From: Firmicutes bacterium HGW-Firmicutes-1
Lineage (GTDB): Bacteria > Bacillota > Clostridia > Lachnospirales > Vallitaleaceae
Assembly (NCBI GenBank): GCA_002841625.1
Contig: PHAG01000006.1
Coordinates: 1-64,000, forward strand
DNA length: 64,000 bases
Reading direction: 5' to 3'
The notes beneath the pieces are model-generated. The model was not told the origin of the DNA, searched no databases, and saw only the letters and a list, made by a program, of their open reading frames with translations. The position numbers and the translations under genes are program-made. This document shows positions 1 through 64,000 of this stretch, piece by piece. Position 1 is the first letter of the stretch. Every line of letters begins with the position of its first letter.

Positions 1-103
1 TAATAATAATTTGTTTCTATTAGGAACAATAAATTATGCAATCTAGGGTAGACAAAGTATTGATAAATTCCAAAAAATAAAGTAAGGTTAGAGGAGGAAG
101 AAA

Positions 104-490
104 ATGGCACAAGTAATGGGTAGTTATAAGACAAGCAGTTATAAACCGACGTCCATGCCAAGCAGTAGCTATAAGCCAGCAACATCCATGCCAAGTAGTA
201 GCTATAAGCCAGCGACATCCATGCCAAGCAGTAGCTATAAGCCGACGACATCCATGCCAAGCAGTAGCTATAAGCCAGCGACAACAACGACAAGCAGTAG
301 CTATAAGCCAGCGACAACAACGACAAGTAGTAGCTATAAGCCAGCGGCAACAACGACAAGTAGTAGTTATAAGCCAGCAGCGATGCCAACGACAAGTAGC
401 AGTTACAAGGCAGCAGCAACAACGACCAGCAGTAGCTCCTTAGCAAAAGCAATTTTGGAGGATTCTCTAAATGCCTTAGCAGGAAAATAG
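104..490 (+). CDS. Ser/Thr-rich SSSYKP tandem-repeat protein
   Basis: This 128-residue protein is almost entirely a tandem repeat. After a short head with SYK and SSYKP half-units, residues 20-108 are eight copies of an 11-residue unit (SSSYKPATSMP, SSSYKPATTTT and variants; one copy has 12 residues). The last 20 residues, SSSSLAKAILEDSLNALAGK, look helical. There is no signal peptide or membrane segment, so it looks cytosolic or non-classically located. The ATG follows GAGGAGG. It is probably cotranscribed with the next gene, which starts nine bases after its stop. I recognise no family. A structural, coat-like or linker role is possible but unsupported. The DNA repeat could change length by slippage. 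Confidence 0.75.
   Translation: MAQVMGSYKTSSYKPTSMPSSSYKPATSMPSSSYKPATSMPSSSYKPTTSMPSSSYKPATTTTSSSYKPATTTTSSSYKPAATTTSSSYKPAAMPTTSSSYKAAATTTSSSSLAKAILEDSLNALAGK
161..427 (+). repeat. 33-bp tandem repeat inside a coding region
   Basis: Eight in-frame units, seven of 33 bp and one of 36 bp, each containing AGYAGYTAYAAG (Ser-Ser-Tyr-Lys). The first half codes TSMP spacers and the second half TTTT/ATTT spacers, so the array has two sub-families. Frame is kept throughout. Confidence 0.9.
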
Positions 491-499
491 GAGGATGAC

Positions 500-850
500 G
501 TGTACAAATATGATGAAGTTATTTCAGTTTTAACGAGTAATTTTTCTGAGATGAAAGAAATTTTTGAAAAAGATGAAGATTACTATGAGGATTTACCATA
601 TCTTTTTTATGAATCTGAATTTGTCCCCTTTATTGTAGAATGCGCTAATAACGGAAGTGAAGGTATATTGAAAAAAGCATTTGAAATAGTTGAGGAATTA
701 ATGAAGAATGGTGATGAAAAGGTTGTTAATTTAGTTGAGGTTGCAGTTGTTGAAAGCATTTTTCTAGATACTACGATTTCAAACAAGAAGATAATCGAGG
801 AATATTTTGGAACTTTAACAAAGAATAGTTATCAAGATTGTACTAAGTAA
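500..850 (+). CDS. Small acidic helical protein, possible DUF7674-like immunity protein
   Basis: A 116-residue soluble, acidic, helix-rich protein. The start is GTG, placed by GGAGG at 490-494 five bases upstream. The C-terminal part (VVNLVEVAVVESIF, then IIEEYFGTLTKNS near residues 75-110) resembles the tail of DUF7674-type proteins that often sit beside polymorphic toxins; this is recall of a pattern, not a search. The context partly agrees, because a decayed frame that looks like a toxin pre-domain follows at 1108-1359. It is followed by a terminator-like hairpin at 906-949. If the family call is wrong it is an unrecognised small protein translated together with the repeat protein. Confidence 0.7.
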   Translation: MYKYDEVISVLTSNFSEMKEIFEKDEDYYEDLPYLFYESEFVPFIVECANNGSEGILKKAFEIVEELMKNGDEKVVNLVEVAVVESIFLDTTISNKKIIEEYFGTLTKNSYQDCTK

Positions 851-905
851 GAGAACTAAACTCACGTCATAAGCTAGACGAAACTTGCGACATAACTTTA
901 AACAT

Positions 906-949
906 AACCCATGGTTTCGGCAATACCAGTCAGACCATGGGTTTCTTTT
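906..949 (+). terminator. Terminator-like hairpin after the repeat-protein operon
   Basis: AACCCATGGT at 906-915 pairs perfectly with ACCATGGGTT at 934-943 across an 18-nt loop, followed by a T-rich run (TTCTTTT). It lies 56 bases past the stop at 850. Confidence 0.6.
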
Positions 950-1107
950 CATCAGTATTGCATATGCTAACTGCATAATTGTAATTCTGCAGTCACTTGC
1001 ATGTGCCTGCAATCTAATCCCACGGAAACCGTAAAAAAACGGCTTCAAAAACAAAATCTGTATCAACCAAAGGACGAACAAAGAAAACCCGAAAATCGAT
1101 GTATAAC

Positions 1108-1359
1108 ATGAAAGAGACCATTGGCAATGAACTGACCCCTTTAACCCAAACTGATCTTCTTATTGTGTATCAGGATCAACAACAGTCATGTGCGACCACC
1201 AAAGCAGTAACACCAATGCCAATTACTGTGTGAGCAGCAACTGGAGGCAAGGCTATAAACAAAGGCATAAAAGCAGTCGATGCAATGGGAGATGTTGCTA
1301 AGGTTGTAGATAAGGGTAAAGGGGACAAGCACTTTTGTCTTACTCCTTGCTTGTTATGA
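1108..1359 (+). pseudogene. Remnant of a polymorphic-toxin-like gene
   Basis: One frame reads from ATG 1108 to TGA 1357-1359 with a single internal TGA at 1231-1233. The second half contains GGKAINKGIKAVDAMGDVAK, followed by VVDKGKG. This small-residue-rich segment resembles the pre-toxin linkers of Rhs/polymorphic toxins (inference from composition and motif). The rest of 851-1107 has stops in all frames, although ETVKKRLQKQNLYQPKDEQ is readable near 1022-1078. The frame also contains the TGACCCCTTTAACC tag found again near 3036, so a mobile or REP-like sequence may have landed here. Confidence 0.4.
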
Positions 1360-1404
1360 GAAATAAGTGTAAAAGTCAGAAGATAATAATGATATATGCT
1401 GTAA

Positions 1405-1448
1405 GAAAGGTCAGACTTTATTTGAGGTAATTCAAAGTATGACCTTTT
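1405..1448. terminator. Hairpin terminator, probably bidirectional
   Basis: AAAGGTCAGACTTT pairs with AAAGTATGACCTTT with one mismatch, followed by TTTTGTT on the plus strand. It lies just downstream of the minus-strand flavoprotein gene ending at 1467 and closes the degenerate region to its left. Confidence 0.55.
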
Positions 1449-1466
1449 GTTAGTTGAAATTAATTT

Positions 1467-1901
1467 TTATAAATAAATATTATCTTTAGGTGCAAAGTTT
1501 GTCTGTATAGTCCACGTTATAGCAACTCCATTTTTTAAACTAAAAACGGCAAATGTCTTGTAGAAGTCCTCTAATTCACCGCTTTCCCTCCAGGGTTTTA
1601 AAAATGTACGTGAAGGATGTTCGCAAATTTCATCTTTTAAATCATTATTATCGATTAACTCTAATTCGCCTCTTACTCTTACTTGTATTCCTTCTTTAAA
1701 ATCATTAAAGCATAGTTCTGCCTTTGGATTGTTAATAATTTGAGAATATACATCTTTCATGATTCCTGTATGAAAAATAATTCCGGATTCATCAGCTTTA
1801 TAGAGCAACATTCCTCGTACTCTAGGTTGATTGCCTTCAACTGTTGCTAAAAAGAAAGCGGGGTTATTATTCATGATTTTGATTATATCGGGTTTCGTCA
1901 T
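1467..1901 (-). CDS. Pyridoxamine 5'-phosphate oxidase-like FMN-binding protein
   Basis: A 144-residue single-domain split-barrel protein. The start MTKPDIIKIMNNNPAFFLAT followed by VEGNQPRVRGM is the typical first strand-turn-strand of the PPOX-like family. The FHTGIMKDVYSQIINNPKAE segment contains the flavin-phosphate contacts usual in this family. Length fits the stand-alone bacterial members that bind FMN or F420 and reduce small substrates; the substrate is unknown. The start follows AGGAGG with good spacing. It is transcribed alone, convergent with the degenerate region. Confidence 0.85.
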   Translation of the reverse strand: MTKPDIIKIMNNNPAFFLATVEGNQPRVRGMLLYKADESGIIFHTGIMKDVYSQIINNPKAELCFNDFKEGIQVRVRGELELIDNNDLKDEICEHPSRTFLKPWRESGELEDFYKTFAVFSLKNGVAITWTIQTNFAPKDNIYL

Positions 1902-2000
1902 TTTAATATACCTCCTATAGCTATTATTTAAATAGAATACAGGAAGCTTTCATTAAATGCTTTCAAAATCCTCTCATTTGTATTAACTATCCTGCTGGAT

Positions 2001-2888
2001 TCAATGTATTAAATACATACTTAGAAATTCAGAGGGTGTAATATTCTCATGCTGAACAAAGCTTGAGGAAAAATGGGAAGGACTATTAAAGCCACACATT
2101 AGAGATATTTCGGTTATGTTTTTAGAAGCGCTTTTTAATAATTTCTTTGCTTTATCTATACGTAATCGAACTAAATATTCGATGGGAGACATATTTGTTT
2201 CTTTTTTAAACACACGTATAAAATGGGATTCTGACATGTTAGCTATTTTAGCAAGTTGTAAGTTAGAAAGCTTTTTACCATAATGTTGATGCATATATTC
2301 TACTACTCTGTTCATCTCGATTTTATCAGTGATAACTTCAGTTGCTACATTTACATTTAAGAGGCTTCTAATTAATTGATTTGTAATTAGTAAGGATAGT
2401 GATTCTAATATGTTTTTATATCCACAAGTTTTATTGTCATACTCCGACATGAATTTCTTTAAATAAATCATAATATCATAATCAATTAAAAACTGTTTCC
2501 ATATGTATTCGTTTGGTTTTTTATTTGAATAAATCAAGTATTCTTTTTCATAAAATTCTTTTGAAATGAACAATGCGATATATCGGATAAATGTTTCGTT
2601 TAACTTTTCTTCATGTGGTATGTTTGGTGATAATGCTGCCATTGAATAATGTTTTGGTTTTAGCTTTATCTCAGGCTTGAAAATGCTTAGATCTTCCGAA
2701 AACGATAGTACAAAAGAATAAGATGGATGTGTATGATTAAGCTTAATCGCATATTCACAGCATCCAACACTAGGAATAAAGATTCCAAAGTGTTCAGAAA
2801 TATAGTAATCAACATATTTAAGGTCACTTTCAGTAATGTCACCGACAAGGTTTTGAATCATCTTAAGATTGTTTATGCCTGATTGCAT
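2001..2888 (-). CDS. AraC-family transcriptional regulator
   Basis: About 295 residues with an N-terminal effector-binding region without a recognisable signature and a C-terminal double helix-turn-helix. The DNA-binding part starts near EMNRVVEYMHQHYGKKLSNL, and the second helix-turn-helix plus signature is ITEISLMCGFNSPSHFSSSF. I choose the ATG at 2888 because the ATG at 2903 itself overlaps GGAGGG, which is correctly spaced for the inner one. It lies about 100 bp upstream of the PPOX flavoprotein on the same strand and could control it; no operator was recognised. Confidence 0.85.
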   Translation of the reverse strand: MQSGINNLKMIQNLVGDITESDLKYVDYYISEHFGIFIPSVGCCEYAIKLNHTHPSYSFVLSFSEDLSIFKPEIKLKPKHYSMAALSPNIPHEEKLNETFIRYIALFISKEFYEKEYLIYSNKKPNEYIWKQFLIDYDIMIYLKKFMSEYDNKTCGYKNILESLSLLITNQLIRSLLNVNVATEVITDKIEMNRVVEYMHQHYGKKLSNLQLAKIANMSESHFIRVFKKETNMSPIEYLVRLRIDKAKKLLKSASKNITEISLMCGFNSPSHFSSSFVQHENITPSEFLSMYLIH

Positions 2889-3015
2889 TCTACTGCCCTC
2901 CATTTAATATTGATAAGATAAGGGAATAATTGCCTTTGTCCTTTTGTTTATCCTTTTTTAAAAACTATATAACAAATTTAAAAATGTTAATATATAGTAA
3001 ATATGTTGATTGGGT

Positions 3016-3071
3016 CAAAGCGCAAGACAAAAGTGCCTGACCCCTTTAACCTACCTGACCCCTTTAACCTA
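3016..3071. repeat. TGACCCCTTTAACC tag, tandem copy, with REP-like tail
   Basis: CCTGACCCCTTTAACCTA occurs twice head to tail (3036-3053 and 3054-3071), next to AAGCGCAAGACAAAAGTG. Similar pieces occur at 1134-1148 (TGACCCCTTTAACCC) and, as GACAAGCACTTTTGTCTTAC, at 1324-1343. The second copy supplies the stop codon of the DUF4173 gene. Such tags commonly flank small mobile or REP sequences; no transposase lies nearby. Confidence 0.5.
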
Positions 3072-4448
3072 TCTTGACATGTTCCATTCATACCACGTGA
3101 AATCTGAAGAGTATCTTGCCTGTTTTTCGCTAAAGTTCTTTTTGAAGGATTTTTGAATGTATTTCGGATATTCTTCCATATGCTCATCAATTACTGGCAG
3201 GGCATCTAAGGATAAACTTGATAAGTAATCATAATCAAGTTTTACGCGATGGTTGCTATTCATATACCGATCAATGTTTCTTTCTGCAATAAAGGCATCA
3301 ATATTTATGAAAGTCAGTAAAATATAAAACGTAAAAACGGCTATCGTCGCATATTCTAAGAACTTAAAATTAGGCTTGAAAATGCCAATCAGTATCGGTA
3401 TCAAAGCAATCGATTCGGCAATTAAGAATAAATAAACCAATAACCTTAATCTTGTATATCCATAGGTTGATTCATAAAGACTCATTCTATAAAAAGCTGA
3501 GAAGGTCATTATATACGTACAGAGGACCGTAATTAAAAGTAGTCCGTTGGTTAATATATGATTCTTTTTAAAGTGATTAAATACTGTAACAACGATAATA
3601 TTAATGGTGGATACAAACACCAATTGAAAAAAACCTTCTCTAGCATACTGGGCATAATATAGTCCGTCCGGAAGCTTGTTTCCAAGGAACAGATACTTAA
3701 TTTGAATAAAGCTAAATGCTAGATAAACTAAATTAATACAAATTAAGAAAACATAAGAGCTTGTTATATTAAAAATCTTTTTGGGACTGTTTAGTGTATT
3801 GGTAGGAACATAATTGATTTTTTTCCCCAAGTGACTATAAATGTAAGAAGAAAAAAAGACAAATATAAAAAATCTGAAGATAGCTTTTCTAAAGACTACA
3901 GATGGTGACAACCAAACCATTCTTTCGATGATGTTACTAAACACCAAATCTGATGACAATAGTATTGGTCCTACAAAAATTAAGAACATGCAAGCCAATA
4001 CAAGCCCAACAATGACATTAATGAAGCCTTTCTTCTTAACGGTTGATATAATTTCTAAATCTAAGAACAACTGGTTTAGTTTGAAGAGTGGCAAAAACAA
4101 ACTTTCTATCGTTAAAAATAGCCACTGAAAAATATTAAAAGTAACAATGCTATGAACAATTAACCCATACATCCCAATGATCAGAGCAAAATTTAAAACT
4201 TTAAAAAGTTCAAAATCAAACCTGAAAAATGGTATTGATAACACTAAAATAATAATACCAGATACAATATATTTCTTTGTATTGAAACTCTCCTCATCCT
4301 TAATGCAATAATATCCAATAGTTAGCAAAACAGTATTAAATAGGAAAACAGAAATTCCTAACCTTGCAAATAGAAAAAAATAATTAAACAAAACACTGAG
4401 CATGATACTAGTAACTAAAATTTTAGCTTTCTTACTTTTAATATGCAT
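3069..4448 (-). CDS. DUF4153/DUF4173 multipass membrane protein
   Basis: A 459-residue integral membrane protein with about ten hydrophobic segments. The C-terminal NIDAFIAERNIDRYMNSN and YLSSLSLDALPVI are the hallmark of the DUF4153/DUF4173 family, whose biochemical role is not established. The ATG lies four bases after the stop of the upstream XRE regulator gene, so it is translationally linked to it. It is the last gene of a DUF2975-XRE-DUF4173 operon. The stop lies in a repeated tag, so the extreme C-terminus may have been altered by an insertion. Confidence 0.85.
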   Translation of the reverse strand: MHIKSKKAKILVTSIMLSVLFNYFFLFARLGISVFLFNTVLLTIGYYCIKDEESFNTKKYIVSGIIILVLSIPFFRFDFELFKVLNFALIIGMYGLIVHSIVTFNIFQWLFLTIESLFLPLFKLNQLFLDLEIISTVKKKGFINVIVGLVLACMFLIFVGPILLSSDLVFSNIIERMVWLSPSVVFRKAIFRFFIFVFFSSYIYSHLGKKINYVPTNTLNSPKKIFNITSSYVFLICINLVYLAFSFIQIKYLFLGNKLPDGLYYAQYAREGFFQLVFVSTINIIVVTVFNHFKKNHILTNGLLLITVLCTYIMTFSAFYRMSLYESTYGYTRLRLLVYLFLIAESIALIPILIGIFKPNFKFLEYATIAVFTFYILLTFINIDAFIAERNIDRYMNSNHRVKLDYDYLSSLSLDALPVIDEHMEEYPKYIQKSFKKNFSEKQARYSSDFTWYEWNMSR

Positions 4449-4450
4449 AC

Positions 4451-4663
4451 TTACACATCCTCTCTATATTCTAAAATATCTCCAGGTTGACATTCTAACA
4501 CGTGACAAATCGCTTCTAGGGTTGAAAATCGGATCGCTTTAGCTTTGTTGTTTTTCAATATTGATAAGTTAGCATTTGTAATACCAACTGCTTGAGCGAG
4601 TTCCGTGAGACCAATTTTCTTTTTTGCCATCATGACATCTAGATTAATAATCATTTGACCCAT
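4451..4663 (-). CDS. YozG-like XRE/Cro family regulator
   Basis: A 70-residue protein that is a single helix-turn-helix (KKKIGLTELAQAVGITNANL, then RFSTLEAICHVLECQPGDIL). Proteins of this size with this CQPGDIL ending are the YozG-type regulators that accompany DUF2975 membrane proteins, as in the Bacillus subtilis yoaS-yozG pair. The start follows AAAGGAG. It lies between DUF2975 and DUF4173 genes and is a good candidate to bind the 21-bp-spaced repeats at 5211-5244. Confidence 0.9.
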   Translation of the reverse strand: MGQMIINLDVMMAKKKIGLTELAQAVGITNANLSILKNNKAKAIRFSTLEAICHVLECQPGDILEYREDV

Positions 4664-4675
4664 ATGCTCGCTCCT

Positions 4676-5149
4676 TTATATTGTTAAGTCGTTTTCTGCC
4701 TTAAATGATACGGCACTTTCAAATAGCTGTGCTAGAACATAGCAAAAAACCATAGCCATCATGAATATAAATACAACAATCATTGTAAAGAAAGAATTAA
4801 TAATAAAAATTTTCGTTAAATATACGATTGAAATAACTACACACATCAAACAAATCCTCATTAATGATGTAACGTTTTCACTAATAAATGGATTATCTAA
4901 AGCACAAGTCTTAAATATTTTTCTTAACTCATTTAAGATGATAAGTGCACAGATGCCGGATATATATAATATTGCTAAAATATAATAATATAATTTGCTT
5001 GCATCTGGTATGTTGAAGGTAATGTCAAAAGTAACATACCAATTAATTAGCCATGGCAAGGTTATTAATACTCCAGTAGCAAAAATCATTAAAAACAGCA
5101 TAAAGTAGTTTAATAGTAATGTTAAAAATTTAAAAGGCAACACTTTCAT
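4676..5149 (-). CDS. DUF2975 membrane protein (YoaS-like)
   Basis: A 157-residue protein with four predicted membrane helices (about residues 8-32, 50-70, 97-115 and 122-145), the layout of the DUF2975 family. Partnership with a downstream YozG-like regulator is the standard neighbourhood for this family. Function is unknown; a membrane sensor or modulator of the regulator is a plausible inference. The ATG follows AGGAGGATTCT and a well-formed promoter at 5176-5204. Confidence 0.85.
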   Translation of the reverse strand: MKVLPFKFLTLLLNYFMLFLMIFATGVLITLPWLINWYVTFDITFNIPDASKLYYYILAILYISGICALIILNELRKIFKTCALDNPFISENVTSLMRICLMCVVISIVYLTKIFIINSFFTMIVVFIFMMAMVFCYVLAQLFESAVSFKAENDLTI

Positions 5150-5175
5150 AGAATCCTCCTAATATGTTTTTTTAT

Positions 5176-5244
5176 ATATTATCACACATCTGACTATAAA
5201 TCAATAATAAATTATCGATAAACAATAAATAATTATTGATAAAC
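5176..5244 (-). promoter_or_regulatory. Promoter with two upstream operator-like repeats
   Basis: On the minus strand TTGATT (5199-5204) and TAATAT (5176-5181) are separated by exactly 17 bp. Upstream, a direct repeat ATTATYGATAAAC occurs at 5211-5223 and 5232-5244, a 21-bp period (two helical turns). Each contains a palindrome, TTATCGATAA or TTATTGATAA. The location just upstream of -35 suits an activator or a co-bound dimer; the YozG-like regulator is the obvious candidate. Confidence 0.6.
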
Positions 5245-5343
5245 GAACATATTCGCATGGTCACTCAGTTCTGATATGACCTTTCTTATGTATAGATAAT
5301 TGTTATTGAACATGCATTACTGCTTTGTTTGGAATAGATTAAA

Positions 5344-5404
5344 ATGACAAAAACAGAAAATAATGATATAATATTTTTTGATGGGGTATGTTTGATATTC
5401 CCCA
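5344..5404 (+). promoter_or_regulatory. Sigma-A promoter and 5' stem-loop for the HAD gene
   Basis: ATGACA (5344-5349) and TATAAT (5367-5372) are spaced 17 bp. The predicted transcript begins close to a hairpin, ATGGGG paired with CCCCAT at 5380-5404, so the mRNA would carry a 5' stem-loop, which can protect against decay. Confidence 0.6.
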
Positions 5405-5450
5405 TTTGTTCGCAATAATTTGCAACAGTTGTGATTAGGTGGGGGAAATT

Positions 5451-6101
5451 ATGGCTATTAAACTTATTATCTTTGATCTAGATGGGACTTTGGTTGACTC
5501 AATTGAAGGCTTAGCAGCTTCGATGAACAAGGTTTTATCATCAAGAGGCTATCCGGAGCATAGGGTTGAAGATTACAAAAGATTTGTAGGAAATGGAATT
5601 AAGAAATTGGTTTCTAGAGGCCTTCCTGAGGAAAATAGAGACCCTGAAACGGTTAATCTATGCTATGATAAAATGCTCCTAGCGTATCAAGAACTCTATG
5701 CTATAGGCATGTCAATTTACAAAGGAATCGATGCAGTACTAAATGAACTCAGCGCTAAAGGCATAATACTCGCCATTAATACAAATAAAAATCAAGAAAT
5801 GGCAGAGAGAGTTGTTGATGGATTCTTGAGCAAATGGAATTTTGTCAAGATCATGGGAGAAGGAGCAGTCAGTACAATTAAACCAGACCCAGAAGCAGCA
5901 ATTCAAATAGCATCAGAAGTAGGGGTTAAGCCGTGGGAGTGTATTTATATAGGAGATTCTGAGGTGGACTTAAAAACGGCTCAAAATGCAGGAATGCATT
6001 CTATTTTAGTAACTTGGGGATTTCGTACGGAAGAAGAACTTTTAAGTCATAAACCAGAGGTATTGATAAAATCACCAAATGAAATCTTGAGATATGTATA
6101 A
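5451..6101 (+). CDS. HAD-superfamily hydrolase, phosphoglycolate phosphatase type
   Basis: About 216 residues. Motif I is FDLDGTLVDS near the N-terminus, motif II is the NTNK segment (Thr in the Ser/Thr position), motif III lysine is in KPDPEAAIQIA and motif IV is GDSEVDLKTAQNAG. The helical cap between motifs I and II is of the C1 type, as in Gph/PGP enzymes, so hydrolysis of a small phosphomonoester is expected; the true substrate is unknown. The ATG at 5451 has GGTGGGGG well spaced; a GTG at 5439 lies inside that ribosome site and is less likely. Confidence 0.85.
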   Translation: MAIKLIIFDLDGTLVDSIEGLAASMNKVLSSRGYPEHRVEDYKRFVGNGIKKLVSRGLPEENRDPETVNLCYDKMLLAYQELYAIGMSIYKGIDAVLNELSAKGIILAINTNKNQEMAERVVDGFLSKWNFVKIMGEGAVSTIKPDPEAAIQIASEVGVKPWECIYIGDSEVDLKTAQNAGMHSILVTWGFRTEEELLSHKPEVLIKSPNEILRYV

Positions 6102-6102
6102 A

Positions 6103-6130
6103 TTGACAAAAACTTGTCACTAAAGATAAA
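6103..6130 (+). promoter_or_regulatory. Promoter with overlapping palindrome before the VIT1-like gene
   Basis: TTGACA (6103-6108) with GATAAA 16 bp later forms a promoter. A perfect palindrome, TGACAA-AAAC-TTGTCA (6104-6119), overlaps the -35 box and spacer, where a repressor would act. The downstream gene is a metal transporter, so a metal-dependent repressor is a reasonable guess; the sequence does not match a DtxR or Fur box that I know. Confidence 0.45.
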
Positions 6131-6154
6131 ACAAACTACGAAAGGGGAATGGTA

Positions 6155-7030
6155 ATGCAAAAGGTAGATCCAGAATTGAAAAAGATGTTATTACAGGAAC
6201 AAAGAAATGAGATGACAGGTCATTTAATATATAAGAAAATTAGCAGCAGAATTAAAGATGTTGACAATTCTCAAATTCTAAAAGATATCAGTGAAGATGA
6301 ACTCAGCCATTATAATCAATTTAAAAGTATAACAGGTGAAGATGCTAAACCATATATGATAAAGGTTTATTTTTTCTATTTTGTTAGTATGCTTTTTGGT
6401 TTGACTTTTGGAGTTAAGCTGTTGGAAAAAACAGAAATTCAAGGTCAAAAAATCTATACAAAGTATCAAGGGGACTTACCCTTATTAACAACTGTTTTAG
6501 AAGAAGAAGAAAAACATGAAAAAGAACTAATCGACATGCTGAATGAAGAAAAGCTTAACTATATTGGTTCTATTGTTTTGGGCTTAAATGATGCGTTGGT
6601 TGAACTTACTGGAGCTCTAGCGGGTTTTACATTTGCATTTCAAAATACTAGAATCATTGCGTTAACAGGTTTGATTACTGGAATCAGTGCTTCTTTTTCA
6701 ATGGCCGCCTCCGAATACTTGTCAAAGAAACAAGAAGAAGGTAGCGCAGAGGCAGGAAAGGCAGCTGTTTATACAGGAATTGCTTATGTTTTAACAGTAG
6801 TTTCACTAATTTCACCGTTTTTACTTCTACAAGATCCCTTTATAAGTCTAATTGTAACCTTGGGGATTGCTGTACTAATCATACTTGTGTTTAATTACTA
6901 TGTATCCGTTGCCAAGGATTATGATTTTAAGAAAAGGTTTATAGAAATGGTTGTAATTAGCTTAGGTGTTTCAGCAATATCTTTTATAGTGGGAATATTG
7001 GTCAAACAAGTATTCAATATTGAAATGTAG
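6155..7030 (+). CDS. VIT1/CCC1-family metal transporter with ferritin-like domain
   Basis: A fusion of an N-terminal ferritin-like/rubrerythrin-type helical domain (about residues 1-130) with a C-terminal five-helix VIT1/CCC1 transporter. Metal ligands expected of the first domain are visible: EQRNEMTGH, EDELSHYNQ and EEEEKHEKEL. The transporter half starts at IVLGLNDALVELTGALAGFT, the conserved first helix of the family. Fe2+ or Mn2+ export across the membrane is the known role of relatives such as MbfA. The ATG at 6155 is seven bases from AAAGGGG; the earlier ATG at 6149 is too close to it. It is monocistronic or weakly linked to the HAD gene. Confidence 0.9.
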   Translation: MQKVDPELKKMLLQEQRNEMTGHLIYKKISSRIKDVDNSQILKDISEDELSHYNQFKSITGEDAKPYMIKVYFFYFVSMLFGLTFGVKLLEKTEIQGQKIYTKYQGDLPLLTTVLEEEEKHEKELIDMLNEEKLNYIGSIVLGLNDALVELTGALAGFTFAFQNTRIIALTGLITGISASFSMAASEYLSKKQEEGSAEAGKAAVYTGIAYVLTVVSLISPFLLLQDPFISLIVTLGIAVLIILVFNYYVSVAKDYDFKKRFIEMVVISLGVSAISFIVGILVKQVFNIEM

Positions 7031-7090
7031 TAAACGAAAACTAGCATGCCATGATAACAATGAAGCAATAATAAACGGGAGGCAAATATT

Positions 7091-7867
7091 TTGATAGAAA
7101 TTAAGGATTTTACAAAAGTTTATCATTTAACTAAAAAGCAAATGAAGGAACAAAAATTAAAGGCAAATCAGAAGATAGCTGTTGACAACATTAATTTTGT
7201 TGCAAAGGAAGGTCAAATCTTTGGTTTGCTCGGACCAAATGGAGCTGGTAAAACAACAACACTTCGAAGCATCGCAACTTTACTTAAACCAACTAAGGGT
7301 GAAATCATGGTTCAAGGCTTTGATGTTATAAAGGATCCAACAGAGGTAAGAAGAAGAATCGGCTTTTTGACTAATGAACTAAAGTTGGATACCCACTTTA
7401 CACCTGCCTATACGATGTCGTTTTTTGGTAAGCTTCATAGTATGGAGACAAAGGATATAGAGAATAGAACAGCTGAATTATTCGAACATTTTGGTATCAA
7501 GGAGTTTGCGAACAAGAAGATTAGTGACTTATCTACAGGTATGATGCAGAAGCTATCTATAGCGGTTAGTTTGATACACGATCCTGAGGTGGTTATATTT
7601 GATGAGCCAACGAATGGATTAGATATTATTACTGCTAGGGCAGTTACGGATTATCTACAAAAGCTAAAGGAACAAGGTAAATTGATAATTGTATCCACAC
7701 ATATTATGACAGTTGCAGAAAAACTGTGTGATAAGGTAGCGATTATAATTGGTGGAAAGAAGGTTGCGGATGGTACGATTCCTGAGGTACTTAAGCAAAC
7801 GAATACGACTAATTTAGAAGATGCCTTTTTTGAATTATATAAAGTAAATGTTGGGGAGGGTGCATAA
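7091..7867 (+). CDS. ABC exporter ATP-binding protein, NatA type
   Basis: A 258-residue ATPase with Walker A GPNGAGKTT, signature LSTGMMQKL, Walker B VVIFDEPTNGLD and the switch histidine in STHIMTV. Sequence and partner match the NatA/daunorubicin-type family that energises ABC-2 permeases (Na+ or drug efflux). The start is TTG, supported by GGGAGG eight bases upstream. The stop overlaps the permease ATG by one base, so the two are co-translated. Confidence 0.9.
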   Translation: MIEIKDFTKVYHLTKKQMKEQKLKANQKIAVDNINFVAKEGQIFGLLGPNGAGKTTTLRSIATLLKPTKGEIMVQGFDVIKDPTEVRRRIGFLTNELKLDTHFTPAYTMSFFGKLHSMETKDIENRTAELFEHFGIKEFANKKISDLSTGMMQKLSIAVSLIHDPEVVIFDEPTNGLDIITARAVTDYLQKLKEQGKLIIVSTHIMTVAEKLCDKVAIIIGGKKVADGTIPEVLKQTNTTNLEDAFFELYKVNVGEGA

Positions 7868-9084
7868 TGTTATTGAATATTATTGGAAAAGAATTAAAAC
7901 GTGTTTTTTCAGATAAACGTTTGGTTATATCAACTTTTGTTATACCAGCGATTAGTATTTATGTGTTGTATAGCTTAATGGGAAATATGATGGGCAATCT
8001 AGTGGGAGATATTGAGAGTCATACATCAATTGTTTATGTTAGTAATGCACCTGAAAGCTTTTCTAGTTATTACAACTCAGTGAAGGATACCTATAATATG
8101 GAAGTTTCCTTTGGTGATTTTGATAAAAATGATTATTCTGAAGGGATTAGAAATGGCGAAGTTGATCTATTCATACAATTCGAGGATCAATTTGACGAAA
8201 AAGTAACAAGTTATAAAGAAAGCCATCAGGCACCAGAAATAATGACTTATTCAAATCCATCAGAAGAGTATTCTAGTGAGGCGAAGAATAATTTCGTATC
8301 TGGCCTTTTAGAGGGTTATGAAGAAGTAGCATTAATGGAGAGGTTTGGAAACATTAACTATGTAAAGGCTTTTGATGTGGACAGAACAAATCAAGAATCA
8401 GTAATTGTTGATGAGAAAAAAGCTGCGGCGTCAGGACTTGGCATGATAGTACCTATGATTCTTGCTATAATATTATTCGCAGGGGCGATGGGAATCGGTA
8501 TGGATACAATAGCAGGAGAAAAAGAAAGAGGAACGATGGCAACGTTATTGTTAACCCCTGTTTCTAGGGAAACAGTTGCACTAGGAAAGGTTATTGGACT
8601 CGGAATTGTTGCGATTATTAGTGCGGCATGTTCCTTTGGTGCGATTATTGCATCTCTTCCGAATATGTTATCTTCCTTTGGAGGAGCAGAGGTAGGGCCA
8701 ATTGGATTGTCCTTTAGTCCACTTCAATATATTCAATTGTTCGCAATTATGATTACTTTAGTGGGAATCTATGTTGGATTAATCTGCTTGATTTCTGTTA
8801 GAGCTCGCTCTGTAAAAGAAGCAGGTACTTATATGGCACCAATTTATATGATTATTATGATAGCTTCATTTAGTACGATGTTTACAAAAAGTGGTGAAAT
8901 TGCACTTTATAAATTTGCAATTCCTGTATATGGAAGTGTAACGGCACTAAAAGAGATGTTTTCCTTTGATCTATCTATGTTAGAATTTGGAGTCTCAGCA
9001 GGTGTTTCGCTTATTGTAACTGGAATTATAATTAAATTGATAACCAAGACCTTTAACGATGAAAAGGTAATGTTTAACGCATAG
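7867..9084 (+). CDS. ABC-2 exporter permease, NatB type
   Basis: A 405-residue permease with one N-terminal membrane helix, a large extracytoplasmic domain (about residues 40-195) and a block of five helices after residue 195. The segment GEKERGTMATLLLTPVSR is the ABC-2/NatB hallmark that contacts the ATPase. It overlaps natA-like by one base. The substrate is not determined; sodium export is known for the founding pair. Confidence 0.9.
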   Translation: MLLNIIGKELKRVFSDKRLVISTFVIPAISIYVLYSLMGNMMGNLVGDIESHTSIVYVSNAPESFSSYYNSVKDTYNMEVSFGDFDKNDYSEGIRNGEVDLFIQFEDQFDEKVTSYKESHQAPEIMTYSNPSEEYSSEAKNNFVSGLLEGYEEVALMERFGNINYVKAFDVDRTNQESVIVDEKKAAASGLGMIVPMILAIILFAGAMGIGMDTIAGEKERGTMATLLLTPVSRETVALGKVIGLGIVAIISAACSFGAIIASLPNMLSSFGGAEVGPIGLSFSPLQYIQLFAIMITLVGIYVGLICLISVRARSVKEAGTYMAPIYMIIMIASFSTMFTKSGEIALYKFAIPVYGSVTALKEMFSFDLSMLEFGVSAGVSLIVTGIIIKLITKTFNDEKVMFNA

Positions 9085-9135
9085 CCTTATACAAGCGAAA
9101 GTATATATTTTTGACTATAGAATGGAGACATAGAA

Positions 9136-10107
9136 ATGTACTTACTATTATTAGAACCGGATTACAAGGAACGAGTATGGGGTGGACAAAAGCTCAATAC
9201 TTTTTTAAAGAAGGAAATACCCTTTACTCATACGGGAGAAAGTTGGGAAGTGGCCTGCCATGAGAATGGGAATTCAATCATTAGAAACGGCAGCTTAAAG
9301 GGGATGACCTTAAAGGCGGCAATCGATACTTATGGTGAGGAATTAATAGGGAACACTATAAATAAAGGGAAGAAATTCCCTCTTCTATTGAAGTATATTG
9401 ATGCTAAGGACTTGCTTTCCGTTCAGGTTCATCCGGATGATGAGTATGCGTTTGTAAATGAAAATGGAGAACTAGGGAAAAATGAGGCATGGTATATATT
9501 AGATGCTGAGATTGGCTCGAAATTATACGTTGGCTTAAAGGAAGGCGTTACAAAGAAAATATTTGTTGAGGCATTTCAACAGAATTGCTTAGAAACAGTT
9601 TTAAATGAACTAGAGGTAAAAAAAGGCGATGTAATAAACATCCCTGCTGGACTGATCCATGCGATTGGTACTGGAATTCTGCTTGCAGAGGTCCAACAAA
9701 ATTCTGATACAACCTATAGAGTTTACGATTGGGGACGTGTCGGTTTAGATGGAGAAATGAGAGAGCTGCATATTGAAAAGTCTCTAGAGGTTATCGACTT
9801 TGAAGGATTGCATTCAAAATCTGTAGTAGAAGGTACGAAGCAGGTGGAAGAAGGCTACGAAATGACCTACTATATTAAGAATAAATATTTTTCATTAGAT
9901 AAAATTAGTGTATCAAAAAGCTATAACGTATTGAAGCCATCAAAACACTTTGAGCTGTTTATGTGTGTCGAAGGGAATGCCAAAATTAGTTGTAACGAAG
10001 GCGCAATTGATGTAGTTCATGGAGATTCCTTCATGGTGCCAGCCAGCATTGAGGAGTATACCATAACTGGCAGTGGAGCATTTATAAGAGCTTATGTACC
10101 TTGCTAG
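9136..10107 (+). CDS. manA: Mannose-6-phosphate isomerase, class I
   Basis: A 323-residue cupin enzyme interconverting fructose-6-P and mannose-6-P. Zinc ligands are visible in SVQVHPDDEYA (Gln, His), KNEAWYIL (Glu) and PAGLIHAIGTG (His). YRVYDWGR is the conserved active-site loop. Length matches the short firmicute form. It lies 51 bp after the NatB gene with no clear terminator between, so readthrough is possible; its function is unrelated to export. Confidence 0.92.
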   Translation: MYLLLLEPDYKERVWGGQKLNTFLKKEIPFTHTGESWEVACHENGNSIIRNGSLKGMTLKAAIDTYGEELIGNTINKGKKFPLLLKYIDAKDLLSVQVHPDDEYAFVNENGELGKNEAWYILDAEIGSKLYVGLKEGVTKKIFVEAFQQNCLETVLNELEVKKGDVINIPAGLIHAIGTGILLAEVQQNSDTTYRVYDWGRVGLDGEMRELHIEKSLEVIDFEGLHSKSVVEGTKQVEEGYEMTYYIKNKYFSLDKISVSKSYNVLKPSKHFELFMCVEGNAKISCNEGAIDVVHGDSFMVPASIEEYTITGSGAFIRAYVPC

Positions 10108-10199
10108 GGAATATAAGCAATGGGGGCCAATCAGTAAAAGGTTTTAGTTGGCGAATAATATAAAAAATAATTTCACAATAGAAAGTAAGGCAGAAACTT

Positions 10200-11540
10200 A
10201 TGTTGAAAATTAATTTACCAAACAATGTAAATGAGATAATCAGAAAACTTGATGAGTATGGCTATGAGGCTTATGCTGTGGGAGGTTGTGTTAGAGATTC
10301 TATTCTTGGGGTAAGCCCTGACGATTGGGATATTACAACCTCTGCTTTGCCTGGGCAGGTTAAGAAACTCTTCAAAAAAACGGTAGATACTGGACTTAAG
10401 CATGGAACAGTGACAGTTTTTATAAATCAAATTCCTTATGAGGTTACAACCTATCGAATTGATGGAGTTTATGAAGATCACCGCAAACCAATGGACGTAG
10501 AGTTTACACTGGAAGTAGTTGAAGACTTAAGGCGTCGGGATTTTACAATGAATGCAATGGCATATAATGAAAAAAATGGTCTTGTTGATGTTTATTTTGG
10601 AATAGAAGATATAAAACGTCAGATTGTACGTTGCGTTGGAAGTCCAAGTGAACGATTTAATGAGGATGCTTTAAGAATGTTACGGGCAATACGTTTTTGT
10701 GCAAAACTAGGTTTTGAAATGGATGAAGCAACGGAAGCGGCTATCATACAATGTGCACCACTCATAGAAAAAATTAGTGGTGAGCGTATTCATATGGAGA
10801 TGACTAAAATACTCATATCAAATAATCCACATTTTATAGAAAAGTTGACCTCATTAGGTTTAATGGCTTATATTATACCAGAATTTATGAAGAATGTAGG
10901 TGTTGAGCAACACAATAAGCATCATATTTACACAGTTGATAATCACATTTATGAAGCAATAAAAAATGTGGAAGCGAGCGAAACGCTACGCTGGACCTTG
11001 CTACTTCACGATATTGGAAAAGGATATTGTAAAACAATAGATGATGAAGGGGTCGGTCATTTTTACAATCATCCGAAGCTCAGCGTTATAATAGCAAAAG
11101 AAGTTCTGAATCGATTAAGATTTGACAACAAAACAATATCAGATATATTGAAACTGATTGAACATCATGATTATCGCATTGAGGCTGATATGAAGCAAGT
11201 GCGAACGGCGATTAATAAAATTGGTGAAGAGCTATTTGAAGAGTATATAAAGGTGCAAAGAGCAGATATAAGGGCACAAAACCCAGCGTACATGGAAGAA
11301 CATCTAACAAGACTAGATGAAATTCTCGTTTGCTATAGAGAAATAATTGAATCTAGACAATGCACCTCACTTAAGGATTTGCAAATTAACGGAAAAGATT
11401 TAACCGATTTAGGGCTACCCCAAGGAAAGACAATAGGACTAATTTTAAATCAATTGCTAGAAATGGTTATTGAAGAACCTGGCCATAATAATAGGGATTG
11501 GCTTCTAAATAGGGCGTTACAACTTAATAAAGAGAACTGA
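10200..11540 (+). CDS. cca: CCA tRNA nucleotidyltransferase
   Basis: A 446-residue class II nucleotidyltransferase that adds or repairs the tRNA 3' CCA end. Motif A GGCVRDSILG is followed by DDWDITTSA, whose Asp-x-Asp binds metal. Motif B RRDFTMNAMAY and the SERFNEDALRMLRAIRF template region follow. An HD domain is present (LLHDIGKG near residue 268), so it may also have phosphohydrolase activity. It is closed by a long hairpin terminator at 11553-11633. Confidence 0.93.
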   Translation: MLKINLPNNVNEIIRKLDEYGYEAYAVGGCVRDSILGVSPDDWDITTSALPGQVKKLFKKTVDTGLKHGTVTVFINQIPYEVTTYRIDGVYEDHRKPMDVEFTLEVVEDLRRRDFTMNAMAYNEKNGLVDVYFGIEDIKRQIVRCVGSPSERFNEDALRMLRAIRFCAKLGFEMDEATEAAIIQCAPLIEKISGERIHMEMTKILISNNPHFIEKLTSLGLMAYIIPEFMKNVGVEQHNKHHIYTVDNHIYEAIKNVEASETLRWTLLLHDIGKGYCKTIDDEGVGHFYNHPKLSVIIAKEVLNRLRFDNKTISDILKLIEHHDYRIEADMKQVRTAINKIGEELFEEYIKVQRADIRAQNPAYMEEHLTRLDEILVCYREIIESRQCTSLKDLQINGKDLTDLGLPQGKTIGLILNQLLEMVIEEPGHNNRDWLLNRALQLNKEN

Positions 11541-11552
11541 TATAAATCGTTC

Positions 11553-11633
11553 ATCCTATTCTCATAAAACTTATTTTTGCTCATATACATTAGAGTAGCA
11601 ATAATAAATATTTTATGAGGATAGGATTTTTTT
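11553..11633 (+). terminator. Long hairpin terminator after cca
   Basis: ATCCTATTCTCATAAAA pairs with TTTTATGAGGATAGGAT (one mismatch), followed by T6. The 40-nt loop holds a second small stem, TTGCT/AGCAA. Confidence 0.8.
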
Positions 11634-11651
11634 GTGACGAGTAACGTGCTA

Positions 11652-11745
11652 CATAAGCAATTGGAAAATCGGCAGGTAGGTGACAGGGGGTTTAAGCACG
11701 GCGTATAAATAACAAAGTTATTTAACGCGGCCTAGCCGATTTTCA
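11652..11745. repeat. Family 1 hairpin repeat, copy 1 (with internal insertion)
   Basis: It begins CATAAGCAATTGGAAAATCGGC and ends GCCGATTTTC, which pair perfectly as an outer stem (GAAAATCGGC/GCCGATTTTC). Compared with other copies it carries about 28 extra bases, including the inner palindrome TAAATAAC-AAA-GTTATTTA at 11706-11724. Confidence 0.8.
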
Positions 11746-11765
11746 GGATCACTAGCAAAGTTCAA

Positions 11766-11831
11766 CATAAGCAATTGGAAAAGCGGCAGGTAGGTGACAG
11801 AAGGATTAAGCACGACTTAGCCGATTTTCAG
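11766..11831. repeat. Family 1 hairpin repeat, copy 2
   Basis: CATAAGCAATTGGAAAAGCGGC ... TAGCCGATTTTC. It directly follows copy 1, separated by ACTAGCAAAGTTCAA, a linker resembling the CTAGGAAAGTTCTG linker before the copy at 29154. Confidence 0.8.
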
Positions 11832-11873
11832 GATGCAATAAAACCTTAGCGGGTAAAAAATGGAGGGATTCAC

Positions 11874-12869
11874 TTGTTTGAACAATACGAGAATATTGTA
11901 AATCAATATAACATACAAGTACGAAATTTTTACAAGGGCAGAGGTGCTATTCTTATAGAAACAGATTTAGGGTTAAAACTGTTGAAAGAGGTTCAACTGC
12001 ACGAAGATAAACTTATGTTTATATATCAGTTACAAGAAATACTACGTGCTCAAGGCTTTTATATTGATACAATGCTTCATACTAAGGATGGTGAGCTTTT
12101 TGCCAGGGAAGACCATAAAAAATATGTACTTAAGGATTGGACAGAGGGTAGAGAAATATACTTTAATGATAAAAATGAAGTGCTAGTAGCTGTAAGACAT
12201 TTGGCAAAAATGCATTCTGTGAATTTACAGCCGATTAAAAAGTGCGTTTATGAAAGGTTTGATAAAAGTGATTGCCTTTTAGACGCGCTTACTAGACACA
12301 ATAAAGAACTGATAAGAATGAGAAACAGTATAAAAAGAATGGGTAGCTGGTCAGAATTTGATTTGCTCTATTTGGAATCCTTTGATTATTACTATATGGA
12401 AGCAAAAAAAGCCATATACCTTATTAATAAAGTATATGAAGAGGCGCAAAGGTGTCATAATCTAAGTAAGGTTATCATCCATGGTCAATACAATCATCAC
12501 AACCTTATTTTTGATGATACAAATAAATTACATATTTTTAACTTTGAGTATGCGGCTTATCATTTGCCAATAATTGATTTATATAGCATGATAAGGAAAA
12601 CGATGGAAAAGAATGATTGGGACGTTAAGTTTGGACTTGAAGCATTTGATGAATATACTCGAATCTACTGTTTAAATAAGCAAGAGCTAGAATTAATGGC
12701 ATACCTTCTTATGTATCCAGAAAAGTTTTGGAAAATAAGCAATTATTATTTTAATTTAAACAAGGCTTGGAAGCCAAAACAAACACTCGTAAAGCTTAGA
12801 AAGCTAGTTGCACAAGAAGAGAAAAAGAAATGCTTTATTGAAAAATTTATTCACTATATAAAATGCTAG
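11874..12869 (+). CDS. CotS-family spore coat protein, kinase-like but degenerate
   Basis: A 331-residue protein of the CotS/YutH group, related to aminoglycoside phosphotransferase-like kinases and usually found in the spore coat. The lobe order is normal, but the catalytic loop reads HGQYNHHN at residues 203-210 where active kinases have HGDxxxxN, and the metal-binding loop is FNFE (Asn223) in place of DFD/DFG. Both acidic residues are therefore missing, pointing to a pseudokinase with a structural role. The start is TTG, set by GGAGGG. The gene stands alone behind the hairpin repeats and ends at a terminator. Confidence 0.8.
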   Translation: MFEQYENIVNQYNIQVRNFYKGRGAILIETDLGLKLLKEVQLHEDKLMFIYQLQEILRAQGFYIDTMLHTKDGELFAREDHKKYVLKDWTEGREIYFNDKNEVLVAVRHLAKMHSVNLQPIKKCVYERFDKSDCLLDALTRHNKELIRMRNSIKRMGSWSEFDLLYLESFDYYYMEAKKAIYLINKVYEEAQRCHNLSKVIIHGQYNHHNLIFDDTNKLHIFNFEYAAYHLPIIDLYSMIRKTMEKNDWDVKFGLEAFDEYTRIYCLNKQELELMAYLLMYPEKFWKISNYYFNLNKAWKPKQTLVKLRKLVAQEEKKKCFIEKFIHYIKC

Positions 12870-12882
12870 GTATTATTGCATT

Positions 12883-12920
12883 AAAAAAGATGACTTCTGC
12901 GTTCAGAAATCATCTTTTTA
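12883..12920. terminator. Bidirectional terminator between CotS-like and sortase genes
   Basis: AAAAAAGATGACTTCTG pairs with CAGAAATCATCTTTTT over a 4-nt loop. A-rich and T-rich flanks let it serve both convergent genes. Confidence 0.8.
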
Positions 12921-12934
12921 AGGTTGATTGGTTT

Positions 12935-13633
12935 TTATTTATTTTTAATCAAATTTGCTATGACAATATAGCGATCAGGCGCATCCCCAATCGTAATAAA
13001 GGGATAACACGTGGTCAATGTCAGCACAGCAGCATCCGTAGGTACGATGACTGTTTTGTCGTCTTTATCGACGATCCGAGTGCTACTGACTTCATAGAAG
13101 AATATACCCTCAGATGTTTCTACGATCAATAGATCCCCTAGCACCAATTTCTCTATTTGGCTGAAGACCGTGTCATTATGTCCTGACAACACACAATTAT
13201 CTTCTTGCCCAGGTAGCACGCTTTGGATGAAGTGTCCTACACCTTTCTTAAGCTCCTCATTACCAGTCCCTTGTAATATCGAAAATTCCTGTTTTAAAGC
13301 TGGTATCGTCAAAATACCAATCGTATCACCTGTCTGAGGATAATCCGAGTAAAGGATTTCACTTGGTACTGGTGCAAATGAAGAATCTAACGTCGTTGAA
13401 GCATCCCCAACAGTTAAGGCGGTGAAATAATCCGGATTCAACAAATCCGTAGCCAGCAAACGATCAGGGGTAACTTCAATAGCCATATTAGACAGGGTCC
13501 ACTTATTAAACAGCGCAAAGGAGACAAATCCTATGCCCAAAATCATAAATCCCAAGGATAGCATTGTAAGCGGGGAATGTTTGTTCCCCAATCGTTTAAT
13601 CCTATTCAAAACGTTTCCTATAGATCCAACCAA
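12935..13633 (-). CDS. Class D sortase
   Basis: A 232-residue transpeptidase anchored by one N-terminal membrane helix (about residues 24-43). Catalytic His152 lies in LSGHNDT, Cys209 in TLTTCYPF and Arg221 in APDRYIV, all as expected for class D. It attaches LPXTG proteins to the cell wall. The start overlaps the LPKTG-protein gene by 32 bp; the TTG at 13633 follows GTAGGAG, and another in-frame TTG 24 bases downstream (13609) is possible. Overlap with the substrate gene implies a dedicated pair. It may belong to the spore/mother-cell group of class D enzymes, but no sporulation promoter was identified. Confidence 0.9.
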   Translation of the reverse strand: MVGSIGNVLNRIKRLGNKHSPLTMLSLGFMILGIGFVSFALFNKWTLSNMAIEVTPDRLLATDLLNPDYFTALTVGDASTTLDSSFAPVPSEILYSDYPQTGDTIGILTIPALKQEFSILQGTGNEELKKGVGHFIQSVLPGQEDNCVLSGHNDTVFSQIEKLVLGDLLIVETSEGIFFYEVSSTRIVDKDDKTVIVPTDAAVLTLTTCYPFITIGDAPDRYIVIANLIKNK

Positions 13634-14861
13634 CAGCTCCTACAAGAACGAGAACAACACCGATAATAAATAATGTATTTAACTGTGCACCTGTCTTAGG
13701 AAGTTCTCCTCCTGTAACAGTCTCTGTAACAACTTCGATATCATCTTCAATTACATCTTCGATTACATCCGGTGTACCTTCCCCATTTATGTCAGGCATT
13801 TCCGCAGGTAAAGTATCATTGTTCGTCAGCGTTACAGTTTTTACATCTCCAGCAGCTAAAGTAATGGTACCATCTGAATCACTATCACCACTATAACTTA
13901 ACGTGTACCCATCAATAGCATCTTCGCTAATGACATATGTTCCTGGATCTAATCCATAGACTGTTCCTGGCGCTTCAGCACCTGGTGCCGGGCTAGCTAC
14001 AACGTCATTACCTGAAGTCTTTACGTACAAGTTAAAGTCTGTTGCAATTGCAGTTCGGCCATCATCATTAATTACATGTTTAATAACATAAAGAATTGCT
14101 GGTTCTGGTATTACTTCGGTAGGAGGGAGGGTAACGATAACCTCGCAAATCCCATTTGTAATGGTATTGCTATCTAACGTAACTGCACCCGTTATTGCTA
14201 GCAATTGTCCTTGCACTGCCGCGCCTGTATTAGCTGTGATAGAAACCTGTGCTAATATGTGTCCAACAAAATAAGAATTTGATCCTAATGTTGCAGAACT
14301 TGCCACCTTCCAAAAAGTTCGACAAAACCGAGCACTGTTGATCATATTGACATTACTGTTCGATGCCGTAGTCAGTGACGATGCCGTCTTAAATACGAAA
14401 ACACCCTCAGGATCACCTTGAGCATCAAGTGTTAGCGTGCCTGTAATCTGAAATGTACCATCCGCTGAATCGTAGACACCTGGTGTCAAAGTAGTCCCAC
14501 CAAGTTCACTAGGAATGCGCGTAACTGGCAATCTTCCTGCTGCATCGTTATAGGCAACGACCAAATCTTCCTTTGCCTTCATTGCTTGCGTATCCGCTAC
14601 GTGGACTTCTCCACTAATTGTTATAGTCTCTTGTCCAGTGAAGGATGTTCCTGGGTACAGCCCCACATTTCCGCCAAAACTTCCATTGATTGTGGTCGTA
14701 CCGATATTTGTAATTGTAGAACCCGCTAAAACCGCATAATCTTCAGTGGTTCCAAGGGTTACTGGTGCTTCAGCCGCTATGCTCGTTGTTGGTGTCGTCA
14801 CCATAACGAGTAGTAATAGTGCCAGTAGTAATGACATAAACTTCATTTTTGTTGTTTTCAT
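13602..14861 (-). CDS. DUF3494 ice-binding-like adhesin with LPXTG anchor
   Basis: A 419-residue surface protein with a signal peptide (residues 1-30, ending SIAAEA), a DUF3494 ice-binding-like beta-solenoid domain (about 35-240, with FCRTFWKVASSATLGSNSYF and VGHILA), a Cna/SpaA-like beta domain (about 257-347, LDPGTYVISEDAIDGYTLSY), an acidic linker and the sorting signal LPKTG at 387-391 followed by a hydrophobic helix and RKRFE. DUF3494 proteins bind ice in cold-adapted microbes, but many members in anaerobes are probably adhesins. The adjacent sortase D is the likely anchoring enzyme. Codon use is somewhat more GC-rich than the flanks. Confidence 0.9.
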   Translation of the reverse strand: MKTTKMKFMSLLLALLLLVMVTTPTTSIAAEAPVTLGTTEDYAVLAGSTITNIGTTTINGSFGGNVGLYPGTSFTGQETITISGEVHVADTQAMKAKEDLVVAYNDAAGRLPVTRIPSELGGTTLTPGVYDSADGTFQITGTLTLDAQGDPEGVFVFKTASSLTTASNSNVNMINSARFCRTFWKVASSATLGSNSYFVGHILAQVSITANTGAAVQGQLLAITGAVTLDSNTITNGICEVIVTLPPTEVIPEPAILYVIKHVINDDGRTAIATDFNLYVKTSGNDVVASPAPGAEAPGTVYGLDPGTYVISEDAIDGYTLSYSGDSDSDGTITLAAGDVKTVTLTNNDTLPAEMPDINGEGTPDVIEDVIEDDIEVVTETVTGGELPKTGAQLNTLFIIGVVLVLVGAVGWIYRKRFE

Positions 14862-15351
14862 AATTTGTTTTGTACCTCTTTTGAATTATTTTGATCTCTT
14901 TATTGAATTGTAATATGTAAATTAGTATTTGTTCATAAAACACGATGTATCTGTAGCGACTTTTACCAAAATCCTTGTAACAAGATTCAATACACGCCTA
15001 TTATAAGATACGTGTAAAAAAATAATTTTCGGGACTCTTTTTTCAAAATATTTTTATTTTACCACATATTATATGTTAAATCCTTATGATTAAACATTTT
15101 TTTAAACTTTTTTATTTCACCTAATGGGTGAAAGTTGAATTTTGAAGGAACGCATATGTATTATGGTTTTGAGTGCATTTTTTGAATTATTGACGTAGAA
15201 TCTAAGTATAAATAGAAGGAGTATGCTATTGGATTTGATTTAAACGAATCCGTATAGTGAGCATAATATTGACGGTATACAAGAATTAGTGATATACTTT
15301 TTTAGAGAAACAGTAAGGAAAATAATGGTTAATCAAGATTAGGAGTCTATA
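14862..15351. other. 490-bp intergenic region between divergent operons
   Basis: No plausible gene. It should hold the divergent promoters for the adhesin/sortase pair and the UbiD operon. Visible items are a small hairpin TTTCACC-TAAT-GGGTGAAA near 15115-15132 and a promoter at 15269-15298. The part at 15030-15120 is a very AT-rich, T-run tract. Confidence 0.6.
15269..15298 (+). promoter_or_regulatory. Putative promoter for the UbiD operon
   Basis: TTGACG (15269-15274) and TATACT (15293-15298), 18-bp spacer, 54 bp before the ubiD-like ATG. Confidence 0.45.
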
Positions 15352-16800
15352 ATGGCATATAAAGATTTGCAAGAATTTATAGAACAGCTAGAAGGAAAAG
15401 AATTGTTAAAAAGAATAAAAGCAGAAGTAGATCCTGAGCTGGAAATCACTGAAATTACTGACCGAGTCTCTAAGAACTATGGTCCAGCATTGCTTTTTGA
15501 ACGGGTTAAAGGTTCGGATTTCCCGGTGCTAATCAATGCCATGGGAACTTATGAAAGAATGAGTATGGCGTTGGGTGTTGAAAAATTGGATGATATCGGA
15601 CAAGATATAGATGAATTCATCGATATGACAAATTATCTTGGACTTATGAATAAGTTTAAATCTGTACCAAGATTAACTAGAATGGCGTCTATATTTCCAA
15701 TAAAATTGCCTATAAAAGGAGCGTGCCAACAAATCATTGAACATGAACCTGATCTGTTCAAGCTCCCTGTTTTAAAATGCTGGCCAGGTGATGCAGGTAG
15801 ATTTATTACGTTACCACTCGTTTTCACCAAAGACCCTATAAGTGGCATACAAAATGTGGGTATGTATCGATTGCAAGTCTTTGATAAAAACAGTACAGGC
15901 ATGCATTGGCACATGCATAAGGATGGACGAGAAATATATGAGCATTATAAAGCACTTGGAGGTAGAATGCCTGTTTCGGTTGCACTTGGCTGCGATCCAG
16001 CAATCACTTATGCAGCTACCGCACCTCTTCCAAGTATGATTGATGAGATGATGTTTGCAGGCTTTTTAAGGAAACTACCAGTGAAGCTCGTTAAGTCAAT
16101 TACGAACGATATTTATGTACCTGCAGATGCAGAATTTATTTTAGAAGGCTATGTGGATGTGGAAGAAGATCTGCGCTTAGAAGGGCCTTTCGGAGACCAT
16201 ACAGGTTATTATTCTCTTGCAGATTATTATCCTGTTTTTCATGTAACCTGCATAACGCACAAGAAAAATCCTGTCTATCCAACGACGATCGTAGGTAAAC
16301 CACCTATGGAGGATTGTTATATGGGCAAGGCTACTGAACGGATTTTTCTGCCACTTATTAAAATGCAACTTCCTGAAATTGTAGATATCAACTTTCCCTT
16401 AGAAGGTGTATTTCATAATTGTGTAATTGTTTCAATAAAAAAACGATATCCTGGGCATGCCAGAAAAGTGATGAATGCGCTTTGGGGTATGGGACAAATG
16501 ATGTATACAAAAATGATCATTGTAGTGGATGAAAATATTAAACCAAGTGATTTGAGTACTGTTGCTTGGAAAGTCTTTAATAATATTGATGCGAAAAGAG
16601 ATCTTGTGATTTCGGAAGGACCTTTAGATGCCCTTGATCACGCTTCTGTGCTACCTCACTATGGACATAGAGTAGGCGTTGATGCTACAAAAAAATGGAC
16701 CAGTGAAGGGCATAGCCGAGAGTGGCCAGACGATATTGAGATGTCTGAGGATATAAAAGCTCTTGTGTCTAGAAAGTGGGCTGAGTATGGGTTTGAATAA
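15352..16800 (+). CDS. UbiD-family prenyl-FMN decarboxylase (MqnL/UbiD-like)
   Basis: A 482-residue decarboxylase that needs prenylated FMN made by UbiX. Visible active-site residues are Arg173 in QNVGMYR and Glu277/Asp282 in EGPFGDHTGYYS, in the places expected for UbiD enzymes. Length fits the 3-octaprenyl-4-hydroxybenzoate/menaquinone type. It is the first gene of a run with UbiA and UbiX homologues, so decarboxylation of a prenylated aromatic acid is likely. The UbiA gene overlaps its 3' end by 14 bp. Ubiquinone is unlikely in a clostridium; a 1,4-dihydroxy-6-naphthoate-derived menaquinone step (MqnL) is the best fit. Confidence 0.9.
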   Translation: MAYKDLQEFIEQLEGKELLKRIKAEVDPELEITEITDRVSKNYGPALLFERVKGSDFPVLINAMGTYERMSMALGVEKLDDIGQDIDEFIDMTNYLGLMNKFKSVPRLTRMASIFPIKLPIKGACQQIIEHEPDLFKLPVLKCWPGDAGRFITLPLVFTKDPISGIQNVGMYRLQVFDKNSTGMHWHMHKDGREIYEHYKALGGRMPVSVALGCDPAITYAATAPLPSMIDEMMFAGFLRKLPVKLVKSITNDIYVPADAEFILEGYVDVEEDLRLEGPFGDHTGYYSLADYYPVFHVTCITHKKNPVYPTTIVGKPPMEDCYMGKATERIFLPLIKMQLPEIVDINFPLEGVFHNCVIVSIKKRYPGHARKVMNALWGMGQMMYTKMIIVVDENIKPSDLSTVAWKVFNNIDAKRDLVISEGPLDALDHASVLPHYGHRVGVDATKKWTSEGHSREWPDDIEMSEDIKALVSRKWAEYGFE

Positions 16801-17668
16801 ATGGTTGCAGAGGTTTTTCAAGAAGGTTAAAGACTACGGGACACTTGTCATGTTTTCTCATACGATTTTTTCGCTGTCCTTTGCCCTTATTTCGATGCTA
16901 CTTGCAAGTAGGGGTAAACTTCCTCTAGCTACCATATTCTGGATACTGATAGCGTTTATGGGTGCAAGAACTGGTGCAAATGCTCTTAATAGGGTAATAG
17001 ATGCAGAAATTGACAAGAGGAATCCTAGAACAGCAACTCGTCAAGTCCCCCAAGGCGTAATGAAGAAACAAGAGGTTATTGTTTTTTCATCTATATGCTT
17101 TTTAATTATGGTTTTTGCTGCAGCAATGCTTAACACGTTGTGTTTATTGCTATCACCCATTGCGCTTTTTTTATTGATTAGCTATTCCTATACGAAAAGG
17201 TTCACGTATCTTTGTCATTTAATCCTTGGAATTACTTCTGCCGCAGCACCAGTTGGTGCTTGGATAGCGGTTACAGGAAGTTTTTCTTGGATTGCTCTAG
17301 TGATGGGGGCTGCTAATACATTATGGGTTGCAGGCTTTGACGTTATCTATGGCTCTCAAGATTATAAGTTTGATACTGAAAATAAACTTCATTCCATACC
17401 AGTAAAATTTGGTGTAAAAAATGGCTTGCGTATTGCTGGTTTTTTTCATGCAATTGCCTTAATATGTTTGGTGATGGTTGGCTTGTTGAGTGAAGAGCTT
17501 AGCGTTATTTATTATGTAGGTTTGATTATTATAACAGCTTTGTTTATTCTTGAGCATAGATTGGTTTCACCAGATAATTTAACCCATGTAAAAATTGCTT
17601 CCTATAGCATCAATCAAATGATAAGTGTGGTGTTTTTGATCATGGGTGTTGTAGATGCGCTGTTGTAA
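16787..17668 (+). CDS. UbiA-family prenyltransferase (MqnP-like)
   Basis: About 293 residues with roughly eight membrane helices. The first Asp-rich motif is NRVIDAEIDKRNPRT, and the second is DVIYGSQDYKFDTENKLHS, typical of the 4-hydroxybenzoate polyprenyltransferase/MqnP group. It transfers a polyprenyl chain to an aromatic acid in the membrane. I place the start at ATG 16787 (MGLNKWLQ), overlapping ubiD; the upstream in-frame ATG at 16763 has no better ribosome site. Position between UbiD and UbiX homologues indicates one pathway: prenylation then decarboxylation. Confidence 0.9.
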   Translation: MGLNKWLQRFFKKVKDYGTLVMFSHTIFSLSFALISMLLASRGKLPLATIFWILIAFMGARTGANALNRVIDAEIDKRNPRTATRQVPQGVMKKQEVIVFSSICFLIMVFAAAMLNTLCLLLSPIALFLLISYSYTKRFTYLCHLILGITSAAAPVGAWIAVTGSFSWIALVMGAANTLWVAGFDVIYGSQDYKFDTENKLHSIPVKFGVKNGLRIAGFFHAIALICLVMVGLLSEELSVIYYVGLIIITALFILEHRLVSPDNLTHVKIASYSINQMISVVFLIMGVVDALL

Positions 17669-17689
17669 CCAAATAGGAGGATGCATTCA

Positions 17690-18268
17690 ATGAAAAAAAT
17701 AGTGATAGGTATTACAGGCGCTAGTGGGAGTATTTATGGAAAGCGCATGGTTGAGGTATTGCTGGAAATGGGCTATGAGCTCCATGTAATTTGTACAGAC
17801 AATGGTAAAAAAGTTATGCAATACGAAACAGGCACGGATCTAGTAGCTTGGATTGGGAGCTTAAAGGAAAAATATGCATCTATACACTTAGAGGATATCG
17901 AGGATATGTTCTCTGGAGTTGCCAGTGGTTCATATCCTTATGATGCTGTTATCATTCTCCCATGTTCTATGGGTACACTGGCAGAAATCAGTCAAGGCTA
18001 TGCAAAAAATCTATTAACTAGAGCAGCAGATGTTGCTTTGAAGGAAAACAGAAAATTGATTCTTGTACCTAGAGAAACGCCTTTAAATGCGATACATTTA
18101 GAAAATATGTTGAAATTATCAAGATTAGGCGTGACACTTATACCTGCTATGCCTGGTTTTTATCACCATCCAGAAACAGTTCAGGATTTAGTCGATTTTG
18201 TTATAGGAAAGATTTTAGATTATTTATCAATTGAAAATAATATGTTTAAGAAATGGGGAAATGTATAA
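17690..18268 (+). CDS. ubiX: UbiX-family flavin prenyltransferase
   Basis: About 192 residues. GITGASGSIYGKRMVEVL is the FMN-binding start, and PCSMGTLAEISQGYAKNLLT followed by RAAD is the conserved core. VPRETPLNAIHLENMLKL and MPGFYHHPET complete the family pattern. The enzyme makes prenyl-FMN from FMN and dimethylallyl phosphate for UbiD. The ATG at 17690 is nine bases from TAGGAGG; the ATG at 17681 touches that site. Its stop overlaps the next start as TAATG, so the ABC importer is translationally coupled to it. Confidence 0.93.
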   Translation: MKKIVIGITGASGSIYGKRMVEVLLEMGYELHVICTDNGKKVMQYETGTDLVAWIGSLKEKYASIHLEDIEDMFSGVASGSYPYDAVIILPCSMGTLAEISQGYAKNLLTRAADVALKENRKLILVPRETPLNAIHLENMLKLSRLGVTLIPAMPGFYHHPETVQDLVDFVIGKILDYLSIENNMFKKWGNV

Positions 18269-19203
18269 TGAAAAAAATAGTAATGATGATTATGGTGGCA
18301 GTGTTGATGATATCTTTAGCCGCTTGCGCTAAAACAACAAGCGATACAATGAACAATGAAGCTGGAAAAACGCTAACAATTGGACTAATGTCTTCGGAAG
18401 ATGCGACACCTTTTGTATTAGCAGAAGAAAAAGGCTATTTTGAAAAGCATAAGGTTATCGTAAAATATGAAGTCTTTAAAAGTGCAAAAGATAGGGATGC
18501 AGCGTTACAATCAGGAGGCTTAGACGGGATCGTCGGTGACCAAGTAGCAATTTGTCTTTATCAAAATGCAGGCTTCGATATTAAAATTGCAAGCTATACG
18601 GATTGTAACTTTTCACTCATTGCAGCTAAGAATTCGGGAATTAAGACGATGGAAGATGTGGTGGGAAGAAGCGTTGCCATATCCGAAAAAACAGTTATAG
18701 AATATACCTTAGACAAGATGCTTGAGAGTCATAATATTGATGCTACATTAGTTGTTAAATCAGTCGTTCCGGCTATTCCAACTAGAGTGGAAATGCTTAG
18801 CAATCATAAGGTCGATTTAGCGTTACTTCCTGAGCCATTTGCAACCTTGGCCTTAAAGGATGGAGGCGTGCTTCTTGAAAAAGCAAGTGAGATTGGATTG
18901 CGACCAAGTGTCATCGCCTTTACGGGGGAAGCTATAGCTGGAAAACAAGACGAAATCAATCTTTTCTTCAAAGCCTATGATGAGGCTATAGAGTATGCGA
19001 ATGTTACGCCTATTTCTGAGTATGAGGACACTGTAATTCGTGCAGTAGGTTACCCGCAAGATATGAAAGGGAAAGTTGTTTTTCCTAAGTTGAATAAAAG
19101 TGGTCTTCCAACAGAAGATGCACTACAAAGTGCAATCGATTGGGTTGAAGCTTATGGGCTTAGTAAAAAAACATTAACCCCTAAGGATTTAATTATGAAC
19201 TAA
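18268..19203 (+). CDS. ABC importer substrate-binding lipoprotein, NitT/TauT (NMT1-like) type
   Basis: About 311 residues with a lipoprotein signal (MKKIVMMIMVAVLMISLAAC; Cys20 lipidated). The fold is the NMT1/ThiY/SsuA periplasmic-binding type: LTIGLMSSEDATPFVLAEEK, GYFEKH, then the VEMLSNHKVDLALLPEPFAT hinge region. These bind small organic acids or amines (aliphatic sulfonates, thiamine precursors, aromatic acids). Start codon overlaps the UbiX stop, so the protein belongs to the quinone operon. The ligand is unknown; an aromatic quinone precursor is my inference from context. Confidence 0.88.
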   Translation: MKKIVMMIMVAVLMISLAACAKTTSDTMNNEAGKTLTIGLMSSEDATPFVLAEEKGYFEKHKVIVKYEVFKSAKDRDAALQSGGLDGIVGDQVAICLYQNAGFDIKIASYTDCNFSLIAAKNSGIKTMEDVVGRSVAISEKTVIEYTLDKMLESHNIDATLVVKSVVPAIPTRVEMLSNHKVDLALLPEPFATLALKDGGVLLEKASEIGLRPSVIAFTGEAIAGKQDEINLFFKAYDEAIEYANVTPISEYEDTVIRAVGYPQDMKGKVVFPKLNKSGLPTEDALQSAIDWVEAYGLSKKTLTPKDLIMN

Positions 19204-19218
19204 GAAGAGGGTGACAAA

Positions 19219-19989
19219 ATGTTAGAGATTGACCAACTAAAGGTTGCCTATACCTCAAATCATCAACGTGTGAATGCATTAGGTCCAATGACTATTAACT
19301 TGGAAAAGGGTGAAATTTATGCCATCATTGGGCCATCTGGCTGTGGGAAATCCACATTGCTCCATGTACTAGGTGGTATTATTCATGATTTTGATGGACA
19401 AGTACAGCTTAATGGAGAACGTCTCGAGGCGAACAAATGTACAATTGGGTTCATTCCTCAGAACTTTGGATTGCTACCCTGGAAAAATGTTGAGAAAAAC
19501 TGTAGGTTGTCTCTTAAAATAAAAGGGGTAGCTATGGATCAACAGGTTAAGGAACGTGTCGATTCTATCATGCATCGATTAGATATACATACCTTAAAGC
19601 ATCGATACCCAAATGAATTAAGTGGTGGACAGAGGCAGAGGGTTGCGATTGCAAGGGCTTTTATTATGAATCCTGACTTGTTGCTGATGGATGAGCCATT
19701 TTCTGCCCTCGATTCTCTAACAAGAGAAGAAGCGGGGGAGCTCTTTATCGATGTTTGGAATCAGTATAAAGTGACTACGGTATTTGTGACCCATAGTATT
19801 GAGGAAGCCATCTTCATAGGAAAAAAAATTATTATCATGTCTCACTGTCCAGGGACTATTGTTGAAGTCATCGATAATCCGCTTTTTAACCGAATGGAAG
19901 AAGTTCGTAACTTACTAGGTGGGGGTACAAGCTATCTAGAGTTATCCTCGTATATTAGAGGTATTGTAAAGCGAGGATGGAAAAGATGA
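19219..19989 (+). CDS. ABC importer ATPase, NitT/TauT type
   Basis: A 256-residue ATPase: Walker A GPSGCGKST, Q-loop PQNFGLLPW, signature LSGGQRQR, Walker B LLLMDEPFSALD and H-loop VTHSIEEA. It matches the SsuB/TauB/ThiZ group that pairs with NMT1-like binding proteins. The start follows AGAGGGTG. Its end overlaps the permease start as ATGA. Confidence 0.92.
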   Translation: MLEIDQLKVAYTSNHQRVNALGPMTINLEKGEIYAIIGPSGCGKSTLLHVLGGIIHDFDGQVQLNGERLEANKCTIGFIPQNFGLLPWKNVEKNCRLSLKIKGVAMDQQVKERVDSIMHRLDIHTLKHRYPNELSGGQRQRVAIARAFIMNPDLLLMDEPFSALDSLTREEAGELFIDVWNQYKVTTVFVTHSIEEAIFIGKKIIIMSHCPGTIVEVIDNPLFNRMEEVRNLLGGGTSYLELSSYIRGIVKRGWKR

Positions 19990-20729
19990 GATCAAAAAGA
20001 AAACTTTTGACATTTATGCAGGGATTTATCATCATTAATCTATTATGGTATTTTTTGGCAAGGCTTCTGAGCTTACGTGTATTGCCAACGCCTCTAATGG
20101 TTTATCAAAATATGAATCTACTATATACAGATAAGATATATCAACATATTTTAGCAAGTCTTTATAGAGTGATTAGTGGTTTGAGCATTTCTTTGATATT
20201 TGGAATTGGTATAGGTTTGTTAATGGCATATTCTAGAGTGTGGAATAAGTTTTTAAGCCCTCTCATATACTTTACTTATCCAATTCCAAAAACAGTTTTC
20301 CTGCCCATTATTATGCTTCTATTTGGTTTGGGAGACAGTTCCAAGATTACCTTGATTGTTCTTATTGTTATCTTTCAGGTAATTGTTTCTACTAGAGATG
20401 CAATACTTAATATTCCACAGGATACTTATCACCTGATTCGTAGCCTAGGGCCTTCTAAGCGTCAAATCTTCATTCACGTGACACTGCCAGCAGTATTGCC
20501 AGAATTATTGACGAATTTAAGATTGTCAGTTGGAACAGCACTTTCTATATTATTTTTTGCAGAAGCCTATGGTACCCATTATGGTATTGGTTACTATATA
20601 CTAGATACATGGTCAAGAATGGATTATATCAGTATGTATCTAGGTGTTATCACAATCAGCTTGTTAGGATTTGTTTTGTTCATTGCAGTTGATATTTTGG
20701 AAGAATATGTTTGTAGATGGAAAGTATAA
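19986..20729 (+). CDS. ABC importer permease, NitT/TauT type
   Basis: About 247 residues, six membrane helices, with the EAA loop RSLGPSKRQIFIHVTLPAVLP that docks to the ATPase. I choose ATG 19986, which forms the classic ATGA overlap with the ATPase stop and has GAGG nine bases upstream; ATG 19977 abuts that site. It is the last gene of the UbiD-to-permease operon; a short AT-rich hairpin follows at 20728-20756. Confidence 0.9.
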   Translation: MRSKRKLLTFMQGFIIINLLWYFLARLLSLRVLPTPLMVYQNMNLLYTDKIYQHILASLYRVISGLSISLIFGIGIGLLMAYSRVWNKFLSPLIYFTYPIPKTVFLPIIMLLFGLGDSSKITLIVLIVIFQVIVSTRDAILNIPQDTYHLIRSLGPSKRQIFIHVTLPAVLPELLTNLRLSVGTALSILFFAEAYGTHYGIGYYILDTWSRMDYISMYLGVITISLLGFVLFIAVDILEEYVCRWKV

Positions 20730-20756
20730 CTAATAAAAAATCTATTTTTGTTAGTT
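20728..20756 (+). terminator. Weak hairpin after the importer operon
   Basis: AACTAATAAAAAATC pairs imperfectly with the following TATTTTTGTTAGTT. It is AT-only with no U-tract beyond the stem, so termination is doubtful and readthrough into the O-antigen-ligase-like gene is possible. Confidence 0.3.
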
Positions 20757-20783
20757 ATAAAAATATTTCGGATAGGAAAGAGT

Positions 20784-22481
20784 ATGAACATGGACACTAT
20801 AAGAAAAATATTTATAAATTGCTTATTTATATTGCCTTTTTTCCAAGGGCTTTATTTTTGTCATGAAGCAATTGGGTTTACGGTCATATTTTTAGTGCTA
20901 CTAATTGGATGTCTTGTGCTTAAAAAAGGTATAAAGATAGAAAAAAGCATAAACAGTATGGTGCTTTTGATGTTGCCGTTATTATATTTTATAGCGGCTC
21001 TTTATGGTATAGACAAAGGTATGGCACTCATTGGTGCGTTTAAGGTATTCACATATACTGTGTTTTTTTTACTCTACACACAATTATATACCCAGAGCTT
21101 TAGAGAGAGGCTATTGAATTCAATCATATATTCGGCTATTATTACTGCGTTATTAGGTGTGATCGCATATTTTTTCACTCCATTAGAACGATTGTTGATT
21201 CAAGATAATCGATTGGGTGGTGTATTTCAATATGCCAATACCTATGGTCTTTTTTGCATCGTAGCACTGATTCTAATTATTAGAAAAAAAGAAAAAAAAC
21301 TACTAGAAATATGGGGCAGTGTGCTTTTGATTATTGCGGTCATTTTAACCTTTAGTAGAGGTATTTTGCTGATCGGTGCAGTGGTTGTTGCGATTGCTTG
21401 GTTTCTAGATAAAGAGAATAGAGTGAAACAGGGCACATCTTTATTATCAGGAATTGTAATTGGTTGTACTTTTGTGAAAGGGTTCGGATTAAATGAAGTT
21501 AGTACAAGAGTTTCTGAGTCTGCATTACATTCAAGTGAATGGTTAACTCGGTTGATTTATTACAAGGATGCTTATCATATCATTAAAAAATTTCCTTTTG
21601 GAATCGGATATGACGGTTATTCTTTCGTTCAACGTACTTATCAAACGGGTTCAAATTATTTTGTAAAATATGTTCATTCCAATATACTTCAATATGCACT
21701 AGATATAGGTATTATTGGTGCGATTTTGGTTAGTATTTATTTTATAAGCAATTTAGTTTTTAATAAAATGGACGGACATCTTAAATTGATTTTCATTACA
21801 ATCGTTGGACATGGTTTAATCGATTTTGATTTTGAGTTTCCAGTGGTATTTATTATTTTGATTATTATAATAGGTATTCAGGAAAATCAGATCATTACAT
21901 TTTCTAAAATGTGGAGAATACCAGTGCTTTGTGCAATAGCCTTAACGAGTATTTGTCTTTATCTCTTTTGTGCAACCGCATTAAATTACTATGAACAGTA
22001 TGAAAGAGCTTCTGAGCTATATCCATATTATACAGAAGCAAAAATGAAATACCTATTACAGGGTGATGGTATAACTTATGAAGGGTTTTTATTGAGTCAT
22101 GAAATAACGGAGCAAAACAAATATGCATTAGAAGCAGTGGTCTATGAGAGGGATTATGTCTATAGTACAAAGGATTATGAACATGCAACTTTTTATGCTA
22201 AGAAGACTATGAACTTAAATCCATTAAACATAAAACATGTTGAAGTATACAGTGATATTCTGTTAGAATGGTTTCAAGAAGCAATGAAAAGGAATGATAA
22301 GGAAACAGCACAATTTTGCCTAGAAGAAATGAATAAGATTCCAGATTACCTAGATAAACTTGCAAAGGAGAGAAATACTGATTATAATATAAAGAATAAA
22401 GTAAGCTTAAAAATGACAGAGTTATTAATAAGGAATTATCAAATTGCAAATGAAAGCTATTCAGAGTTAAAGGATAATTGA
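20784..22481 (+). CDS. O-antigen ligase (WaaL/Wzy_C)-like membrane protein
   Basis: About 565 residues with roughly ten N-terminal membrane helices and a soluble C-terminal part (about 410-565) of helical, TPR-like character. The Wzy_C-type region includes FSRGILLIGAVVVAIAWF and a large outer loop before YVHSNILQYALDIGIIGAIL. Such proteins polymerise or ligate surface glycans to a lipid or protein acceptor. The ATG at 20784 (MNMDTIRK) after GATAGGAAAG is preferred over the TTG at 20748. It is followed by a PEGA protein and a phosphosugar mutase in one run, consistent with surface polysaccharide work. Confidence 0.8.
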   Translation: MNMDTIRKIFINCLFILPFFQGLYFCHEAIGFTVIFLVLLIGCLVLKKGIKIEKSINSMVLLMLPLLYFIAALYGIDKGMALIGAFKVFTYTVFFLLYTQLYTQSFRERLLNSIIYSAIITALLGVIAYFFTPLERLLIQDNRLGGVFQYANTYGLFCIVALILIIRKKEKKLLEIWGSVLLIIAVILTFSRGILLIGAVVVAIAWFLDKENRVKQGTSLLSGIVIGCTFVKGFGLNEVSTRVSESALHSSEWLTRLIYYKDAYHIIKKFPFGIGYDGYSFVQRTYQTGSNYFVKYVHSNILQYALDIGIIGAILVSIYFISNLVFNKMDGHLKLIFITIVGHGLIDFDFEFPVVFIILIIIIGIQENQIITFSKMWRIPVLCAIALTSICLYLFCATALNYYEQYERASELYPYYTEAKMKYLLQGDGITYEGFLLSHEITEQNKYALEAVVYERDYVYSTKDYEHATFYAKKTMNLNPLNIKHVEVYSDILLEWFQEAMKRNDKETAQFCLEEMNKIPDYLDKLAKERNTDYNIKNKVSLKMTELLIRNYQIANESYSELKDN

Positions 22482-22508
22482 ACACATTAAAAGGGATAGG
22501 TGATATGA

Positions 22509-23792
22509 ATGGAAAAGAAAAGTAAAAAAATGGATATAGTAACAAAAATGTCCATTGTTGGAGGATTAGGATTAATATGTATTTTGATTTTAGTAAGCAT
22601 CATTTCTTTTGCAATTAAAGATAAAACGATTAAAAAAAATAAGGATAAGCCAGATGAAACCCTTGAGACAGAAGTTGAATCAGCAGAAGGCGCAGATTTT
22701 CTAAGAACTTTAGCACTTATTAAAGAAGTAGATACTGAAAAAAAAGAGCTCACTGTTTTAGATATTCAGCAAGGAAAACAAGTTGTTCTTAAAGTAGATG
22801 GTGCAGTAGACATTAAGGATGTATATGGAACGCTATTGGCTTTTGCACAGCTAAAGACAGGTGACATTATAGAAGCAAAATATGATAGTAAGTCACTCCG
22901 ACCTGAAATGATTCAAATAACAGGCCAGACATGGGAAAAGAAGAATATTCAAGATTTGATTTACGATAAAGAAAACAAAACAATTCAAATCGGAAATGAT
23001 ATATATAAATATACGGATGATTTAGTTACAACCTTCGCTGGTAAAATTATGGACATAGATAAGCTTGATCCTGTAGATTTAGTGACTGTAAAAGGTTACA
23101 AAGATACAATTTGGTCAATTACCTTGGAAAAGGGTCACGGTTTTATAGTGTTAAAGAATCATGAAAAGTTCATAGGTGGAACTATTGAAATTGGAAAGAA
23201 AACTGAGGATATAAAGAAGGATACCAAAGTAACAGTACTTATGGGTGTGCAAAATATTGTTGTAGCAAAAGAAGGAATGGTTTCGTTTGTTACAGAAGTA
23301 ATTGTTGAAGAAGACAAAGAGGTAATTATAGATATAGGCTCTGCTCAACCAACCGCAGGTATGGTTAGCTTTACTATAACGCCAGGAGATGTCCAGTTAT
23401 TTATTAATAATGTACAATATAAAGATTTTTCAAAACCAATAAACTTAGAATTTGGAACTTATAATCTAAGAATTGAAAAGGCCAATTATGTTCCTTGGGA
23501 GAGTAAGCTGGTGGTAAATCAAGCTTTTATGCCAGTAGAAATTAATATGAATAAAAAGGCTCAATATATTAAAGTAAATAGTCCAGTAGGATGTTCTATG
23601 TATATTGATGACAATTACATTGGAATAATCCCTGTGGAAGCGCCTATTGATCCCGGAGCGCATACGGTAACAATTCGAAAGGATGGTTATTATTCGAAAA
23701 TGCACTCCATTCAAGTTGAGGACAATGGCCAAGATGCTAATTTTGTTTTCCCTGAATTGATACCGATGCCAACACAAACAGAAACACCATAA
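22509..23792 (+). CDS. Membrane-anchored PEGA-domain protein
   Basis: A 427-residue protein with one N-terminal membrane helix (about 15-37), a central beta-rich region (about 60-280) and two C-terminal PEGA repeats, the second seen in INSPVG-like KVNSPVGCSMYIDDNYIG and PGAHTVTIRKDGY. PEGA modules are thought to bind surface or cell wall polymers. The start is ATG 22509; an overlapping ATG at 22505 stops at once. It sits between the O-antigen-ligase-like gene and the phosphosugar mutase. The role is not known; a surface scaffold is plausible. Confidence 0.85.
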   Translation: MEKKSKKMDIVTKMSIVGGLGLICILILVSIISFAIKDKTIKKNKDKPDETLETEVESAEGADFLRTLALIKEVDTEKKELTVLDIQQGKQVVLKVDGAVDIKDVYGTLLAFAQLKTGDIIEAKYDSKSLRPEMIQITGQTWEKKNIQDLIYDKENKTIQIGNDIYKYTDDLVTTFAGKIMDIDKLDPVDLVTVKGYKDTIWSITLEKGHGFIVLKNHEKFIGGTIEIGKKTEDIKKDTKVTVLMGVQNIVVAKEGMVSFVTEVIVEEDKEVIIDIGSAQPTAGMVSFTITPGDVQLFINNVQYKDFSKPINLEFGTYNLRIEKANYVPWESKLVVNQAFMPVEINMNKKAQYIKVNSPVGCSMYIDDNYIGIIPVEAPIDPGAHTVTIRKDGYYSKMHSIQVEDNGQDANFVFPELIPMPTQTETP

Positions 23793-23821
23793 CAATAAAT
23801 CTACAGAAGGAGGGTAATAGT

Positions 23822-25561
23822 ATGGATTACATGAAGCATTATGAAGGATGGTTACAAAGCACTTATTTTGATGAAGCAACGAAGGAAGAATTAAAGGGAA
23901 TTAAAGGTAATGACAAAGAGATTCAGGAAAGATTTTATAAGGATTTAGAATTTGGTACAGGTGGCTTAAGAGGTATTTTAGGCGCAGGTAGCAATAGAAT
24001 GAACATTTATACGGTTAGAAAAGCAACACAAGGCTTAGCAAATTATATTAGTCAAGAAGGAGACAAAGCGAAGAAGCAAGGGGTAGCGATTGCTTACGAT
24101 TCTAGAAGAATGTCTCCAGAATTTGCAGATGAAGCAGCACTCGTGCTTGCAGCAAATGGAATAAAAGCCTATGTATTTGAGTCTTTAAGGCCTACTCCTG
24201 TACTTTCCTTTGCAGTTAGACAATTAGGTTGTATTGCAGGTATTGTTGTTACTGCAAGCCATAATCCGCCTGAATACAATGGATATAAGGTTTATTGGGA
24301 GGATGGGGCCCAAGTCACTTCACCAAAGGACGAAGACATCATTACAGAGGTATCTAAGGTTGAAGATTATGCAACTGTAAAAACGATGGACAAGGAAAAA
24401 GCAATGGCAGAGGGACTTTATCAAGTAATTGGTAAAGAGATAGACGATTTATATATTGCCGAGTTAAAGAAACTTGTCATTGACCAAGAGGTCATTAAAA
24501 AAGAGGCTGACGATTTCACCATTGTTTACACGCCGTTGCATGGTACAGGAAATATTCCTGTTAGAACGATCTTAAAAGAAATTGGATTCACTAAAGTTGA
24601 AGTTGTTAAGGAACAAGAGCTACCAGACGGAAATTTCCCAACGGTAAGCTACCCAAATCCTGAAGATATTAAAGCCTTTGAGCTTGCAATTAAACTAGGT
24701 AAAGAAAAAAATGCAGATGTTATTTTAGCAACAGATCCTGATGCAGACCGTCTGGGAGTACTTGCTAAAAATGCTGAAGGAGCATTCGTGCCTCTCACAG
24801 GTAATATGGTTGGAGTTTTACTTTTAGACTATATTCTAAGTCGCAAACAAGAAAAAGGTCAATTGCCTAAAAATGGTATTGTCGTTGAAACCATTGTGTC
24901 AACGAATATGGTTGGGGCTATAGCAAAGCATTTTGATGTTGCAATGGTTGAGACGCTTACAGGTTTTAAATACATTGGTGAAAAAATTAAAGAGTACGAA
25001 GAAAGTGGAGAGTATGAATATCTTTTCGGCTTTGAAGAAAGCTACGGTTGCCTGATCGGAACCCATGCTAGGGACAAGGACGCAGTAGTTGCAACTATGG
25101 GTGTTTGTGAACTTGCAGCGTTTTACAAATCTAAGGGAATTACTCTTTACGAAGCTTTAGTAGCACTTTATGAGAAATACGGTTACTACAAGGAATCACT
25201 AGAATCTCTAACCTTAAAAGGTATTGAAGGTATCGAGAAAATTGAACATATTCTGACCACCTTAAGAACAACACCTCCAACGGAGTTAAATGGTGTTAAA
25301 GTGGTTGAAGCAAGAGATTACGAGCATGATCAAATTAAGAATTTATTAACAGGACAAGTAAGACCTACAGGGCTACCTAAGTCTAATGTTCTCTACTTCG
25401 ATCTAGAAGATGAGTCATGGCTCTGTATTAGACCTTCAGGCACTGAGCCTAAGGTTAAGTTCTACTTTGGTGTAAAAGGAAGCTCAATGGAAGATGCAGA
25501 TGCTAAGATGGAGAGCTTCACCAAAGCTATGATGACAAAGATTGAAGAAATAGCTAAATAA
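23822..25561 (+). CDS. pgcA: Phosphoglucomutase/phosphomannomutase
   Basis: A 579-residue alpha-D-phosphohexomutase. GTGGLRGILGAGSNRMN opens domain 1; the catalytic phosphoserine loop is VTASHNPPEYNGYK; the metal loop is ATDPDADRLG; the sugar loop GFEESYGCLIG and the phosphate loop RPSGTEPKVKFY are intact. Size and sequence match the PgcA form of Firmicutes that converts glucose-6-P to glucose-1-P for glycan and glycolipid synthesis. It has AGGAGG before the ATG and ends with two hairpins at 25568 and 25642. Confidence 0.93.
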   Translation: MDYMKHYEGWLQSTYFDEATKEELKGIKGNDKEIQERFYKDLEFGTGGLRGILGAGSNRMNIYTVRKATQGLANYISQEGDKAKKQGVAIAYDSRRMSPEFADEAALVLAANGIKAYVFESLRPTPVLSFAVRQLGCIAGIVVTASHNPPEYNGYKVYWEDGAQVTSPKDEDIITEVSKVEDYATVKTMDKEKAMAEGLYQVIGKEIDDLYIAELKKLVIDQEVIKKEADDFTIVYTPLHGTGNIPVRTILKEIGFTKVEVVKEQELPDGNFPTVSYPNPEDIKAFELAIKLGKEKNADVILATDPDADRLGVLAKNAEGAFVPLTGNMVGVLLLDYILSRKQEKGQLPKNGIVVETIVSTNMVGAIAKHFDVAMVETLTGFKYIGEKIKEYEESGEYEYLFGFEESYGCLIGTHARDKDAVVATMGVCELAAFYKSKGITLYEALVALYEKYGYYKESLESLTLKGIEGIEKIEHILTTLRTTPPTELNGVKVVEARDYEHDQIKNLLTGQVRPTGLPKSNVLYFDLEDESWLCIRPSGTEPKVKFYFGVKGSSMEDADAKMESFTKAMMTKIEEIAK

Positions 25562-25567
25562 AATTTA

Positions 25568-25597
25568 ACCGATGTGCAATCGAAGCTTGCATTCGGT
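25568..25597. repeat. Family 3 small hairpin motif, copy 1
   Basis: ACCGATGTGCAATCGAAGCTTGCATTCGGT folds with ACCGA/TCGGT and inner TGCAA/TTGCA stems. A close relative is at 36838. The following ACAAAACC ... GGTTTTGT (25598-25628) adds another stem. Confidence 0.55.
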
Positions 25598-25641
25598 ACA
25601 AAACCGTAGCGAATGCGCAGGTTTTGTAACATTGACATGAG

Positions 25642-25681
25642 CTGCCTCACAAGAATTTTATTCTTTTGAGGCAGTACTTTT
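25642..25681 (+). terminator. Terminator after pgcA
   Basis: CTGCCTCA-AAGAAT pairs with ATTCTT-TGAGGCAG around a short loop, followed by TACTTTTA. Confidence 0.75.
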
Positions 25682-25748
25682 ATACACACAGACATAAATC
25701 AACGCCCCTCTTCATAAAGATATATAAAGAATTGCATAAGGGTGAAAA

Positions 25749-26162
25749 ATGAAGTTAAAGTTTTTATTAATAGGAGTCCTACTTATGACAGTAACAATTT
25801 TTTCAGCATGTAAGGATACCAAAGATGACAATATAGAAAAGGTAAAAGATCTACAATATACAGTATTAGAAAGCAGTCAATTACCCGAAATCGTAGCAAC
25901 AAAAATCGAAGCCGAAAAAGAAGCTCCTTTTAAATTTAGCTACACCGACGGAGAGTCAATGTATATTGCAATCGGTTATGGCGAACAACCTACTGGAGGT
26001 TACAGTATTCAGGTAACAGATCTTTATCAAGCACAGGAATACATAGTAATCAAAGCAACGTTAATTGGACCATCTGAAAAGGATTTAGCAGTAACGGTAC
26101 TCACATATCCGTATATAGTGATAAAAACAGAAAACCAAGACTTGCCAGTTTGTTATAAATAG
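25749..26162 (+). CDS. PrcB_C-domain lipoprotein
   Basis: A 137-residue lipoprotein: signal peptide with ILFSAC-like cleavage at Cys20 (TIFSAC), then a domain with GYGEQPTGGYSIQV and VLTYPYIVIK. That PTGGY ... TYPY pattern is the PrcB_C domain, found in a Treponema protease-complex subunit and in many uncharacterised firmicute lipoproteins. It would sit on the outer face of the membrane. It lies alone between terminators, 187 bp after pgcA. No partner protease is adjacent. Confidence 0.8.
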   Translation: MKLKFLLIGVLLMTVTIFSACKDTKDDNIEKVKDLQYTVLESSQLPEIVATKIEAEKEAPFKFSYTDGESMYIAIGYGEQPTGGYSIQVTDLYQAQEYIVIKATLIGPSEKDLAVTVLTYPYIVIKTENQDLPVCYK

Positions 26163-26172
26163 GTATTGATGA

Positions 26173-26200
26173 CACCCCACTTTTTGTGGGGCTTCTTGTT
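26173..26200 (+). terminator. Terminator after the PrcB-like gene
   Basis: CACCCCAC-TTTTT-GTGGGGC followed by TTCTTGTTT, 10 bases past the stop. Confidence 0.7.
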
Positions 26201-26262
26201 TATATAGCAGTTAGATGTTAAAATAATGAAAAGACTATATAGATTTAAGCTGAGGAATAAAA

Positions 26263-26754
26263 ATGAAAAAAATGGATAGAATACTTAAGGAATGGATTTA
26301 CGCTTTTTGTAGTGCTGTAATATTGGTATTCATACTTTATTATGTCATGTGGCCCATACATGTAAGTGGAAATTCAATGGAGAAAACCCTATCTAGCGGA
26401 GAAATTATCCTAGTCTCTAAACTTAGTGTCTATTTGGAACCTTGTAAATATGGTGACATAATCATTATGTACATTAAGGAAGGCGAGAAGAAACAGAAAA
26501 TAGTAAAAAGAGTAATAGGAATAGAAGGCGAGCATGTTGTTATTAAGGATGGGCTTGTGTCAATTAATGGTAAAGTACTACAAGAACAATATACCTCGAG
26601 TCCTACTCATGCAAATATCGATTTATTTGTTCCAAAGGATGCCTACTTTGTACTAGGTGATCATAGAGAAATTAGTAAGGATAGTAGGGAGTTCGGATGT
26701 GTTTTTAAAGGGGATATTAGAGGCAGGGCTATTTTTATATCTAATGGTTTATAA
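26263..26754 (+). CDS. lepB: Signal peptidase I
   Basis: A 163-residue type I signal peptidase with one N-terminal helix. Catalytic Ser is in SGNSMEKTL, the general-base Lys in KRVIGIEGE, and GDHREISKDSREFG is the conserved box E. It releases signal peptides outside the membrane. Length is normal for small Gram-positive SipS-type enzymes. It stands alone; the Veg promoters begin at once after the stop. Confidence 0.92.
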   Translation: MKKMDRILKEWIYAFCSAVILVFILYYVMWPIHVSGNSMEKTLSSGEIILVSKLSVYLEPCKYGDIIIMYIKEGEKKQKIVKRVIGIEGEHVVIKDGLVSINGKVLQEQYTSSPTHANIDLFVPKDAYFVLGDHREISKDSREFGCVFKGDIRGRAIFISNGL

Positions 26755-26761
26755 AAACATA

Positions 26762-26790
26762 TTGACAAGTCGTGGTTTTTTTGATATAAT
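26762..26790 (+). promoter_or_regulatory. veg promoter P1
   Basis: TTGACA (26762-26767), 17 bp, TATAAT (26785-26790): both boxes are perfect consensus. A T7 run lies just before -10. Confidence 0.85.
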
Positions 26791-26801
26791 CTTGAAATTT
26801 A

Positions 26802-26830
26802 TTGACTTCTTCAGGAGGAAGTGTTATACT
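26802..26830 (+). promoter_or_regulatory. veg promoter P2
   Basis: TTGACT (26802-26807), 17 bp, TATACT (26825-26830), 40 bp downstream of P1 and in the same orientation. Two strong promoters fit the very high expression known for veg in Bacillus subtilis. Confidence 0.75.
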
Positions 26831-26852
26831 ATTAAAGAAATGAGGTGGCTGC

Positions 26853-27101
26853 ATGATTGCAAAGGAAGAAATTTCACTGGTTAGGAAGCAAGTAGATAAA
26901 TACATTGGTAGCAAGGTATTGATTAAAGCTAACAAAGGAAGAAAAAGAGTTGTAATCAAAGAAGGTGTTCTTCAGAGTACCTACCCAAGTATATTTATTG
27001 TGAAGGTACAAAATGAATATCAAGACACATATAGAACAGTCTCATACAGTTATACGGATATCATAACTAATAATGTTGAGCTAACGTTGTTCCCAGAATA
27101 G
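26853..27101 (+). CDS. veg: Veg protein
   Basis: An 82-residue protein of the Veg family (IGSKVLIKANKGRKRVVIKE, then SYSYTDIITNNVELTLFP). In Bacillus subtilis Veg influences biofilm formation; the molecular activity is not settled. The ATG follows GAGGTGG and two tandem promoters, and a strong terminator comes ten bases after the stop, so it is a monocistronic, highly expressed unit. Confidence 0.92.
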   Translation: MIAKEEISLVRKQVDKYIGSKVLIKANKGRKRVVIKEGVLQSTYPSIFIVKVQNEYQDTYRTVSYSYTDIITNNVELTLFPE

Positions 27102-27112
27102 TAGCCTAATGG

Positions 27113-27141
27113 CCAAGAAGTTTTAAATTCTTGGTTTTTTT
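27113..27141 (+). terminator. Terminator after veg
   Basis: CCAAGAA-GTTTTAAA-TTCTTGG followed by T7. Confidence 0.9.
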
Positions 27142-27482
27142 GTACTCTTTTTTATCGATAAGTCTTTTATTAGGATTATTGTTAGAGCTCATTCGATATT
27201 TTTTTTTAATAACACTAAATTTATTAGATATAGGAATTTGTTGATTTAGCTGATAGTAAAATAGGAGCTTAAATATTTGCTATAGTAATTTAAATGTACA
27301 AATATAGTAGAAATTTGAAGTTTAAAATATGACGATTATATTACAGGTGGATTACTAGATTGCTATTATAAAATATTAAGTTCATAATAAGGCTGGGCTT
27401 TTGTCGACGATACTTAAGGAAAGCGAAAATAAACATCAAAATGTCCATGTAGGTATAGTTAATAAAGAAGGGAGTTGTTATT
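27142..27482. other. 340-bp AT-rich intergenic region
   Basis: No gene or convincing promoter is visible. It is the leader region of the 31-residue membrane peptide that follows. Confidence 0.5.
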
Positions 27483-27578
27483 ATGTTAGGAAACAGTACG
27501 GTTACAATTATGGCTGTCATTGTGTTAGTAATTATCGTCGTTGTGTTGGTACTACTTTATAGGCGATTTGTTAAATAA
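27483..27578 (+). CDS. 31-residue single-helix membrane peptide
   Basis: A short frame, ATG 27483 to TAA 27576-27578, coding MLGNSTVTIMAVIVLVIIVV plus VLVLLYRRFVK. It has one strong transmembrane helix (about residues 8-25) and a positive C-terminal tail, so the N-terminus probably faces outside. GAAGGGAG is correctly spaced before the ATG. Small hydrophobic peptides of this type include regulators of membrane proteins and type I toxins. Nothing nearby tells its role. Confidence 0.6.
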   Translation: MLGNSTVTIMAVIVLVIIVVVLVLLYRRFVK

Positions 27579-27706
27579 AGTATAGTGTTGTTTAGGGTTT
27601 AAAGGTCATTGCCCTTTGATATCGATAGTGATGGTTTTAGAGATAATAGGCAGTTGGACAGTTTGAAGTTTGAATTGTTGTCGGGATGTGGAGTAGGGGA
27701 GATAAT

Positions 27707-27754
27707 AAAAAGAAAGTTACGATCTAAGCATAATTAGAACGTAGCTTTCTTTTT
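27707..27754. terminator. Terminator-like hairpin
   Basis: AAAAAGAAAGTTACG pairs with CGTAGCTTTCTTTTT around an AT-rich loop. It can work in both directions and lies just downstream of the minus-strand remnant ending at 27770. Confidence 0.7.
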
Positions 27755-27769
27755 AGGTATTACTATCAA

Positions 27770-27890
27770 TTAATCGAGGAATAGCTTTACATCATGTCCT
27801 TCAATGCTAATAGGCTTGTATTTATATAATTTTTGTAAAACAAGAGGGTCATCAGAATCGTTCTGGTGTAACAATATCGAATGAGAGGAG
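27770..27890 (-). pseudogene. C-terminal remnant of an unknown protein
   Basis: The minus strand reads SILLHQNDSDDPLVLQKLYK followed by YKPISIEGHDVKLFLD and a stop at 27770-27772. It looks like the natural end of a soluble protein, with a terminator immediately after, but no start or upstream part is present; the frame closes at a TGA near 27903. I do not recognise the family. The rest of 27579-27769 shows nothing else coding. Confidence 0.4.
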
Positions 27891-27919
27891 CCTCAGTTTG
27901 AAGTTATTCAGACTATTAG

Positions 27920-28825
<906 letters not shown>

Positions 28826-28976
28826 TAACCCATGGCCCAAGGGATGGTTGCAAGAACAAAAGGAAGGTCTCAATATCACCTCGGTAGAAGAGCTTGAAAA
28901 AACCATTTTTTATCGATTGATGATTCAATCTGTGACAGGCATTTCAGGATACAAGAACATGAAATTTAATGCATAA
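28826..28976 (+). pseudogene. 3' fragment of an unidentified gene fused behind the AKR
   Basis: In a second frame, the sequence reads NPWPKGWLQEQKEGLNITSV then EELEKTIFYRLMIQSVTGIS and ends at a TAA at 28974-28976. It is not the expected AKR C-terminus and probably comes from another gene, joined by deletion. A terminator follows immediately. Confidence 0.4.
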
Positions 28977-29013
28977 AAGGTCTACTAATCGAATAGGTTA
29001 GTGGATCTTTTTT
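28975..29013 (+). terminator. Terminator after the AKR remnant
   Basis: AAAAGGTCTACTAA pairs with TTAGTGGATCTTTT (one mismatch), followed by T-rich sequence. Confidence 0.75.
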
Positions 29014-29153
29014 GCTTTATAGGAAAGCTATATTATTTTGGCATAATGTGAAAAACATTCACATTGTGCGTCAATGAAATTTTCCTATAGAACCGAAGTT
29101 TGCTTTGCGAAAAACGCGACATAGCCGTTCTTCTTGTTGACTAGGAAAGTTCT
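29014..29153. repeat. Palindromic debris with a half copy of family 1
   Basis: TATAGGAAA (29021-29029) faces TTTTCCTATAG (29080-29092) across a segment with AATGTG/CACATT, giving an imperfect long hairpin. ACATAGCCGTTCTTCTTG at 29118-29136 is the right end of a family 1 repeat, followed by the linker CTAGGAAAGTTCTG. Confidence 0.45.
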
Positions 29154-29220
29154 GCATAAGCAATTGGAAAAGCGGCAGGAAGGTAACGAGAATTTTAACT
29201 CGTCGCAGCCGATTTTCTTG
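29154..29220. repeat. Family 1 hairpin repeat, copy 3
   Basis: GCATAAGCAATTGGAAAAGC ... CAGCCGATTTTCTTG. The inner stem is ACGAG-AATTTTAA-CTCGT, different in sequence from the inner stem of the 54223 and 54306 copies (AAGT/ACTT). Confidence 0.8.
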
Positions 29221-29384
29221 TATACCCAATAGGGTTACAGGACCAAAAGTAGAAAGTTGTTCTTTTTAGTACAACAATAAGATAAAAACAATTACCCCCA
29301 ATATAAATCACGACTAAAAAACTGAAATTGTGCCATTAAAATGCATAATATTCTGAAAAAAGCATTTAATACACAGTAATTGCA

Positions 29385-29413
29385 TTGACAATACCGCTGT
29401 TTAGGACTAGGAT
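29385..29413 (+). promoter_or_regulatory. Promoter for the peptidase-OPT-PqqD genes
   Basis: TTGACA (29385-29390), 17 bp, TAGGAT (29408-29413), 46 bp before the chosen ATG. Confidence 0.55.
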
Positions 29414-29458
29414 ACATGTATAGATGTGACAAACACATGGGTAGAAAGGAGCATTTTA

Positions 29459-30901
29459 ATGAACATATTGTATAAACTTTCACATAAAGAGGTCTTTGGA
29501 TTTTTCGAAGAATTGACCGCTATTCCGAGAACTTCTGGAAATGAACAACAGGTAAGTGATTACCTAGTGAATTTTGCAAAAGAACGCGGTCTAGAAGTCT
29601 TTCAAGATAAAGCACTAAACGTGATTATTAAAAAGAATGGAACAAAGGGTTACGAGAAATTAGAACCTGTAATTATTCAGGGACATATGGACATGGTCGG
29701 TGAAAAAACCAGTACCAGTACCCATGATTTTTCGAAGGATCCTTTAAAACTAAGAATAGTTGATGATTTTATTTATGCAACAGATACCACTTTAGGAGGA
29801 GACAACGGTATAGCAGTTGCTTACGGATTGGCAATTTTGGATGCAAAAAAATTAAAACATCCGCCGCTAGAACTACTCATCACCACGGATGAGGAAACGG
29901 GTATGTTTGGTGCCGCCGCCTTGTCCGCAGAGAACTTATCCGGAAAGACGTTGCTGAATATTGATACAGAAGAAGAAGGCATTTTTATTGTGAGTTGTGC
30001 AGGGGGGCTGACGTCTACTGTCACCTTCAGTCCCAAGTACCAAGATCTGTCTGGAATCGTTATGGAGGTTTCTGTAACAGATTTACAGGGAGGACATTCG
30101 GGAATGGAGATCATCAAACAAAGAGGAAATGCCATCAAACTTTTAGGAAGAGTCCTTAACAGACTCAATGTGGAAGTTGAAATAAAGCTGGTTACGATGA
30201 AAGGCGGAGCGAAACACAATGCGATTTCAAGAGAAGCCTATGCAACGATAGCGTTTCCGGAGGAGAATAAGGTGCAGGTCTCTGAAATCATAAAGGAGAT
30301 GGACACCATTTTCAAGGCTGAAAACAGAGTGGAAGACCCCAAAATCAAGGTAAGCATTAAAAAAGCTTCAGGTGATCAGATGATGACTACAAATAGTAGC
30401 AAGAAAATCATTGGATATATGATGACTGTTCCTGATGGAATTCAAAGAATGAGTAGTGATATCAAAGGTCTTGTTGAAAGCAGTTTGAACTTAGGCGTCT
30501 TAGAAGATATTGCCGGAAAGATCGTATTCACACATGCTGTAAGAAGTTCACGCAAAAGTAAGAAGGCAGAAATAACACAAACCCTAGCAACATTAGCAGG
30601 TCTTACGGGTGGGGTGGTCAATAATACAGGTGATTATCCTGAATGGCAATATGAAGAAGACTCCAAAATAAGAAAAATAGCCATAGAGACCTACAAAGGC
30701 CTTTACAAAAAAGAACCGGAAATTAGCGCTATTCATGCAGGACTTGAATGCGGGCTATTGAAGAAATTACTACAAGGGACTGATATGATCAGCTTTGGTC
30801 CAAATCTTTTTGATGTACATACGCCTGGAGAACATATGAGTATCTCTTCAATAGAAAGAACTTATACATTTTTGACAACGTTACTTGAAAATTTGAAGTA
30901 A
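29459..30901 (+). CDS. pepD: Aminoacyl-histidine dipeptidase (M20 family)
   Basis: About 480 residues. Metal ligands of the M20 fold are visible: GHMDMVGE (His, Asp), LGGDNGIAV (bridging Asp), TTDEETGM (Glu pair) and NIDTEEEG. The catalytic domain is interrupted by a dimerisation domain (about 185-390, starting DLQGGHSG). PepD cuts dipeptides with C-terminal His and others in the cytosol. The start is ATG 29459 after AAAGGAG; an upstream ATG is in frame but lies too near the promoter. It is the first gene before an OPT transporter, which fits uptake and digestion of peptides. Confidence 0.92.
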   Translation: MNILYKLSHKEVFGFFEELTAIPRTSGNEQQVSDYLVNFAKERGLEVFQDKALNVIIKKNGTKGYEKLEPVIIQGHMDMVGEKTSTSTHDFSKDPLKLRIVDDFIYATDTTLGGDNGIAVAYGLAILDAKKLKHPPLELLITTDEETGMFGAAALSAENLSGKTLLNIDTEEEGIFIVSCAGGLTSTVTFSPKYQDLSGIVMEVSVTDLQGGHSGMEIIKQRGNAIKLLGRVLNRLNVEVEIKLVTMKGGAKHNAISREAYATIAFPEENKVQVSEIIKEMDTIFKAENRVEDPKIKVSIKKASGDQMMTTNSSKKIIGYMMTVPDGIQRMSSDIKGLVESSLNLGVLEDIAGKIVFTHAVRSSRKSKKAEITQTLATLAGLTGGVVNNTGDYPEWQYEEDSKIRKIAIETYKGLYKKEPEISAIHAGLECGLLKKLLQGTDMISFGPNLFDVHTPGEHMSISSIERTYTFLTTLLENLK

Positions 30902-30943
30902 CTTGAACGGAATTCTAAAATTTAAAAAGAGGAGCAAAAAACG

Positions 30944-32875
30944 ATGAGTCAAATGAATAAAGATCTTTCAAGCAATGCTTATGGCGGAATAAAAGGAGAG
31001 AACTACATTCCTTTTATCCCAACAACGGAAGTTATGCCTGAAACAACTGGTTATTCCATTATAATCGGGATACTCTTTGCTTGCTTATTTGCAGCAGCAA
31101 ACACTTATCTAGGTCTTAAAGTGGGTATGACTATTTCAGCGGGTATACCGGGTGCTATCCTTGCAACAGGACTCTTAAAAGCTGTTTTTAAAAGAAACAG
31201 TATCCTTGAAGCCAATATGATTGCATCCCTTGCAGCAATGGGGGAATCCATAGCGGGCGGTATTATATTCGTGCTTCCAGCCCTGATTCTTTTAGGATTT
31301 GGACTGTCCATAATTCAAGTTGCAATTGTAACTGTGGTAGGTGGAGTCATGGGCGTCTTCTTCATTACACCCCTTAGAAGATTCCTAGTTGTCGAAGAAC
31401 ATGGTACACTTATATTTCCTGAAGGCATGGCTGCAGCTGAAGTTCTTGTTGCGGGCAGTGTTGGTGGAAGTGGGTTCAAAACAGTTTTAACAGGAATTGG
31501 TGTAGGTGGAGTCTATAAATTTCTCTCAGGAGGACTGAAATTATGGCCAGAATCAGCATCTTATACCTTCACACGTTACCAAGGAACTCAGATCGGGGTT
31601 GACGCCCTCGCATCACTTTTGGGTGTTGGTTTCATCATCGGAACCAAGGTTTCAGCGCTGATGTTTGGTGGTGGAGTCATTGCATGGTTTGCTTTGATCC
31701 CCATCATCAAGTTTATGGGTGATGGCCTTACAGTTCCGATATTCCCAGCAAGTACTATCATTTCAGAGATGTCAGCTGGAGAGATTTGGTCAAACTACAT
31801 TAGATATATCGGAACCGGTGCTGTTGCAGCGGGTGGAATAATTTCATTGATCACATCGCTTCCTACAATCATTGGAAGTTTTAAGCAGGCGCTTAAAGGA
31901 ATGGGGAGCAAAAAAGGTGGTAAAGTTGAAAGAACGAATATGGAAGCTCCTTTGATTTGGGTAATTGGCGCGGCTGTATTTGGATTTTTCGCAACCTGGC
32001 TGATTCCTGCAATCGGAGGAGGACTCTTGGGTGGTATCTCTGCAGTTGTATTTTCCTTCTTTTTTGCAGTGGTATCTGCAAGAATGGTCGGGATAATTGG
32101 TGCTTCCAGTAATCCGGTTTCCGGCATGACCATAGCAACTTTGTTGGTTGTAGCCTCATTGCTCAAGATTACAGGAGTAACGGGTGATGAAGGTATCAAA
32201 ACTGCACTACTAATTGCTGGTGTTGTCTGTGTAGCGATTGCTGTAGCCGGTGGAACTGCTCAAAGCTTAAAGACCACTTTCATAATAGGCGGAAATCCCA
32301 AAAGTGTTCAGATCGGAATGTTTGTAGCACTAGCGATCGCTTCGTTATCAGCTGGGGGCGTTGTGCTTTTGCTGGATAAAGCTTATGAAATCGGATCAGC
32401 AGAAGTTGCTGCGCCACAGGCCTCCTTAATGAGATTGATTGTTGAAGGGATAATGACGGCGCAGATTCCTTGGACGCTCGTTATTGTTGGAGCTGCTATT
32501 GCAGCATTTTGTTGGATGGTTAAAATTCCAATACTCCCCGTTGCGTTGGGGATTTATTTGCCCATATCCCTCAGCACACCGGTGCTCATCGGTGGACTTG
32601 TAAGAAGTCTCGTTGAGAAAAAATTCAAAGATGATGAAAAGAGAAAAACAGGTTCTGTTGATCGCGGGGTACTTCTTGCATCAGGACTTGTTGCAGGGGA
32701 TGCGCTGATTGGAATATTAATTGCTGTCTTTGCCGTGCTCGAAGTGAAAATAGGAATTGGAGCCAAACTGTTTCCAACTCTCGCAGAAAGTAGTTTGTTA
32801 TCCTTTATTATGTTCACTGTCATAGGCGTTTGGGTATATATGTTTGCGATCAAGAAAAATAAGGAAGTGAAATAA
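30944..32875 (+). CDS. OPT-family oligopeptide transporter
   Basis: A 643-residue protein with about 15 membrane helices. NTYLGLKVGMTISAGIPGAI and AASLAAMGESIAG-like sequence near residues 45-110 and GASSNPVSGMTIATLLV near residue 390 are family hallmarks. OPT proteins are proton-coupled importers of tri- to hexapeptides or metal chelates. It starts 42 bp after the pepD stop with GAGGAG, and the PqqD-like gene starts two bases after its stop. Confidence 0.92.
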   Translation: MSQMNKDLSSNAYGGIKGENYIPFIPTTEVMPETTGYSIIIGILFACLFAAANTYLGLKVGMTISAGIPGAILATGLLKAVFKRNSILEANMIASLAAMGESIAGGIIFVLPALILLGFGLSIIQVAIVTVVGGVMGVFFITPLRRFLVVEEHGTLIFPEGMAAAEVLVAGSVGGSGFKTVLTGIGVGGVYKFLSGGLKLWPESASYTFTRYQGTQIGVDALASLLGVGFIIGTKVSALMFGGGVIAWFALIPIIKFMGDGLTVPIFPASTIISEMSAGEIWSNYIRYIGTGAVAAGGIISLITSLPTIIGSFKQALKGMGSKKGGKVERTNMEAPLIWVIGAAVFGFFATWLIPAIGGGLLGGISAVVFSFFFAVVSARMVGIIGASSNPVSGMTIATLLVVASLLKITGVTGDEGIKTALLIAGVVCVAIAVAGGTAQSLKTTFIIGGNPKSVQIGMFVALAIASLSAGGVVLLLDKAYEIGSAEVAAPQASLMRLIVEGIMTAQIPWTLVIVGAAIAAFCWMVKIPILPVALGIYLPISLSTPVLIGGLVRSLVEKKFKDDEKRKTGSVDRGVLLASGLVAGDALIGILIAVFAVLEVKIGIGAKLFPTLAESSLLSFIMFTVIGVWVYMFAIKKNKEVK

Positions 32876-32877
32876 GG

Positions 32878-33237
32878 ATGATTGTACATACTGTTAAGGA
32901 TAAATACAATTTTGCACTCTATGTACCTGTGATCAAATACAAGGACTGGGAAATTATAGAGGGCAGAGTCAAGTTGTATTTTCATATAAAAGATCCTATC
33001 AGAAGATTTGCAGGTTGGCTGGTTAAAAAATCACCTGCTCATGATTTAACTTTTGATGAATTGTCCTCCATTACATGGATAACTGTGGATGGGAAAAAAA
33101 CTATATTTGAAATTTCAAAATTAATCAATAAGGACAACAAAGATACGATGGAAGAATCCTTAAGAAGAGTGGTTACTTTCTTCCGATATCTGGCTAAGAA
33201 AGGTTGGATTACTTTTATAGAAGCTAAACCTGAATAA
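32878..33237 (+). CDS. PqqD-like protein
   Basis: A 119-residue protein. The C-terminal 65 residues (LTFDELSSITWITVDGKKTI, then IFEISKLIN and VVTFFRYLAKKGWITF) match the winged-helix-like PqqD fold, a peptide-binding RiPP recognition element. It carries a basic N-terminal extension. No radical SAM enzyme or precursor peptide lies nearby, so a peptide-related accessory role for the OPT transporter is more likely than RiPP synthesis. It is translationally tied to the transporter. Confidence 0.8.
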   Translation: MIVHTVKDKYNFALYVPVIKYKDWEIIEGRVKLYFHIKDPIRRFAGWLVKKSPAHDLTFDELSSITWITVDGKKTIFEISKLINKDNKDTMEESLRRVVTFFRYLAKKGWITFIEAKPE

Positions 33238-33251
33238 AAGGCAACAATAAT

Positions 33252-33292
33252 AGGCTGCAGAACTTAGGATAAAATCCTCGGTTTTGCAGCCT
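33252..33292 (+). terminator. Hairpin after the PqqD-like gene
   Basis: AGGCTGCA pairs with TGCAGCCT, with inner AGGAT-AAA-ATCCT. There is no U-tract after the stem, so it may work as a processing or attenuating structure. Confidence 0.4.
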
Positions 33293-33359
33293 GTGTGAAT
33301 AAGCTAGAAATCGATTCTATGAATATGGAGATGAAAACGAAGGAGCATCGAGATGAAGA

Positions 33360-33409
33360 ATAGAACAATAAATTTATTGCTCTATCCACGTCTCCACACA
33401 TGTGGAGAC
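33360..33409. repeat. Two adjacent perfect palindromes
   Basis: ATAGAACAATAAA faces TTTATTGCTCTAT (33360-33385, one central mismatch pair) and GTCTCCACAC faces ATGTGGAGAC (33390-33409). They lie just past the stop of the minus-strand LURP-one gene and could be operators or a terminator without U-tract. CATGTGGAGAC recurs at 37694-37704. Confidence 0.5.
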
Positions 33410-33425
33410 CATTATAGGGCTGGGG

Positions 33426-33917
33426 TTAACTATTAGTGGAAGCGGAGGATCCTGCTTGTGCCATAACACAGTCAATGGCAAGAACAACCGCAAGCGCCAC
33501 TACATCGTTTGTGTTATCAGCAAGATCCAATACATAGCAGTCTCCCCATGTAAACCATTCCTTTTTTATGTTCACTACATTTCGGCCTGATTCCAGTACC
33601 TCATAATTATGAGACCAAATGTCACCGTTAATTTCCCATTCAAGACCCCCAATAGAATAACGTGGACGTAGGATGGTAAATTCCTTTACGATTTCAGCTA
33701 CTTGTTCGCCATTTACAAAGACGAAGAACTTAGGTAAAAAGCTAAATACCTTTTGTTGAATGAAGGCAACTTCATTGCCTGAGGTGTCAAATACGTGGAG
33801 CTTTTTGCCCCAAGAAAAAAATTCACCTTCTACAAAATATTTATCCGTTCCATGTTCATCTTTAACAGCAAACTTATCGTTCCATGAAAATATTTTTTGT
33901 TGAACACATAATTTCAT
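33426..33917 (-). CDS. LURP-one-related (Tubby-like) protein
   Basis: A 163-residue soluble beta-barrel protein. KLCVQQKIFSWNDKFAVKDE, KYFVEGEFFSWGKKLHVFD, and DIWSHNYEV follow the repeat-strand pattern of the LURP-one/phospholipid scramblase-like family. Bacterial members have no settled function. The C-terminus (VVALAVVLAIDCVMAQAG) is hydrophobic, as is the central helix of the fold. RBS AAAGGA is present. It is transcribed alone. Confidence 0.85.
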   Translation of the reverse strand: MKLCVQQKIFSWNDKFAVKDEHGTDKYFVEGEFFSWGKKLHVFDTSGNEVAFIQQKVFSFLPKFFVFVNGEQVAEIVKEFTILRPRYSIGGLEWEINGDIWSHNYEVLESGRNVVNIKKEWFTWGDCYVLDLADNTNDVVALAVVLAIDCVMAQAGSSASTNS

Positions 33918-33961
33918 CGCTATATCCTTTCTAATTCCATATCATTGCAGAGATACTCTTT

Positions 33962-34243
33962 TTACTTTATATCATTTCTCAAATGGTCAATAGAGTACGT
34001 TTCTCGATTTCCTTCCTTTGGCAAAGATTCCATAAACTTATTGATATCTTTCCCTTCAAGGCTTTCCAAGTACTCTATGAAGATTGAAAGCCTTTCGTAT
34101 TCGGAAATTGAAAATAATACAGCATCTGGTTGATTGTTTTTTAAAACAAAAATCTTCCCGAAGCTTTCTGCTTTCTCCCTGCATGATTTGTAGTTCTTTA
34201 TCATTTCAGAGTTTGAGACGATTGCTCTTGTTGAAATATTCAT
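33962..34243 (-). CDS. Phd/YefM-like antitoxin, copy 1 (no toxin)
   Basis: About 93 residues. STRAIVSNSEMIKNYKSCRE and VLKNNQPDAVLFSISEYERL are the DNA-binding Phd/YefM fold, in which the C-terminal helix usually neutralises a RelE/Doc toxin. No toxin frame is next to it. A second gene with nearly the same protein lies in the opposite direction at 34567. I use ATG 34243, aligned with the paralogue and nine bases from GGAG; an upstream in-frame ATG is at 34258. Confidence 0.8.
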   Translation of the reverse strand: MNISTRAIVSNSEMIKNYKSCREKAESFGKIFVLKNNQPDAVLFSISEYERLSIFIEYLESLEGKDINKFMESLPKEGNRETYSIDHLRNDIK

Positions 34244-34258
34244 TTGAATTATCTCCAT

Positions 34259-34566
34259 TTATTTATTTGATATAAGCTACCTTATATCAGTTATAACATT
34301 TTATCCATACATATTCTAAAAAATAATTAGAGTTATATTTCGCAGAATACGAATTCAATATCAAAAACTATTATATCATAGTCTTTCATCTTTTCAAAAT
34401 ATTTCAAGATAAAATTATTGAATTATTTAATGAAAAAACAGGAATTAAAATATTCTAAAAATAAATTGAATTATAATTAGAAAAATAATACTAAAAATAA
34501 GTTGACAAATAATTGCAAAGAGAATATGATGAACATACACTAAAATAAAAGGGCGTGAATAAATCA
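34259..34566. other. Very AT-rich divergent region between the antitoxin copies
   Basis: About 300 bp with no gene. It contains the promoter of copy 2 (34502-34530) and presumably that of copy 1. The flanking genes form a long inverted repeat around it. Confidence 0.6.
34502..34530 (+). promoter_or_regulatory. Promoter of antitoxin copy 2
   Basis: TTGACA (34502-34507), 17 bp, TATGAT (34525-34530), 36 bp before the start. Confidence 0.65.
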
Positions 34567-34887
34567 ATGATTATTTCAACAAGAGCGATTGTTTCAAATT
34601 CTGAAATGATAAAGAATTACAAATCATGTAGAGATAAGGCAGAAAGCTTTGGTAAGATTTTTATTTTAAAAAACAATCAACCTGATGCTGTATTGTTTTC
34701 AATATCTGAATACGAAAGGCTTTCAATCATTATTGAGTATTTAGAAAGTCTTGATGGGGAAGATATTGTGAAGTTTATGGAATCATTGCCAAAGAAAGGT
34801 AATAGAGAAACATACACTATTGACCATTTGAGAAATGATATAGAACTAGAAATAGTAATAGAAGAAGAAATAGAAAAGGTTGTCTAG
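34567..34887 (+). CDS. Phd/YefM-like antitoxin, copy 2 (no toxin)
   Basis: About 106 residues, nearly identical to copy 1 through HLRNDI, then with an extra acidic tail (ELEIVIEEEIEKVV). Start chosen by alignment with copy 1; a GTG at 34555 is in frame. Differences between copies are mainly conservative or silent, so both were under selection after duplication or the duplication is recent. No downstream toxin is found; the minus-strand frame behind it is unrelated in appearance. Confidence 0.8.
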   Translation: MIISTRAIVSNSEMIKNYKSCRDKAESFGKIFILKNNQPDAVLFSISEYERLSIIIEYLESLDGEDIVKFMESLPKKGNRETYTIDHLRNDIELEIVIEEEIEKVV

Positions 34888-34912
34888 GTTACAGTTTAAT
34901 TAATTATAAAAC

Positions 34913-35143
34913 TCACTTTTTAAATCCATGGTTCTTGGGATTTATAAGGATCCCTCCCTTGGATAGATCACTTGAGCCTACGTTATCAAATGTAGTACTG
35001 TCTATAATCAATTCACTTAAATCATCAATTCTAATAAACAACTCATTTTTTCTAGTGTTACCTAGAAGGTTACCGAAAACTTGTTTCCTAATCAAATCCA
35101 TATTGTTCTTAAAATCATAATATATTCCAACTTTTTCAGAGGT
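34913..35143 (-). pseudogene. Possible C-terminal gene fragment
   Basis: The minus strand has a 76-codon open frame, TSEKVGIYYDFKNNMDLIRK then QVFGNLLGNTRKNELFIRID and SSDLSKGGILINPKNHGFKK, ending at 34913. Composition looks protein-like, but there is no good start or ribosome site (internal ATG at 35101). I do not recognise it. The overlapping plus-strand frame is less protein-like. Confidence 0.35.
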
Positions 35144-35273
35144 TCAATCTGTGTTTGGTACAAATAAAATCATTATATTCATGGCATTTTACATTGATAA
35201 ATATGCTATGTCTTATTTTAATTCGCATATTTGGAAGTTTCGTTATTCTAAATCTTTAAAGGAGGACTACGTT

Positions 35274-36527
35274 ATGAAGTATGTAAAGGTTAACATCGCA
35301 ATCGTATTTTTGCTAACATTGAGTCTGCTATTAAGTGCTACGGGTATTCCTGTTATTGCTATTGAATTAGTTGTAAAGATAGAGGACATACCACCTATTT
35401 CTCAAAGACCAAATTTACCTACAGGATGTGAAGCAACATCGCTTACAATGCTACTTAACTTTTTTGGTAAGAATTTAACAAAAGAACAAGTAGCAGATAT
35501 GATACCAAAAGGCCCAAAACCATATACAGTGAATGGTTTAACTTATGGTGCTGACCCTAAGAAAGTATTTGTAGGGAGTCCTTATGACTCGAACAGTTAT
35601 GGCGTTTTTCATCAACCTATTTTATCAATTGTAAATTCTTGTTTTCCAACAAGAGCTGAAAACTTAACGGGAAAAACAATGGAAGATTTATTTGAAGTAA
35701 TTGATTCGGGAAGGCCAGTTATGGTATGGGCAACGATAAATATGCTACCTATGAGATTGACAACAAAATGGAAACTTAATGATGGGAGTGCTTTTCAATG
35801 GCCTGGCGAGGAGCATACCTTACTTTTAATCGGATATACAAATAATTATGTAATTGTCAATGACCCTTATACGGGACAAGAAGAATATTATTCTAAGGCG
35901 TTGTTTGAAACAAGATGGAAATCCTTAGGGTTACAAGCGGTAACAGTTAAACCAACAGCACCCAAAAGAACTGCTTCTAACTATTATAATGATGTATACA
36001 TAGATGATTGGTTTTGCGATACCATTGAAACAATGACAGAAGTAGAAATAATATCCGGTTATAGCGATATGGCGTTCAGACCCTCTGAAAATATTTCGAA
36101 AGCTGAGTTTATTAAAATGATAGTAACAGTAGAGACCGACTCGCCTTTGGTTGCAAATCAGGAGGGTGAATGGTATGTTCCATATATTATATATGCAATA
36201 CAAAAAGGCCTTATTATAGATACGGATTGGGCTGATGTATTATCTGAAACAGATTTTGAAAGACCGATCTTAAGACAAGATGTAAGTCTAATTATACATA
36301 GAATATATGGACAAGTTGAGCCTGATGCTAAAATATTATCGGAAATAAAAGAAATATATACTGATGTTACTGAGTTAGATGAAGTAGAATTGAAAGCAAT
36401 CGCCTTTGTAAGAGAAAAAGAGATAATAATTGGTAGTGAGGGTAAACTCAGTCCAGAAAAAGAAATTACAAGGGCTGAAGCGACTGTAGTTATTGCAAGG
36501 GTACTGAATAGTCGCAAATCCTTGTGA
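35274..36527 (+). CDS. Secreted C39-like cysteine peptidase with SLH repeats
   Basis: About 417 residues. Signal peptide MKYVKVNIAIVFLLTLSLLL to about residue 30, then a peptidase_C39_2 domain with catalytic Cys in PTGCEATSLTMLLNFFG, His in GEEHTLLLIGY and the Asn-Asp of VNDPYTG, then three S-layer homology repeats (about 270-415; YSDMAFRPSENISKAEFIKM, and SEGKLSPEKEITRAEAT). SLH repeats tether it to pyruvylated wall polymer. The start at 35274 follows AAAGGAGG; the open frame extends 41 codons upstream without a signal. Target is unknown; the family includes bacteriocin-leader and wall peptidases. Confidence 0.88.
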   Translation: MKYVKVNIAIVFLLTLSLLLSATGIPVIAIELVVKIEDIPPISQRPNLPTGCEATSLTMLLNFFGKNLTKEQVADMIPKGPKPYTVNGLTYGADPKKVFVGSPYDSNSYGVFHQPILSIVNSCFPTRAENLTGKTMEDLFEVIDSGRPVMVWATINMLPMRLTTKWKLNDGSAFQWPGEEHTLLLIGYTNNYVIVNDPYTGQEEYYSKALFETRWKSLGLQAVTVKPTAPKRTASNYYNDVYIDDWFCDTIETMTEVEIISGYSDMAFRPSENISKAEFIKMIVTVETDSPLVANQEGEWYVPYIIYAIQKGLIIDTDWADVLSETDFERPILRQDVSLIIHRIYGQVEPDAKILSEIKEIYTDVTELDEVELKAIAFVREKEIIIGSEGKLSPEKEITRAEATVVIARVLNSRKSL

Positions 36528-36604
36528 TGCGTACAAATAATATGTGTACAAATAATATGAATAATTAATAGAAAAAATATTATTAAAATTTATTGAAATA
36601 TAGG

Positions 36605-36633
36605 TTGACAAATTAGTTCAATTGATATAAGCT
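36605..36633 (+). promoter_or_regulatory. Orphan promoter in the 36.5-37.0 kb gap
   Basis: TTGACA (36605-36610) with TAAGCT 17 bp later. The next gene begins 340 bp downstream, past a strong terminator. Confidence 0.45.
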
Positions 36634-36639
36634 TAATCT

Positions 36640-36830
36640 ATACAAAATAAAAGGTTGGGAAAAATGTTAAGAATATAATAACGAAATCAACCTTATCAAA
36701 CGCTTAAATGATAAAAGATTATAAAGCTTTAACTGAAAATAAAGCTTTTTGAATATAAATCATACATTTATGGCCTCCCTACATAAATCCCTAATAAATC
36801 ACCCCCAGATTTTTTAGGGATTTATTATTA
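36640..36830 (+). ncRNA. Candidate small RNA or attenuated leader
   Basis: The segment between the promoter at 36605 and the terminator at 36783 has no reading frame. It has the potential stems AAGGTT ... AACCTT (36651-36698) and AAAGCTTT ... AAAGCTTT (36722-36751), ending in the terminator. It could be an independent RNA of about 190 nt or an attenuator of the HD-like gene at 36970. Confidence 0.35.
36783..36830 (+). terminator. Strong terminator without an upstream gene
   Basis: ATAAATCCCTAA (36783-36794) pairs perfectly with TTAGGGATTTAT (36814-36825), followed by TATTATA. The nearest upstream gene stop is 255 bp away. Confidence 0.7.
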
Positions 36831-36837
36831 TAATTTC

Positions 36838-36867
36838 ACCGATGAGCAAGCAAAGCTTGTATTCGGT
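36838..36867. repeat. Family 3 small hairpin motif, copy 2
   Basis: ACCGATGAGCAAGC-AAAGCTTGTATTCGGT, matching the copy at 25568 in both stems and spacing. Confidence 0.55.
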
Positions 36868-36969
36868 TTCGAAACTGTAAGACAAACAATTGCAATATCA
36901 GTGATAAGCTATACTGCAATATAATAAGCTAGATGTGCTAGATACAATTATGAGAGGTGGAGAATTATT

Positions 36970-37659
36970 ATGAATAAAAGCATGAAAATTCTAGAAAACA
37001 CAAATGAATTTCAATGTGATTATGAAAACCTATATGCAAAGACAAATAAAGTGCTAATTAATAAATCAGAAACGATTAATTGTACCAATGACGATTATAT
37101 TAGAACTAGAATGAAACATATATTAGAAGTTACGCAGATTTCAAGAGCAATCGCTAAAGGTCTGAATTTAAACGTTAACTTAACTAAAACTACCGTATTA
37201 CCACAGGATTTAGAGAACACTTTATTTTGTGATTTAGAGCAGCTATACCCTGAATATGGTCATTCTACTACACTTGAGGGACAAATTGTTGCTATTGCTG
37301 AAGAGATTTCTCAGCGTGGACATAATCTAATTATTAAGTTTTCTTCTGATTCTCTTAATTGCAAAGAACTTTCCAAATACGAAAATTTGCGTAAAATAAC
37401 AATCTTAAAATCTGAAATCGCAAATATTGATAATCAAATAAAATTAGCACATCAAAAAAATATAGAGTATATTGCGGTAACAGAACTACAACATAGTATA
37501 ATTGAAGCTTCGATCATAGGATTTTTTATAAATGATGTCATTAATTGTTCCAAGGATAAAATTGAAAAATTTATTGAAGATGATTTCTATAAAGAGTGTC
37601 ATCGCTTCAGTAAACTTCTTCTCAGTTTCTCTGACGAGGGTAAAATTCTCATTATTTAA
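36970..37659 (+). CDS. Degenerate HD-domain dNTP triphosphohydrolase-like protein
   Basis: A 229-residue protein that aligns by eye with the N-terminal half of dGTPase-like enzymes. RTRMKHILEVTQISRAIAKG corresponds to the RxxHTxEV motif (His50 kept). The metal-binding HD is PQDLENTLF (Gln79-Asp80) in place of GHDLGHTPFGH. LEGQIVAIAEEISQRGHN corresponds to the last motif, with Glu in place of Asp. It therefore probably cannot bind the metal and hydrolyse nucleotides. Length is about half of a normal dGTPase. RBS GAGAGGTGG is good, the frame is intact and a terminator follows, so it seems expressed. Confidence 0.65.
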   Translation: MNKSMKILENTNEFQCDYENLYAKTNKVLINKSETINCTNDDYIRTRMKHILEVTQISRAIAKGLNLNVNLTKTTVLPQDLENTLFCDLEQLYPEYGHSTTLEGQIVAIAEEISQRGHNLIIKFSSDSLNCKELSKYENLRKITILKSEIANIDNQIKLAHQKNIEYIAVTELQHSIIEASIIGFFINDVINCSKDKIEKFIEDDFYKECHRFSKLLLSFSDEGKILII

Positions 37660-37767
37660 GAATCTGGGTTTTGATAAGGAAAGACACTCAACCCATGTGG
37701 AGACGGTGGTAAAGCTATATCGTAAGCAAACTTTCACCCGTTAGATTCCGCCCATTCTGGGTGTACC

Positions 37768-37807
37768 AAAAAAAGGTTCAACCATCAATTATTGTTGAAC
37801 CTTTTTT
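37768..37807. terminator. Bidirectional terminator
   Basis: AAAAAAAGGTTCAAC pairs with GTTGAACCTTTTTT over an 11-nt loop. It serves the HD-like gene on the plus strand and the lipoprotein on the minus strand. Confidence 0.85.
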
Positions 37808-37850
37808 ACAACCCATATGGATAGTGCTGTCGATTATTTCATGCTACCTG

Positions 37851-38789
37851 TTACTGACTTACAGAACTCAAGTCCATTACGATTGAACCAGCAGGATAGG
37901 TGATATCCGCTTCAATAACATTCCCTAAAGTCAAATCTTTAAAATAAACAATTCTTTTTTGTGGTCCTGAATTAATATCAAGCTTTATTATGATGCCTGT
38001 ATCTTCCCAAATATATATTTTCATCTCTTGTGTAGGTGTTGTATTTTCAAAAACCAATACTGATTTTCCATCTAAATCTTCTTTGCCTTTATAATATACC
38101 TTATCAAATGTTTCCCTATCTAATTCATTCATATAAGTAAATGGTGTTACTAATTCTTCATATTCTAAAATTGGCGTTATAACGACTTGATTATTTGCTT
38201 GAGTATATACACCCATAATCCCTTTCGATTGGTTGACAAAAGTAGTTATACCTAGGCTATCTGATTTATAACTACCATTCATAAACCAAAGTTTCATAGA
38301 AAAGTCCGAATTAGCAGTATCAGTAATAATTAATTCGAAATAATAATTATCATATCTTTTTGTATCAGTAAGTATTTCACCTATTGTAATATCACTCTCA
38401 GCCGGTTTTAGAGCATATCCAATAGGATCTGCGGTCCCTTTATTTTCAATTAATTGAATTGTTTGAGTACTATTGTTGGTTGATAGAGTATATTCTGCAC
38501 CAATTGTAGATTCATCTACCAATAATTCAAGTTCATCTTCAGAAACAGTAATAGCATATTTTCCTGAAGCATCTGTTAGTGCAGATATTGTGTCAATTAT
38601 AACTTTAACATTAGCAAGACCATTTTCACCACTGTCCAATTCACCATTATCATTTTCATCAAAAAAAACCATTCCTGTGACTTCTCCATTTGTTGCTGCG
38701 GTTTTATCGCCTGCAGTGTTGCCAGAACAAGCAACAAACGTCATAACTAAAGTAACAAGTAGCATTAATGCAAAACAAACTCTTTTCAT
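37851..38789 (-). CDS. Lipoprotein with SdrD_B-like domain
   Basis: A 312-residue lipoprotein (MKRVCFALMLLVTLVMTFVA then Cys21). Residues 35-120 form an SdrD_B/Cna_B-like domain with the calcium-type loop MVFFDENDNGELDSGENGLA. The rest (about 125-310) is a beta-rich domain, ending in an outer-membrane-lipoprotein-like FKDLTLGNVIEADITYPAG; I do not recognise it. It would sit on the outer membrane face. RBS GGAGGG. Monocistronic. Confidence 0.85.
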   Translation of the reverse strand: MKRVCFALMLLVTLVMTFVACSGNTAGDKTAATNGEVTGMVFFDENDNGELDSGENGLANVKVIIDTISALTDASGKYAITVSEDELELLVDESTIGAEYTLSTNNSTQTIQLIENKGTADPIGYALKPAESDITIGEILTDTKRYDNYYFELIITDTANSDFSMKLWFMNGSYKSDSLGITTFVNQSKGIMGVYTQANNQVVITPILEYEELVTPFTYMNELDRETFDKVYYKGKEDLDGKSVLVFENTTPTQEMKIYIWEDTGIIIKLDINSGPQKRIVYFKDLTLGNVIEADITYPAGSIVMDLSSVSQ

Positions 38790-39104
38790 CTTAATCCCTC
38801 CAATACTTTTGAATGTAATTTATTATAAATATTATAACTTAAAAGTATATAATTTGCAATTTTTAATGTTTAATTGTGATTGTTTATCAAAAAATGAATC
38901 GATATACCAATGACAACGGATACAACAACAAACATCCACAATATATGCAAGCAATTTTTTGATGAGCTATGGGTGGCTCTCTGATACGAAAACGAGAGGG
39001 CAGAGTAATCGAGTTGTGTAGTAATGAATATGTTCAAATGTCCTTATAACTGTTTAGGCGGTTTTTTCTGCAATTTTCATAGCTCTATCCACCACTCCAC
39101 CCAC
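38790..39104. other. Intergenic region with degenerate sequence
   Basis: No confident gene. A 22-codon frame at about 38894-38962 (MNRYTNDNGYNNKHPQYMQA) could be a fragment; it lacks a ribosome site. The part near 38980-39070 has no clear feature. Confidence 0.4.
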
Positions 39105-39145
39105 CCTGGCAACAGGCAACATAAGTTGCACAGCCGATTTTCTTG
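39105..39145. repeat. Family 1 hairpin repeat, remnant
   Basis: Only the right half remains: a GCAAC-ATAA-GTTGC stem and CAGCCGATTTTCTTG. The left GGAAAAGCGGC arm is missing. Confidence 0.5.
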
Positions 39146-39150
39146 TCTAT

Positions 39151-39180
39151 TTGGCATAAATCCTTCCACTGATTTAATAT
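39151..39180 (+). promoter_or_regulatory. Putative promoter for the SPOCS/LysM gene
   Basis: TTGGCA (39151-39156) with TAATAT 18 bp later (39175-39180). A sporulation sigma-factor promoter would be expected, but I could not fit one. Confidence 0.35.
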
Positions 39181-39219
39181 ACTATAAGAGAAAATAGTAT
39201 GTAGAATAGGAGGAAGGTT

Positions 39220-40788
39220 ATGTCGCTAAATTTAAGAGAACAGAAAATGGATTTACTTAAGCCTAAGGGAAATCAAATGCTGCAAATGACTTTCGATGAG
39301 GATGTTAATGTTCCAGATATTAAGCCTGACATGGATAGAATATTGCAAACCAATGCTCAAGTTTCTATTGTTAAAGAAGAATTATTGCAAGATAGAATCA
39401 TATTGCAGGGAGATTTAAAGGTTAACATTCTTTATATACCTCTTAACGATAAGAAACCAATACATAGCTTGGAGGTTGTTTTTCCTTTTGAGGAGACAAT
39501 TAATGCGGATGGGTTGAGTGCAAGGGATCATATTAATATTTCAAGTAATGTTGAAGATTTGGTAGTTCATATGTTGAATTCTAGAAAGGTAAATGTCAAA
39601 TCTATATCTCAACTTAAAATGGATGTTCATGAAAAGAAAGAGGTTTATATAACCTCAGATATTGAAGGCAGTAAGGATGTTGAGAAAAAGATAAATCAAG
39701 TAGTTGCATGTCAACTTAAGGAATCAAGAAAAGATAGCTATAAAATTAAGGATGAAGTTGCAATTCCTTCGGGAAAACCAAATATGATGGAAGTTCTATG
39801 GCATGAAACAACAATTCAAAATAGAGATTTTAGATTGGTTGATGGAAAGCTTAATTTGAAAGGTACCATACACCTTGCAACACTATATGCTTCGGAAGCC
39901 TCTGAAAATAATATTGAATTTGTTGAACATGACCTTACTTTTAATGGTCTTTTAGACTGTCCTGGAAGTAAAGAAAATATGATTAATGACGTTCAAATGA
40001 AAATAGTTGATGATAAAATTCTAATTAGACCAGATTTAGATGGAGAAGAGAGAGTACTCAGTGTTGAAGTGGATACTAGAGTAGATATTAAAGTATACGA
40101 TGAGGAACAATCGAATGTTTTAGGAGATGTATATTCCTTAGAAAAAGATCTTATGATTAAAAAAGAACCAATTGCGTATCAAAAACTTCTATGTAAAAAT
40201 CAAAGCCAAACCAATATTAAGGAAACCGTTTTAATAGATGATATTTCAAAGGAAATCCTTCAAATTTATTATGCAAGTGGAAACTGTGCAATAGAAAACA
40301 TGATGCTTGCAGATGAAAAAATTAACATTGAAGGTGTTTTATTTTGCAAGATTATGTATATTGCAGCTGATGACCATATGCCGATTAATATTTTCGAAAT
40401 ACCAGTACCTTTTGAACACCAAATAGATATAAAAGGATTAAAATCTTCCAGTGTAGTGAATATTACTCCTTCGGTAAATTATATCGGTTGTACAATGGTA
40501 GGTGGAAAAGAAATCGAAATCAAGAGCACTGTGCAAATGAATACCATTGTTTTTGAAGAAAATTCAGTTGATATTATTACTGCAATTGATGAAAAAACGA
40601 TTGATATGAAGGCATTTCAAAATATCCCGGGAATAGTAGGGTACATTGTGAAGGATAAGGAAAGTTTATGGGATATAGCCAAAAAGTATAGAACTACTAT
40701 ACAGAACATTAAGAAGGCAAATAGCTTAGAGGATGATATCATTGGTAAGGGTGATAAGCTAATAATCGTAAAAGAACTACTCTTTTAG
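39220..40788 (+). CDS. DUF3794 (SPOCS) and LysM domain protein
   Basis: A 522-residue protein with DUF3794/SPOCS domains (DVNVPDIKPDMDRILQTNAQ at residues 28-47, repeated pattern near 190-300 and 330-450) and one C-terminal LysM (GYIVKDKESLWDIAKKYRTT, residues 470-520). LysM binds peptidoglycan; SPOCS occurs in spore coat or cortex morphogenesis proteins of Clostridia. It has no signal peptide, consistent with action on the spore surface from the mother cell. RBS AGGAGGAAGG. It often precedes ispE in clostridial genomes. Confidence 0.9.
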   Translation: MSLNLREQKMDLLKPKGNQMLQMTFDEDVNVPDIKPDMDRILQTNAQVSIVKEELLQDRIILQGDLKVNILYIPLNDKKPIHSLEVVFPFEETINADGLSARDHINISSNVEDLVVHMLNSRKVNVKSISQLKMDVHEKKEVYITSDIEGSKDVEKKINQVVACQLKESRKDSYKIKDEVAIPSGKPNMMEVLWHETTIQNRDFRLVDGKLNLKGTIHLATLYASEASENNIEFVEHDLTFNGLLDCPGSKENMINDVQMKIVDDKILIRPDLDGEERVLSVEVDTRVDIKVYDEEQSNVLGDVYSLEKDLMIKKEPIAYQKLLCKNQSQTNIKETVLIDDISKEILQIYYASGNCAIENMMLADEKINIEGVLFCKIMYIAADDHMPINIFEIPVPFEHQIDIKGLKSSSVVNITPSVNYIGCTMVGGKEIEIKSTVQMNTIVFEENSVDIITAIDEKTIDMKAFQNIPGIVGYIVKDKESLWDIAKKYRTTIQNIKKANSLEDDIIGKGDKLIIVKELLF

Positions 40789-40833
40789 CTCATTTAGGGA
40801 CATTTTTAGGGGGTTTAACCACTAGAAATGTCC

Positions 40834-40862
40834 TTGATTATTATAGTTTCTTTGTATATAAT
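40834..40862 (+). promoter_or_regulatory. Promoter for ispE-gntR
   Basis: TTGATT (40834-40839), 17 bp, TATAAT (40857-40862). Just upstream, GGGACATTTTTAG pairs with CTAGAAATGTCC (40798-40833), a probable terminator-like hairpin after the SPOCS gene, without a U-tract. Confidence 0.6.
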
Positions 40863-40921
40863 ATAAAGTATACAAAGTACAGATTGATTTTGTACAAGCT
40901 AATGTGAAAGAGGTAAGTCAG

Positions 40922-41818
40922 ATGAATGAGATTAGAATGAAGGCAAGAGCTAAAATTAATATTTCTTTGGATGTAATCAGAAAGCGTGAGGATGGATATC
41001 ACGATTTATCAATGATTATGCAGACAATTAATTTATACGACAAAGTAAATATTAAGCTAGGCGCAAAAAAAGCCTCGCCAATCACAATAAAGACGAATCT
41101 TAGTTTTTTACCTACAGATGATAAGAACTTAGTTTATAAGGTGATTGAATATATGAAGACGGTTTATGAGCTGAAAGAAAATATTTTCGTTGATTTATAT
41201 AAGGTTATTCCTATTGCAGCAGGTTTAGCTGGAGGAAGTGCAGATGCAGCGGCTACCATCAAGGCAATGAATTTATTATTCGGGTTAGAATTAAAGGTTG
41301 AAGAGATGATTGCAATTGGCAAACAATTTGGTGCGGATATTCCTTATTGTCTTGTGGAAGGGACAGTATTAGCAGAAGGAATTGGAGATGAGATGACTTA
41401 CTTACAACCATTTCCAGAATGCATTGTAGTGATTGCTAAGCCAAACATAAGTGTATCGACAGCATTTGTATATGGGAATTTAAAGCTTGATCAGGTTAAG
41501 AAAAGACCTAATAACCCTTTGCTTATTGAAGCAATTAACAAAGGTGATTTTGGTATAATAAGTAAGAATTTATGTAATGTTCTTGAAGAAGTGACGATAC
41601 CAGAATATCCTGTTATTGAGCAGATCAAGGATAGCATGCTGCTACATGGTGCGAGTGGAGCGTTAATGAGTGGAAGTGGATCTGCTGTATTTGGGTTATT
41701 TGAAGATAAACAGCAAGCCGTATTGGCTACATCAATACTCAAGAAGCAAGAACACATAAAGTTTGCATATGCAACAACAGTTTATAATAGAGAGAGGGAT
41801 TCAGATCATGGACAATAA
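40922..41818 (+). CDS. ispE: 4-diphosphocytidyl-2-C-methyl-D-erythritol kinase
   Basis: About 298 residues, GHMP kinase fold. KARAKINISLDVIRKREDGY starts the substrate site, the phosphate loop is PIAAGLAGGSADAAA and the C-terminal GSGSAVFGLF is conserved. It phosphorylates CDP-ME in the non-mevalonate isoprenoid route, so this cell makes isoprenoid precursors by that route. ATG 40922 is favoured by AGAGGT; an in-frame GTG is at 40904. It overlaps the next gene by 11 bp. Confidence 0.93.
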   Translation: MNEIRMKARAKINISLDVIRKREDGYHDLSMIMQTINLYDKVNIKLGAKKASPITIKTNLSFLPTDDKNLVYKVIEYMKTVYELKENIFVDLYKVIPIAAGLAGGSADAAATIKAMNLLFGLELKVEEMIAIGKQFGADIPYCLVEGTVLAEGIGDEMTYLQPFPECIVVIAKPNISVSTAFVYGNLKLDQVKKRPNNPLLIEAINKGDFGIISKNLCNVLEEVTIPEYPVIEQIKDSMLLHGASGALMSGSGSAVFGLFEDKQQAVLATSILKKQEHIKFAYATTVYNRERDSDHGQ

Positions 41819-42473
41819 GCTATCAGTCACTTTAAATGAATATTTACCTTTGAGAGATGTAGTTTTCAATACACTTAGAGAAGCAATTTTAAAAGGTGAG
41901 CTTGTTCCAGGAGAAAGGCTTATGGAGAAGACTTTGTCAGATAGAATGGGTGTTAGCAGGACGCCTATTAGAGAGGCAATTAGAAAGCTTGAATTAGAAG
42001 GTTTGGTTCTAATGGTACCAAGGAAGGGCGCTGAGGTTGCCAAAATAACTGAAAAAGATATAACAGATTTATTAGAGGTAAGAGCCACACTTGAAGCACT
42101 CGCTGCTAGGCTTGCCTGTGAAAGAATGAGTGAAGAAAGCATTGAGAAATTGATAGGTTTAAAGAATGAGTTTGCTCGCGCTGCAAAGAAAAAGGATGTT
42201 GAACTAATTATTAAGAAAGACATTGAATTTCATGATGCTATATTTGCTGCAACAGGAAATGAAAAGCTTATTCAAATTGTTAGCAACTTGAGAGAACAGA
42301 TTTACAGATTTAGAGTTAAATATATTCAACAAATGCCAGATTATCAAGTCCTTGTCAACGAGCATGAAGAAATTGTAGATAGTATTATCAATCATAACAA
42401 GCAAAAAGCAGAAGAAATTGTTATTAGACACATTGCAAATCAAGAAAAAGCAGTAATTGAAATGTTAGATTAA
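41808..42473 (+). CDS. GntR-family regulator (FadR/FCD subfamily)
   Basis: About 221 residues. N-terminal winged helix: LREAILKGELVPGERLMEKT and MGVSRTPIREAIRKLELEGL. C-terminal FCD domain with metal/ligand residues in FHDAIFAATGN and HEEIVDSI, RHI. Its effector is unknown; FCD members bind small carboxylates. It overlaps ispE and ends at a strong terminator, so it is cotranscribed with ispE. Confidence 0.88.
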   Translation: MDNKLSVTLNEYLPLRDVVFNTLREAILKGELVPGERLMEKTLSDRMGVSRTPIREAIRKLELEGLVLMVPRKGAEVAKITEKDITDLLEVRATLEALAARLACERMSEESIEKLIGLKNEFARAAKKKDVELIIKKDIEFHDAIFAATGNEKLIQIVSNLREQIYRFRVKYIQQMPDYQVLVNEHEEIVDSIINHNKQKAEEIVIRHIANQEKAVIEMLD

Positions 42474-42504
42474 TGGAGTTGTACATCTTATAAATAAATA
42501 TGTA

Positions 42505-42547
42505 GGGCCATGCGATAAATACTTGGGTATTATCACATGGCCCTTTT
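42505..42547 (+). terminator. Terminator after ispE-gntR
   Basis: GGGCCATG-GATAA pairs with TTATC-CATGGCCC (one bulge each side), followed by TTTT. Confidence 0.9.
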
Positions 42548-42553
42548 AGATTT

Positions 42554-42620
42554 GCATAAGTAATTGGAAAAGCGGCAGATGGGCAAACGAAGATATAAGT
42601 ATACATAGCCGATTTTCTTG
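42554..42620. repeat. Family 1 hairpin repeat, copy 4
   Basis: GCATAAGTAATTGGAAAAGC ... ATAGCCGATTTTCTTG, seven bases after the terminator. Confidence 0.85.
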
Positions 42621-42637
42621 TTTTCTAGGAATGATCT

Positions 42638-42700
42638 GCATAAGCAATTGGAAAAGCGGCAGATGGGCATCGAAGAGATAAGTATATATAGCCGATTTTC
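42638..42700. repeat. Family 1 hairpin repeat, copy 5
   Basis: GCATAAGCAATTGGAAAAGC ... ATAGCCGATTTTC; tandem with copy 4 at an 84-bp period with the linker TTTTCTAGGAATGATCT. Confidence 0.85.
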
Positions 42701-42800
42701 TGTAACTAGAAAAATTTGTATAATAATCAATAACTTATCAAATACTTTATTAATAACATTATGAATCAGTCGAGAATCTTTGAAATAAAAGGAGTATTCA

Positions 42801-43022
42801 ATGCTATTAAAAAGTATCTTGCGAGAGTTTTCCAGCATCATCTCTATGCAATTCATGATCATGATGGTGATTATTGCTCTAATATTAATATTTCATGACA
42901 GCCCTATGTTAGAAAAGAAAGGTGCAACAAAGGATAGTAAAATGGCAAAGTTTTGTGGGGTTGTTTATTTGATCCTTGGGGTTAGTCTATATTTTGCTGC
43001 AAAAATAGTAAGGAGTATATGA
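42801..43022 (+). CDS. Small two-helix membrane protein (CLC_0170-like)
   Basis: A 73-residue protein with membrane helices at about 12-32 and 50-70 and a short polar loop (HDSPMLEKKGATKDSKMAKF). Its size, topology and place just ahead of a gerA-type operon match the CLC_0170 group of spore-formers; this is recall, not a search. RBS AAAGGAG. It is three bases upstream of gerKA and is probably part of that operon. Function unknown. Confidence 0.75.
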   Translation: MLLKSILREFSSIISMQFMIMMVIIALILIFHDSPMLEKKGATKDSKMAKFCGVVYLILGVSLYFAAKIVRSI

Positions 43023-43025
43023 TTA

Positions 43026-44570
43026 ATGAAAAGTATCAGTAGCCTTCATAATAAAGAAACAAATAAAATTGAATTAGATTTAATGAAAAGCCTTGACGAG
43101 AACATAAAGGTTTTTGAAGCTCTGTTTAACAACTGTGATGATGTGATTAAAAAGAAGTTTCAAATCGGAGAGTTAGATAGCGTGTGGGGATATATCAGTT
43201 ACGTAGACTCAATGGTTAATCGTAAGGTGGTAGAGGACTCAATCCTTGAACAGATTATAGAGCAAATTAAGAATGTTCCAAAAAACATATCGGAAAATCT
43301 TAATTTATTTGAATTCGTTAAGAGTTATGCAATATCTACAGCTGATGTAAAGGAATTATTTACCTTTGATGAAGCGTGTCTTGCCGTGTTATCGGGAGAT
43401 ACGATCATGTTTATAGATGGTTTTGATAAAGGGCTGCTTATTGCAACGAAAGGTTGGCCCAATAGAGGAGTTCAAGAGCCAGATACAGAAGGAGTTGTTA
43501 GAGGATCGAAGGAAGGTTTTAGTGAAGCACTTCGCATAAATACTGTATTGGTTAGAAGACGAATTAGAGATACAAAGCTTAAAGTAAGACAAGAACAGGT
43601 AGGTACAAGAAGTAGAACGGATATAGCCATTATGTATATCGAGGATTTAGCAAGAAAAGAGGTCTTAAAGGAAATAGATATAAGGCTTCATAGCTTCACT
43701 ATAGATGCAATTTTTGAAAGTGGTATGCTTGAAGAAATTATGGAAAAGGAATGGAAATCGCCCTTTCCTAGAGCTCAAGTTACGCAAAGGCCAGATAAGG
43801 TCGCTTCAGCGCTGCTGGAAGGGAGAGTAGCAATCGTTGTTGATAATACACCATTTGTACTTTTGCTTCCAACAACAATAAATTGTTTTTTTCAGTCTTC
43901 CGAGGATTATTATCAAGGCTTCCTATTTTCGAGCTTTGTGAGAGTATTAAGATATGTATCTGCGGCTATGGCAGTAGCCTTGCCAGGATTATATATTGCG
44001 CTAACATGTTTTCATACAGCGATGATTCCACCAGAGCTTGTGTATTCAATAGCTGCTGCAAGACAGGGGGTACCTTTTCCAACGATTATTGAAGTATTGA
44101 TCATTGAATTAGAATTTGAGTTTTTAAGAGAAGCTGCGGTTCGGCTCCCGGGTTCCATCGGTAGTACCATTAGTATTGTAGGTGGATTGGTAATTGGCCA
44201 AGCAGCAGTAGCTGCAAATATAGTAAGCCCAATCATTATAGTAATTGTAGCGATTACTGCTATCGCTTCGTTTTCGATACCAAATTATACCCTTGCAAAT
44301 GCTTATAGAGTTGTAAAATACTGGATTATATTGGGATCAAGTATGTTTGGTTTGTACGGTTTTTGGATTTGTATATTGGTGGTATTAATACATCTTGTAT
44401 CTTTAAAAAGTGTTAATTTTCCTTATTTAATGCCCTTTGTATCAGGTGATATAAATGGGGATAATGACCTTAAAGATAGCTTTTTTAGATTTCCAGTTTT
44501 CTACTACACGAAAAGACCAATATTTACACGAAAAGGTGAAAAATTGAGATTTAAGGTTAAGCATAAATAA
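43026..44570 (+). CDS. gerKA: Spore germination receptor subunit A (GerA/GerKA family)
   Basis: A 514-residue A subunit: soluble N-terminal domain (about 1-285), then about five membrane helices (from SFVRVLRYVSAAMAVALPGL) with the conserved PFPTIIEVLIIELEFEFLRE and EAAVRLPGSIGSTISIVGGL. It forms the inner-membrane spore nutrient receptor with B and C subunits. Ligand unknown. The order A-B-C with short gaps or overlap is canonical. Confidence 0.93.
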   Translation: MKSISSLHNKETNKIELDLMKSLDENIKVFEALFNNCDDVIKKKFQIGELDSVWGYISYVDSMVNRKVVEDSILEQIIEQIKNVPKNISENLNLFEFVKSYAISTADVKELFTFDEACLAVLSGDTIMFIDGFDKGLLIATKGWPNRGVQEPDTEGVVRGSKEGFSEALRINTVLVRRRIRDTKLKVRQEQVGTRSRTDIAIMYIEDLARKEVLKEIDIRLHSFTIDAIFESGMLEEIMEKEWKSPFPRAQVTQRPDKVASALLEGRVAIVVDNTPFVLLLPTTINCFFQSSEDYYQGFLFSSFVRVLRYVSAAMAVALPGLYIALTCFHTAMIPPELVYSIAAARQGVPFPTIIEVLIIELEFEFLREAAVRLPGSIGSTISIVGGLVIGQAAVAANIVSPIIIVIVAITAIASFSIPNYTLANAYRVVKYWIILGSSMFGLYGFWICILVVLIHLVSLKSVNFPYLMPFVSGDINGDNDLKDSFFRFPVFYYTKRPIFTRKGEKLRFKVKHK

Positions 44571-44581
44571 GGAGGAGAAAC

Positions 44582-45694
44582 ATGTTTTCAGGTAATGATA
44601 AAATATCAATTAGACAGTTACAAATTTTGTTGATACTTACTCTTTTTACAAGTGTGAGTCTCATTTTGCCTAGAATTACTACGGAATATGCAAAGCAAAA
44701 TGGTTGGCTTTTAATTATTGGGGCTGCGGTTCTTACGATGTTGTATAGTTATTTTATTACAACACTTGGGAAAATGTTTCCAGATAAGACAATTGTTGAG
44801 TATTCTCAAGAAATAGTTACGAAACCAATAGGCAGCCTTATCTGTTGGATATTGGTTATTAAATTAATCATATTTCTTGGACTTGAAATTAGAATTTTCG
44901 GGGAGCTTGTCAAACAAACGCTATTAAGTAATACACCTATAGAATTTATCATGATAATAATGCTGTTTACAGCAGTTTACTTAACTAGAAAAGGCTATGA
45001 ACCTAGGGCTAGGATTGCTGAACTAATCATTTTTCTTGGGCTTATTCCAATCATGTTGGTGCTCCTTTTTGCATTACAAGATATTAGATTAGACAGATTG
45101 GCGCCATTTTTTACCATAAAAGCGTCTGAATTTGTTGCAGGTAGTTACTTTATTTCAACTGCAATGGTAGGGATTGAATTTTTATATATTGCAATACCCT
45201 TTTTAAGGACTCCACAAAAAGTAACAAAGGCTGTAATGCAGACTGTAATATTTGTAGCAATACTAAATTTAATGATTAATTTTATTACTGTTGGGCTTTT
45301 TGGACCTATAAAAACAGCAAGAGAGATATGGCCAGTTATGACTATAATGCAAGTGATTGAGTTGCCGGGAGCCTTCATTTCTAGACAAGATGCATTAATG
45401 ATGAGTTTTTGGATATTGACTACCTTCGGGTTAATTAATTGTTATATATTTTTTATTAGCATACTTACATCAAGATTGATTAAGTCAAAAGAAGCTAATT
45501 GGATTAATCTATTGGTTATTCCAATTGTTTATGTAATAGCATTGGTTCCAAACAATGTTCCGCATACTTTTGAAACGATAAAAAGGTTAATACAATTATA
45601 TGGCATAATCTTTGTTTTGCCTGTCCCAATCCTACTTTTGGGAATAGCGAAAATTAGAAAGTTAGGTGTAAAAGATGATACGAAGCAGAATTAA
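44582..45694 (+). CDS. gerKB: Spore germination receptor subunit B (GerB/GerKB family)
   Basis: A 370-residue permease-like protein of the APC superfamily with ten membrane helices (ISIRQLQILLILTLFTSVSL; LTRKGYEPRARIAELIIFLG). It carries the germinant-binding pocket in characterised receptors. RBS AAGGAGGAG. It overlaps gerKC by 20 bp. Confidence 0.92.
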   Translation: MFSGNDKISIRQLQILLILTLFTSVSLILPRITTEYAKQNGWLLIIGAAVLTMLYSYFITTLGKMFPDKTIVEYSQEIVTKPIGSLICWILVIKLIIFLGLEIRIFGELVKQTLLSNTPIEFIMIIMLFTAVYLTRKGYEPRARIAELIIFLGLIPIMLVLLFALQDIRLDRLAPFFTIKASEFVAGSYFISTAMVGIEFLYIAIPFLRTPQKVTKAVMQTVIFVAILNLMINFITVGLFGPIKTAREIWPVMTIMQVIELPGAFISRQDALMMSFWILTTFGLINCYIFFISILTSRLIKSKEANWINLLVIPIVYVIALVPNNVPHTFETIKRLIQLYGIIFVLPVPILLLGIAKIRKLGVKDDTKQN

Positions 45695-46817
45695 ACTATT
45701 CATTACTTGTATAATAATATGTGTTTGTTTATGCGGATGTTGGGATAAGGTAGAAATAAATGATAGGGCGTTTGTAATGGGTATTGGCTTAGACAAAAAG
45801 GATGATCTTTTACAAGTTACCTATACGATACCTAATTTACCTGTTCTTACTGGTCAAGGTGGTGGGGATGAAAAAAACTTTGTTAAGGTTGTAGAAGCAG
45901 AAACATTACATGATGCAAATAAAAAGTATAATTTAATTAGTCCAGATAAGTTGACATTTGATCATTCAAAAATAATTGTTATGGGAAATGAATTTCTGCA
46001 GGATGATGTTGCAATGAGAAAGATGTTAGACTATTTAACAAGGAGCCCAGAATATGCAATGAGTTTATTGATCATTACAACTGATAAAACTGCAAAGGAA
46101 CTCTTAGAAGCTAAACCAAATGCAGAGGAACCAAACAGTTTGTTTATTTCCGAGCTGTTTAGTGGCATGGAAGCAGAAGAAGTGAATGATTATAAAACAA
46201 CTCTATTGGATTTTTTGATTTCGGTAATGGATACTAAAGGCGGGGGAAGCTTGCCTCTAATAAAATATAAAGATAAAGAGATAAGCCTCGACGGCATTAC
46301 AATCATTAAGGGTTTTAAAGAATGTGGCACATTATCAATTGAACAAATGGTTCCGTTCAATTGGATAAGGGGTACAGATAAAGGCGAGAACACGATCAGG
46401 AAAGAAACTTATATATTAAAAAACATTACCTATGAGATTAGTGAAGTAAAAAGGAAAGTAGAATTTAAAAAAACCAAGCAAGGTATAGATATTAATATTT
46501 TAGTAAGTATGGAAGGAGATATTATAGAATTTGAGCTTGCGAAGGATATTGAGAAGGAAGAAGACTTTTTTAAAGAAAAATCAATAAAAGAAATGGAAAA
46601 AGAGCTTAAAGAAGGAATGGAAGAAGAAGCAAATTCAATGGTTAAATATATTCAAAATGAATTAGGAGTGGATATATTAGATTTGTCAGAATCCATGAAA
46701 ATACAAGAAGGAAAGCTTTGGGAAGAAATGAAAGATAACTGGGATTTGTATTTTGTAAGTGCCAATATCCATGTAGAAATAGAACCTAACATTAGAAGAA
46801 TAGGCATGACGAAATAA
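45675..46817 (+). CDS. gerKC: Spore germination lipoprotein C (GerC/GerKC family)
   Basis: A 380-residue lipoprotein with the signal IIICVCLCGCW (Cys lipidated) and the family start CWDKVEINDRAFVMGIGLDK. The three-domain C subunit includes LDYLTRSPEYAMSLLIITTD and a C-terminal coiled segment. It completes the receptor. The start inside gerKB shows translational coupling. Confidence 0.92.
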   Translation: MIRSRIKLFITCIIICVCLCGCWDKVEINDRAFVMGIGLDKKDDLLQVTYTIPNLPVLTGQGGGDEKNFVKVVEAETLHDANKKYNLISPDKLTFDHSKIIVMGNEFLQDDVAMRKMLDYLTRSPEYAMSLLIITTDKTAKELLEAKPNAEEPNSLFISELFSGMEAEEVNDYKTTLLDFLISVMDTKGGGSLPLIKYKDKEISLDGITIIKGFKECGTLSIEQMVPFNWIRGTDKGENTIRKETYILKNITYEISEVKRKVEFKKTKQGIDINILVSMEGDIIEFELAKDIEKEEDFFKEKSIKEMEKELKEGMEEEANSMVKYIQNELGVDILDLSESMKIQEGKLWEEMKDNWDLYFVSANIHVEIEPNIRRIGMTK

Positions 46818-46821
46818 TTTT

Positions 46822-46849
46822 GTATAAAAATTCTTATTTGGGAAATAAT
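46822..46849 (+). promoter_or_regulatory. Sigma-F-type promoter of spoIIR
   Basis: GTATA (46822-46826), a 14-bp spacer and GGAAATAAT (46841-46849). This matches the forespore sigma-F pattern (GYATA, then GGnnAnAmT), and spoIIR is the classic sigma-F target. It starts five bases past the gerKC stop. Confidence 0.65.
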
Positions 46850-46897
46850 TAAGTTATTAACTGAAATATATACATGGATAGAAAACGGGGGATTGTC

Positions 46898-47614
46898 ATG
46901 AAAAATAATAATTCATTTATCATTAAAAAAACAAATAAGAGAAGAACAGCGATAGGAGCTGGCATTGTTATCTTAGCTCTACTTGCTATCATTTATGATA
47001 TGACGATAGGTTTTACAAAGGAAAAGGATGTTGTTGTAGAAGGTTTATCCAATAGCCTGATAAGGTTTCATGTTATTGCTAACAGCGATTCAGAAGAAGA
47101 CCAGTCACTCAAGGTAAAAGTAAAGGATGAAGTCATCGAAATGATGCAGGTACTACTACAGGAATCAACGTCTGTTGATGCATCCCGAGAAATTATCCTT
47201 AAAAATATGAGTAATATTAAACAAACAGCTGAAAATGTAATTAATGAGAATAATTTTAGTGATGAAGTAACGATTGCCTTACAAAAGCAAGAGTTTCCAT
47301 TAAAGCAATATGGAGATATTGTTTTGCCACCGGGAGAATATGAGGCACTGGTGATACGTATTGGTGCCGCAGAAGGCAAAAATTGGTGGTGTGTACTATT
47401 CCCACCCCTATGCTTTGTAGATGCAACCCATGGCGTAGTCGATAACCAATCCAAACAAGCCCTAAAAGACGTGCTATCAGATGATGAGTATGCAGCGATT
47501 GTGATGTCAAAGGACAAGGATGTTAATATCAAAGTGAAAAGCAGACTATTCAAATGGTTTTCGGAGAAAGATCGTGATGATATAGATGAAACTGTATTTG
47601 CTGATAAAAGATAA
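46898..47614 (+). CDS. spoIIR: Stage II sporulation protein R
   Basis: About 238 residues, one N-terminal membrane helix or signal anchor (RRTAIGAGIVILALLAIIYD) then the SpoIIR domain: LIRFHVIANSDSEEDQSLKV, VKDEV, and the hallmark GKNWWCVLFPPLCFVD. It is secreted from the forespore to trigger processing of pro-sigma-E by SpoIIGA. ATG 46898 with GGGGGA upstream is preferred to ATG 46874. It is monocistronic from the sigma-F promoter. Confidence 0.93.
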   Translation: MKNNNSFIIKKTNKRRTAIGAGIVILALLAIIYDMTIGFTKEKDVVVEGLSNSLIRFHVIANSDSEEDQSLKVKVKDEVIEMMQVLLQESTSVDASREIILKNMSNIKQTAENVINENNFSDEVTIALQKQEFPLKQYGDIVLPPGEYEALVIRIGAAEGKNWWCVLFPPLCFVDATHGVVDNQSKQALKDVLSDDEYAAIVMSKDKDVNIKVKSRLFKWFSEKDRDDIDETVFADKR

Positions 47615-47630
47615 AATGATTAGTGATATA

Positions 47631-47825
47631 AGGTTGAAGGCTGTCGATAAAAGCATTTTTTCTGATAGGTGTATTGATTATTGGCAGTAAGTGTTCATTT
47701 TTCTGGCCTTACCCTTCGGCCGGTCAGGCGAAAAATGAACACTTACTGCCTTTATATTGATATAGAAGAAAAAATGCTTTTATCTCTGTTTCTTAATTGG
47801 TAAATAATTAAAGTGCCAATAACCT
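47631..47825. repeat. Family 2 MITE-like palindrome, copy 1
   Basis: Nested inverted repeats: GATAAAAGCATTTTTTCT pairs with AGAAAAAATGCTTTTATC; inside, GGCAGTAAGTGTTCATTTTTC pairs with its complement; the centre is GGCC-TTACCCTTC-GGCC. Ends are imperfect inverted repeats starting AGGTT. No coding capacity. Confidence 0.85.
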
Positions 47826-47841
47826 GGAAGCTTAGTGATAT

Positions 47842-48036
47842 AGGTTGAGTGCTGTCGATAAAAGCATTTTTTCTGATAGGTGTATTGATTATTGGCAGTA
47901 AGTATTCATTTTTCTGGCCTTACTCTTCGGCCGGACAGGCGAAAAATGAACACTTACTGCCTTTGAATTAATATAGAAGAAAAAATGCTTTTATCTCTGT
48001 TTCGGTAATTGATAAATAATTCGACGTCAACAACCG
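47842..48036. repeat. Family 2 MITE-like palindrome, copy 2
   Basis: A tandem second copy, about 211 bp after copy 1, with only scattered substitutions (GTGTTCATT to GTATTCATT on the left arm; CCCTTCGGCC to CTCTTCGGCC). Both are preceded by TTAGTGATAT. Confidence 0.85.
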
Positions 48037-48053
48037 GGAACCTAAGTAACATA

Positions 48054-48206
48054 AGGTTGTTTGCTATTAATTTATAATACAGAGATAAAGAGGTTATACT
48101 ATGTGTTTGATAGTGGAGCAGGAGGAGGAATGGCGTGACTTAACCCGCATGGATGCGGGTTGGAGCGAAAAAAACACATATTATAACCTCTTTGTCGACA
48201 ACGACC
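48054..48206. repeat. Long palindrome, structural relative of family 2
   Basis: AAAGAGGTTATA (48087-48098) pairs with TATAACCTCTTT (48182-48193) and TATGTGTTT with AAACACATA; the centre is CCCGCAT-GG-ATGCGGG. Ends AGGTTG ... GTCGACAACGACC resemble family 2 ends, but the arms are different. Outside it lies ATATCACTAA, inverse to the TTAGTGATAT before copy 1. Confidence 0.7.
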
Positions 48207-48247
48207 GATATCACTAAAAAGAATAACCTCTTTGTTGCCATCCTAAC

Positions 48248-48305
48248 ACCTATAAAACAATAGGTTTATTTTTATGTTGATAATTACGCTGTTTAGATAT
48301 AAAAT
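48248..48305 (+). promoter_or_regulatory. Small hairpin and promoter of murI
   Basis: ACCTAT-AAAACA-ATAGGT with TTATTTTT (48248-48274) looks like a terminator that isolates murI from upstream repeats. TTGATA (48277-48282), 17 bp, TAAAAT (48300-48305) is the promoter. Confidence 0.6.
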
Positions 48306-48340
48306 AAAGGAGGTAATGAAAGTAACTGTGGAGGAACACA

Positions 48341-49141
48341 ATGGATAATAGACCAATTGGCGTATTTGATTCGGGCTTTGGTGGTTTAACAATAGCCAAG
48401 GAGATTATGGATCATTTAACAAACGAAAGAATTGTTTACTTTGGCGATACTGCACGTATTCCTTATGGCAGTAAATCCAAGGAAACAATTATTAAATATT
48501 CAGCTCAGATTATTAGGTTTTTACAAACAAAAGATGTTAAAGCGATAGTAATCGCTTGTGGTACAGCAAGTGCTACCGCCTTAGAGGCAGTAAGAGAGAA
48601 ATTTGATTTGCCAATCATTGGTGTTGTTGAGCCGGCTGCAATGTCTGCAGTCAAGGAAACAAAAAACAATCGAATTGGTATTATCGGAACGGATGGAACA
48701 ATAGCAAGCAAATCATATGATCAGGTAATTTATAAGCAAACGAAGAATATAGATGTATTTTCAACGGCTTGTCCTTTATTTGTACCGTTAGTTGAAGAAG
48801 GCTGGCTAGAAGATGAAGTTACAGTTGAGGTTGCAAAAAGATATTTAAAAACATTGAAGGATAAAGATGTTGATACATTAATATTAGGATGTACGCATTA
48901 TCCACTATTGTCAAAGATTATTGGGGAGATAATGGGGGATGTAACCTTAATTAACCCAGCCAATGAGACAGCGGCAGTATTAGATAAGTTACTTACTTCA
49001 AAGGACTTGAAGCACGATGATCACGAACCAATTCATGAGTTTTATGTAAGTGATCGTGCGAATAAGTTTGAAGCATTTGCAAAGATAATTTTACAGAGAC
49101 AAACATTGCATGTTCAGCATATCAATATAGAAAACTATTAA
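48341..49141 (+). CDS. murI: Glutamate racemase
   Basis: A 266-residue enzyme supplying D-glutamate for peptidoglycan. IGVFDSGFGGLTIAKEI has the first catalytic region, VIACGTASATAL the first catalytic Cys, and LILGCTHYPLL the second Cys-Thr-His. VYFGDTARIPYG is conserved. The start follows GTGGAGG; a second AAAGGAGG lies a little upstream, before another ATG out of frame. Confidence 0.94.
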   Translation: MDNRPIGVFDSGFGGLTIAKEIMDHLTNERIVYFGDTARIPYGSKSKETIIKYSAQIIRFLQTKDVKAIVIACGTASATALEAVREKFDLPIIGVVEPAAMSAVKETKNNRIGIIGTDGTIASKSYDQVIYKQTKNIDVFSTACPLFVPLVEEGWLEDEVTVEVAKRYLKTLKDKDVDTLILGCTHYPLLSKIIGEIMGDVTLINPANETAAVLDKLLTSKDLKHDDHEPIHEFYVSDRANKFEAFAKIILQRQTLHVQHINIENY

Positions 49142-49162
49142 TGGAAAGAGACAAAAGTAAAT

Positions 49163-49600
49163 ATGAAAAAAGATGTACTTATAACTGTAAAAGGTATTCA
49201 AGGTGATGTATTAGATAGTGAAAAAATTGAGATGATCACTACTGGATCATTTTATGAAAAGAATGACAAGTATTATATTCATTACATTGATACCGCCCTA
49301 GACTCTGAGGTAGAGACAAAAACCTCTGTAAAGATGAATTCTAACAAGGTGTCTATTACTAGATTTGGAGCAACCAGTACCCATATGATTTTTGAAGAAG
49401 GGGTAAGTCATTATGCACCCTATGAAACTCCTTTTGGTATTTTTGAAATAAAAACGCATACCAATAAAATCTCTTTGGAAAAAAATGAGACGAGCTTGAA
49501 GTTAGCGGTAGAATATTTGTTAGAGATCAATAAAAGATCATCAGGTGTTGCTTATTTTGAGCTATATGCAAAAGAGATGAATGAAGAAACTATCTTGTAA
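49163..49600 (+). CDS. DUF1934 protein (YwiB-like)
   Basis: A 145-residue beta-barrel (calycin-like) protein. ITVKGIQGDVLDSEKIEMIT and HYAPYETPFGIFEIKTHTNK match DUF1934. No activity is established. It is 21 bp after murI, likely cotranscribed. Confidence 0.88.
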   Translation: MKKDVLITVKGIQGDVLDSEKIEMITTGSFYEKNDKYYIHYIDTALDSEVETKTSVKMNSNKVSITRFGATSTHMIFEEGVSHYAPYETPFGIFEIKTHTNKISLEKNETSLKLAVEYLLEINKRSSGVAYFELYAKEMNEETIL

Positions 49601-49692
49601 TGTAATTGTAAACAAATACACCTTAAAAAACCTTAAGGAAATGCCGAAATAATAATAAGCAACTAAGATAGATCTGCATTGGAGGCTTTTTT

Positions 49693-52659
49693 ATGAGAAG
49701 AAATATATTAGCAATGGCAATGGTCATGATTTTGTTAATTCATAGTGTATATATGATTTATGGTGCGACAGATACAAGTGTATTATCAGAACCGATCAGT
49801 GGCGTTTATACAGCAAGGACTACAGGAAATGCCATTATTAACAATCTCCGTTTTACGGATCTTGCTACTTCCCATTGGGCAAAGGAGCCTATTACAAGAT
49901 TAGGTGCCATAGAGGTAATTAAAGGTGATTCTAATGGAAGGTATAGACCAAATGCAGCAGTTTCGAAAGAAGAGGCATTGGCGCTATTAATTAGAATGGT
50001 TGGAAAAGAAGGTGAAGCAATTCTTGCAGCTGAGCAGCTTGCGGCGGGGAATGCTACCGAAGAGGCTCTAAAAACTACTTGGTCAAAAGGCTATATGAAA
50101 GTAGCAAATAGTATGGGACTCATTACTGCGGCAGAATATAGAGATTCAATAGCAGATGATCAAACGAGCTTAGATCCTACATTAAGCTTTATGAGACAAA
50201 ATGCTGTAACGAGAGAACAAATTGCAAAATGGATTGTGGAGGCAGTGAGCACCATCAAGCCAGATCAACTGACCCCTGTTTATACGCAACAGGCTATTTT
50301 TAATTATACCGACTGGAATAATATGGGAGCAGAATTTACTCCTTACATAGAAGCGGTAACTAAAAATAAAATTATGGTAGGAAATGGCGGAAGATTTCAA
50401 CCAAAATCTTCTTTAACGAGAGCTGAGTTTGCACAGATTTTAAAAAACATGGACAAAACCCTTTACGATTCTATGACTATAGATCAAAAGGGTGGATTTG
50501 TTGCAGCCATTATAGATTCCAATGTAATTGATCCTATTACTGGGACGGCTACTAGATCCTTCTTAATTCGTAACAATGAAGGAAAGGTAGACCAACTGAA
50601 TTATGAATATAAGAAGAATGCTGGAAACCAAATCGCTACGAAGGACACACCAGTATATCAAGCGGGAGCGGTTAACAGTATGCTTTCCTTAAAGGAAGGA
50701 GAGGCTGTTGAGTACTTAGTGGACCAAGAAACAAAGGAACTTCTTTATGTATATAGCAAAGGAGATACCAAGCCTGTGAAGGTTACAGGTATATTGCAAC
50801 CAATTACTGGACTTGATCAGGGACAAATTACAATCAAGACAAAAGATGGAGTGCTTTTTACTTATCCTATGAGAGCTAGTCTCTATGATTCAGTAGGTAA
50901 AACGGTGAGAATTGATGGAAAAACATATACGTCGGATACAGCACCTGTTAGCGCATCGGTTATATTGACATTGCTTAATTCGATAGTTACAGACATAAAC
51001 TATATTGGAACTGAAACAGTATATTCTGAAGTAAGTGGTATAGTTAAGGATAATAATCCGGCCTTTTCTTACATTACAATCATTGATTGGAATGGAAAAG
51101 AAATTACCAAAAGCTATAATAAAGGCAAGGTAGTTGTGGAGAAGCAGAATTATTATGATGAATCAGATGAAATTGGATATATAGATCAAATGTTCCCGGA
51201 CTTTAGATTTGATGACAGAGATAGTAATGTTGAAGAGATTGAGGTGGGTGACATTGTTCACTTGAAAATAGATCCTACAAATAAGGACTACGTATCGGCA
51301 ATTAGTGCTAAGACAAATTATGTAGTAAAATATGGAACAGTGAAGGATATTGCCTATAAGGGCGCAGAAGGAGCTAATATTATAATTGGTTATGATGACT
51401 TATCTGTAGCAACTTATGAAATATCTTCTGGTATACCTGTATTAAAATCAGGAAAAAATGTTGGATTATTAAACCTATTACCAGGAGATGTTGTTAGAAT
51501 GCTTATAAATCAAGCGGTACTAGAACCGGGGAATGTTAAAGAAACAGTAAAAGAATTAATTATAGATCAATATGGCAACCAAGTTGCAAATGTATATAAA
51601 GGACAGATGAGTACGATTAATAAACAACAAAGAAAAGTAACCTTGAACAATTCTTATTCATTGACAGCTTTGGGTTGGGGAAATTATGCGCCAGCAAAAG
51701 CCTTTGATATATCTGCAGCAGATGTTGAATACTTTCAAGGTGGAAAGCAAATTTCCCTTGAATATGCAGAAAAATACTTAACACAAGCGGGTATTGAAGC
51801 CTATGTAGTAACATCTGAATATCCAGGTACAGAAAAAGTTGAAAAGATTACTTTTAGGGAAGGAAGAGATTCAGTATTATCACCAAGTAACGTGACCTAC
51901 TCAAATGGCTTAGATAAGCTGACTATTCTTTCGGAAAGCAACACCATTGCTATGGATCCCGGTACGATTGTAATTAAGAATGGTAAGCTTGTACAAGCAG
52001 GGAATGTGATAGCCCCTGACTATGCTCAAGTCATTTTAAATGGTAATTCTAGTGCAGCTATTGTAAATATTGAACCCGAACCTAACAATGATGCTATTTC
52101 TGTATTTAGAGGTAGAATTCAGAGTATCAAGGAAGGCGAATCTTTCCAAGTTCAGTCCCATGCTGTATTAATGGATGTGAAATGGATATATTCACCCATT
52201 CCTAGGATCTATAATTTAACGAGTAGTACTCTAATTTATGACGAAGATGGAATCATACCTTTTGATGAATTTGTTGATTATTCAGATATTTCAAAGGCTG
52301 ACGAAGTATATACCATAATTGCAGAAGGTACTAACGCAAGTTATCTAGTTAAAAATCCATATGCTACTGAAGGGGTAAAAGGACAAGTTTATGAAGTGAA
52401 TGAAAGCTCAATCATGATAAAGGATGCATCAGTCTATTCTTCAGCTACGAACAAGTGGACAATCTTAAGCTTGAGTAATAACTATGCACAGATGAATACC
52501 TTCACCAATTCAGTAATCATCAAAAACAATAAGGTGATTACTAAAGACGAACTTAAACTTGGAGACAATATTAGGATCATGACTACTGAAGACTTAGCCA
52601 GCAAGTTATTATTGAATTCTAAAAGAGATGTTGATGCATATATCATTTTTGTAGAATAA
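49693..52659 (+). CDS. Large S-layer-homology surface protein
   Basis: A 988-residue secreted protein: signal peptide to about residue 26 (ending YGATDT), three SLH repeats in residues 50-260 (RFTDLATSHWAKEPITRLGA; GDSNGRYRPNAAVSKEEALA; RFQPKSSLTRAEFAQILKNM), then about 700 residues of beta-rich repeats without a recognised domain. It probably binds wall polymer by the SLH end and exposes the rest. The gene downstream also has SLH repeats, but at its C-terminus; the two may form a surface assembly. Confidence 0.88.
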   Translation: MRRNILAMAMVMILLIHSVYMIYGATDTSVLSEPISGVYTARTTGNAIINNLRFTDLATSHWAKEPITRLGAIEVIKGDSNGRYRPNAAVSKEEALALLIRMVGKEGEAILAAEQLAAGNATEEALKTTWSKGYMKVANSMGLITAAEYRDSIADDQTSLDPTLSFMRQNAVTREQIAKWIVEAVSTIKPDQLTPVYTQQAIFNYTDWNNMGAEFTPYIEAVTKNKIMVGNGGRFQPKSSLTRAEFAQILKNMDKTLYDSMTIDQKGGFVAAIIDSNVIDPITGTATRSFLIRNNEGKVDQLNYEYKKNAGNQIATKDTPVYQAGAVNSMLSLKEGEAVEYLVDQETKELLYVYSKGDTKPVKVTGILQPITGLDQGQITIKTKDGVLFTYPMRASLYDSVGKTVRIDGKTYTSDTAPVSASVILTLLNSIVTDINYIGTETVYSEVSGIVKDNNPAFSYITIIDWNGKEITKSYNKGKVVVEKQNYYDESDEIGYIDQMFPDFRFDDRDSNVEEIEVGDIVHLKIDPTNKDYVSAISAKTNYVVKYGTVKDIAYKGAEGANIIIGYDDLSVATYEISSGIPVLKSGKNVGLLNLLPGDVVRMLINQAVLEPGNVKETVKELIIDQYGNQVANVYKGQMSTINKQQRKVTLNNSYSLTALGWGNYAPAKAFDISAADVEYFQGGKQISLEYAEKYLTQAGIEAYVVTSEYPGTEKVEKITFREGRDSVLSPSNVTYSNGLDKLTILSESNTIAMDPGTIVIKNGKLVQAGNVIAPDYAQVILNGNSSAAIVNIEPEPNNDAISVFRGRIQSIKEGESFQVQSHAVLMDVKWIYSPIPRIYNLTSSTLIYDEDGIIPFDEFVDYSDISKADEVYTIIAEGTNASYLVKNPYATEGVKGQVYEVNESSIMIKDASVYSSATNKWTILSLSNNYAQMNTFTNSVIIKNNKVITKDELKLGDNIRIMTTEDLASKLLLNSKRDVDAYIIFVE

Positions 52660-52689
52660 GAATTGATAAGTAAAGAAAGAGGTGCTACT

Positions 52690-54192
52690 ATGAAAAAATA
52701 TAAAGAAATTATTTTATGCGTTTCTTTAATGATGATTTTATTTATCAGTATTTCCTATGGAGATGATGGTGGAGAAATGGGTTATTCAGGTGGAATTTCT
52801 GAAGGAACCAATTTACCCTATACAATGGACAAGTACGTGGATTCTAAGATTAAAAAACAAACCGTATTTGATTATCGAGAAATTGTGTTTCTATCAGGTG
52901 TTCCGATAGAATGCAAAGGTACCATTACTATTGTGAAGGGCGAAGTAGATTATATTAAGGAACCAAGTGGTACCTATAAAGAAACCTATACGATTAAAGC
53001 AAGTGATACAGCTGGAACAGCAAACATTAGTCGAACCCTTAATTTTACAACTTCATATAGAGTGAAAGAAGGAGAATTTAAGCGACAAATCATTAGAAAT
53101 TCACAGCTTACAAAGTGGACAGAAACGATTGTAACGCCAGAGGGTACATACGCATTAATCGAAACAGCGTCTACTTATTCGAAATCTTCAATTGAAGATT
53201 TGACACCGGGTGTTAGCTATTATGATACGGTTATTTCTTATAACGCTCATTATAGTATTGATGAGAAGGAAGTTATTTCCATGGTAAACGGTAATATTTA
53301 TGGTTATTCACAGCCGTGGTCAAAGGTAGAAGCACAAAAATTGAAAATGGAGATTTCACGTGATGGTGGAGCAACCTTCGATACGGTAATAGAATTGAAA
53401 CCTTTTTTAGAAGCAAAAAAAACCTTATATTATGATGAGACAGATCCATTTCCAATTAGCTTTGGAGGAACCTTCAACCAAAGACTTGAGAGAGAATCAA
53501 CCTTGTCTTACAATATTCTATCCTCGAGCAAAGTATTAACAAGTAAACAAAAGAATGGAAACATTTTAATTTCCCCCGCAAATGATCTTGAAAAACTGCC
53601 TATTCCCGAAAATCTTGATTTTATAGCAGGGCATTGGGCGGAAGAAGATGTTAAGAAAATGTACAGTATGGAGATATTTACGGATACTCCGAATAATGGA
53701 ATGCAGTATCAAGCAATGCATCGAGGTGCTTTTGTGAAAGCGTTATGTCTTTCTATGGATATTAGCACTGAAAAATATGATAAAGTAACGAAGACTTCAC
53801 CTCAAATATTTGCAGATGTTCCTACAACACATCCGCTATATAAATACATCATGGCAGCATATGATGTTAAGCTTATTAAAGGTATCGGCACAAAATTTGG
53901 TGTTGATGTACCGATTACAAGGCAAGAGGCCTTTACTATTTATGTTAGAGTAATCGGGTTAGAAAGACTTGGAATTACGAATAGCCCTCAAACCCCTTTT
54001 CTTGATGACAATAAGATTGCATCATGGGCTAAAAAAGAAATTATGGCAGGTTTTAAATTAGGGATTATTAAAGGGGACAATGGTTATGTAAAACCAACCC
54101 AATGGATCTCAAAGGCAGAGGCTGCAGCTATAATTAACAGATTAGTGGATTATTTAAGAGAAGAAATTTCTGTAGATTATCGAAAAAACTAA
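52690..54192 (+). CDS. Secreted protein with C-terminal SLH repeats
   Basis: About 500 residues with a signal peptide (MKKYKEIILCVSLMMILFIS to about residue 23), a beta-rich N-terminal region (25-310) that I do not recognise, then three SLH repeats (about 315-495; IAGHWAEEDVKKMYSMEIFT, FADVPTTHPLYKYIMAAYDV, and KEIMAGFKLGIIKGDNGYV). ATG 52690 follows AGAGGTG; an upstream in-frame start at 52663 precedes no signal peptide. It lies 30 bp after the larger SLH gene. Confidence 0.87.
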   Translation: MKKYKEIILCVSLMMILFISISYGDDGGEMGYSGGISEGTNLPYTMDKYVDSKIKKQTVFDYREIVFLSGVPIECKGTITIVKGEVDYIKEPSGTYKETYTIKASDTAGTANISRTLNFTTSYRVKEGEFKRQIIRNSQLTKWTETIVTPEGTYALIETASTYSKSSIEDLTPGVSYYDTVISYNAHYSIDEKEVISMVNGNIYGYSQPWSKVEAQKLKMEISRDGGATFDTVIELKPFLEAKKTLYYDETDPFPISFGGTFNQRLERESTLSYNILSSSKVLTSKQKNGNILISPANDLEKLPIPENLDFIAGHWAEEDVKKMYSMEIFTDTPNNGMQYQAMHRGAFVKALCLSMDISTEKYDKVTKTSPQIFADVPTTHPLYKYIMAAYDVKLIKGIGTKFGVDVPITRQEAFTIYVRVIGLERLGITNSPQTPFLDDNKIASWAKKEIMAGFKLGIIKGDNGYVKPTQWISKAEAAAIINRLVDYLREEISVDYRKN

Positions 54193-54222
54193 ATTAGTTA
54201 ATTTCTTGTTCACTAAGAACTA

Positions 54223-54287
54223 CATATACAATTGGAAAAGCGGCAGATGTGTAACAAGTATTTAAACTTAGCGTAGCCGTTTTTCTT
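54223..54287. repeat. Family 1 hairpin repeat, copy 6
   Basis: CATATACAATTGGAAAAGC ... GTAGCCGTTTTTCTT, with inner stem AAGT-ATTTAA-ACTT. It separates the SLH genes from the protease gene. Confidence 0.8.
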
Positions 54288-54305
54288 CTAACAAAGAACG
54301 TTGTA

Positions 54306-54370
54306 CATATGAAATTGGAAAAGCGGCAAACGTGTAACAAGTGTTTAAACTTAGCGTAGCCGTTTTTCTT
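54306..54370. repeat. Family 1 hairpin repeat, copy 7
   Basis: CATATGAAATTGGAAAAGC ... GTAGCCGTTTTTCTT; tandem with copy 6 at an 83-bp period, with the same inner stem (AAGT/ACTT). Confidence 0.8.
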
Positions 54371-54410
54371 GGAAAACAAAATATTGATAGACAAATCGGA
54401 GGAATACCAA

Positions 54411-55808
54411 ATGAAAAAGATGATCATGCTCCTAGTATTTATGGTTTTTGTTAGCTTTCCAATTGCGAGCTATGCAGAAACTACAACAACGGTTGAAACT
54501 ACTGTAGAATATGACAGAATGTTTAAAGAGGTAATGGACTATGTTAGAGGGACTTATATTAAGGGAGATGAACTTACTGAACAACAATTATTTGAAGCTG
54601 CAATGAAAGGGATGTTTGGTGAATTAGATGTTTATTCAGAATTTATGACACCAGCTGAAGGAGCTGAATTTACTGAATCACTTAATGCAACCTATGTTGG
54701 CATCGGTGTTCAACTTACAACAGTTGGCGAGTATATTGGAATTAGTAAGGTGTTCAAGGGGTCTCCTGCTCTTGCAGCGGGAGTAAAAAAAGGAGATTAT
54801 TTTGTAAGTGTTGATGGAGTTAGCGTAAAAGGCTTTTCTACTGAGGAGCTGTTAAAATTAGTACTAGGTGAAGAAGGTACGACTGTTAAAATTACCTTTG
54901 GAAGAGGTGGAACAACATACGCCGTAGACATCATTAGAACGTTAATAAAAATACCGACAGTTGAAACTCTTAAAATTTCGGATTTATATAAAGGGCTGAA
55001 GGCTGAAGATGAAAACCAAATAGCATACATATCTTTATCAAGCTTTTCACAAAAAACAGATATCGAATTTAAAGATGCTATTGGAGTGGCTCAATCAACG
55101 GGTGCTAAATACCTTATTTTAGATATGAGAAATAATGGTGGTGGATATGTATCAACTGCTGTAAACATAGCACAAAGCATTGTTCCTGAAGGACCAATTG
55201 TTCGCTTTGTTGATGCAAGCGGGGCGGAAGTCGTTCATTCTTCAACAGCAAAAAGCGTTCCTTTTGAGATTGTAGTACTTGTTAATGAATATAGTGCCTC
55301 TGCAACTGAGTTTGTTACAGCTGCAATTCAAGATTCTAAAGCTGGCACAGTAGTAGGAGAAACAACCTACGGCAAAGGTGTTGCACAGTATTTCGCCGGG
55401 TATGAACAAGGATATATTATTAAATTAACCATGGAAGAATTTTTTTCAAGAAACAATAATAAAATTAATGAAGTAGGAGTTAAGCCAGACTATTTTATTG
55501 AAATACCGGATTATTTAATGGGAGAAACCAAATACTATTTACATGATGAAGTTGATAATGTTATACAAGTAGAAAAGGTTTTGAATTTTCTAGGATATAA
55601 TGTTGGAACTCCAGATAAAAAATATGATCGAAAAACCTTTAATGCTGTTAAGAAATTCCAACTTGATCATGGATTATATGGTTATGGTGGGTGTGATTTT
55701 TCTACACAAGCGAAGTTAAATGAGGCAATGCTTAAATCTATTGAAGCAAATGATCCACAAGTTCACAAGGCGGTATCCTTAATACTAGACAAAATACATA
55801 AAAATTAA
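54411..55808 (+). CDS. C-terminal processing protease (S41, CtpA type)
   Basis: About 465 residues. Signal peptide (to about 24), a PDZ domain (about 90-175; GVKKGDYFVSVDGVSVKGF), the S41 catalytic core with Ser in NEYSASATEFVTAAI and Lys in GETTYGKGVAQ, and a C-terminal peptidoglycan-binding domain (VLNFLGYNVGTPDKKYDRKT). It cleaves exported proteins near their C-termini and may bind the wall. ATG 54411 follows CGGAGG; an in-frame upstream ATG falls next to the repeat. Confidence 0.92.
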   Translation: MKKMIMLLVFMVFVSFPIASYAETTTTVETTVEYDRMFKEVMDYVRGTYIKGDELTEQQLFEAAMKGMFGELDVYSEFMTPAEGAEFTESLNATYVGIGVQLTTVGEYIGISKVFKGSPALAAGVKKGDYFVSVDGVSVKGFSTEELLKLVLGEEGTTVKITFGRGGTTYAVDIIRTLIKIPTVETLKISDLYKGLKAEDENQIAYISLSSFSQKTDIEFKDAIGVAQSTGAKYLILDMRNNGGGYVSTAVNIAQSIVPEGPIVRFVDASGAEVVHSSTAKSVPFEIVVLVNEYSASATEFVTAAIQDSKAGTVVGETTYGKGVAQYFAGYEQGYIIKLTMEEFFSRNNNKINEVGVKPDYFIEIPDYLMGETKYYLHDEVDNVIQVEKVLNFLGYNVGTPDKKYDRKTFNAVKKFQLDHGLYGYGGCDFSTQAKLNEAMLKSIEANDPQVHKAVSLILDKIHKN

Positions 55809-55816
55809 TATATAGC

Positions 55817-55845
55817 TTGACTTATCAACAGACTAATACTAAAAT
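55817..55845 (+). promoter_or_regulatory. Promoter of pyrG
   Basis: TTGACT (55817-55822), 17 bp, TAAAAT (55840-55845). The leader is about 55 nt. No GGG start region typical of the Bacillus pyrG attenuator is seen. Confidence 0.6.
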
Positions 55846-55893
55846 ATAAGAGTTGTAATTTTAAGAACTTAATAACAATTTAAATATATGTGA

Positions 55894-57513
<1,620 letters not shown>

Positions 57514-57599
57514 TACAGTAGTGTTTAAAAAACAAGAACGCATCAAGGGACTGTTGCATAACGTGAGTTGTGTAATGGTTCCTTTTTTGCACCTTATAG

Positions 57600-57802
57600 C
57601 CCTTCAGGCTGTCGACAAAAGCATTTTTTCTGATAGGTGTATACATTAATGGGCAGTAAGTGTTCATTTTTCTGGCCTTACCCTTCGGCCGGTCTGGCGA
57701 AAAATGAACACTTGCTGCCTTTCATATTCCTCTAGAAGAAAAAATGCTTTTGTCTCTGTTTTGTTAATTGATAGGTAATTAAATTGTCGACAACCTGAAG
57801 GG
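57600..57802. repeat. Family 2 MITE-like palindrome, copy 3
   Basis: The best-preserved copy: terminal inverted repeats CCCTTCAGGCTGTCGACA and TTGTCGACAACCTGAAGGG enclose the same GCATTTTTTCT/AGAAAAAATGC and GTAAGTGTTCATTTTTC arms seen at 47631 and 47842. It is 203 bp long and lies between convergent genes. Confidence 0.88.
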
Positions 57803-57830
57803 ACATTCCATATGGAATGTCCCTTCTTAA
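57800..57830. terminator. Perfect-palindrome terminator between pyrG and the minus-strand gene
   Basis: GGGACATTCCAT pairs with ATGGAATGTCCC with no loop spacer, followed by TTCTT. It shares GGG with the end of the family 2 repeat. Confidence 0.7.
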
Positions 57831-57842
57831 TAACCCAATAGC

Positions 57843-58325
57843 TTATTTTTTTGTTTTCGTAGCGGGACTTGCTTTTTTTACTTTATCAGCTAGTTTGGTT
57901 TTAGTAGTAGCCTTTGTAGTAGTAGCAGGTGTCTTTGCTGTAGTACCAGATCCGCCTTTCACTGCTACGATATACATTCCTGCAATATCAACCTTAACTT
58001 GCTTTTTAACAGGTAAATCCTTAAATACTTTTTCATCACACATGAGGGTCGTAATTTTAGGTCCAATCTTAGCTTTAACCAACGGTACTTTTCTAAACTT
58101 TAAGTAGAATGGCACCTGTTCTTGAATAACTTTAGGTAAGTTTGAATCAGTGATCTTCATTTTCTTTTTATCAATCACTAGGATTGAGGTTGTCATCTTA
58201 CTTTGATCTATTAATGATTGTTGATCATTGACTTTAGTTTGCATTTTTTTACCAAGAAAGAATAAAACTCCAAGAATAACCGCAATTATACCAATTATAA
58301 TTAACAAGATATAAATCCAATCCAT
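57843..58325 (-). CDS. Small membrane-anchored protein with Lys/Thr/Ala tail
   Basis: About 160 residues: one N-terminal helix (WIYILLIIIGIIAVILGVLF), a soluble middle (about 35-125) and a low-complexity basic tail rich in Thr, Lys and Ala (AKTPATTTKATTKTKLADKV). The middle was not recognised. The start at 58325 follows GGAGGAAATGTA; an upstream in-frame ATG at 58355 is less likely. A nucleic-acid or wall-binding role of the tail is speculation. Confidence 0.75.
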   Translation of the reverse strand: MDWIYILLIIIGIIAVILGVLFFLGKKMQTKVNDQQSLIDQSKMTTSILVIDKKKMKITDSNLPKVIQEQVPFYLKFRKVPLVKAKIGPKITTLMCDEKVFKDLPVKKQVKVDIAGMYIVAVKGGSGTTAKTPATTTKATTKTKLADKVKKASPATKTKK

Positions 58326-58409
58326 TACATTTCCTCCAATCTTTATGTTGTCCATGTTTAAAGGACAATACTTATTTTACCATTATTATGAAAAAAATCA
58401 ATAGGCATT

Positions 58410-58438
58410 CATAAAATCGAAACGATTTATTATGAAGC
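58410..58438 (-). terminator. Palindrome after the acyltransferase gene
   Basis: TTCATAA-AATCG pairs with CGATT-TTATGAA with one bulge on each side, centred near 58424. It lies 50-80 bases downstream of the PlsC gene on the minus strand; no T-run follows. Confidence 0.4.
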
Positions 58439-58489
58439 AGGAAAGAATTTTAAATTTGAAGGATAACTTTCTAATTTGTTTTACTTGGC

Positions 58490-59224
58490 TCAGCGGCTTT
58501 CATTCATTTCTAAACACATACTTTGTATAATTTCTTGCACATAATGAGCGCTTTTTTTCTTTTCTTCAAGATTCATTTGAGATAAGTCGATGGGTTTGCC
58601 AAAGGTAAGCCAAACGTCAGTAGGTGTAACCCTAAACCCATGGTTGCCAAATAGTTCATCGGTACCCTTTATAGCAAAGGGTATAATCAAAACATTTGAC
58701 TTTTCAGCTAGCTTAAGACTACCTTGTTTAAAAGGCAATAACGTATCGGTCTTGCTTCTAGTTCCCTCTGGAAAGATTAAGAGAGATTCACCTCTTTTAA
58801 GCTTGTTGACACCTTCTTTTATGATTTCTAGAGATTGCCTAACATCACCTCTATCCATAAATAAGCAGCCTAGTAAAATCATAACCTGGCTTACAAATGG
58901 AACTTTTTTTAGGTCAACTTTTGCAATAAAAGCGAGAGGAAAAGGGATGTGTTTAATGAGCAAAGGAATATCCATATAGCTTTTATGATTTCCTACAAAA
59001 AGCACAGCTTGACTATTTTGGGGAACATTTTCCAAACCGGTGACATTTATCTTGGCTCCAGAAAGTATAAAAAAAGCATTTGATGCAAAACTAGCAATTC
59101 CTCTGGCAATTTTATATCTTAGTTTCATGGATACTTTTCCTGCTAAAAACCCAATAAGAGTTATAGGAAAGGTAACGAGTAAAAAGATTGCGAATAATAT
59201 CAAAATAACAATTGCACGAAACAT
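58490..59224 (-). CDS. plsC: 1-acyl-sn-glycerol-3-phosphate acyltransferase
   Basis: A 244-residue PlsC-type enzyme with an N-terminal membrane helix. Motif I is NHKSYMD (written HxxxxD), motif III is FPEGTRSK, and motif IV IIPFAIKGT. It adds the second acyl chain to make phosphatidic acid. RBS AAAGGGTG. It is downstream of malQ on the same strand, but no functional link is evident. Confidence 0.92.
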   Translation of the reverse strand: MFRAIVILILFAIFLLVTFPITLIGFLAGKVSMKLRYKIARGIASFASNAFFILSGAKINVTGLENVPQNSQAVLFVGNHKSYMDIPLLIKHIPFPLAFIAKVDLKKVPFVSQVMILLGCLFMDRGDVRQSLEIIKEGVNKLKRGESLLIFPEGTRSKTDTLLPFKQGSLKLAEKSNVLIIPFAIKGTDELFGNHGFRVTPTDVWLTFGKPIDLSQMNLEEKKKSAHYVQEIIQSMCLEMNESR

Positions 59225-59245
59225 GTGATCACCCTTTTTATTTAA

Positions 59246-60742
59246 TTATCGTCCAAAAAGATCAGTAATATCTGCTAACCTCTTTGTTATACTATCAGAT
59301 AGCATTTCAGGAGTATATCTAAACTGCCAATTGTTTTCTGCAACTCCAGGGGTATTCATACGTGCCCAACTTTCAAAGGATAAAACATCCTGTATAGGTA
59401 CAATTGCCATAGAGGACACAGATCCAAAGCAGATTCTAATGAAATCCCAGGCAATATCTGAACCATTCGTATTCATATAGCGACGTACACGGTCTTGGCT
59501 AATAGCAGAAGCCTTATCATACCAGCCAATCGTTGTATTGTTATCATGTGTTCCAGAATAACATACAGAATTTGGACTATAATGATGAGGCAATAGGTTG
59601 TTTTCTTCAATGTTCTCAAAAGCAAATTGTAGAATCTTCATTCCAGGAAACTTGAAGGTATCTCTTAAGTCTTCTACTTCAGTTGTTATTATGCCAAGAT
59701 CCTCAGCAATAATAGGTAGATTCTTGCCCAAAGCGTTTTCTAATGCATAGAATAAATCTTTACAGGGTCCTTTTTCCCATTTTCCATTTATTGCATTACT
59801 AGAACCATATGGAATTGCCCAATAGGATTCAAAACCTCGAAAATGATCAATTCTTAATATATCAACATCTGTAAGCGCGTGTGAAATCCGCTTAATCCAC
59901 CAAGAATAATTTTGCTGCTTGTGGATCTTCCAGTTGTACAGAGGATTTCCCCATAGTTGACCAATCTCAGAAAAATAATCAGGTGGAACACCTGCAACTT
60001 CTAGAGGGAATCCCATAGAGTCTAAGAAAAAGAGCTCTTTATTCGCCCAAACATCTGCACTATCAAAGGCAACAAAAATTGGAATATCTCCAATGATTTG
60101 AATTCCTTTTTCATTTGCATATTTTTTAAGCCCATGCCATTGTTTGGTGAAAATAAATTGAATAAATTGATAAAAGTTTAAACTGTCCTTTAGCTTAATT
60201 GCCCATTCTTTTTTTGTATCTTCTGTTGGAAAGGCAATAGCAGGATTCCAGCTAGTCCAAACAATACCATCATGAGCATCTTTTACGGCCATAAATAGTG
60301 CATAATCAAAAAGCCAAGAAGCCTGATTTTCACAAAAGTTATCGAATTCATCGATTAGCTCCTTGCAATCAGAAGTAACAAAATGAGTAAATGCTTTTCT
60401 TAGTAAAGAGAACTTATAATTTATTGCTGGACCATAATCAATCTTTAAAGGATCCCATATGGGAATGTTTATCAAATCTTCATCCGTTAATAAGTTCAAT
60501 TCTATTAGCTTTTCAGGACTGATTACCAATGGCTGCCCTGCAAAGGAGGAAAAGGCTTGATATGGGGAATCGCCGTAGCCCGTAGGGCCGAGAGGAAGTA
60601 TTTGCCATAGCTTTTGCCCTGAAGCCTCTAAAAAATCAATAAAGGAATATGAAGAAGAGCCAAGATCACCTATTCCATATGGGTTAGGAAAAGATGTTGG
60701 ATGTAGCAAAATGCCACTTCTTCTAGTTACAGTATTTTCCAT
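59246..60742 (-). CDS. malQ: 4-alpha-glucanotransferase
   Basis: A 498-residue GH77 enzyme. RRSGILLHPTSFPNPYGIGD and QILPLGPTGYGDSPYQAFSS are the family start; the catalytic nucleophile Asp is in DILRIDHFRGFESYW and the acid Glu in IAEDLGII; the third acid is in SGTHDNNT. It disproportionates maltodextrins, used in starch or glycogen metabolism. RBS AGGAGG. Confidence 0.94.
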   Translation of the reverse strand: MENTVTRRSGILLHPTSFPNPYGIGDLGSSSYSFIDFLEASGQKLWQILPLGPTGYGDSPYQAFSSFAGQPLVISPEKLIELNLLTDEDLINIPIWDPLKIDYGPAINYKFSLLRKAFTHFVTSDCKELIDEFDNFCENQASWLFDYALFMAVKDAHDGIVWTSWNPAIAFPTEDTKKEWAIKLKDSLNFYQFIQFIFTKQWHGLKKYANEKGIQIIGDIPIFVAFDSADVWANKELFFLDSMGFPLEVAGVPPDYFSEIGQLWGNPLYNWKIHKQQNYSWWIKRISHALTDVDILRIDHFRGFESYWAIPYGSSNAINGKWEKGPCKDLFYALENALGKNLPIIAEDLGIITTEVEDLRDTFKFPGMKILQFAFENIEENNLLPHHYSPNSVCYSGTHDNNTTIGWYDKASAISQDRVRRYMNTNGSDIAWDFIRICFGSVSSMAIVPIQDVLSFESWARMNTPGVAENNWQFRYTPEMLSDSITKRLADITDLFGR

Positions 60743-60755
60743 AAGCTACCTCCTG

Positions 60756-62201
60756 TTAATAGTATAGCAGTAACATTTGTTGCTTGAGATCATAAAGCTC
60801 TTTTGATAAGTCTACATAAACAGTTTGTGCATTAACCAATCGCCTAGATTCGTCCCAAAGTGTAAGTAGTTCTTCTTCGCAGTGCTTTTTGATTTCAAAG
60901 GTGGAGGGAGATGAATAGACACACTTCCCTTCTTTAAATATAGGTATTAGAAGCTCTTTAATAATGTAGGTTCCAGCCTCAAGTCTTTTCTTTTTCCATG
61001 GATTCTTTGGATCAAATAAAATAAGAGAGTTAGATTCGAAAAATTTCTCATGTTCAAGAGCAATTAGGTCTGCTATAATTTTTCCCGATTTCATATCATA
61101 TATTCGTAGGATTTTTTTGTTTCCAGGATTTGTCACCTTATCAGGATTCTCAGAAATTTTTATTTTTGAAATAAATGAGCCATTCTCATAAATTGCAGCT
61201 AGCTTATATACTCCACCAAATGCGGGACAGTCCTTTGACGTAATAAGGTGGGTACCAACCCCCCATAGATTAATCTTAGAACCTTGTAGTTTCAAATCAC
61301 GAATTAAATACTCATCTAAATCACTGGAGGCACTAATGATTGCATCTTCAAAACCTGCCTTATCAAGCATAAGCCTAGCTTTTTTTGATAAATAGGATAT
61401 ATCCCCACTATCTAAGCGTATGCCATATGAATTAAGATAAATACCTTGATCACGCATTTCCTGAAAAATCTTAATTGCATTAGGAACTCCAGATTTTAAA
61501 GTATCATAAGTATCAACTAGAAGTAAGCAAGCAGTAGGGTATTGTTTAGCATAAGCTCTAAAAGCTGCTATTTCTGAATCAAAACTCATAACCCAGCTAT
61601 GAGCATGGGTTCCCTTCACAGGAATATCAAAAAGTTTACCGGCTAATACGTTAGAGGTAGCTGAACAACCACCAATTACAGCAGCTCTAGCACCTAATAT
61701 GCCTGCATCTGGGCCTTGCGCACGTCTAAGTCCAAATTCTAAAACAGCATCATCTCCAGCAGCCCATTTCACTCTTGATGCCTTAGTGGCAATGAGACTT
61801 TGATGGTTAATGATGTTAAGAAGAGCTGTTTCAATAAGCTGGGCTTGTACAATAGGAGCGATAACCTTTAAGAAAGGTTCGTTTGGAAATATAATGGTAC
61901 CTTCTACTACAGAATACACATCTCCCGTAAACTTGAAGTTCTTTAAGTAATCTAAAAATCGTTCATTGAAAATTTCTAATGATTGTAAATATTGAATATC
62001 TTCAATCGAAAATGACAAATTATTTAAATAGTCGATAGCTTGATGAAGACCTGCAGCTATAGAGAAGCTGCCATCATTGGGGTTATTTCTAAAAAACAAA
62101 TCAAAGACCACAAGCTGATCTTCTTTTTCATTCTCAAGATACCCTTGCATCATAGTTAGCTGATAAAAATCTGTCAATAAAGTTAAATCTGTATTTGGCA
62201 T
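60756..62201 (-). CDS. pncB: Nicotinate phosphoribosyltransferase
   Basis: About 481 residues. TDLTLLTDFYQLTMMQGYLE starts the enzyme, LEFGLRRAQGPDAG, ATSNVLAGKLFDIPVKGTHA and RLDSGDISYLSKKAR are conserved, and GVGTHLITSKDCPAFGGVYK binds PRPP. It makes nicotinate mononucleotide to salvage NAD. The ATG at 62201 follows AGAAGG; an in-frame start at 62231 is possible. It precedes malQ by 13 bp. Confidence 0.93.
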   Translation of the reverse strand: MPNTDLTLLTDFYQLTMMQGYLENEKEDQLVVFDLFFRNNPNDGSFSIAAGLHQAIDYLNNLSFSIEDIQYLQSLEIFNERFLDYLKNFKFTGDVYSVVEGTIIFPNEPFLKVIAPIVQAQLIETALLNIINHQSLIATKASRVKWAAGDDAVLEFGLRRAQGPDAGILGARAAVIGGCSATSNVLAGKLFDIPVKGTHAHSWVMSFDSEIAAFRAYAKQYPTACLLLVDTYDTLKSGVPNAIKIFQEMRDQGIYLNSYGIRLDSGDISYLSKKARLMLDKAGFEDAIISASSDLDEYLIRDLKLQGSKINLWGVGTHLITSKDCPAFGGVYKLAAIYENGSFISKIKISENPDKVTNPGNKKILRIYDMKSGKIIADLIALEHEKFFESNSLILFDPKNPWKKKRLEAGTYIIKELLIPIFKEGKCVYSSPSTFEIKKHCEEELLTLWDESRRLVNAQTVYVDLSKELYDLKQQMLLLYY

Positions 62202-62240
62202 GATATAACCTTCTTCCATAAATTTGTTCACTATGTTGTT

Positions 62241-62269
62241 AGTTTATAACATTTACATGAAACTATCAA
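62241..62269 (-). promoter_or_regulatory. Promoter of pncB
   Basis: On the minus strand, TTGATA (62264-62269), 17 bp, TAAACT (62241-62246). Confidence 0.6.
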
Positions 62270-62340
62270 GAAAAATGTACTCTCACTTAAAATAGACGGG
62301 TATTGGGGAATAAGTACTAGAGACAAAACCACTAAAAAGA

Positions 62341-62369
62341 TTGATAAAATAGTCATTTTTATGTATAAT
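62341..62369 (+). promoter_or_regulatory. Promoter of the GGDEF-EAL gene
   Basis: TTGATA (62341-62346), 17 bp, TATAAT (62364-62369). The 5' leader is about 100 nt; GCATTG (62413-62418) can pair with CAATGC (62460-62465), which adjoins the GGAGGGG ribosome site. Confidence 0.7.
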
Positions 62370-62478
62370 TATGATGGGATAGTAATTATTAACAAAGAGA
62401 AAACAATTCGAAGCATTGCTAGAGACTAAAGATTTGTCTTGAAGGAAATACATTATTAACAATGCGGAGGGGCAACAA

Positions 62479-64000
62479 TTGAAGGGAAATATTATATTTA
62501 CTATGGATTATTACTCCCTAGGTATCAGCTTAGGTGGTAAAGTGTCAATAGTGATTGCGTTTTCAGCTCTTTTATGTTTAGCCTTGGTGCTTTTTATTTT
62601 TGCCGTAAGGCAGTACCTTTTAAGAAATAAAGCTGAAGAGGAATATGCAATTGCACAAATGAATTATGAGTCTTCTAATATGCAATTATTAGCAAGTGAA
62701 GAAGAGTTAAATAGGCAATTTCTTGAGATAAAGGAACAAAAAGAAAAATTGAAGGTCAGCAGAGAACGATATAAACTAGCAGTAGAAGGTGCTGAGGTAG
62801 GCATCTGGGATGTTGATATTGCAAAAGGAGAAGTATATATATCTAAGAAAGGCAAAGAAATAGTTGGGTTTGAGAATTGTAACAACAGTATTATAACCTT
62901 AGAGAAAATTAAGGATAAAATAATTAAGGCAGATAGAGGAGAGGTTACAGAAAAGTTCTATAAGCATTTACAAAAGGAATCTGAAACCTTTGAAGTGATG
63001 TGCCGAATCCAGGTAGCGAATGAAAAATATTCATGGGTTAATATTAGAGGCCGAGCAATGCATGATAAAGATGGTAACCCTATTCGAATTGCAGGTTCAT
63101 TGAATAATATTAATAAGGAAAAGCTGACAGAAGCAAGGATCAATAAACTAGCTTACTATGATTCCTTAACAGATCTGCCAAATAGAGCTTACTTTAATCA
63201 ATTAATGGAAGAGTACATACAGATCCAGCAGGTAGAAAAATTTGCACTTTTTTTAATAGACATTGACAATTTTAAGGCTATAAATGAATCCTTAGGACAT
63301 TCCTATGGGGATGAAATCATTAACAACGTGGCAGAGCTACTTAAGGTGCATCTGAAAGAGAATACGGAGCTTATAAGGTTTGGTGGAGATGAGTTTGTAT
63401 TTGTGGTTTCACATGTTACTACAAATGCAGAGTTAAAAGCATATGCAGAACAAATTATTCGAGAATTCGCGGAACCCTTTACATACAAAGAAGTCTCCTT
63501 TTCGATTACTTTGAGTATGGGTATTTCAACTTATCCCTTTGACGGTAAGCAAGCTGATGAATTATTGAAGCATGCAGATATGGCTTTATATGATGTGAAG
63601 GTGAATGGAAAGAACGGTTATAAAATGTTCTCCTTTGAACTAGATGAGTGCTTCAACAAACGACTAACCTTAGAGCGAGACTTAAGACAAGCAATTATTA
63701 AGGAAGAGTTTGAGTTATACTACCAACCTAAATTGGATATTAAATTAGGTAGGGTATTAGGATATGAAGCTTTAATTAGGTGGAATCATCCGCAAAAGGG
63801 TATGATATTTCCTATGGATTTTATTCCCTTTGCAGAAGAAACAGGTCTGATTATTCCTCTTGGAGAATGGGTCATATGCCAATCGGTTAGACAGCTTAAA
63901 GAATGGCATGACCAGGGACATAATGAGCTAACAATTGCAATTAATCTATCGGCTAAGCAGTTTAAAGATGTTCATTTAATCAAGCTTTTTAAAAGAATAA
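62479..64000 (+). CDS. Membrane PAS-GGDEF-EAL protein (3' end outside window)
   Basis: The start is TTG 62479, six bases after GGAGGGG; the frame stays open to the edge (507 codons seen). Order: one membrane helix (about residues 20-42), a coiled-coil (48-95), a PAS domain (about 98-210; RERYKLAVEGAEVGIWDVDI), GGDEF (about 215-380; intact RFGGDEF, residues 300-306) and EAL (from about 400; YEALIRWNHP, EAL at 430-432). The inhibitory RxxD before GGDEF is replaced by KENT, so feedback inhibition is probably lost. Later EAL motifs are beyond the edge, so phosphodiesterase activity cannot be judged. It should make or degrade cyclic di-GMP. Confidence 0.93.
   Translation, partial: MKGNIIFTMDYYSLGISLGGKVSIVIAFSALLCLALVLFIFAVRQYLLRNKAEEEYAIAQMNYESSNMQLLASEEELNRQFLEIKEQKEKLKVSRERYKLAVEGAEVGIWDVDIAKGEVYISKKGKEIVGFENCNNSIITLEKIKDKIIKADRGEVTEKFYKHLQKESETFEVMCRIQVANEKYSWVNIRGRAMHDKDGNPIRIAGSLNNINKEKLTEARINKLAYYDSLTDLPNRAYFNQLMEEYIQIQQVEKFALFLIDIDNFKAINESLGHSYGDEIINNVAELLKVHLKENTELIRFGGDEFVFVVSHVTTNAELKAYAEQIIREFAEPFTYKEVSFSITLSMGISTYPFDGKQADELLKHADMALYDVKVNGKNGYKMFSFELDECFNKRLTLERDLRQAIIKEEFELYYQPKLDIKLGRVLGYEALIRWNHPQKGMIFPMDFIPFAEETGLIIPLGEWVICQSVRQLKEWHDQGHNELTIAINLSAKQFKDVHLIKLFKRI

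Follow-up and report, generated by a model that had tools for sequence, protein, structure and literature searches.

The gap between spoIIR and murI lies within the window analyzed here, a 64,000-nucleotide stretch of the genome of Firmicutes bacterium HGW-Firmicutes-1 (designated G000), and contains three giant palindromes, which had been proposed from a sequence-only reading of this DNA and are confirmed by both direct reading and a repeat search. Specifically, positions 47637-48205 consist of two 190-bp palindromic elements, E1 and E2, and a 153-bp element, E3, that has other arms and the opposite orientation; the boundaries of all three were set by lining up 43 copies of the E1 family together with their flanks. 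E1 (47637-47826, plus strand), a candidate MITE with the 5' end (C)AGGCTGTCGATAAAAG and the 3' end CAATAACCTG, is built of outer arms at 47646-47663 and 47767-47784 and inner arms at 47683-47703 and 47730-47750. E2 (47848-48037, plus strand) is a second copy of this family, in the same orientation and 91% identical to E1, and the repeat search recovers the pair as two direct 162-nt copies (47631-47792 and 47842-48003) with 95% identity. The outer arms (18 nt) are 100% complementary, and the inner arms (21 nt) are 100% and 95% complementary in the two copies. E3 (48053-48205, minus strand), a candidate MITE of a second family, has 25-nt arms at 48084-48108 and 48172-48196 (92%), a foot reading GACAAAGAGG/CCTCTTTATC on the minus strand and the end GTCGACAAC on the plus strand. 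Folded as RNA, the three palindromes yield -81.2, -76.0, and -54.2 kcal/mol.

Interspersed with these elements are four copies of an apparent target sequence. T1 (47618-47636, plus strand; GATTAGTGATATAAGGTTG-like) lies to the left of E1, directly past the spoIIR stop; T2 (47827-47847, plus strand; GAAGCTTAGTGATATAGGTTG) separates E1 from E2; T3 (48038-48058, plus strand; GAACCTAAGTAACATAAGGTT) forms a small hairpin and overlaps the end of E3 with its final bases; and T4 (48206-48217, minus strand; CGATATCACTAA) is inverted. The copies have diverged from one another, and T1 aligns with T2 at a score of 29, the 99th percentile of mismatched flank pairs being 21. The sequence TTAGTGATAT at 47620 and its counterpart ATATCACTAA at 48208 are present as first reported, where they were taken for an inverted repeat bounding a composite. 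TTAGTGATAT appears again at 47832, in the gap separating E1 from E2, and in diverged form near 48044; it is therefore a mark of the target copies and not of composite ends, and the two outer occurrences are the outermost pair of a repeated target sequence, one copy of which is inverted. Beyond T4, an E3-like end survives as an older relic (ATAACCTCTTTGTTGCCATCC; 48223-48245, no strand assigned) that adjoins the terminator.

A third E1-family copy in the window (57605-57797, plus strand) has the best-kept ends (CAGGCTGTCGACAAAAG ... TTGTCGACAACCTG); a perfect 30-nt stem-loop (GAAGGGACATTCCATATGGAATGTCCCTTC; 57797-57826, no strand assigned) abuts its right end, whereas the left side holds CCCTTC only. 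In the congener G001, the locus between the equivalents of window positions 57500 and 57901 (L177:10330-12730) carries, where the window has this E1 copy, a 415-aa gene resembling AAA-type ATPases, located between a pair of giant palindromes, inverted and GC-rich, whose tips are similar.

Dispersed families with IS1182-type ends

The sequence-only reading would have been overturned had each arm been unique in the genome, and neither family is: E1 is dispersed over at least 41 places in its own genome (E below 1e-54), a count for which 40 of 121 candidates were scored and which may therefore be an underestimate, while E3 is found at eight places other than its own, nine in all, as well as in fragments. 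Genome-wide, the pattern of the E1 outer arms has 46+41 = 87 matches at up to three mismatches and the reversed pattern has 0, which shows that the palindrome cluster is not a product of chance. Five contigs of the 33-contig draft (C1, C4, C9, C12, and C24) end within three bases of an E1 arm, and E1 copies thus break the assembly. Among 59 genomes searched, including its own, six contain a match to E1, and near-full copies outside G000 number four, all of them in G001.

Several further arrangements of these repeats were observed. The inner tip of E1 (TTCATTTTTC...TTCGGCCGG...GAAAAATGAA) also occurs as stand-alone hairpins in G000 (L144:1746-1825, contig C3) and G001 (L160:1486-1563 and L161:1486-1565), where the outer stems are unlike in sequence, yet complementary, and in genus g8 (L147, L148, L149, L153, and L156, near 1495-1575). 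Other E1 copies (L024, L127, L129, L134, L138, and L143 in G000; L171 in G001) lie within the CACCA..TGGTG hairpin of another repeat, which is bounded by AATGTCC/GGACATT, resembles a second insertion-sequence remnant, and is presumably IS21-like; these copies may have spread by hitch-hiking. Finally, near position 64900 of contig C6 (L013:1690-2060), an E1 copy and an E3-like fragment have as their neighbor a further long, GC-rich palindrome (GGGGGTGCC...GGCACCCCC).

Despite their different interiors, E1 and E3 have the end (CAG)RYTGTCGACAAAG in common, which bears out the earlier suggestion of similar ends that enclose different interiors as if recognized by one enzyme. The terminal sequence of the E1 copies is CAGACTGTCGACAAAAG, and the GACAAAG bases of the E1/E3 end double as the palindrome's foot, which CTTTRTC closes. 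With one mismatch allowed, the pattern AGRYTGTCGACAAA is found at 56 places in G000, compared with 11 for the control. One of the matches (L167; C8:47399-47708) is a 310-bp element that has kept its ends, the left one being exactly CAGRYTGTCGACAAAG; at four others outside the family (L164, L165, L166, and L168) no transposon was recognized by eye. A spaced-end pattern for tandem ends gave no match, and among single-end loci of genus g3 the only complete element is a 222-bp MITE (L205), no matching right end being present within 2.5 kb at up to three mismatches for L199-L204 and L206.

A search for the exact 16-base end in 392 genomes of the order found it in nine. In one of these, G099, which belongs to another family of the order, the exact end CAGRYTGTCGACAAAG occurs twice, in facing orientation and at a distance of 1617 bp, with a 459-aa transposase encoded in between. 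This protein scores 470.4 bits against the IS1182 model NF033551 (cut-off 270) and contains the Pfam domains PF05598 and PF13751; the flanks of the element, split between two contigs, share a 17-bp hairpin. A transposon of full length whose ends match, proposed earlier as a thing to look for, thus exists and belongs to the IS1182 family, but the genome of the window holds none: neither the HMM nor a protein search found an IS1182 transposase in G000, a draft in which several contigs end in E1 arms. The absence of a helper weakens the view that the elements are mobilized now, not the view that they are derived from such an insertion sequence. Since the end of E1-E3 also bounds an insertion sequence with an IS1182 transposase, the earlier reading of a MITE array can be upheld and made specific, the elements being classed as IS1182-type MITEs.

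Consistent with this assignment is the structure found directly inside the ends. Of 40 IS1182 ends, 36 have a subterminal hairpin whose foot lies in GACAAAG, compared with 52 of 160 interior controls, and the same configuration is formed by the E1 arm (GACAAAAGC/GCTTTTATC) and by the E3 foot. The giant palindromes of E1 and E3 therefore occupy the same place as the subterminal hairpin of the insertion-sequence end.

Terminators as targets and duplication of the stem-loop

Elements with these ends sit at intrinsic terminators, often between direct copies of the whole stem-loop. According to crude ORF calls (at least 70 aa), 36 of 43 E1 copies have the 3' end of a gene on their left and none lies inside an ORF. 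The sequence-only reading was right in spirit about target-site duplications, which do exist, though in the form of whole terminator stem-loops on both flanks, and the same terminator hairpin is found on both sides of many E1 copies. When left flanks are aligned with right flanks, 14 of the 43 copies score above the 99th percentile of mismatched pairs and 29 do not, and 17 score above the 95th; one low-scoring copy, L017, has the same hairpin on both sides but has lost its right end. Hairpins of energy -5 or lower abut 17 of 43 left ends and 12 of 27 right ends, against 21/129 and 15/127 in displaced controls (Fisher p=2e-6).

Further insertions were taken from finished records. A tblastn search with the G099 transposase matched 898 plasmid and 14 phage records, and from named records 18 IS1182 loci were taken, of which 16 have both ends (L256 and L261, with one end missing, were dropped); together with L233, L234, L235, G099, and L167, these make a set of 21 insertions of insertion sequences or MITEs, within which L262 and L263 are not independent, as they are phages with the same insertion. 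In 14 of the 21, the flanks are identical over 17-35 bp and each flank is a stem-loop, and the length of the duplication follows that of the independently folded hairpin with r=0.99. L167 is an example in which each side carries a perfect 21-bp copy of the terminator hairpin. Two different, complete terminator-like hairpins abut the ends of six insertions (L233, L234, L235, L255, L257, and L267), which could be recombinants between copies of the insertion sequence or insertions between two terminators, and the flanks of the remaining one, L263, have diverged.

These data bear upon two alternative explanations. The first sees in the elements no more than ordinary MITEs whose target duplication is long; terminators would be hit simply as safe intergenic places, and the fit to the hairpin would be a by-product of selection. 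Most E1 copies do follow closely behind a gene, a position that would tolerate insertions of any kind. Duplications that track hairpin length from 17 to 35 bp are, however, not what a fixed stagger would produce, and the hairpin feet fall at the element boundary itself; this explanation is accordingly judged very improbable. The second, to which even less weight is given, invokes a Y1 transposase (RAYT or IS200/IS605) as the mover of REP/BIME-like palindromes: the elements resemble such palindromes in structure, intergenic location, high copy number, and a conserved tip with internal loops, but they end like an IS1182 element and lie between stem-loop duplications, whereas Y1 elements are not known to make a target duplication.

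Further information is provided by the congener G001, in which 12 gene pieces from 11 loci were sought and 13 places obtained, allowing nine sites to be compared. Four of these (L167, L006, L011, and L014) are clean empty sites, in which G001 has one stem-loop with the same core and no element while G000 has two stem-loops. At the other sites G001 displays another single terminator (L007), another palindrome array (L010), or no clear hairpin (L137), and L016 and L017 are not alignable on both sides. The spoIIR-murI gap of G001 (L177:692-778, equivalent to window 47615-48341) lacks E1, E2, and E3; next to its terminator is a palindrome unlike them, which has TTTTTGTCGACAACCTAAGACC as its end and is located at the position equivalent to the relic at 48223-48245. 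As this palindrome has the same kind of end, the gap was probably used by an earlier insertion and hit repeatedly. With regard to mobility, what is observed here are fixed insertions and empty sites.

Taken together, the explanation that best accounts for the data, to which a probability of roughly 0.88 is assigned, is that E1, E2, and E3 are non-autonomous IS1182-type MITEs that inserted at terminators and duplicated the whole stem-loop. Each would carry the insertion-sequence end CAGRYTGTCGACAAAG, with the foot GACAAAG..CTTTGTC closing a subterminal hairpin that in the MITEs has been enlarged into the giant palindrome. As G000 contains no IS1182 transposase, mobilization in trans is proposed from the ends and the target habit: a full-length relative, now absent from the assembly, would have supplied the transposase that acted on the MITEs of the window, leading to insertion beside the spoIIR terminator. 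The intrinsic terminator would be recognized by its stem-loop and not by its sequence, joining would take place at the two stem-loop feet, and gap repair would then copy the whole stem-loop to both sides, such that the upstream gene retains its terminator and the element gains one per side. That an extruded cruciform or a single-stranded hairpin is what the transposase attacks is an inference, and so is the order of insertions in the window.

Relation to known mobile elements

The closest described counterparts are IS1272 and TnSha1, staphylococcal elements of the IS1182 family, which are reported to target stem-loops of whatever sequence, confirmed transcription terminators among them (PMC4923244; PMC5678879). 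The elements described here are alike in family and in target, but unlike in leaving a stem-loop copy on both sides, since IS1272 is reported to delete or replace its target stem-loop without target duplication (Furi 2016, PMC4923244; Wan 2017, PMC5678879). Replacement of this type does not fit the two identical stem-loops in 14 of 21 insertions, nor the four sites with a single stem-loop in G001 where G000 has two. A pathway put forward as a hypothesis in Wan 2017 (Fig. 13, pathway b; PMC5678879) predicts exactly such a stem-loop duplication. No paper describing duplication of the whole stem-loop by such elements was found in a literature scope that lacked most subscription journals, and passages of PMC2828477 and PMC9208149 do not describe it.

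Likenesses and differences extend to other systems. IS1182 elements on finished replicons (ISEfa7-like, IS1562 transposase, or "IS1182 family transposase") have ends like CAGACTGWAGACAAAN and subterminal hairpins, and those with both ends encode transposases approximately 50-64% identical and show a perfect stem-loop duplication in most cases; these are full-length elements with a transposase gene, whereas E1-E3 have no gene and a much longer palindrome. Correia, RUP, BOX, and MITEAba12 elements are, like E1-E3, short, non-coding, and present in many copies between genes, but their ends differ, and the target duplications of RUP and MITEAba12 are short and fixed. Group IIC introns insert at terminator stem-loops, as the present elements do, but are RNA-based and are not known to have terminal inverted repeats or to duplicate the stem-loop. 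Insertion-sequence catalogues list direct repeats of widely varying length for IS1182 elements, and part of the finding may therefore be known to curators. Judged from sequence comparison, the cluster in the window would be an array of IS1182-type MITEs whose novelty lies in its stem-loop-copying insertion.

Conservation of the hairpins and their possible roles

The stems of the MITEs are unusually conserved between copies and show compensatory changes, so a functional hairpin or host role is possible, and the processed structured RNA suggested by the sequence-only reading may be one form of it. Specifically, the giant palindromes could be structures used by the host, as RNA 3'-end hairpins or as DNA structures, and maintained by selection, with transposition explaining their origin only. 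Across 41 copies (L136 and L137, which have internal deletions, being left out), paired columns differ from the consensus by 1.6% and unpaired columns by 10.6%; two-sided compensatory cells, which count sequences and not events and derive from four pairs, number eight compared with 0.6 in shuffles (maximum 3); and 19 cells are broken compared with at least 27 in shuffles. Every one of the 41 copies has fewer changes in its arms than in spacer plus tail, although tail divergence is in part misalignment at truncated ends, and private changes per column range from 0.10 to 0.33 in the arms and reach 0.63 and 1.00 in the two spacers. Moreover, the left end of E1 points toward the upstream gene at 21 of 23 tandem sites, with two opposite (p=7e-5), but this orientation may stem from the insertion mechanism, and the hitch-hiking copies are not independent. 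The upstream terminator copy would often stop transcription before the hairpin is reached; changes to G-U and to A-C comprise 10 and 6 distinct events, which does not discriminate between strands or between RNA and DNA; and no family of Rfam 15 reaches its gathering score in window positions 40000-60000, the best match having 28.4 bits against a cut-off of 63 and the sub-threshold matches being microRNA-like long hairpins only. A role of this kind is viewed as rather doubtful; it concerns the present function of the copies and is compatible with their origin as IS1182-type MITEs.

Target duplications are normally of fixed length, set by the transposase. Here, it is the stem-loop of the target that dictates the length, and the known relative IS1272 is reported to do the opposite by deleting it. 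With filled and empty versions of a site to compare, it can be understood how mobile DNA enters a terminator that nonetheless stays intact, and the proposed attack on a cruciform becomes directly testable. The MITE family, whose conserved stems lie behind many genes, also offers a natural set for asking whether hairpins acquire a host role. Tentatively, and at somewhat less than even odds, IS1182-type transposases may measure their target by structure, binding a four-way junction and duplicating one stem-loop, with the resulting hairpins subsequently selected by the host. If this is true, the transposase would bind the junction of an extruded terminator and join the element to both feet of the stem-loop, and the duplication would invariably span one complete stem-loop, however long; the host's stop signal, copied to both sides, would make the element nearly harmless; and host selection would then have maintained the MITE hairpins of this genus behind genes in a single orientation.
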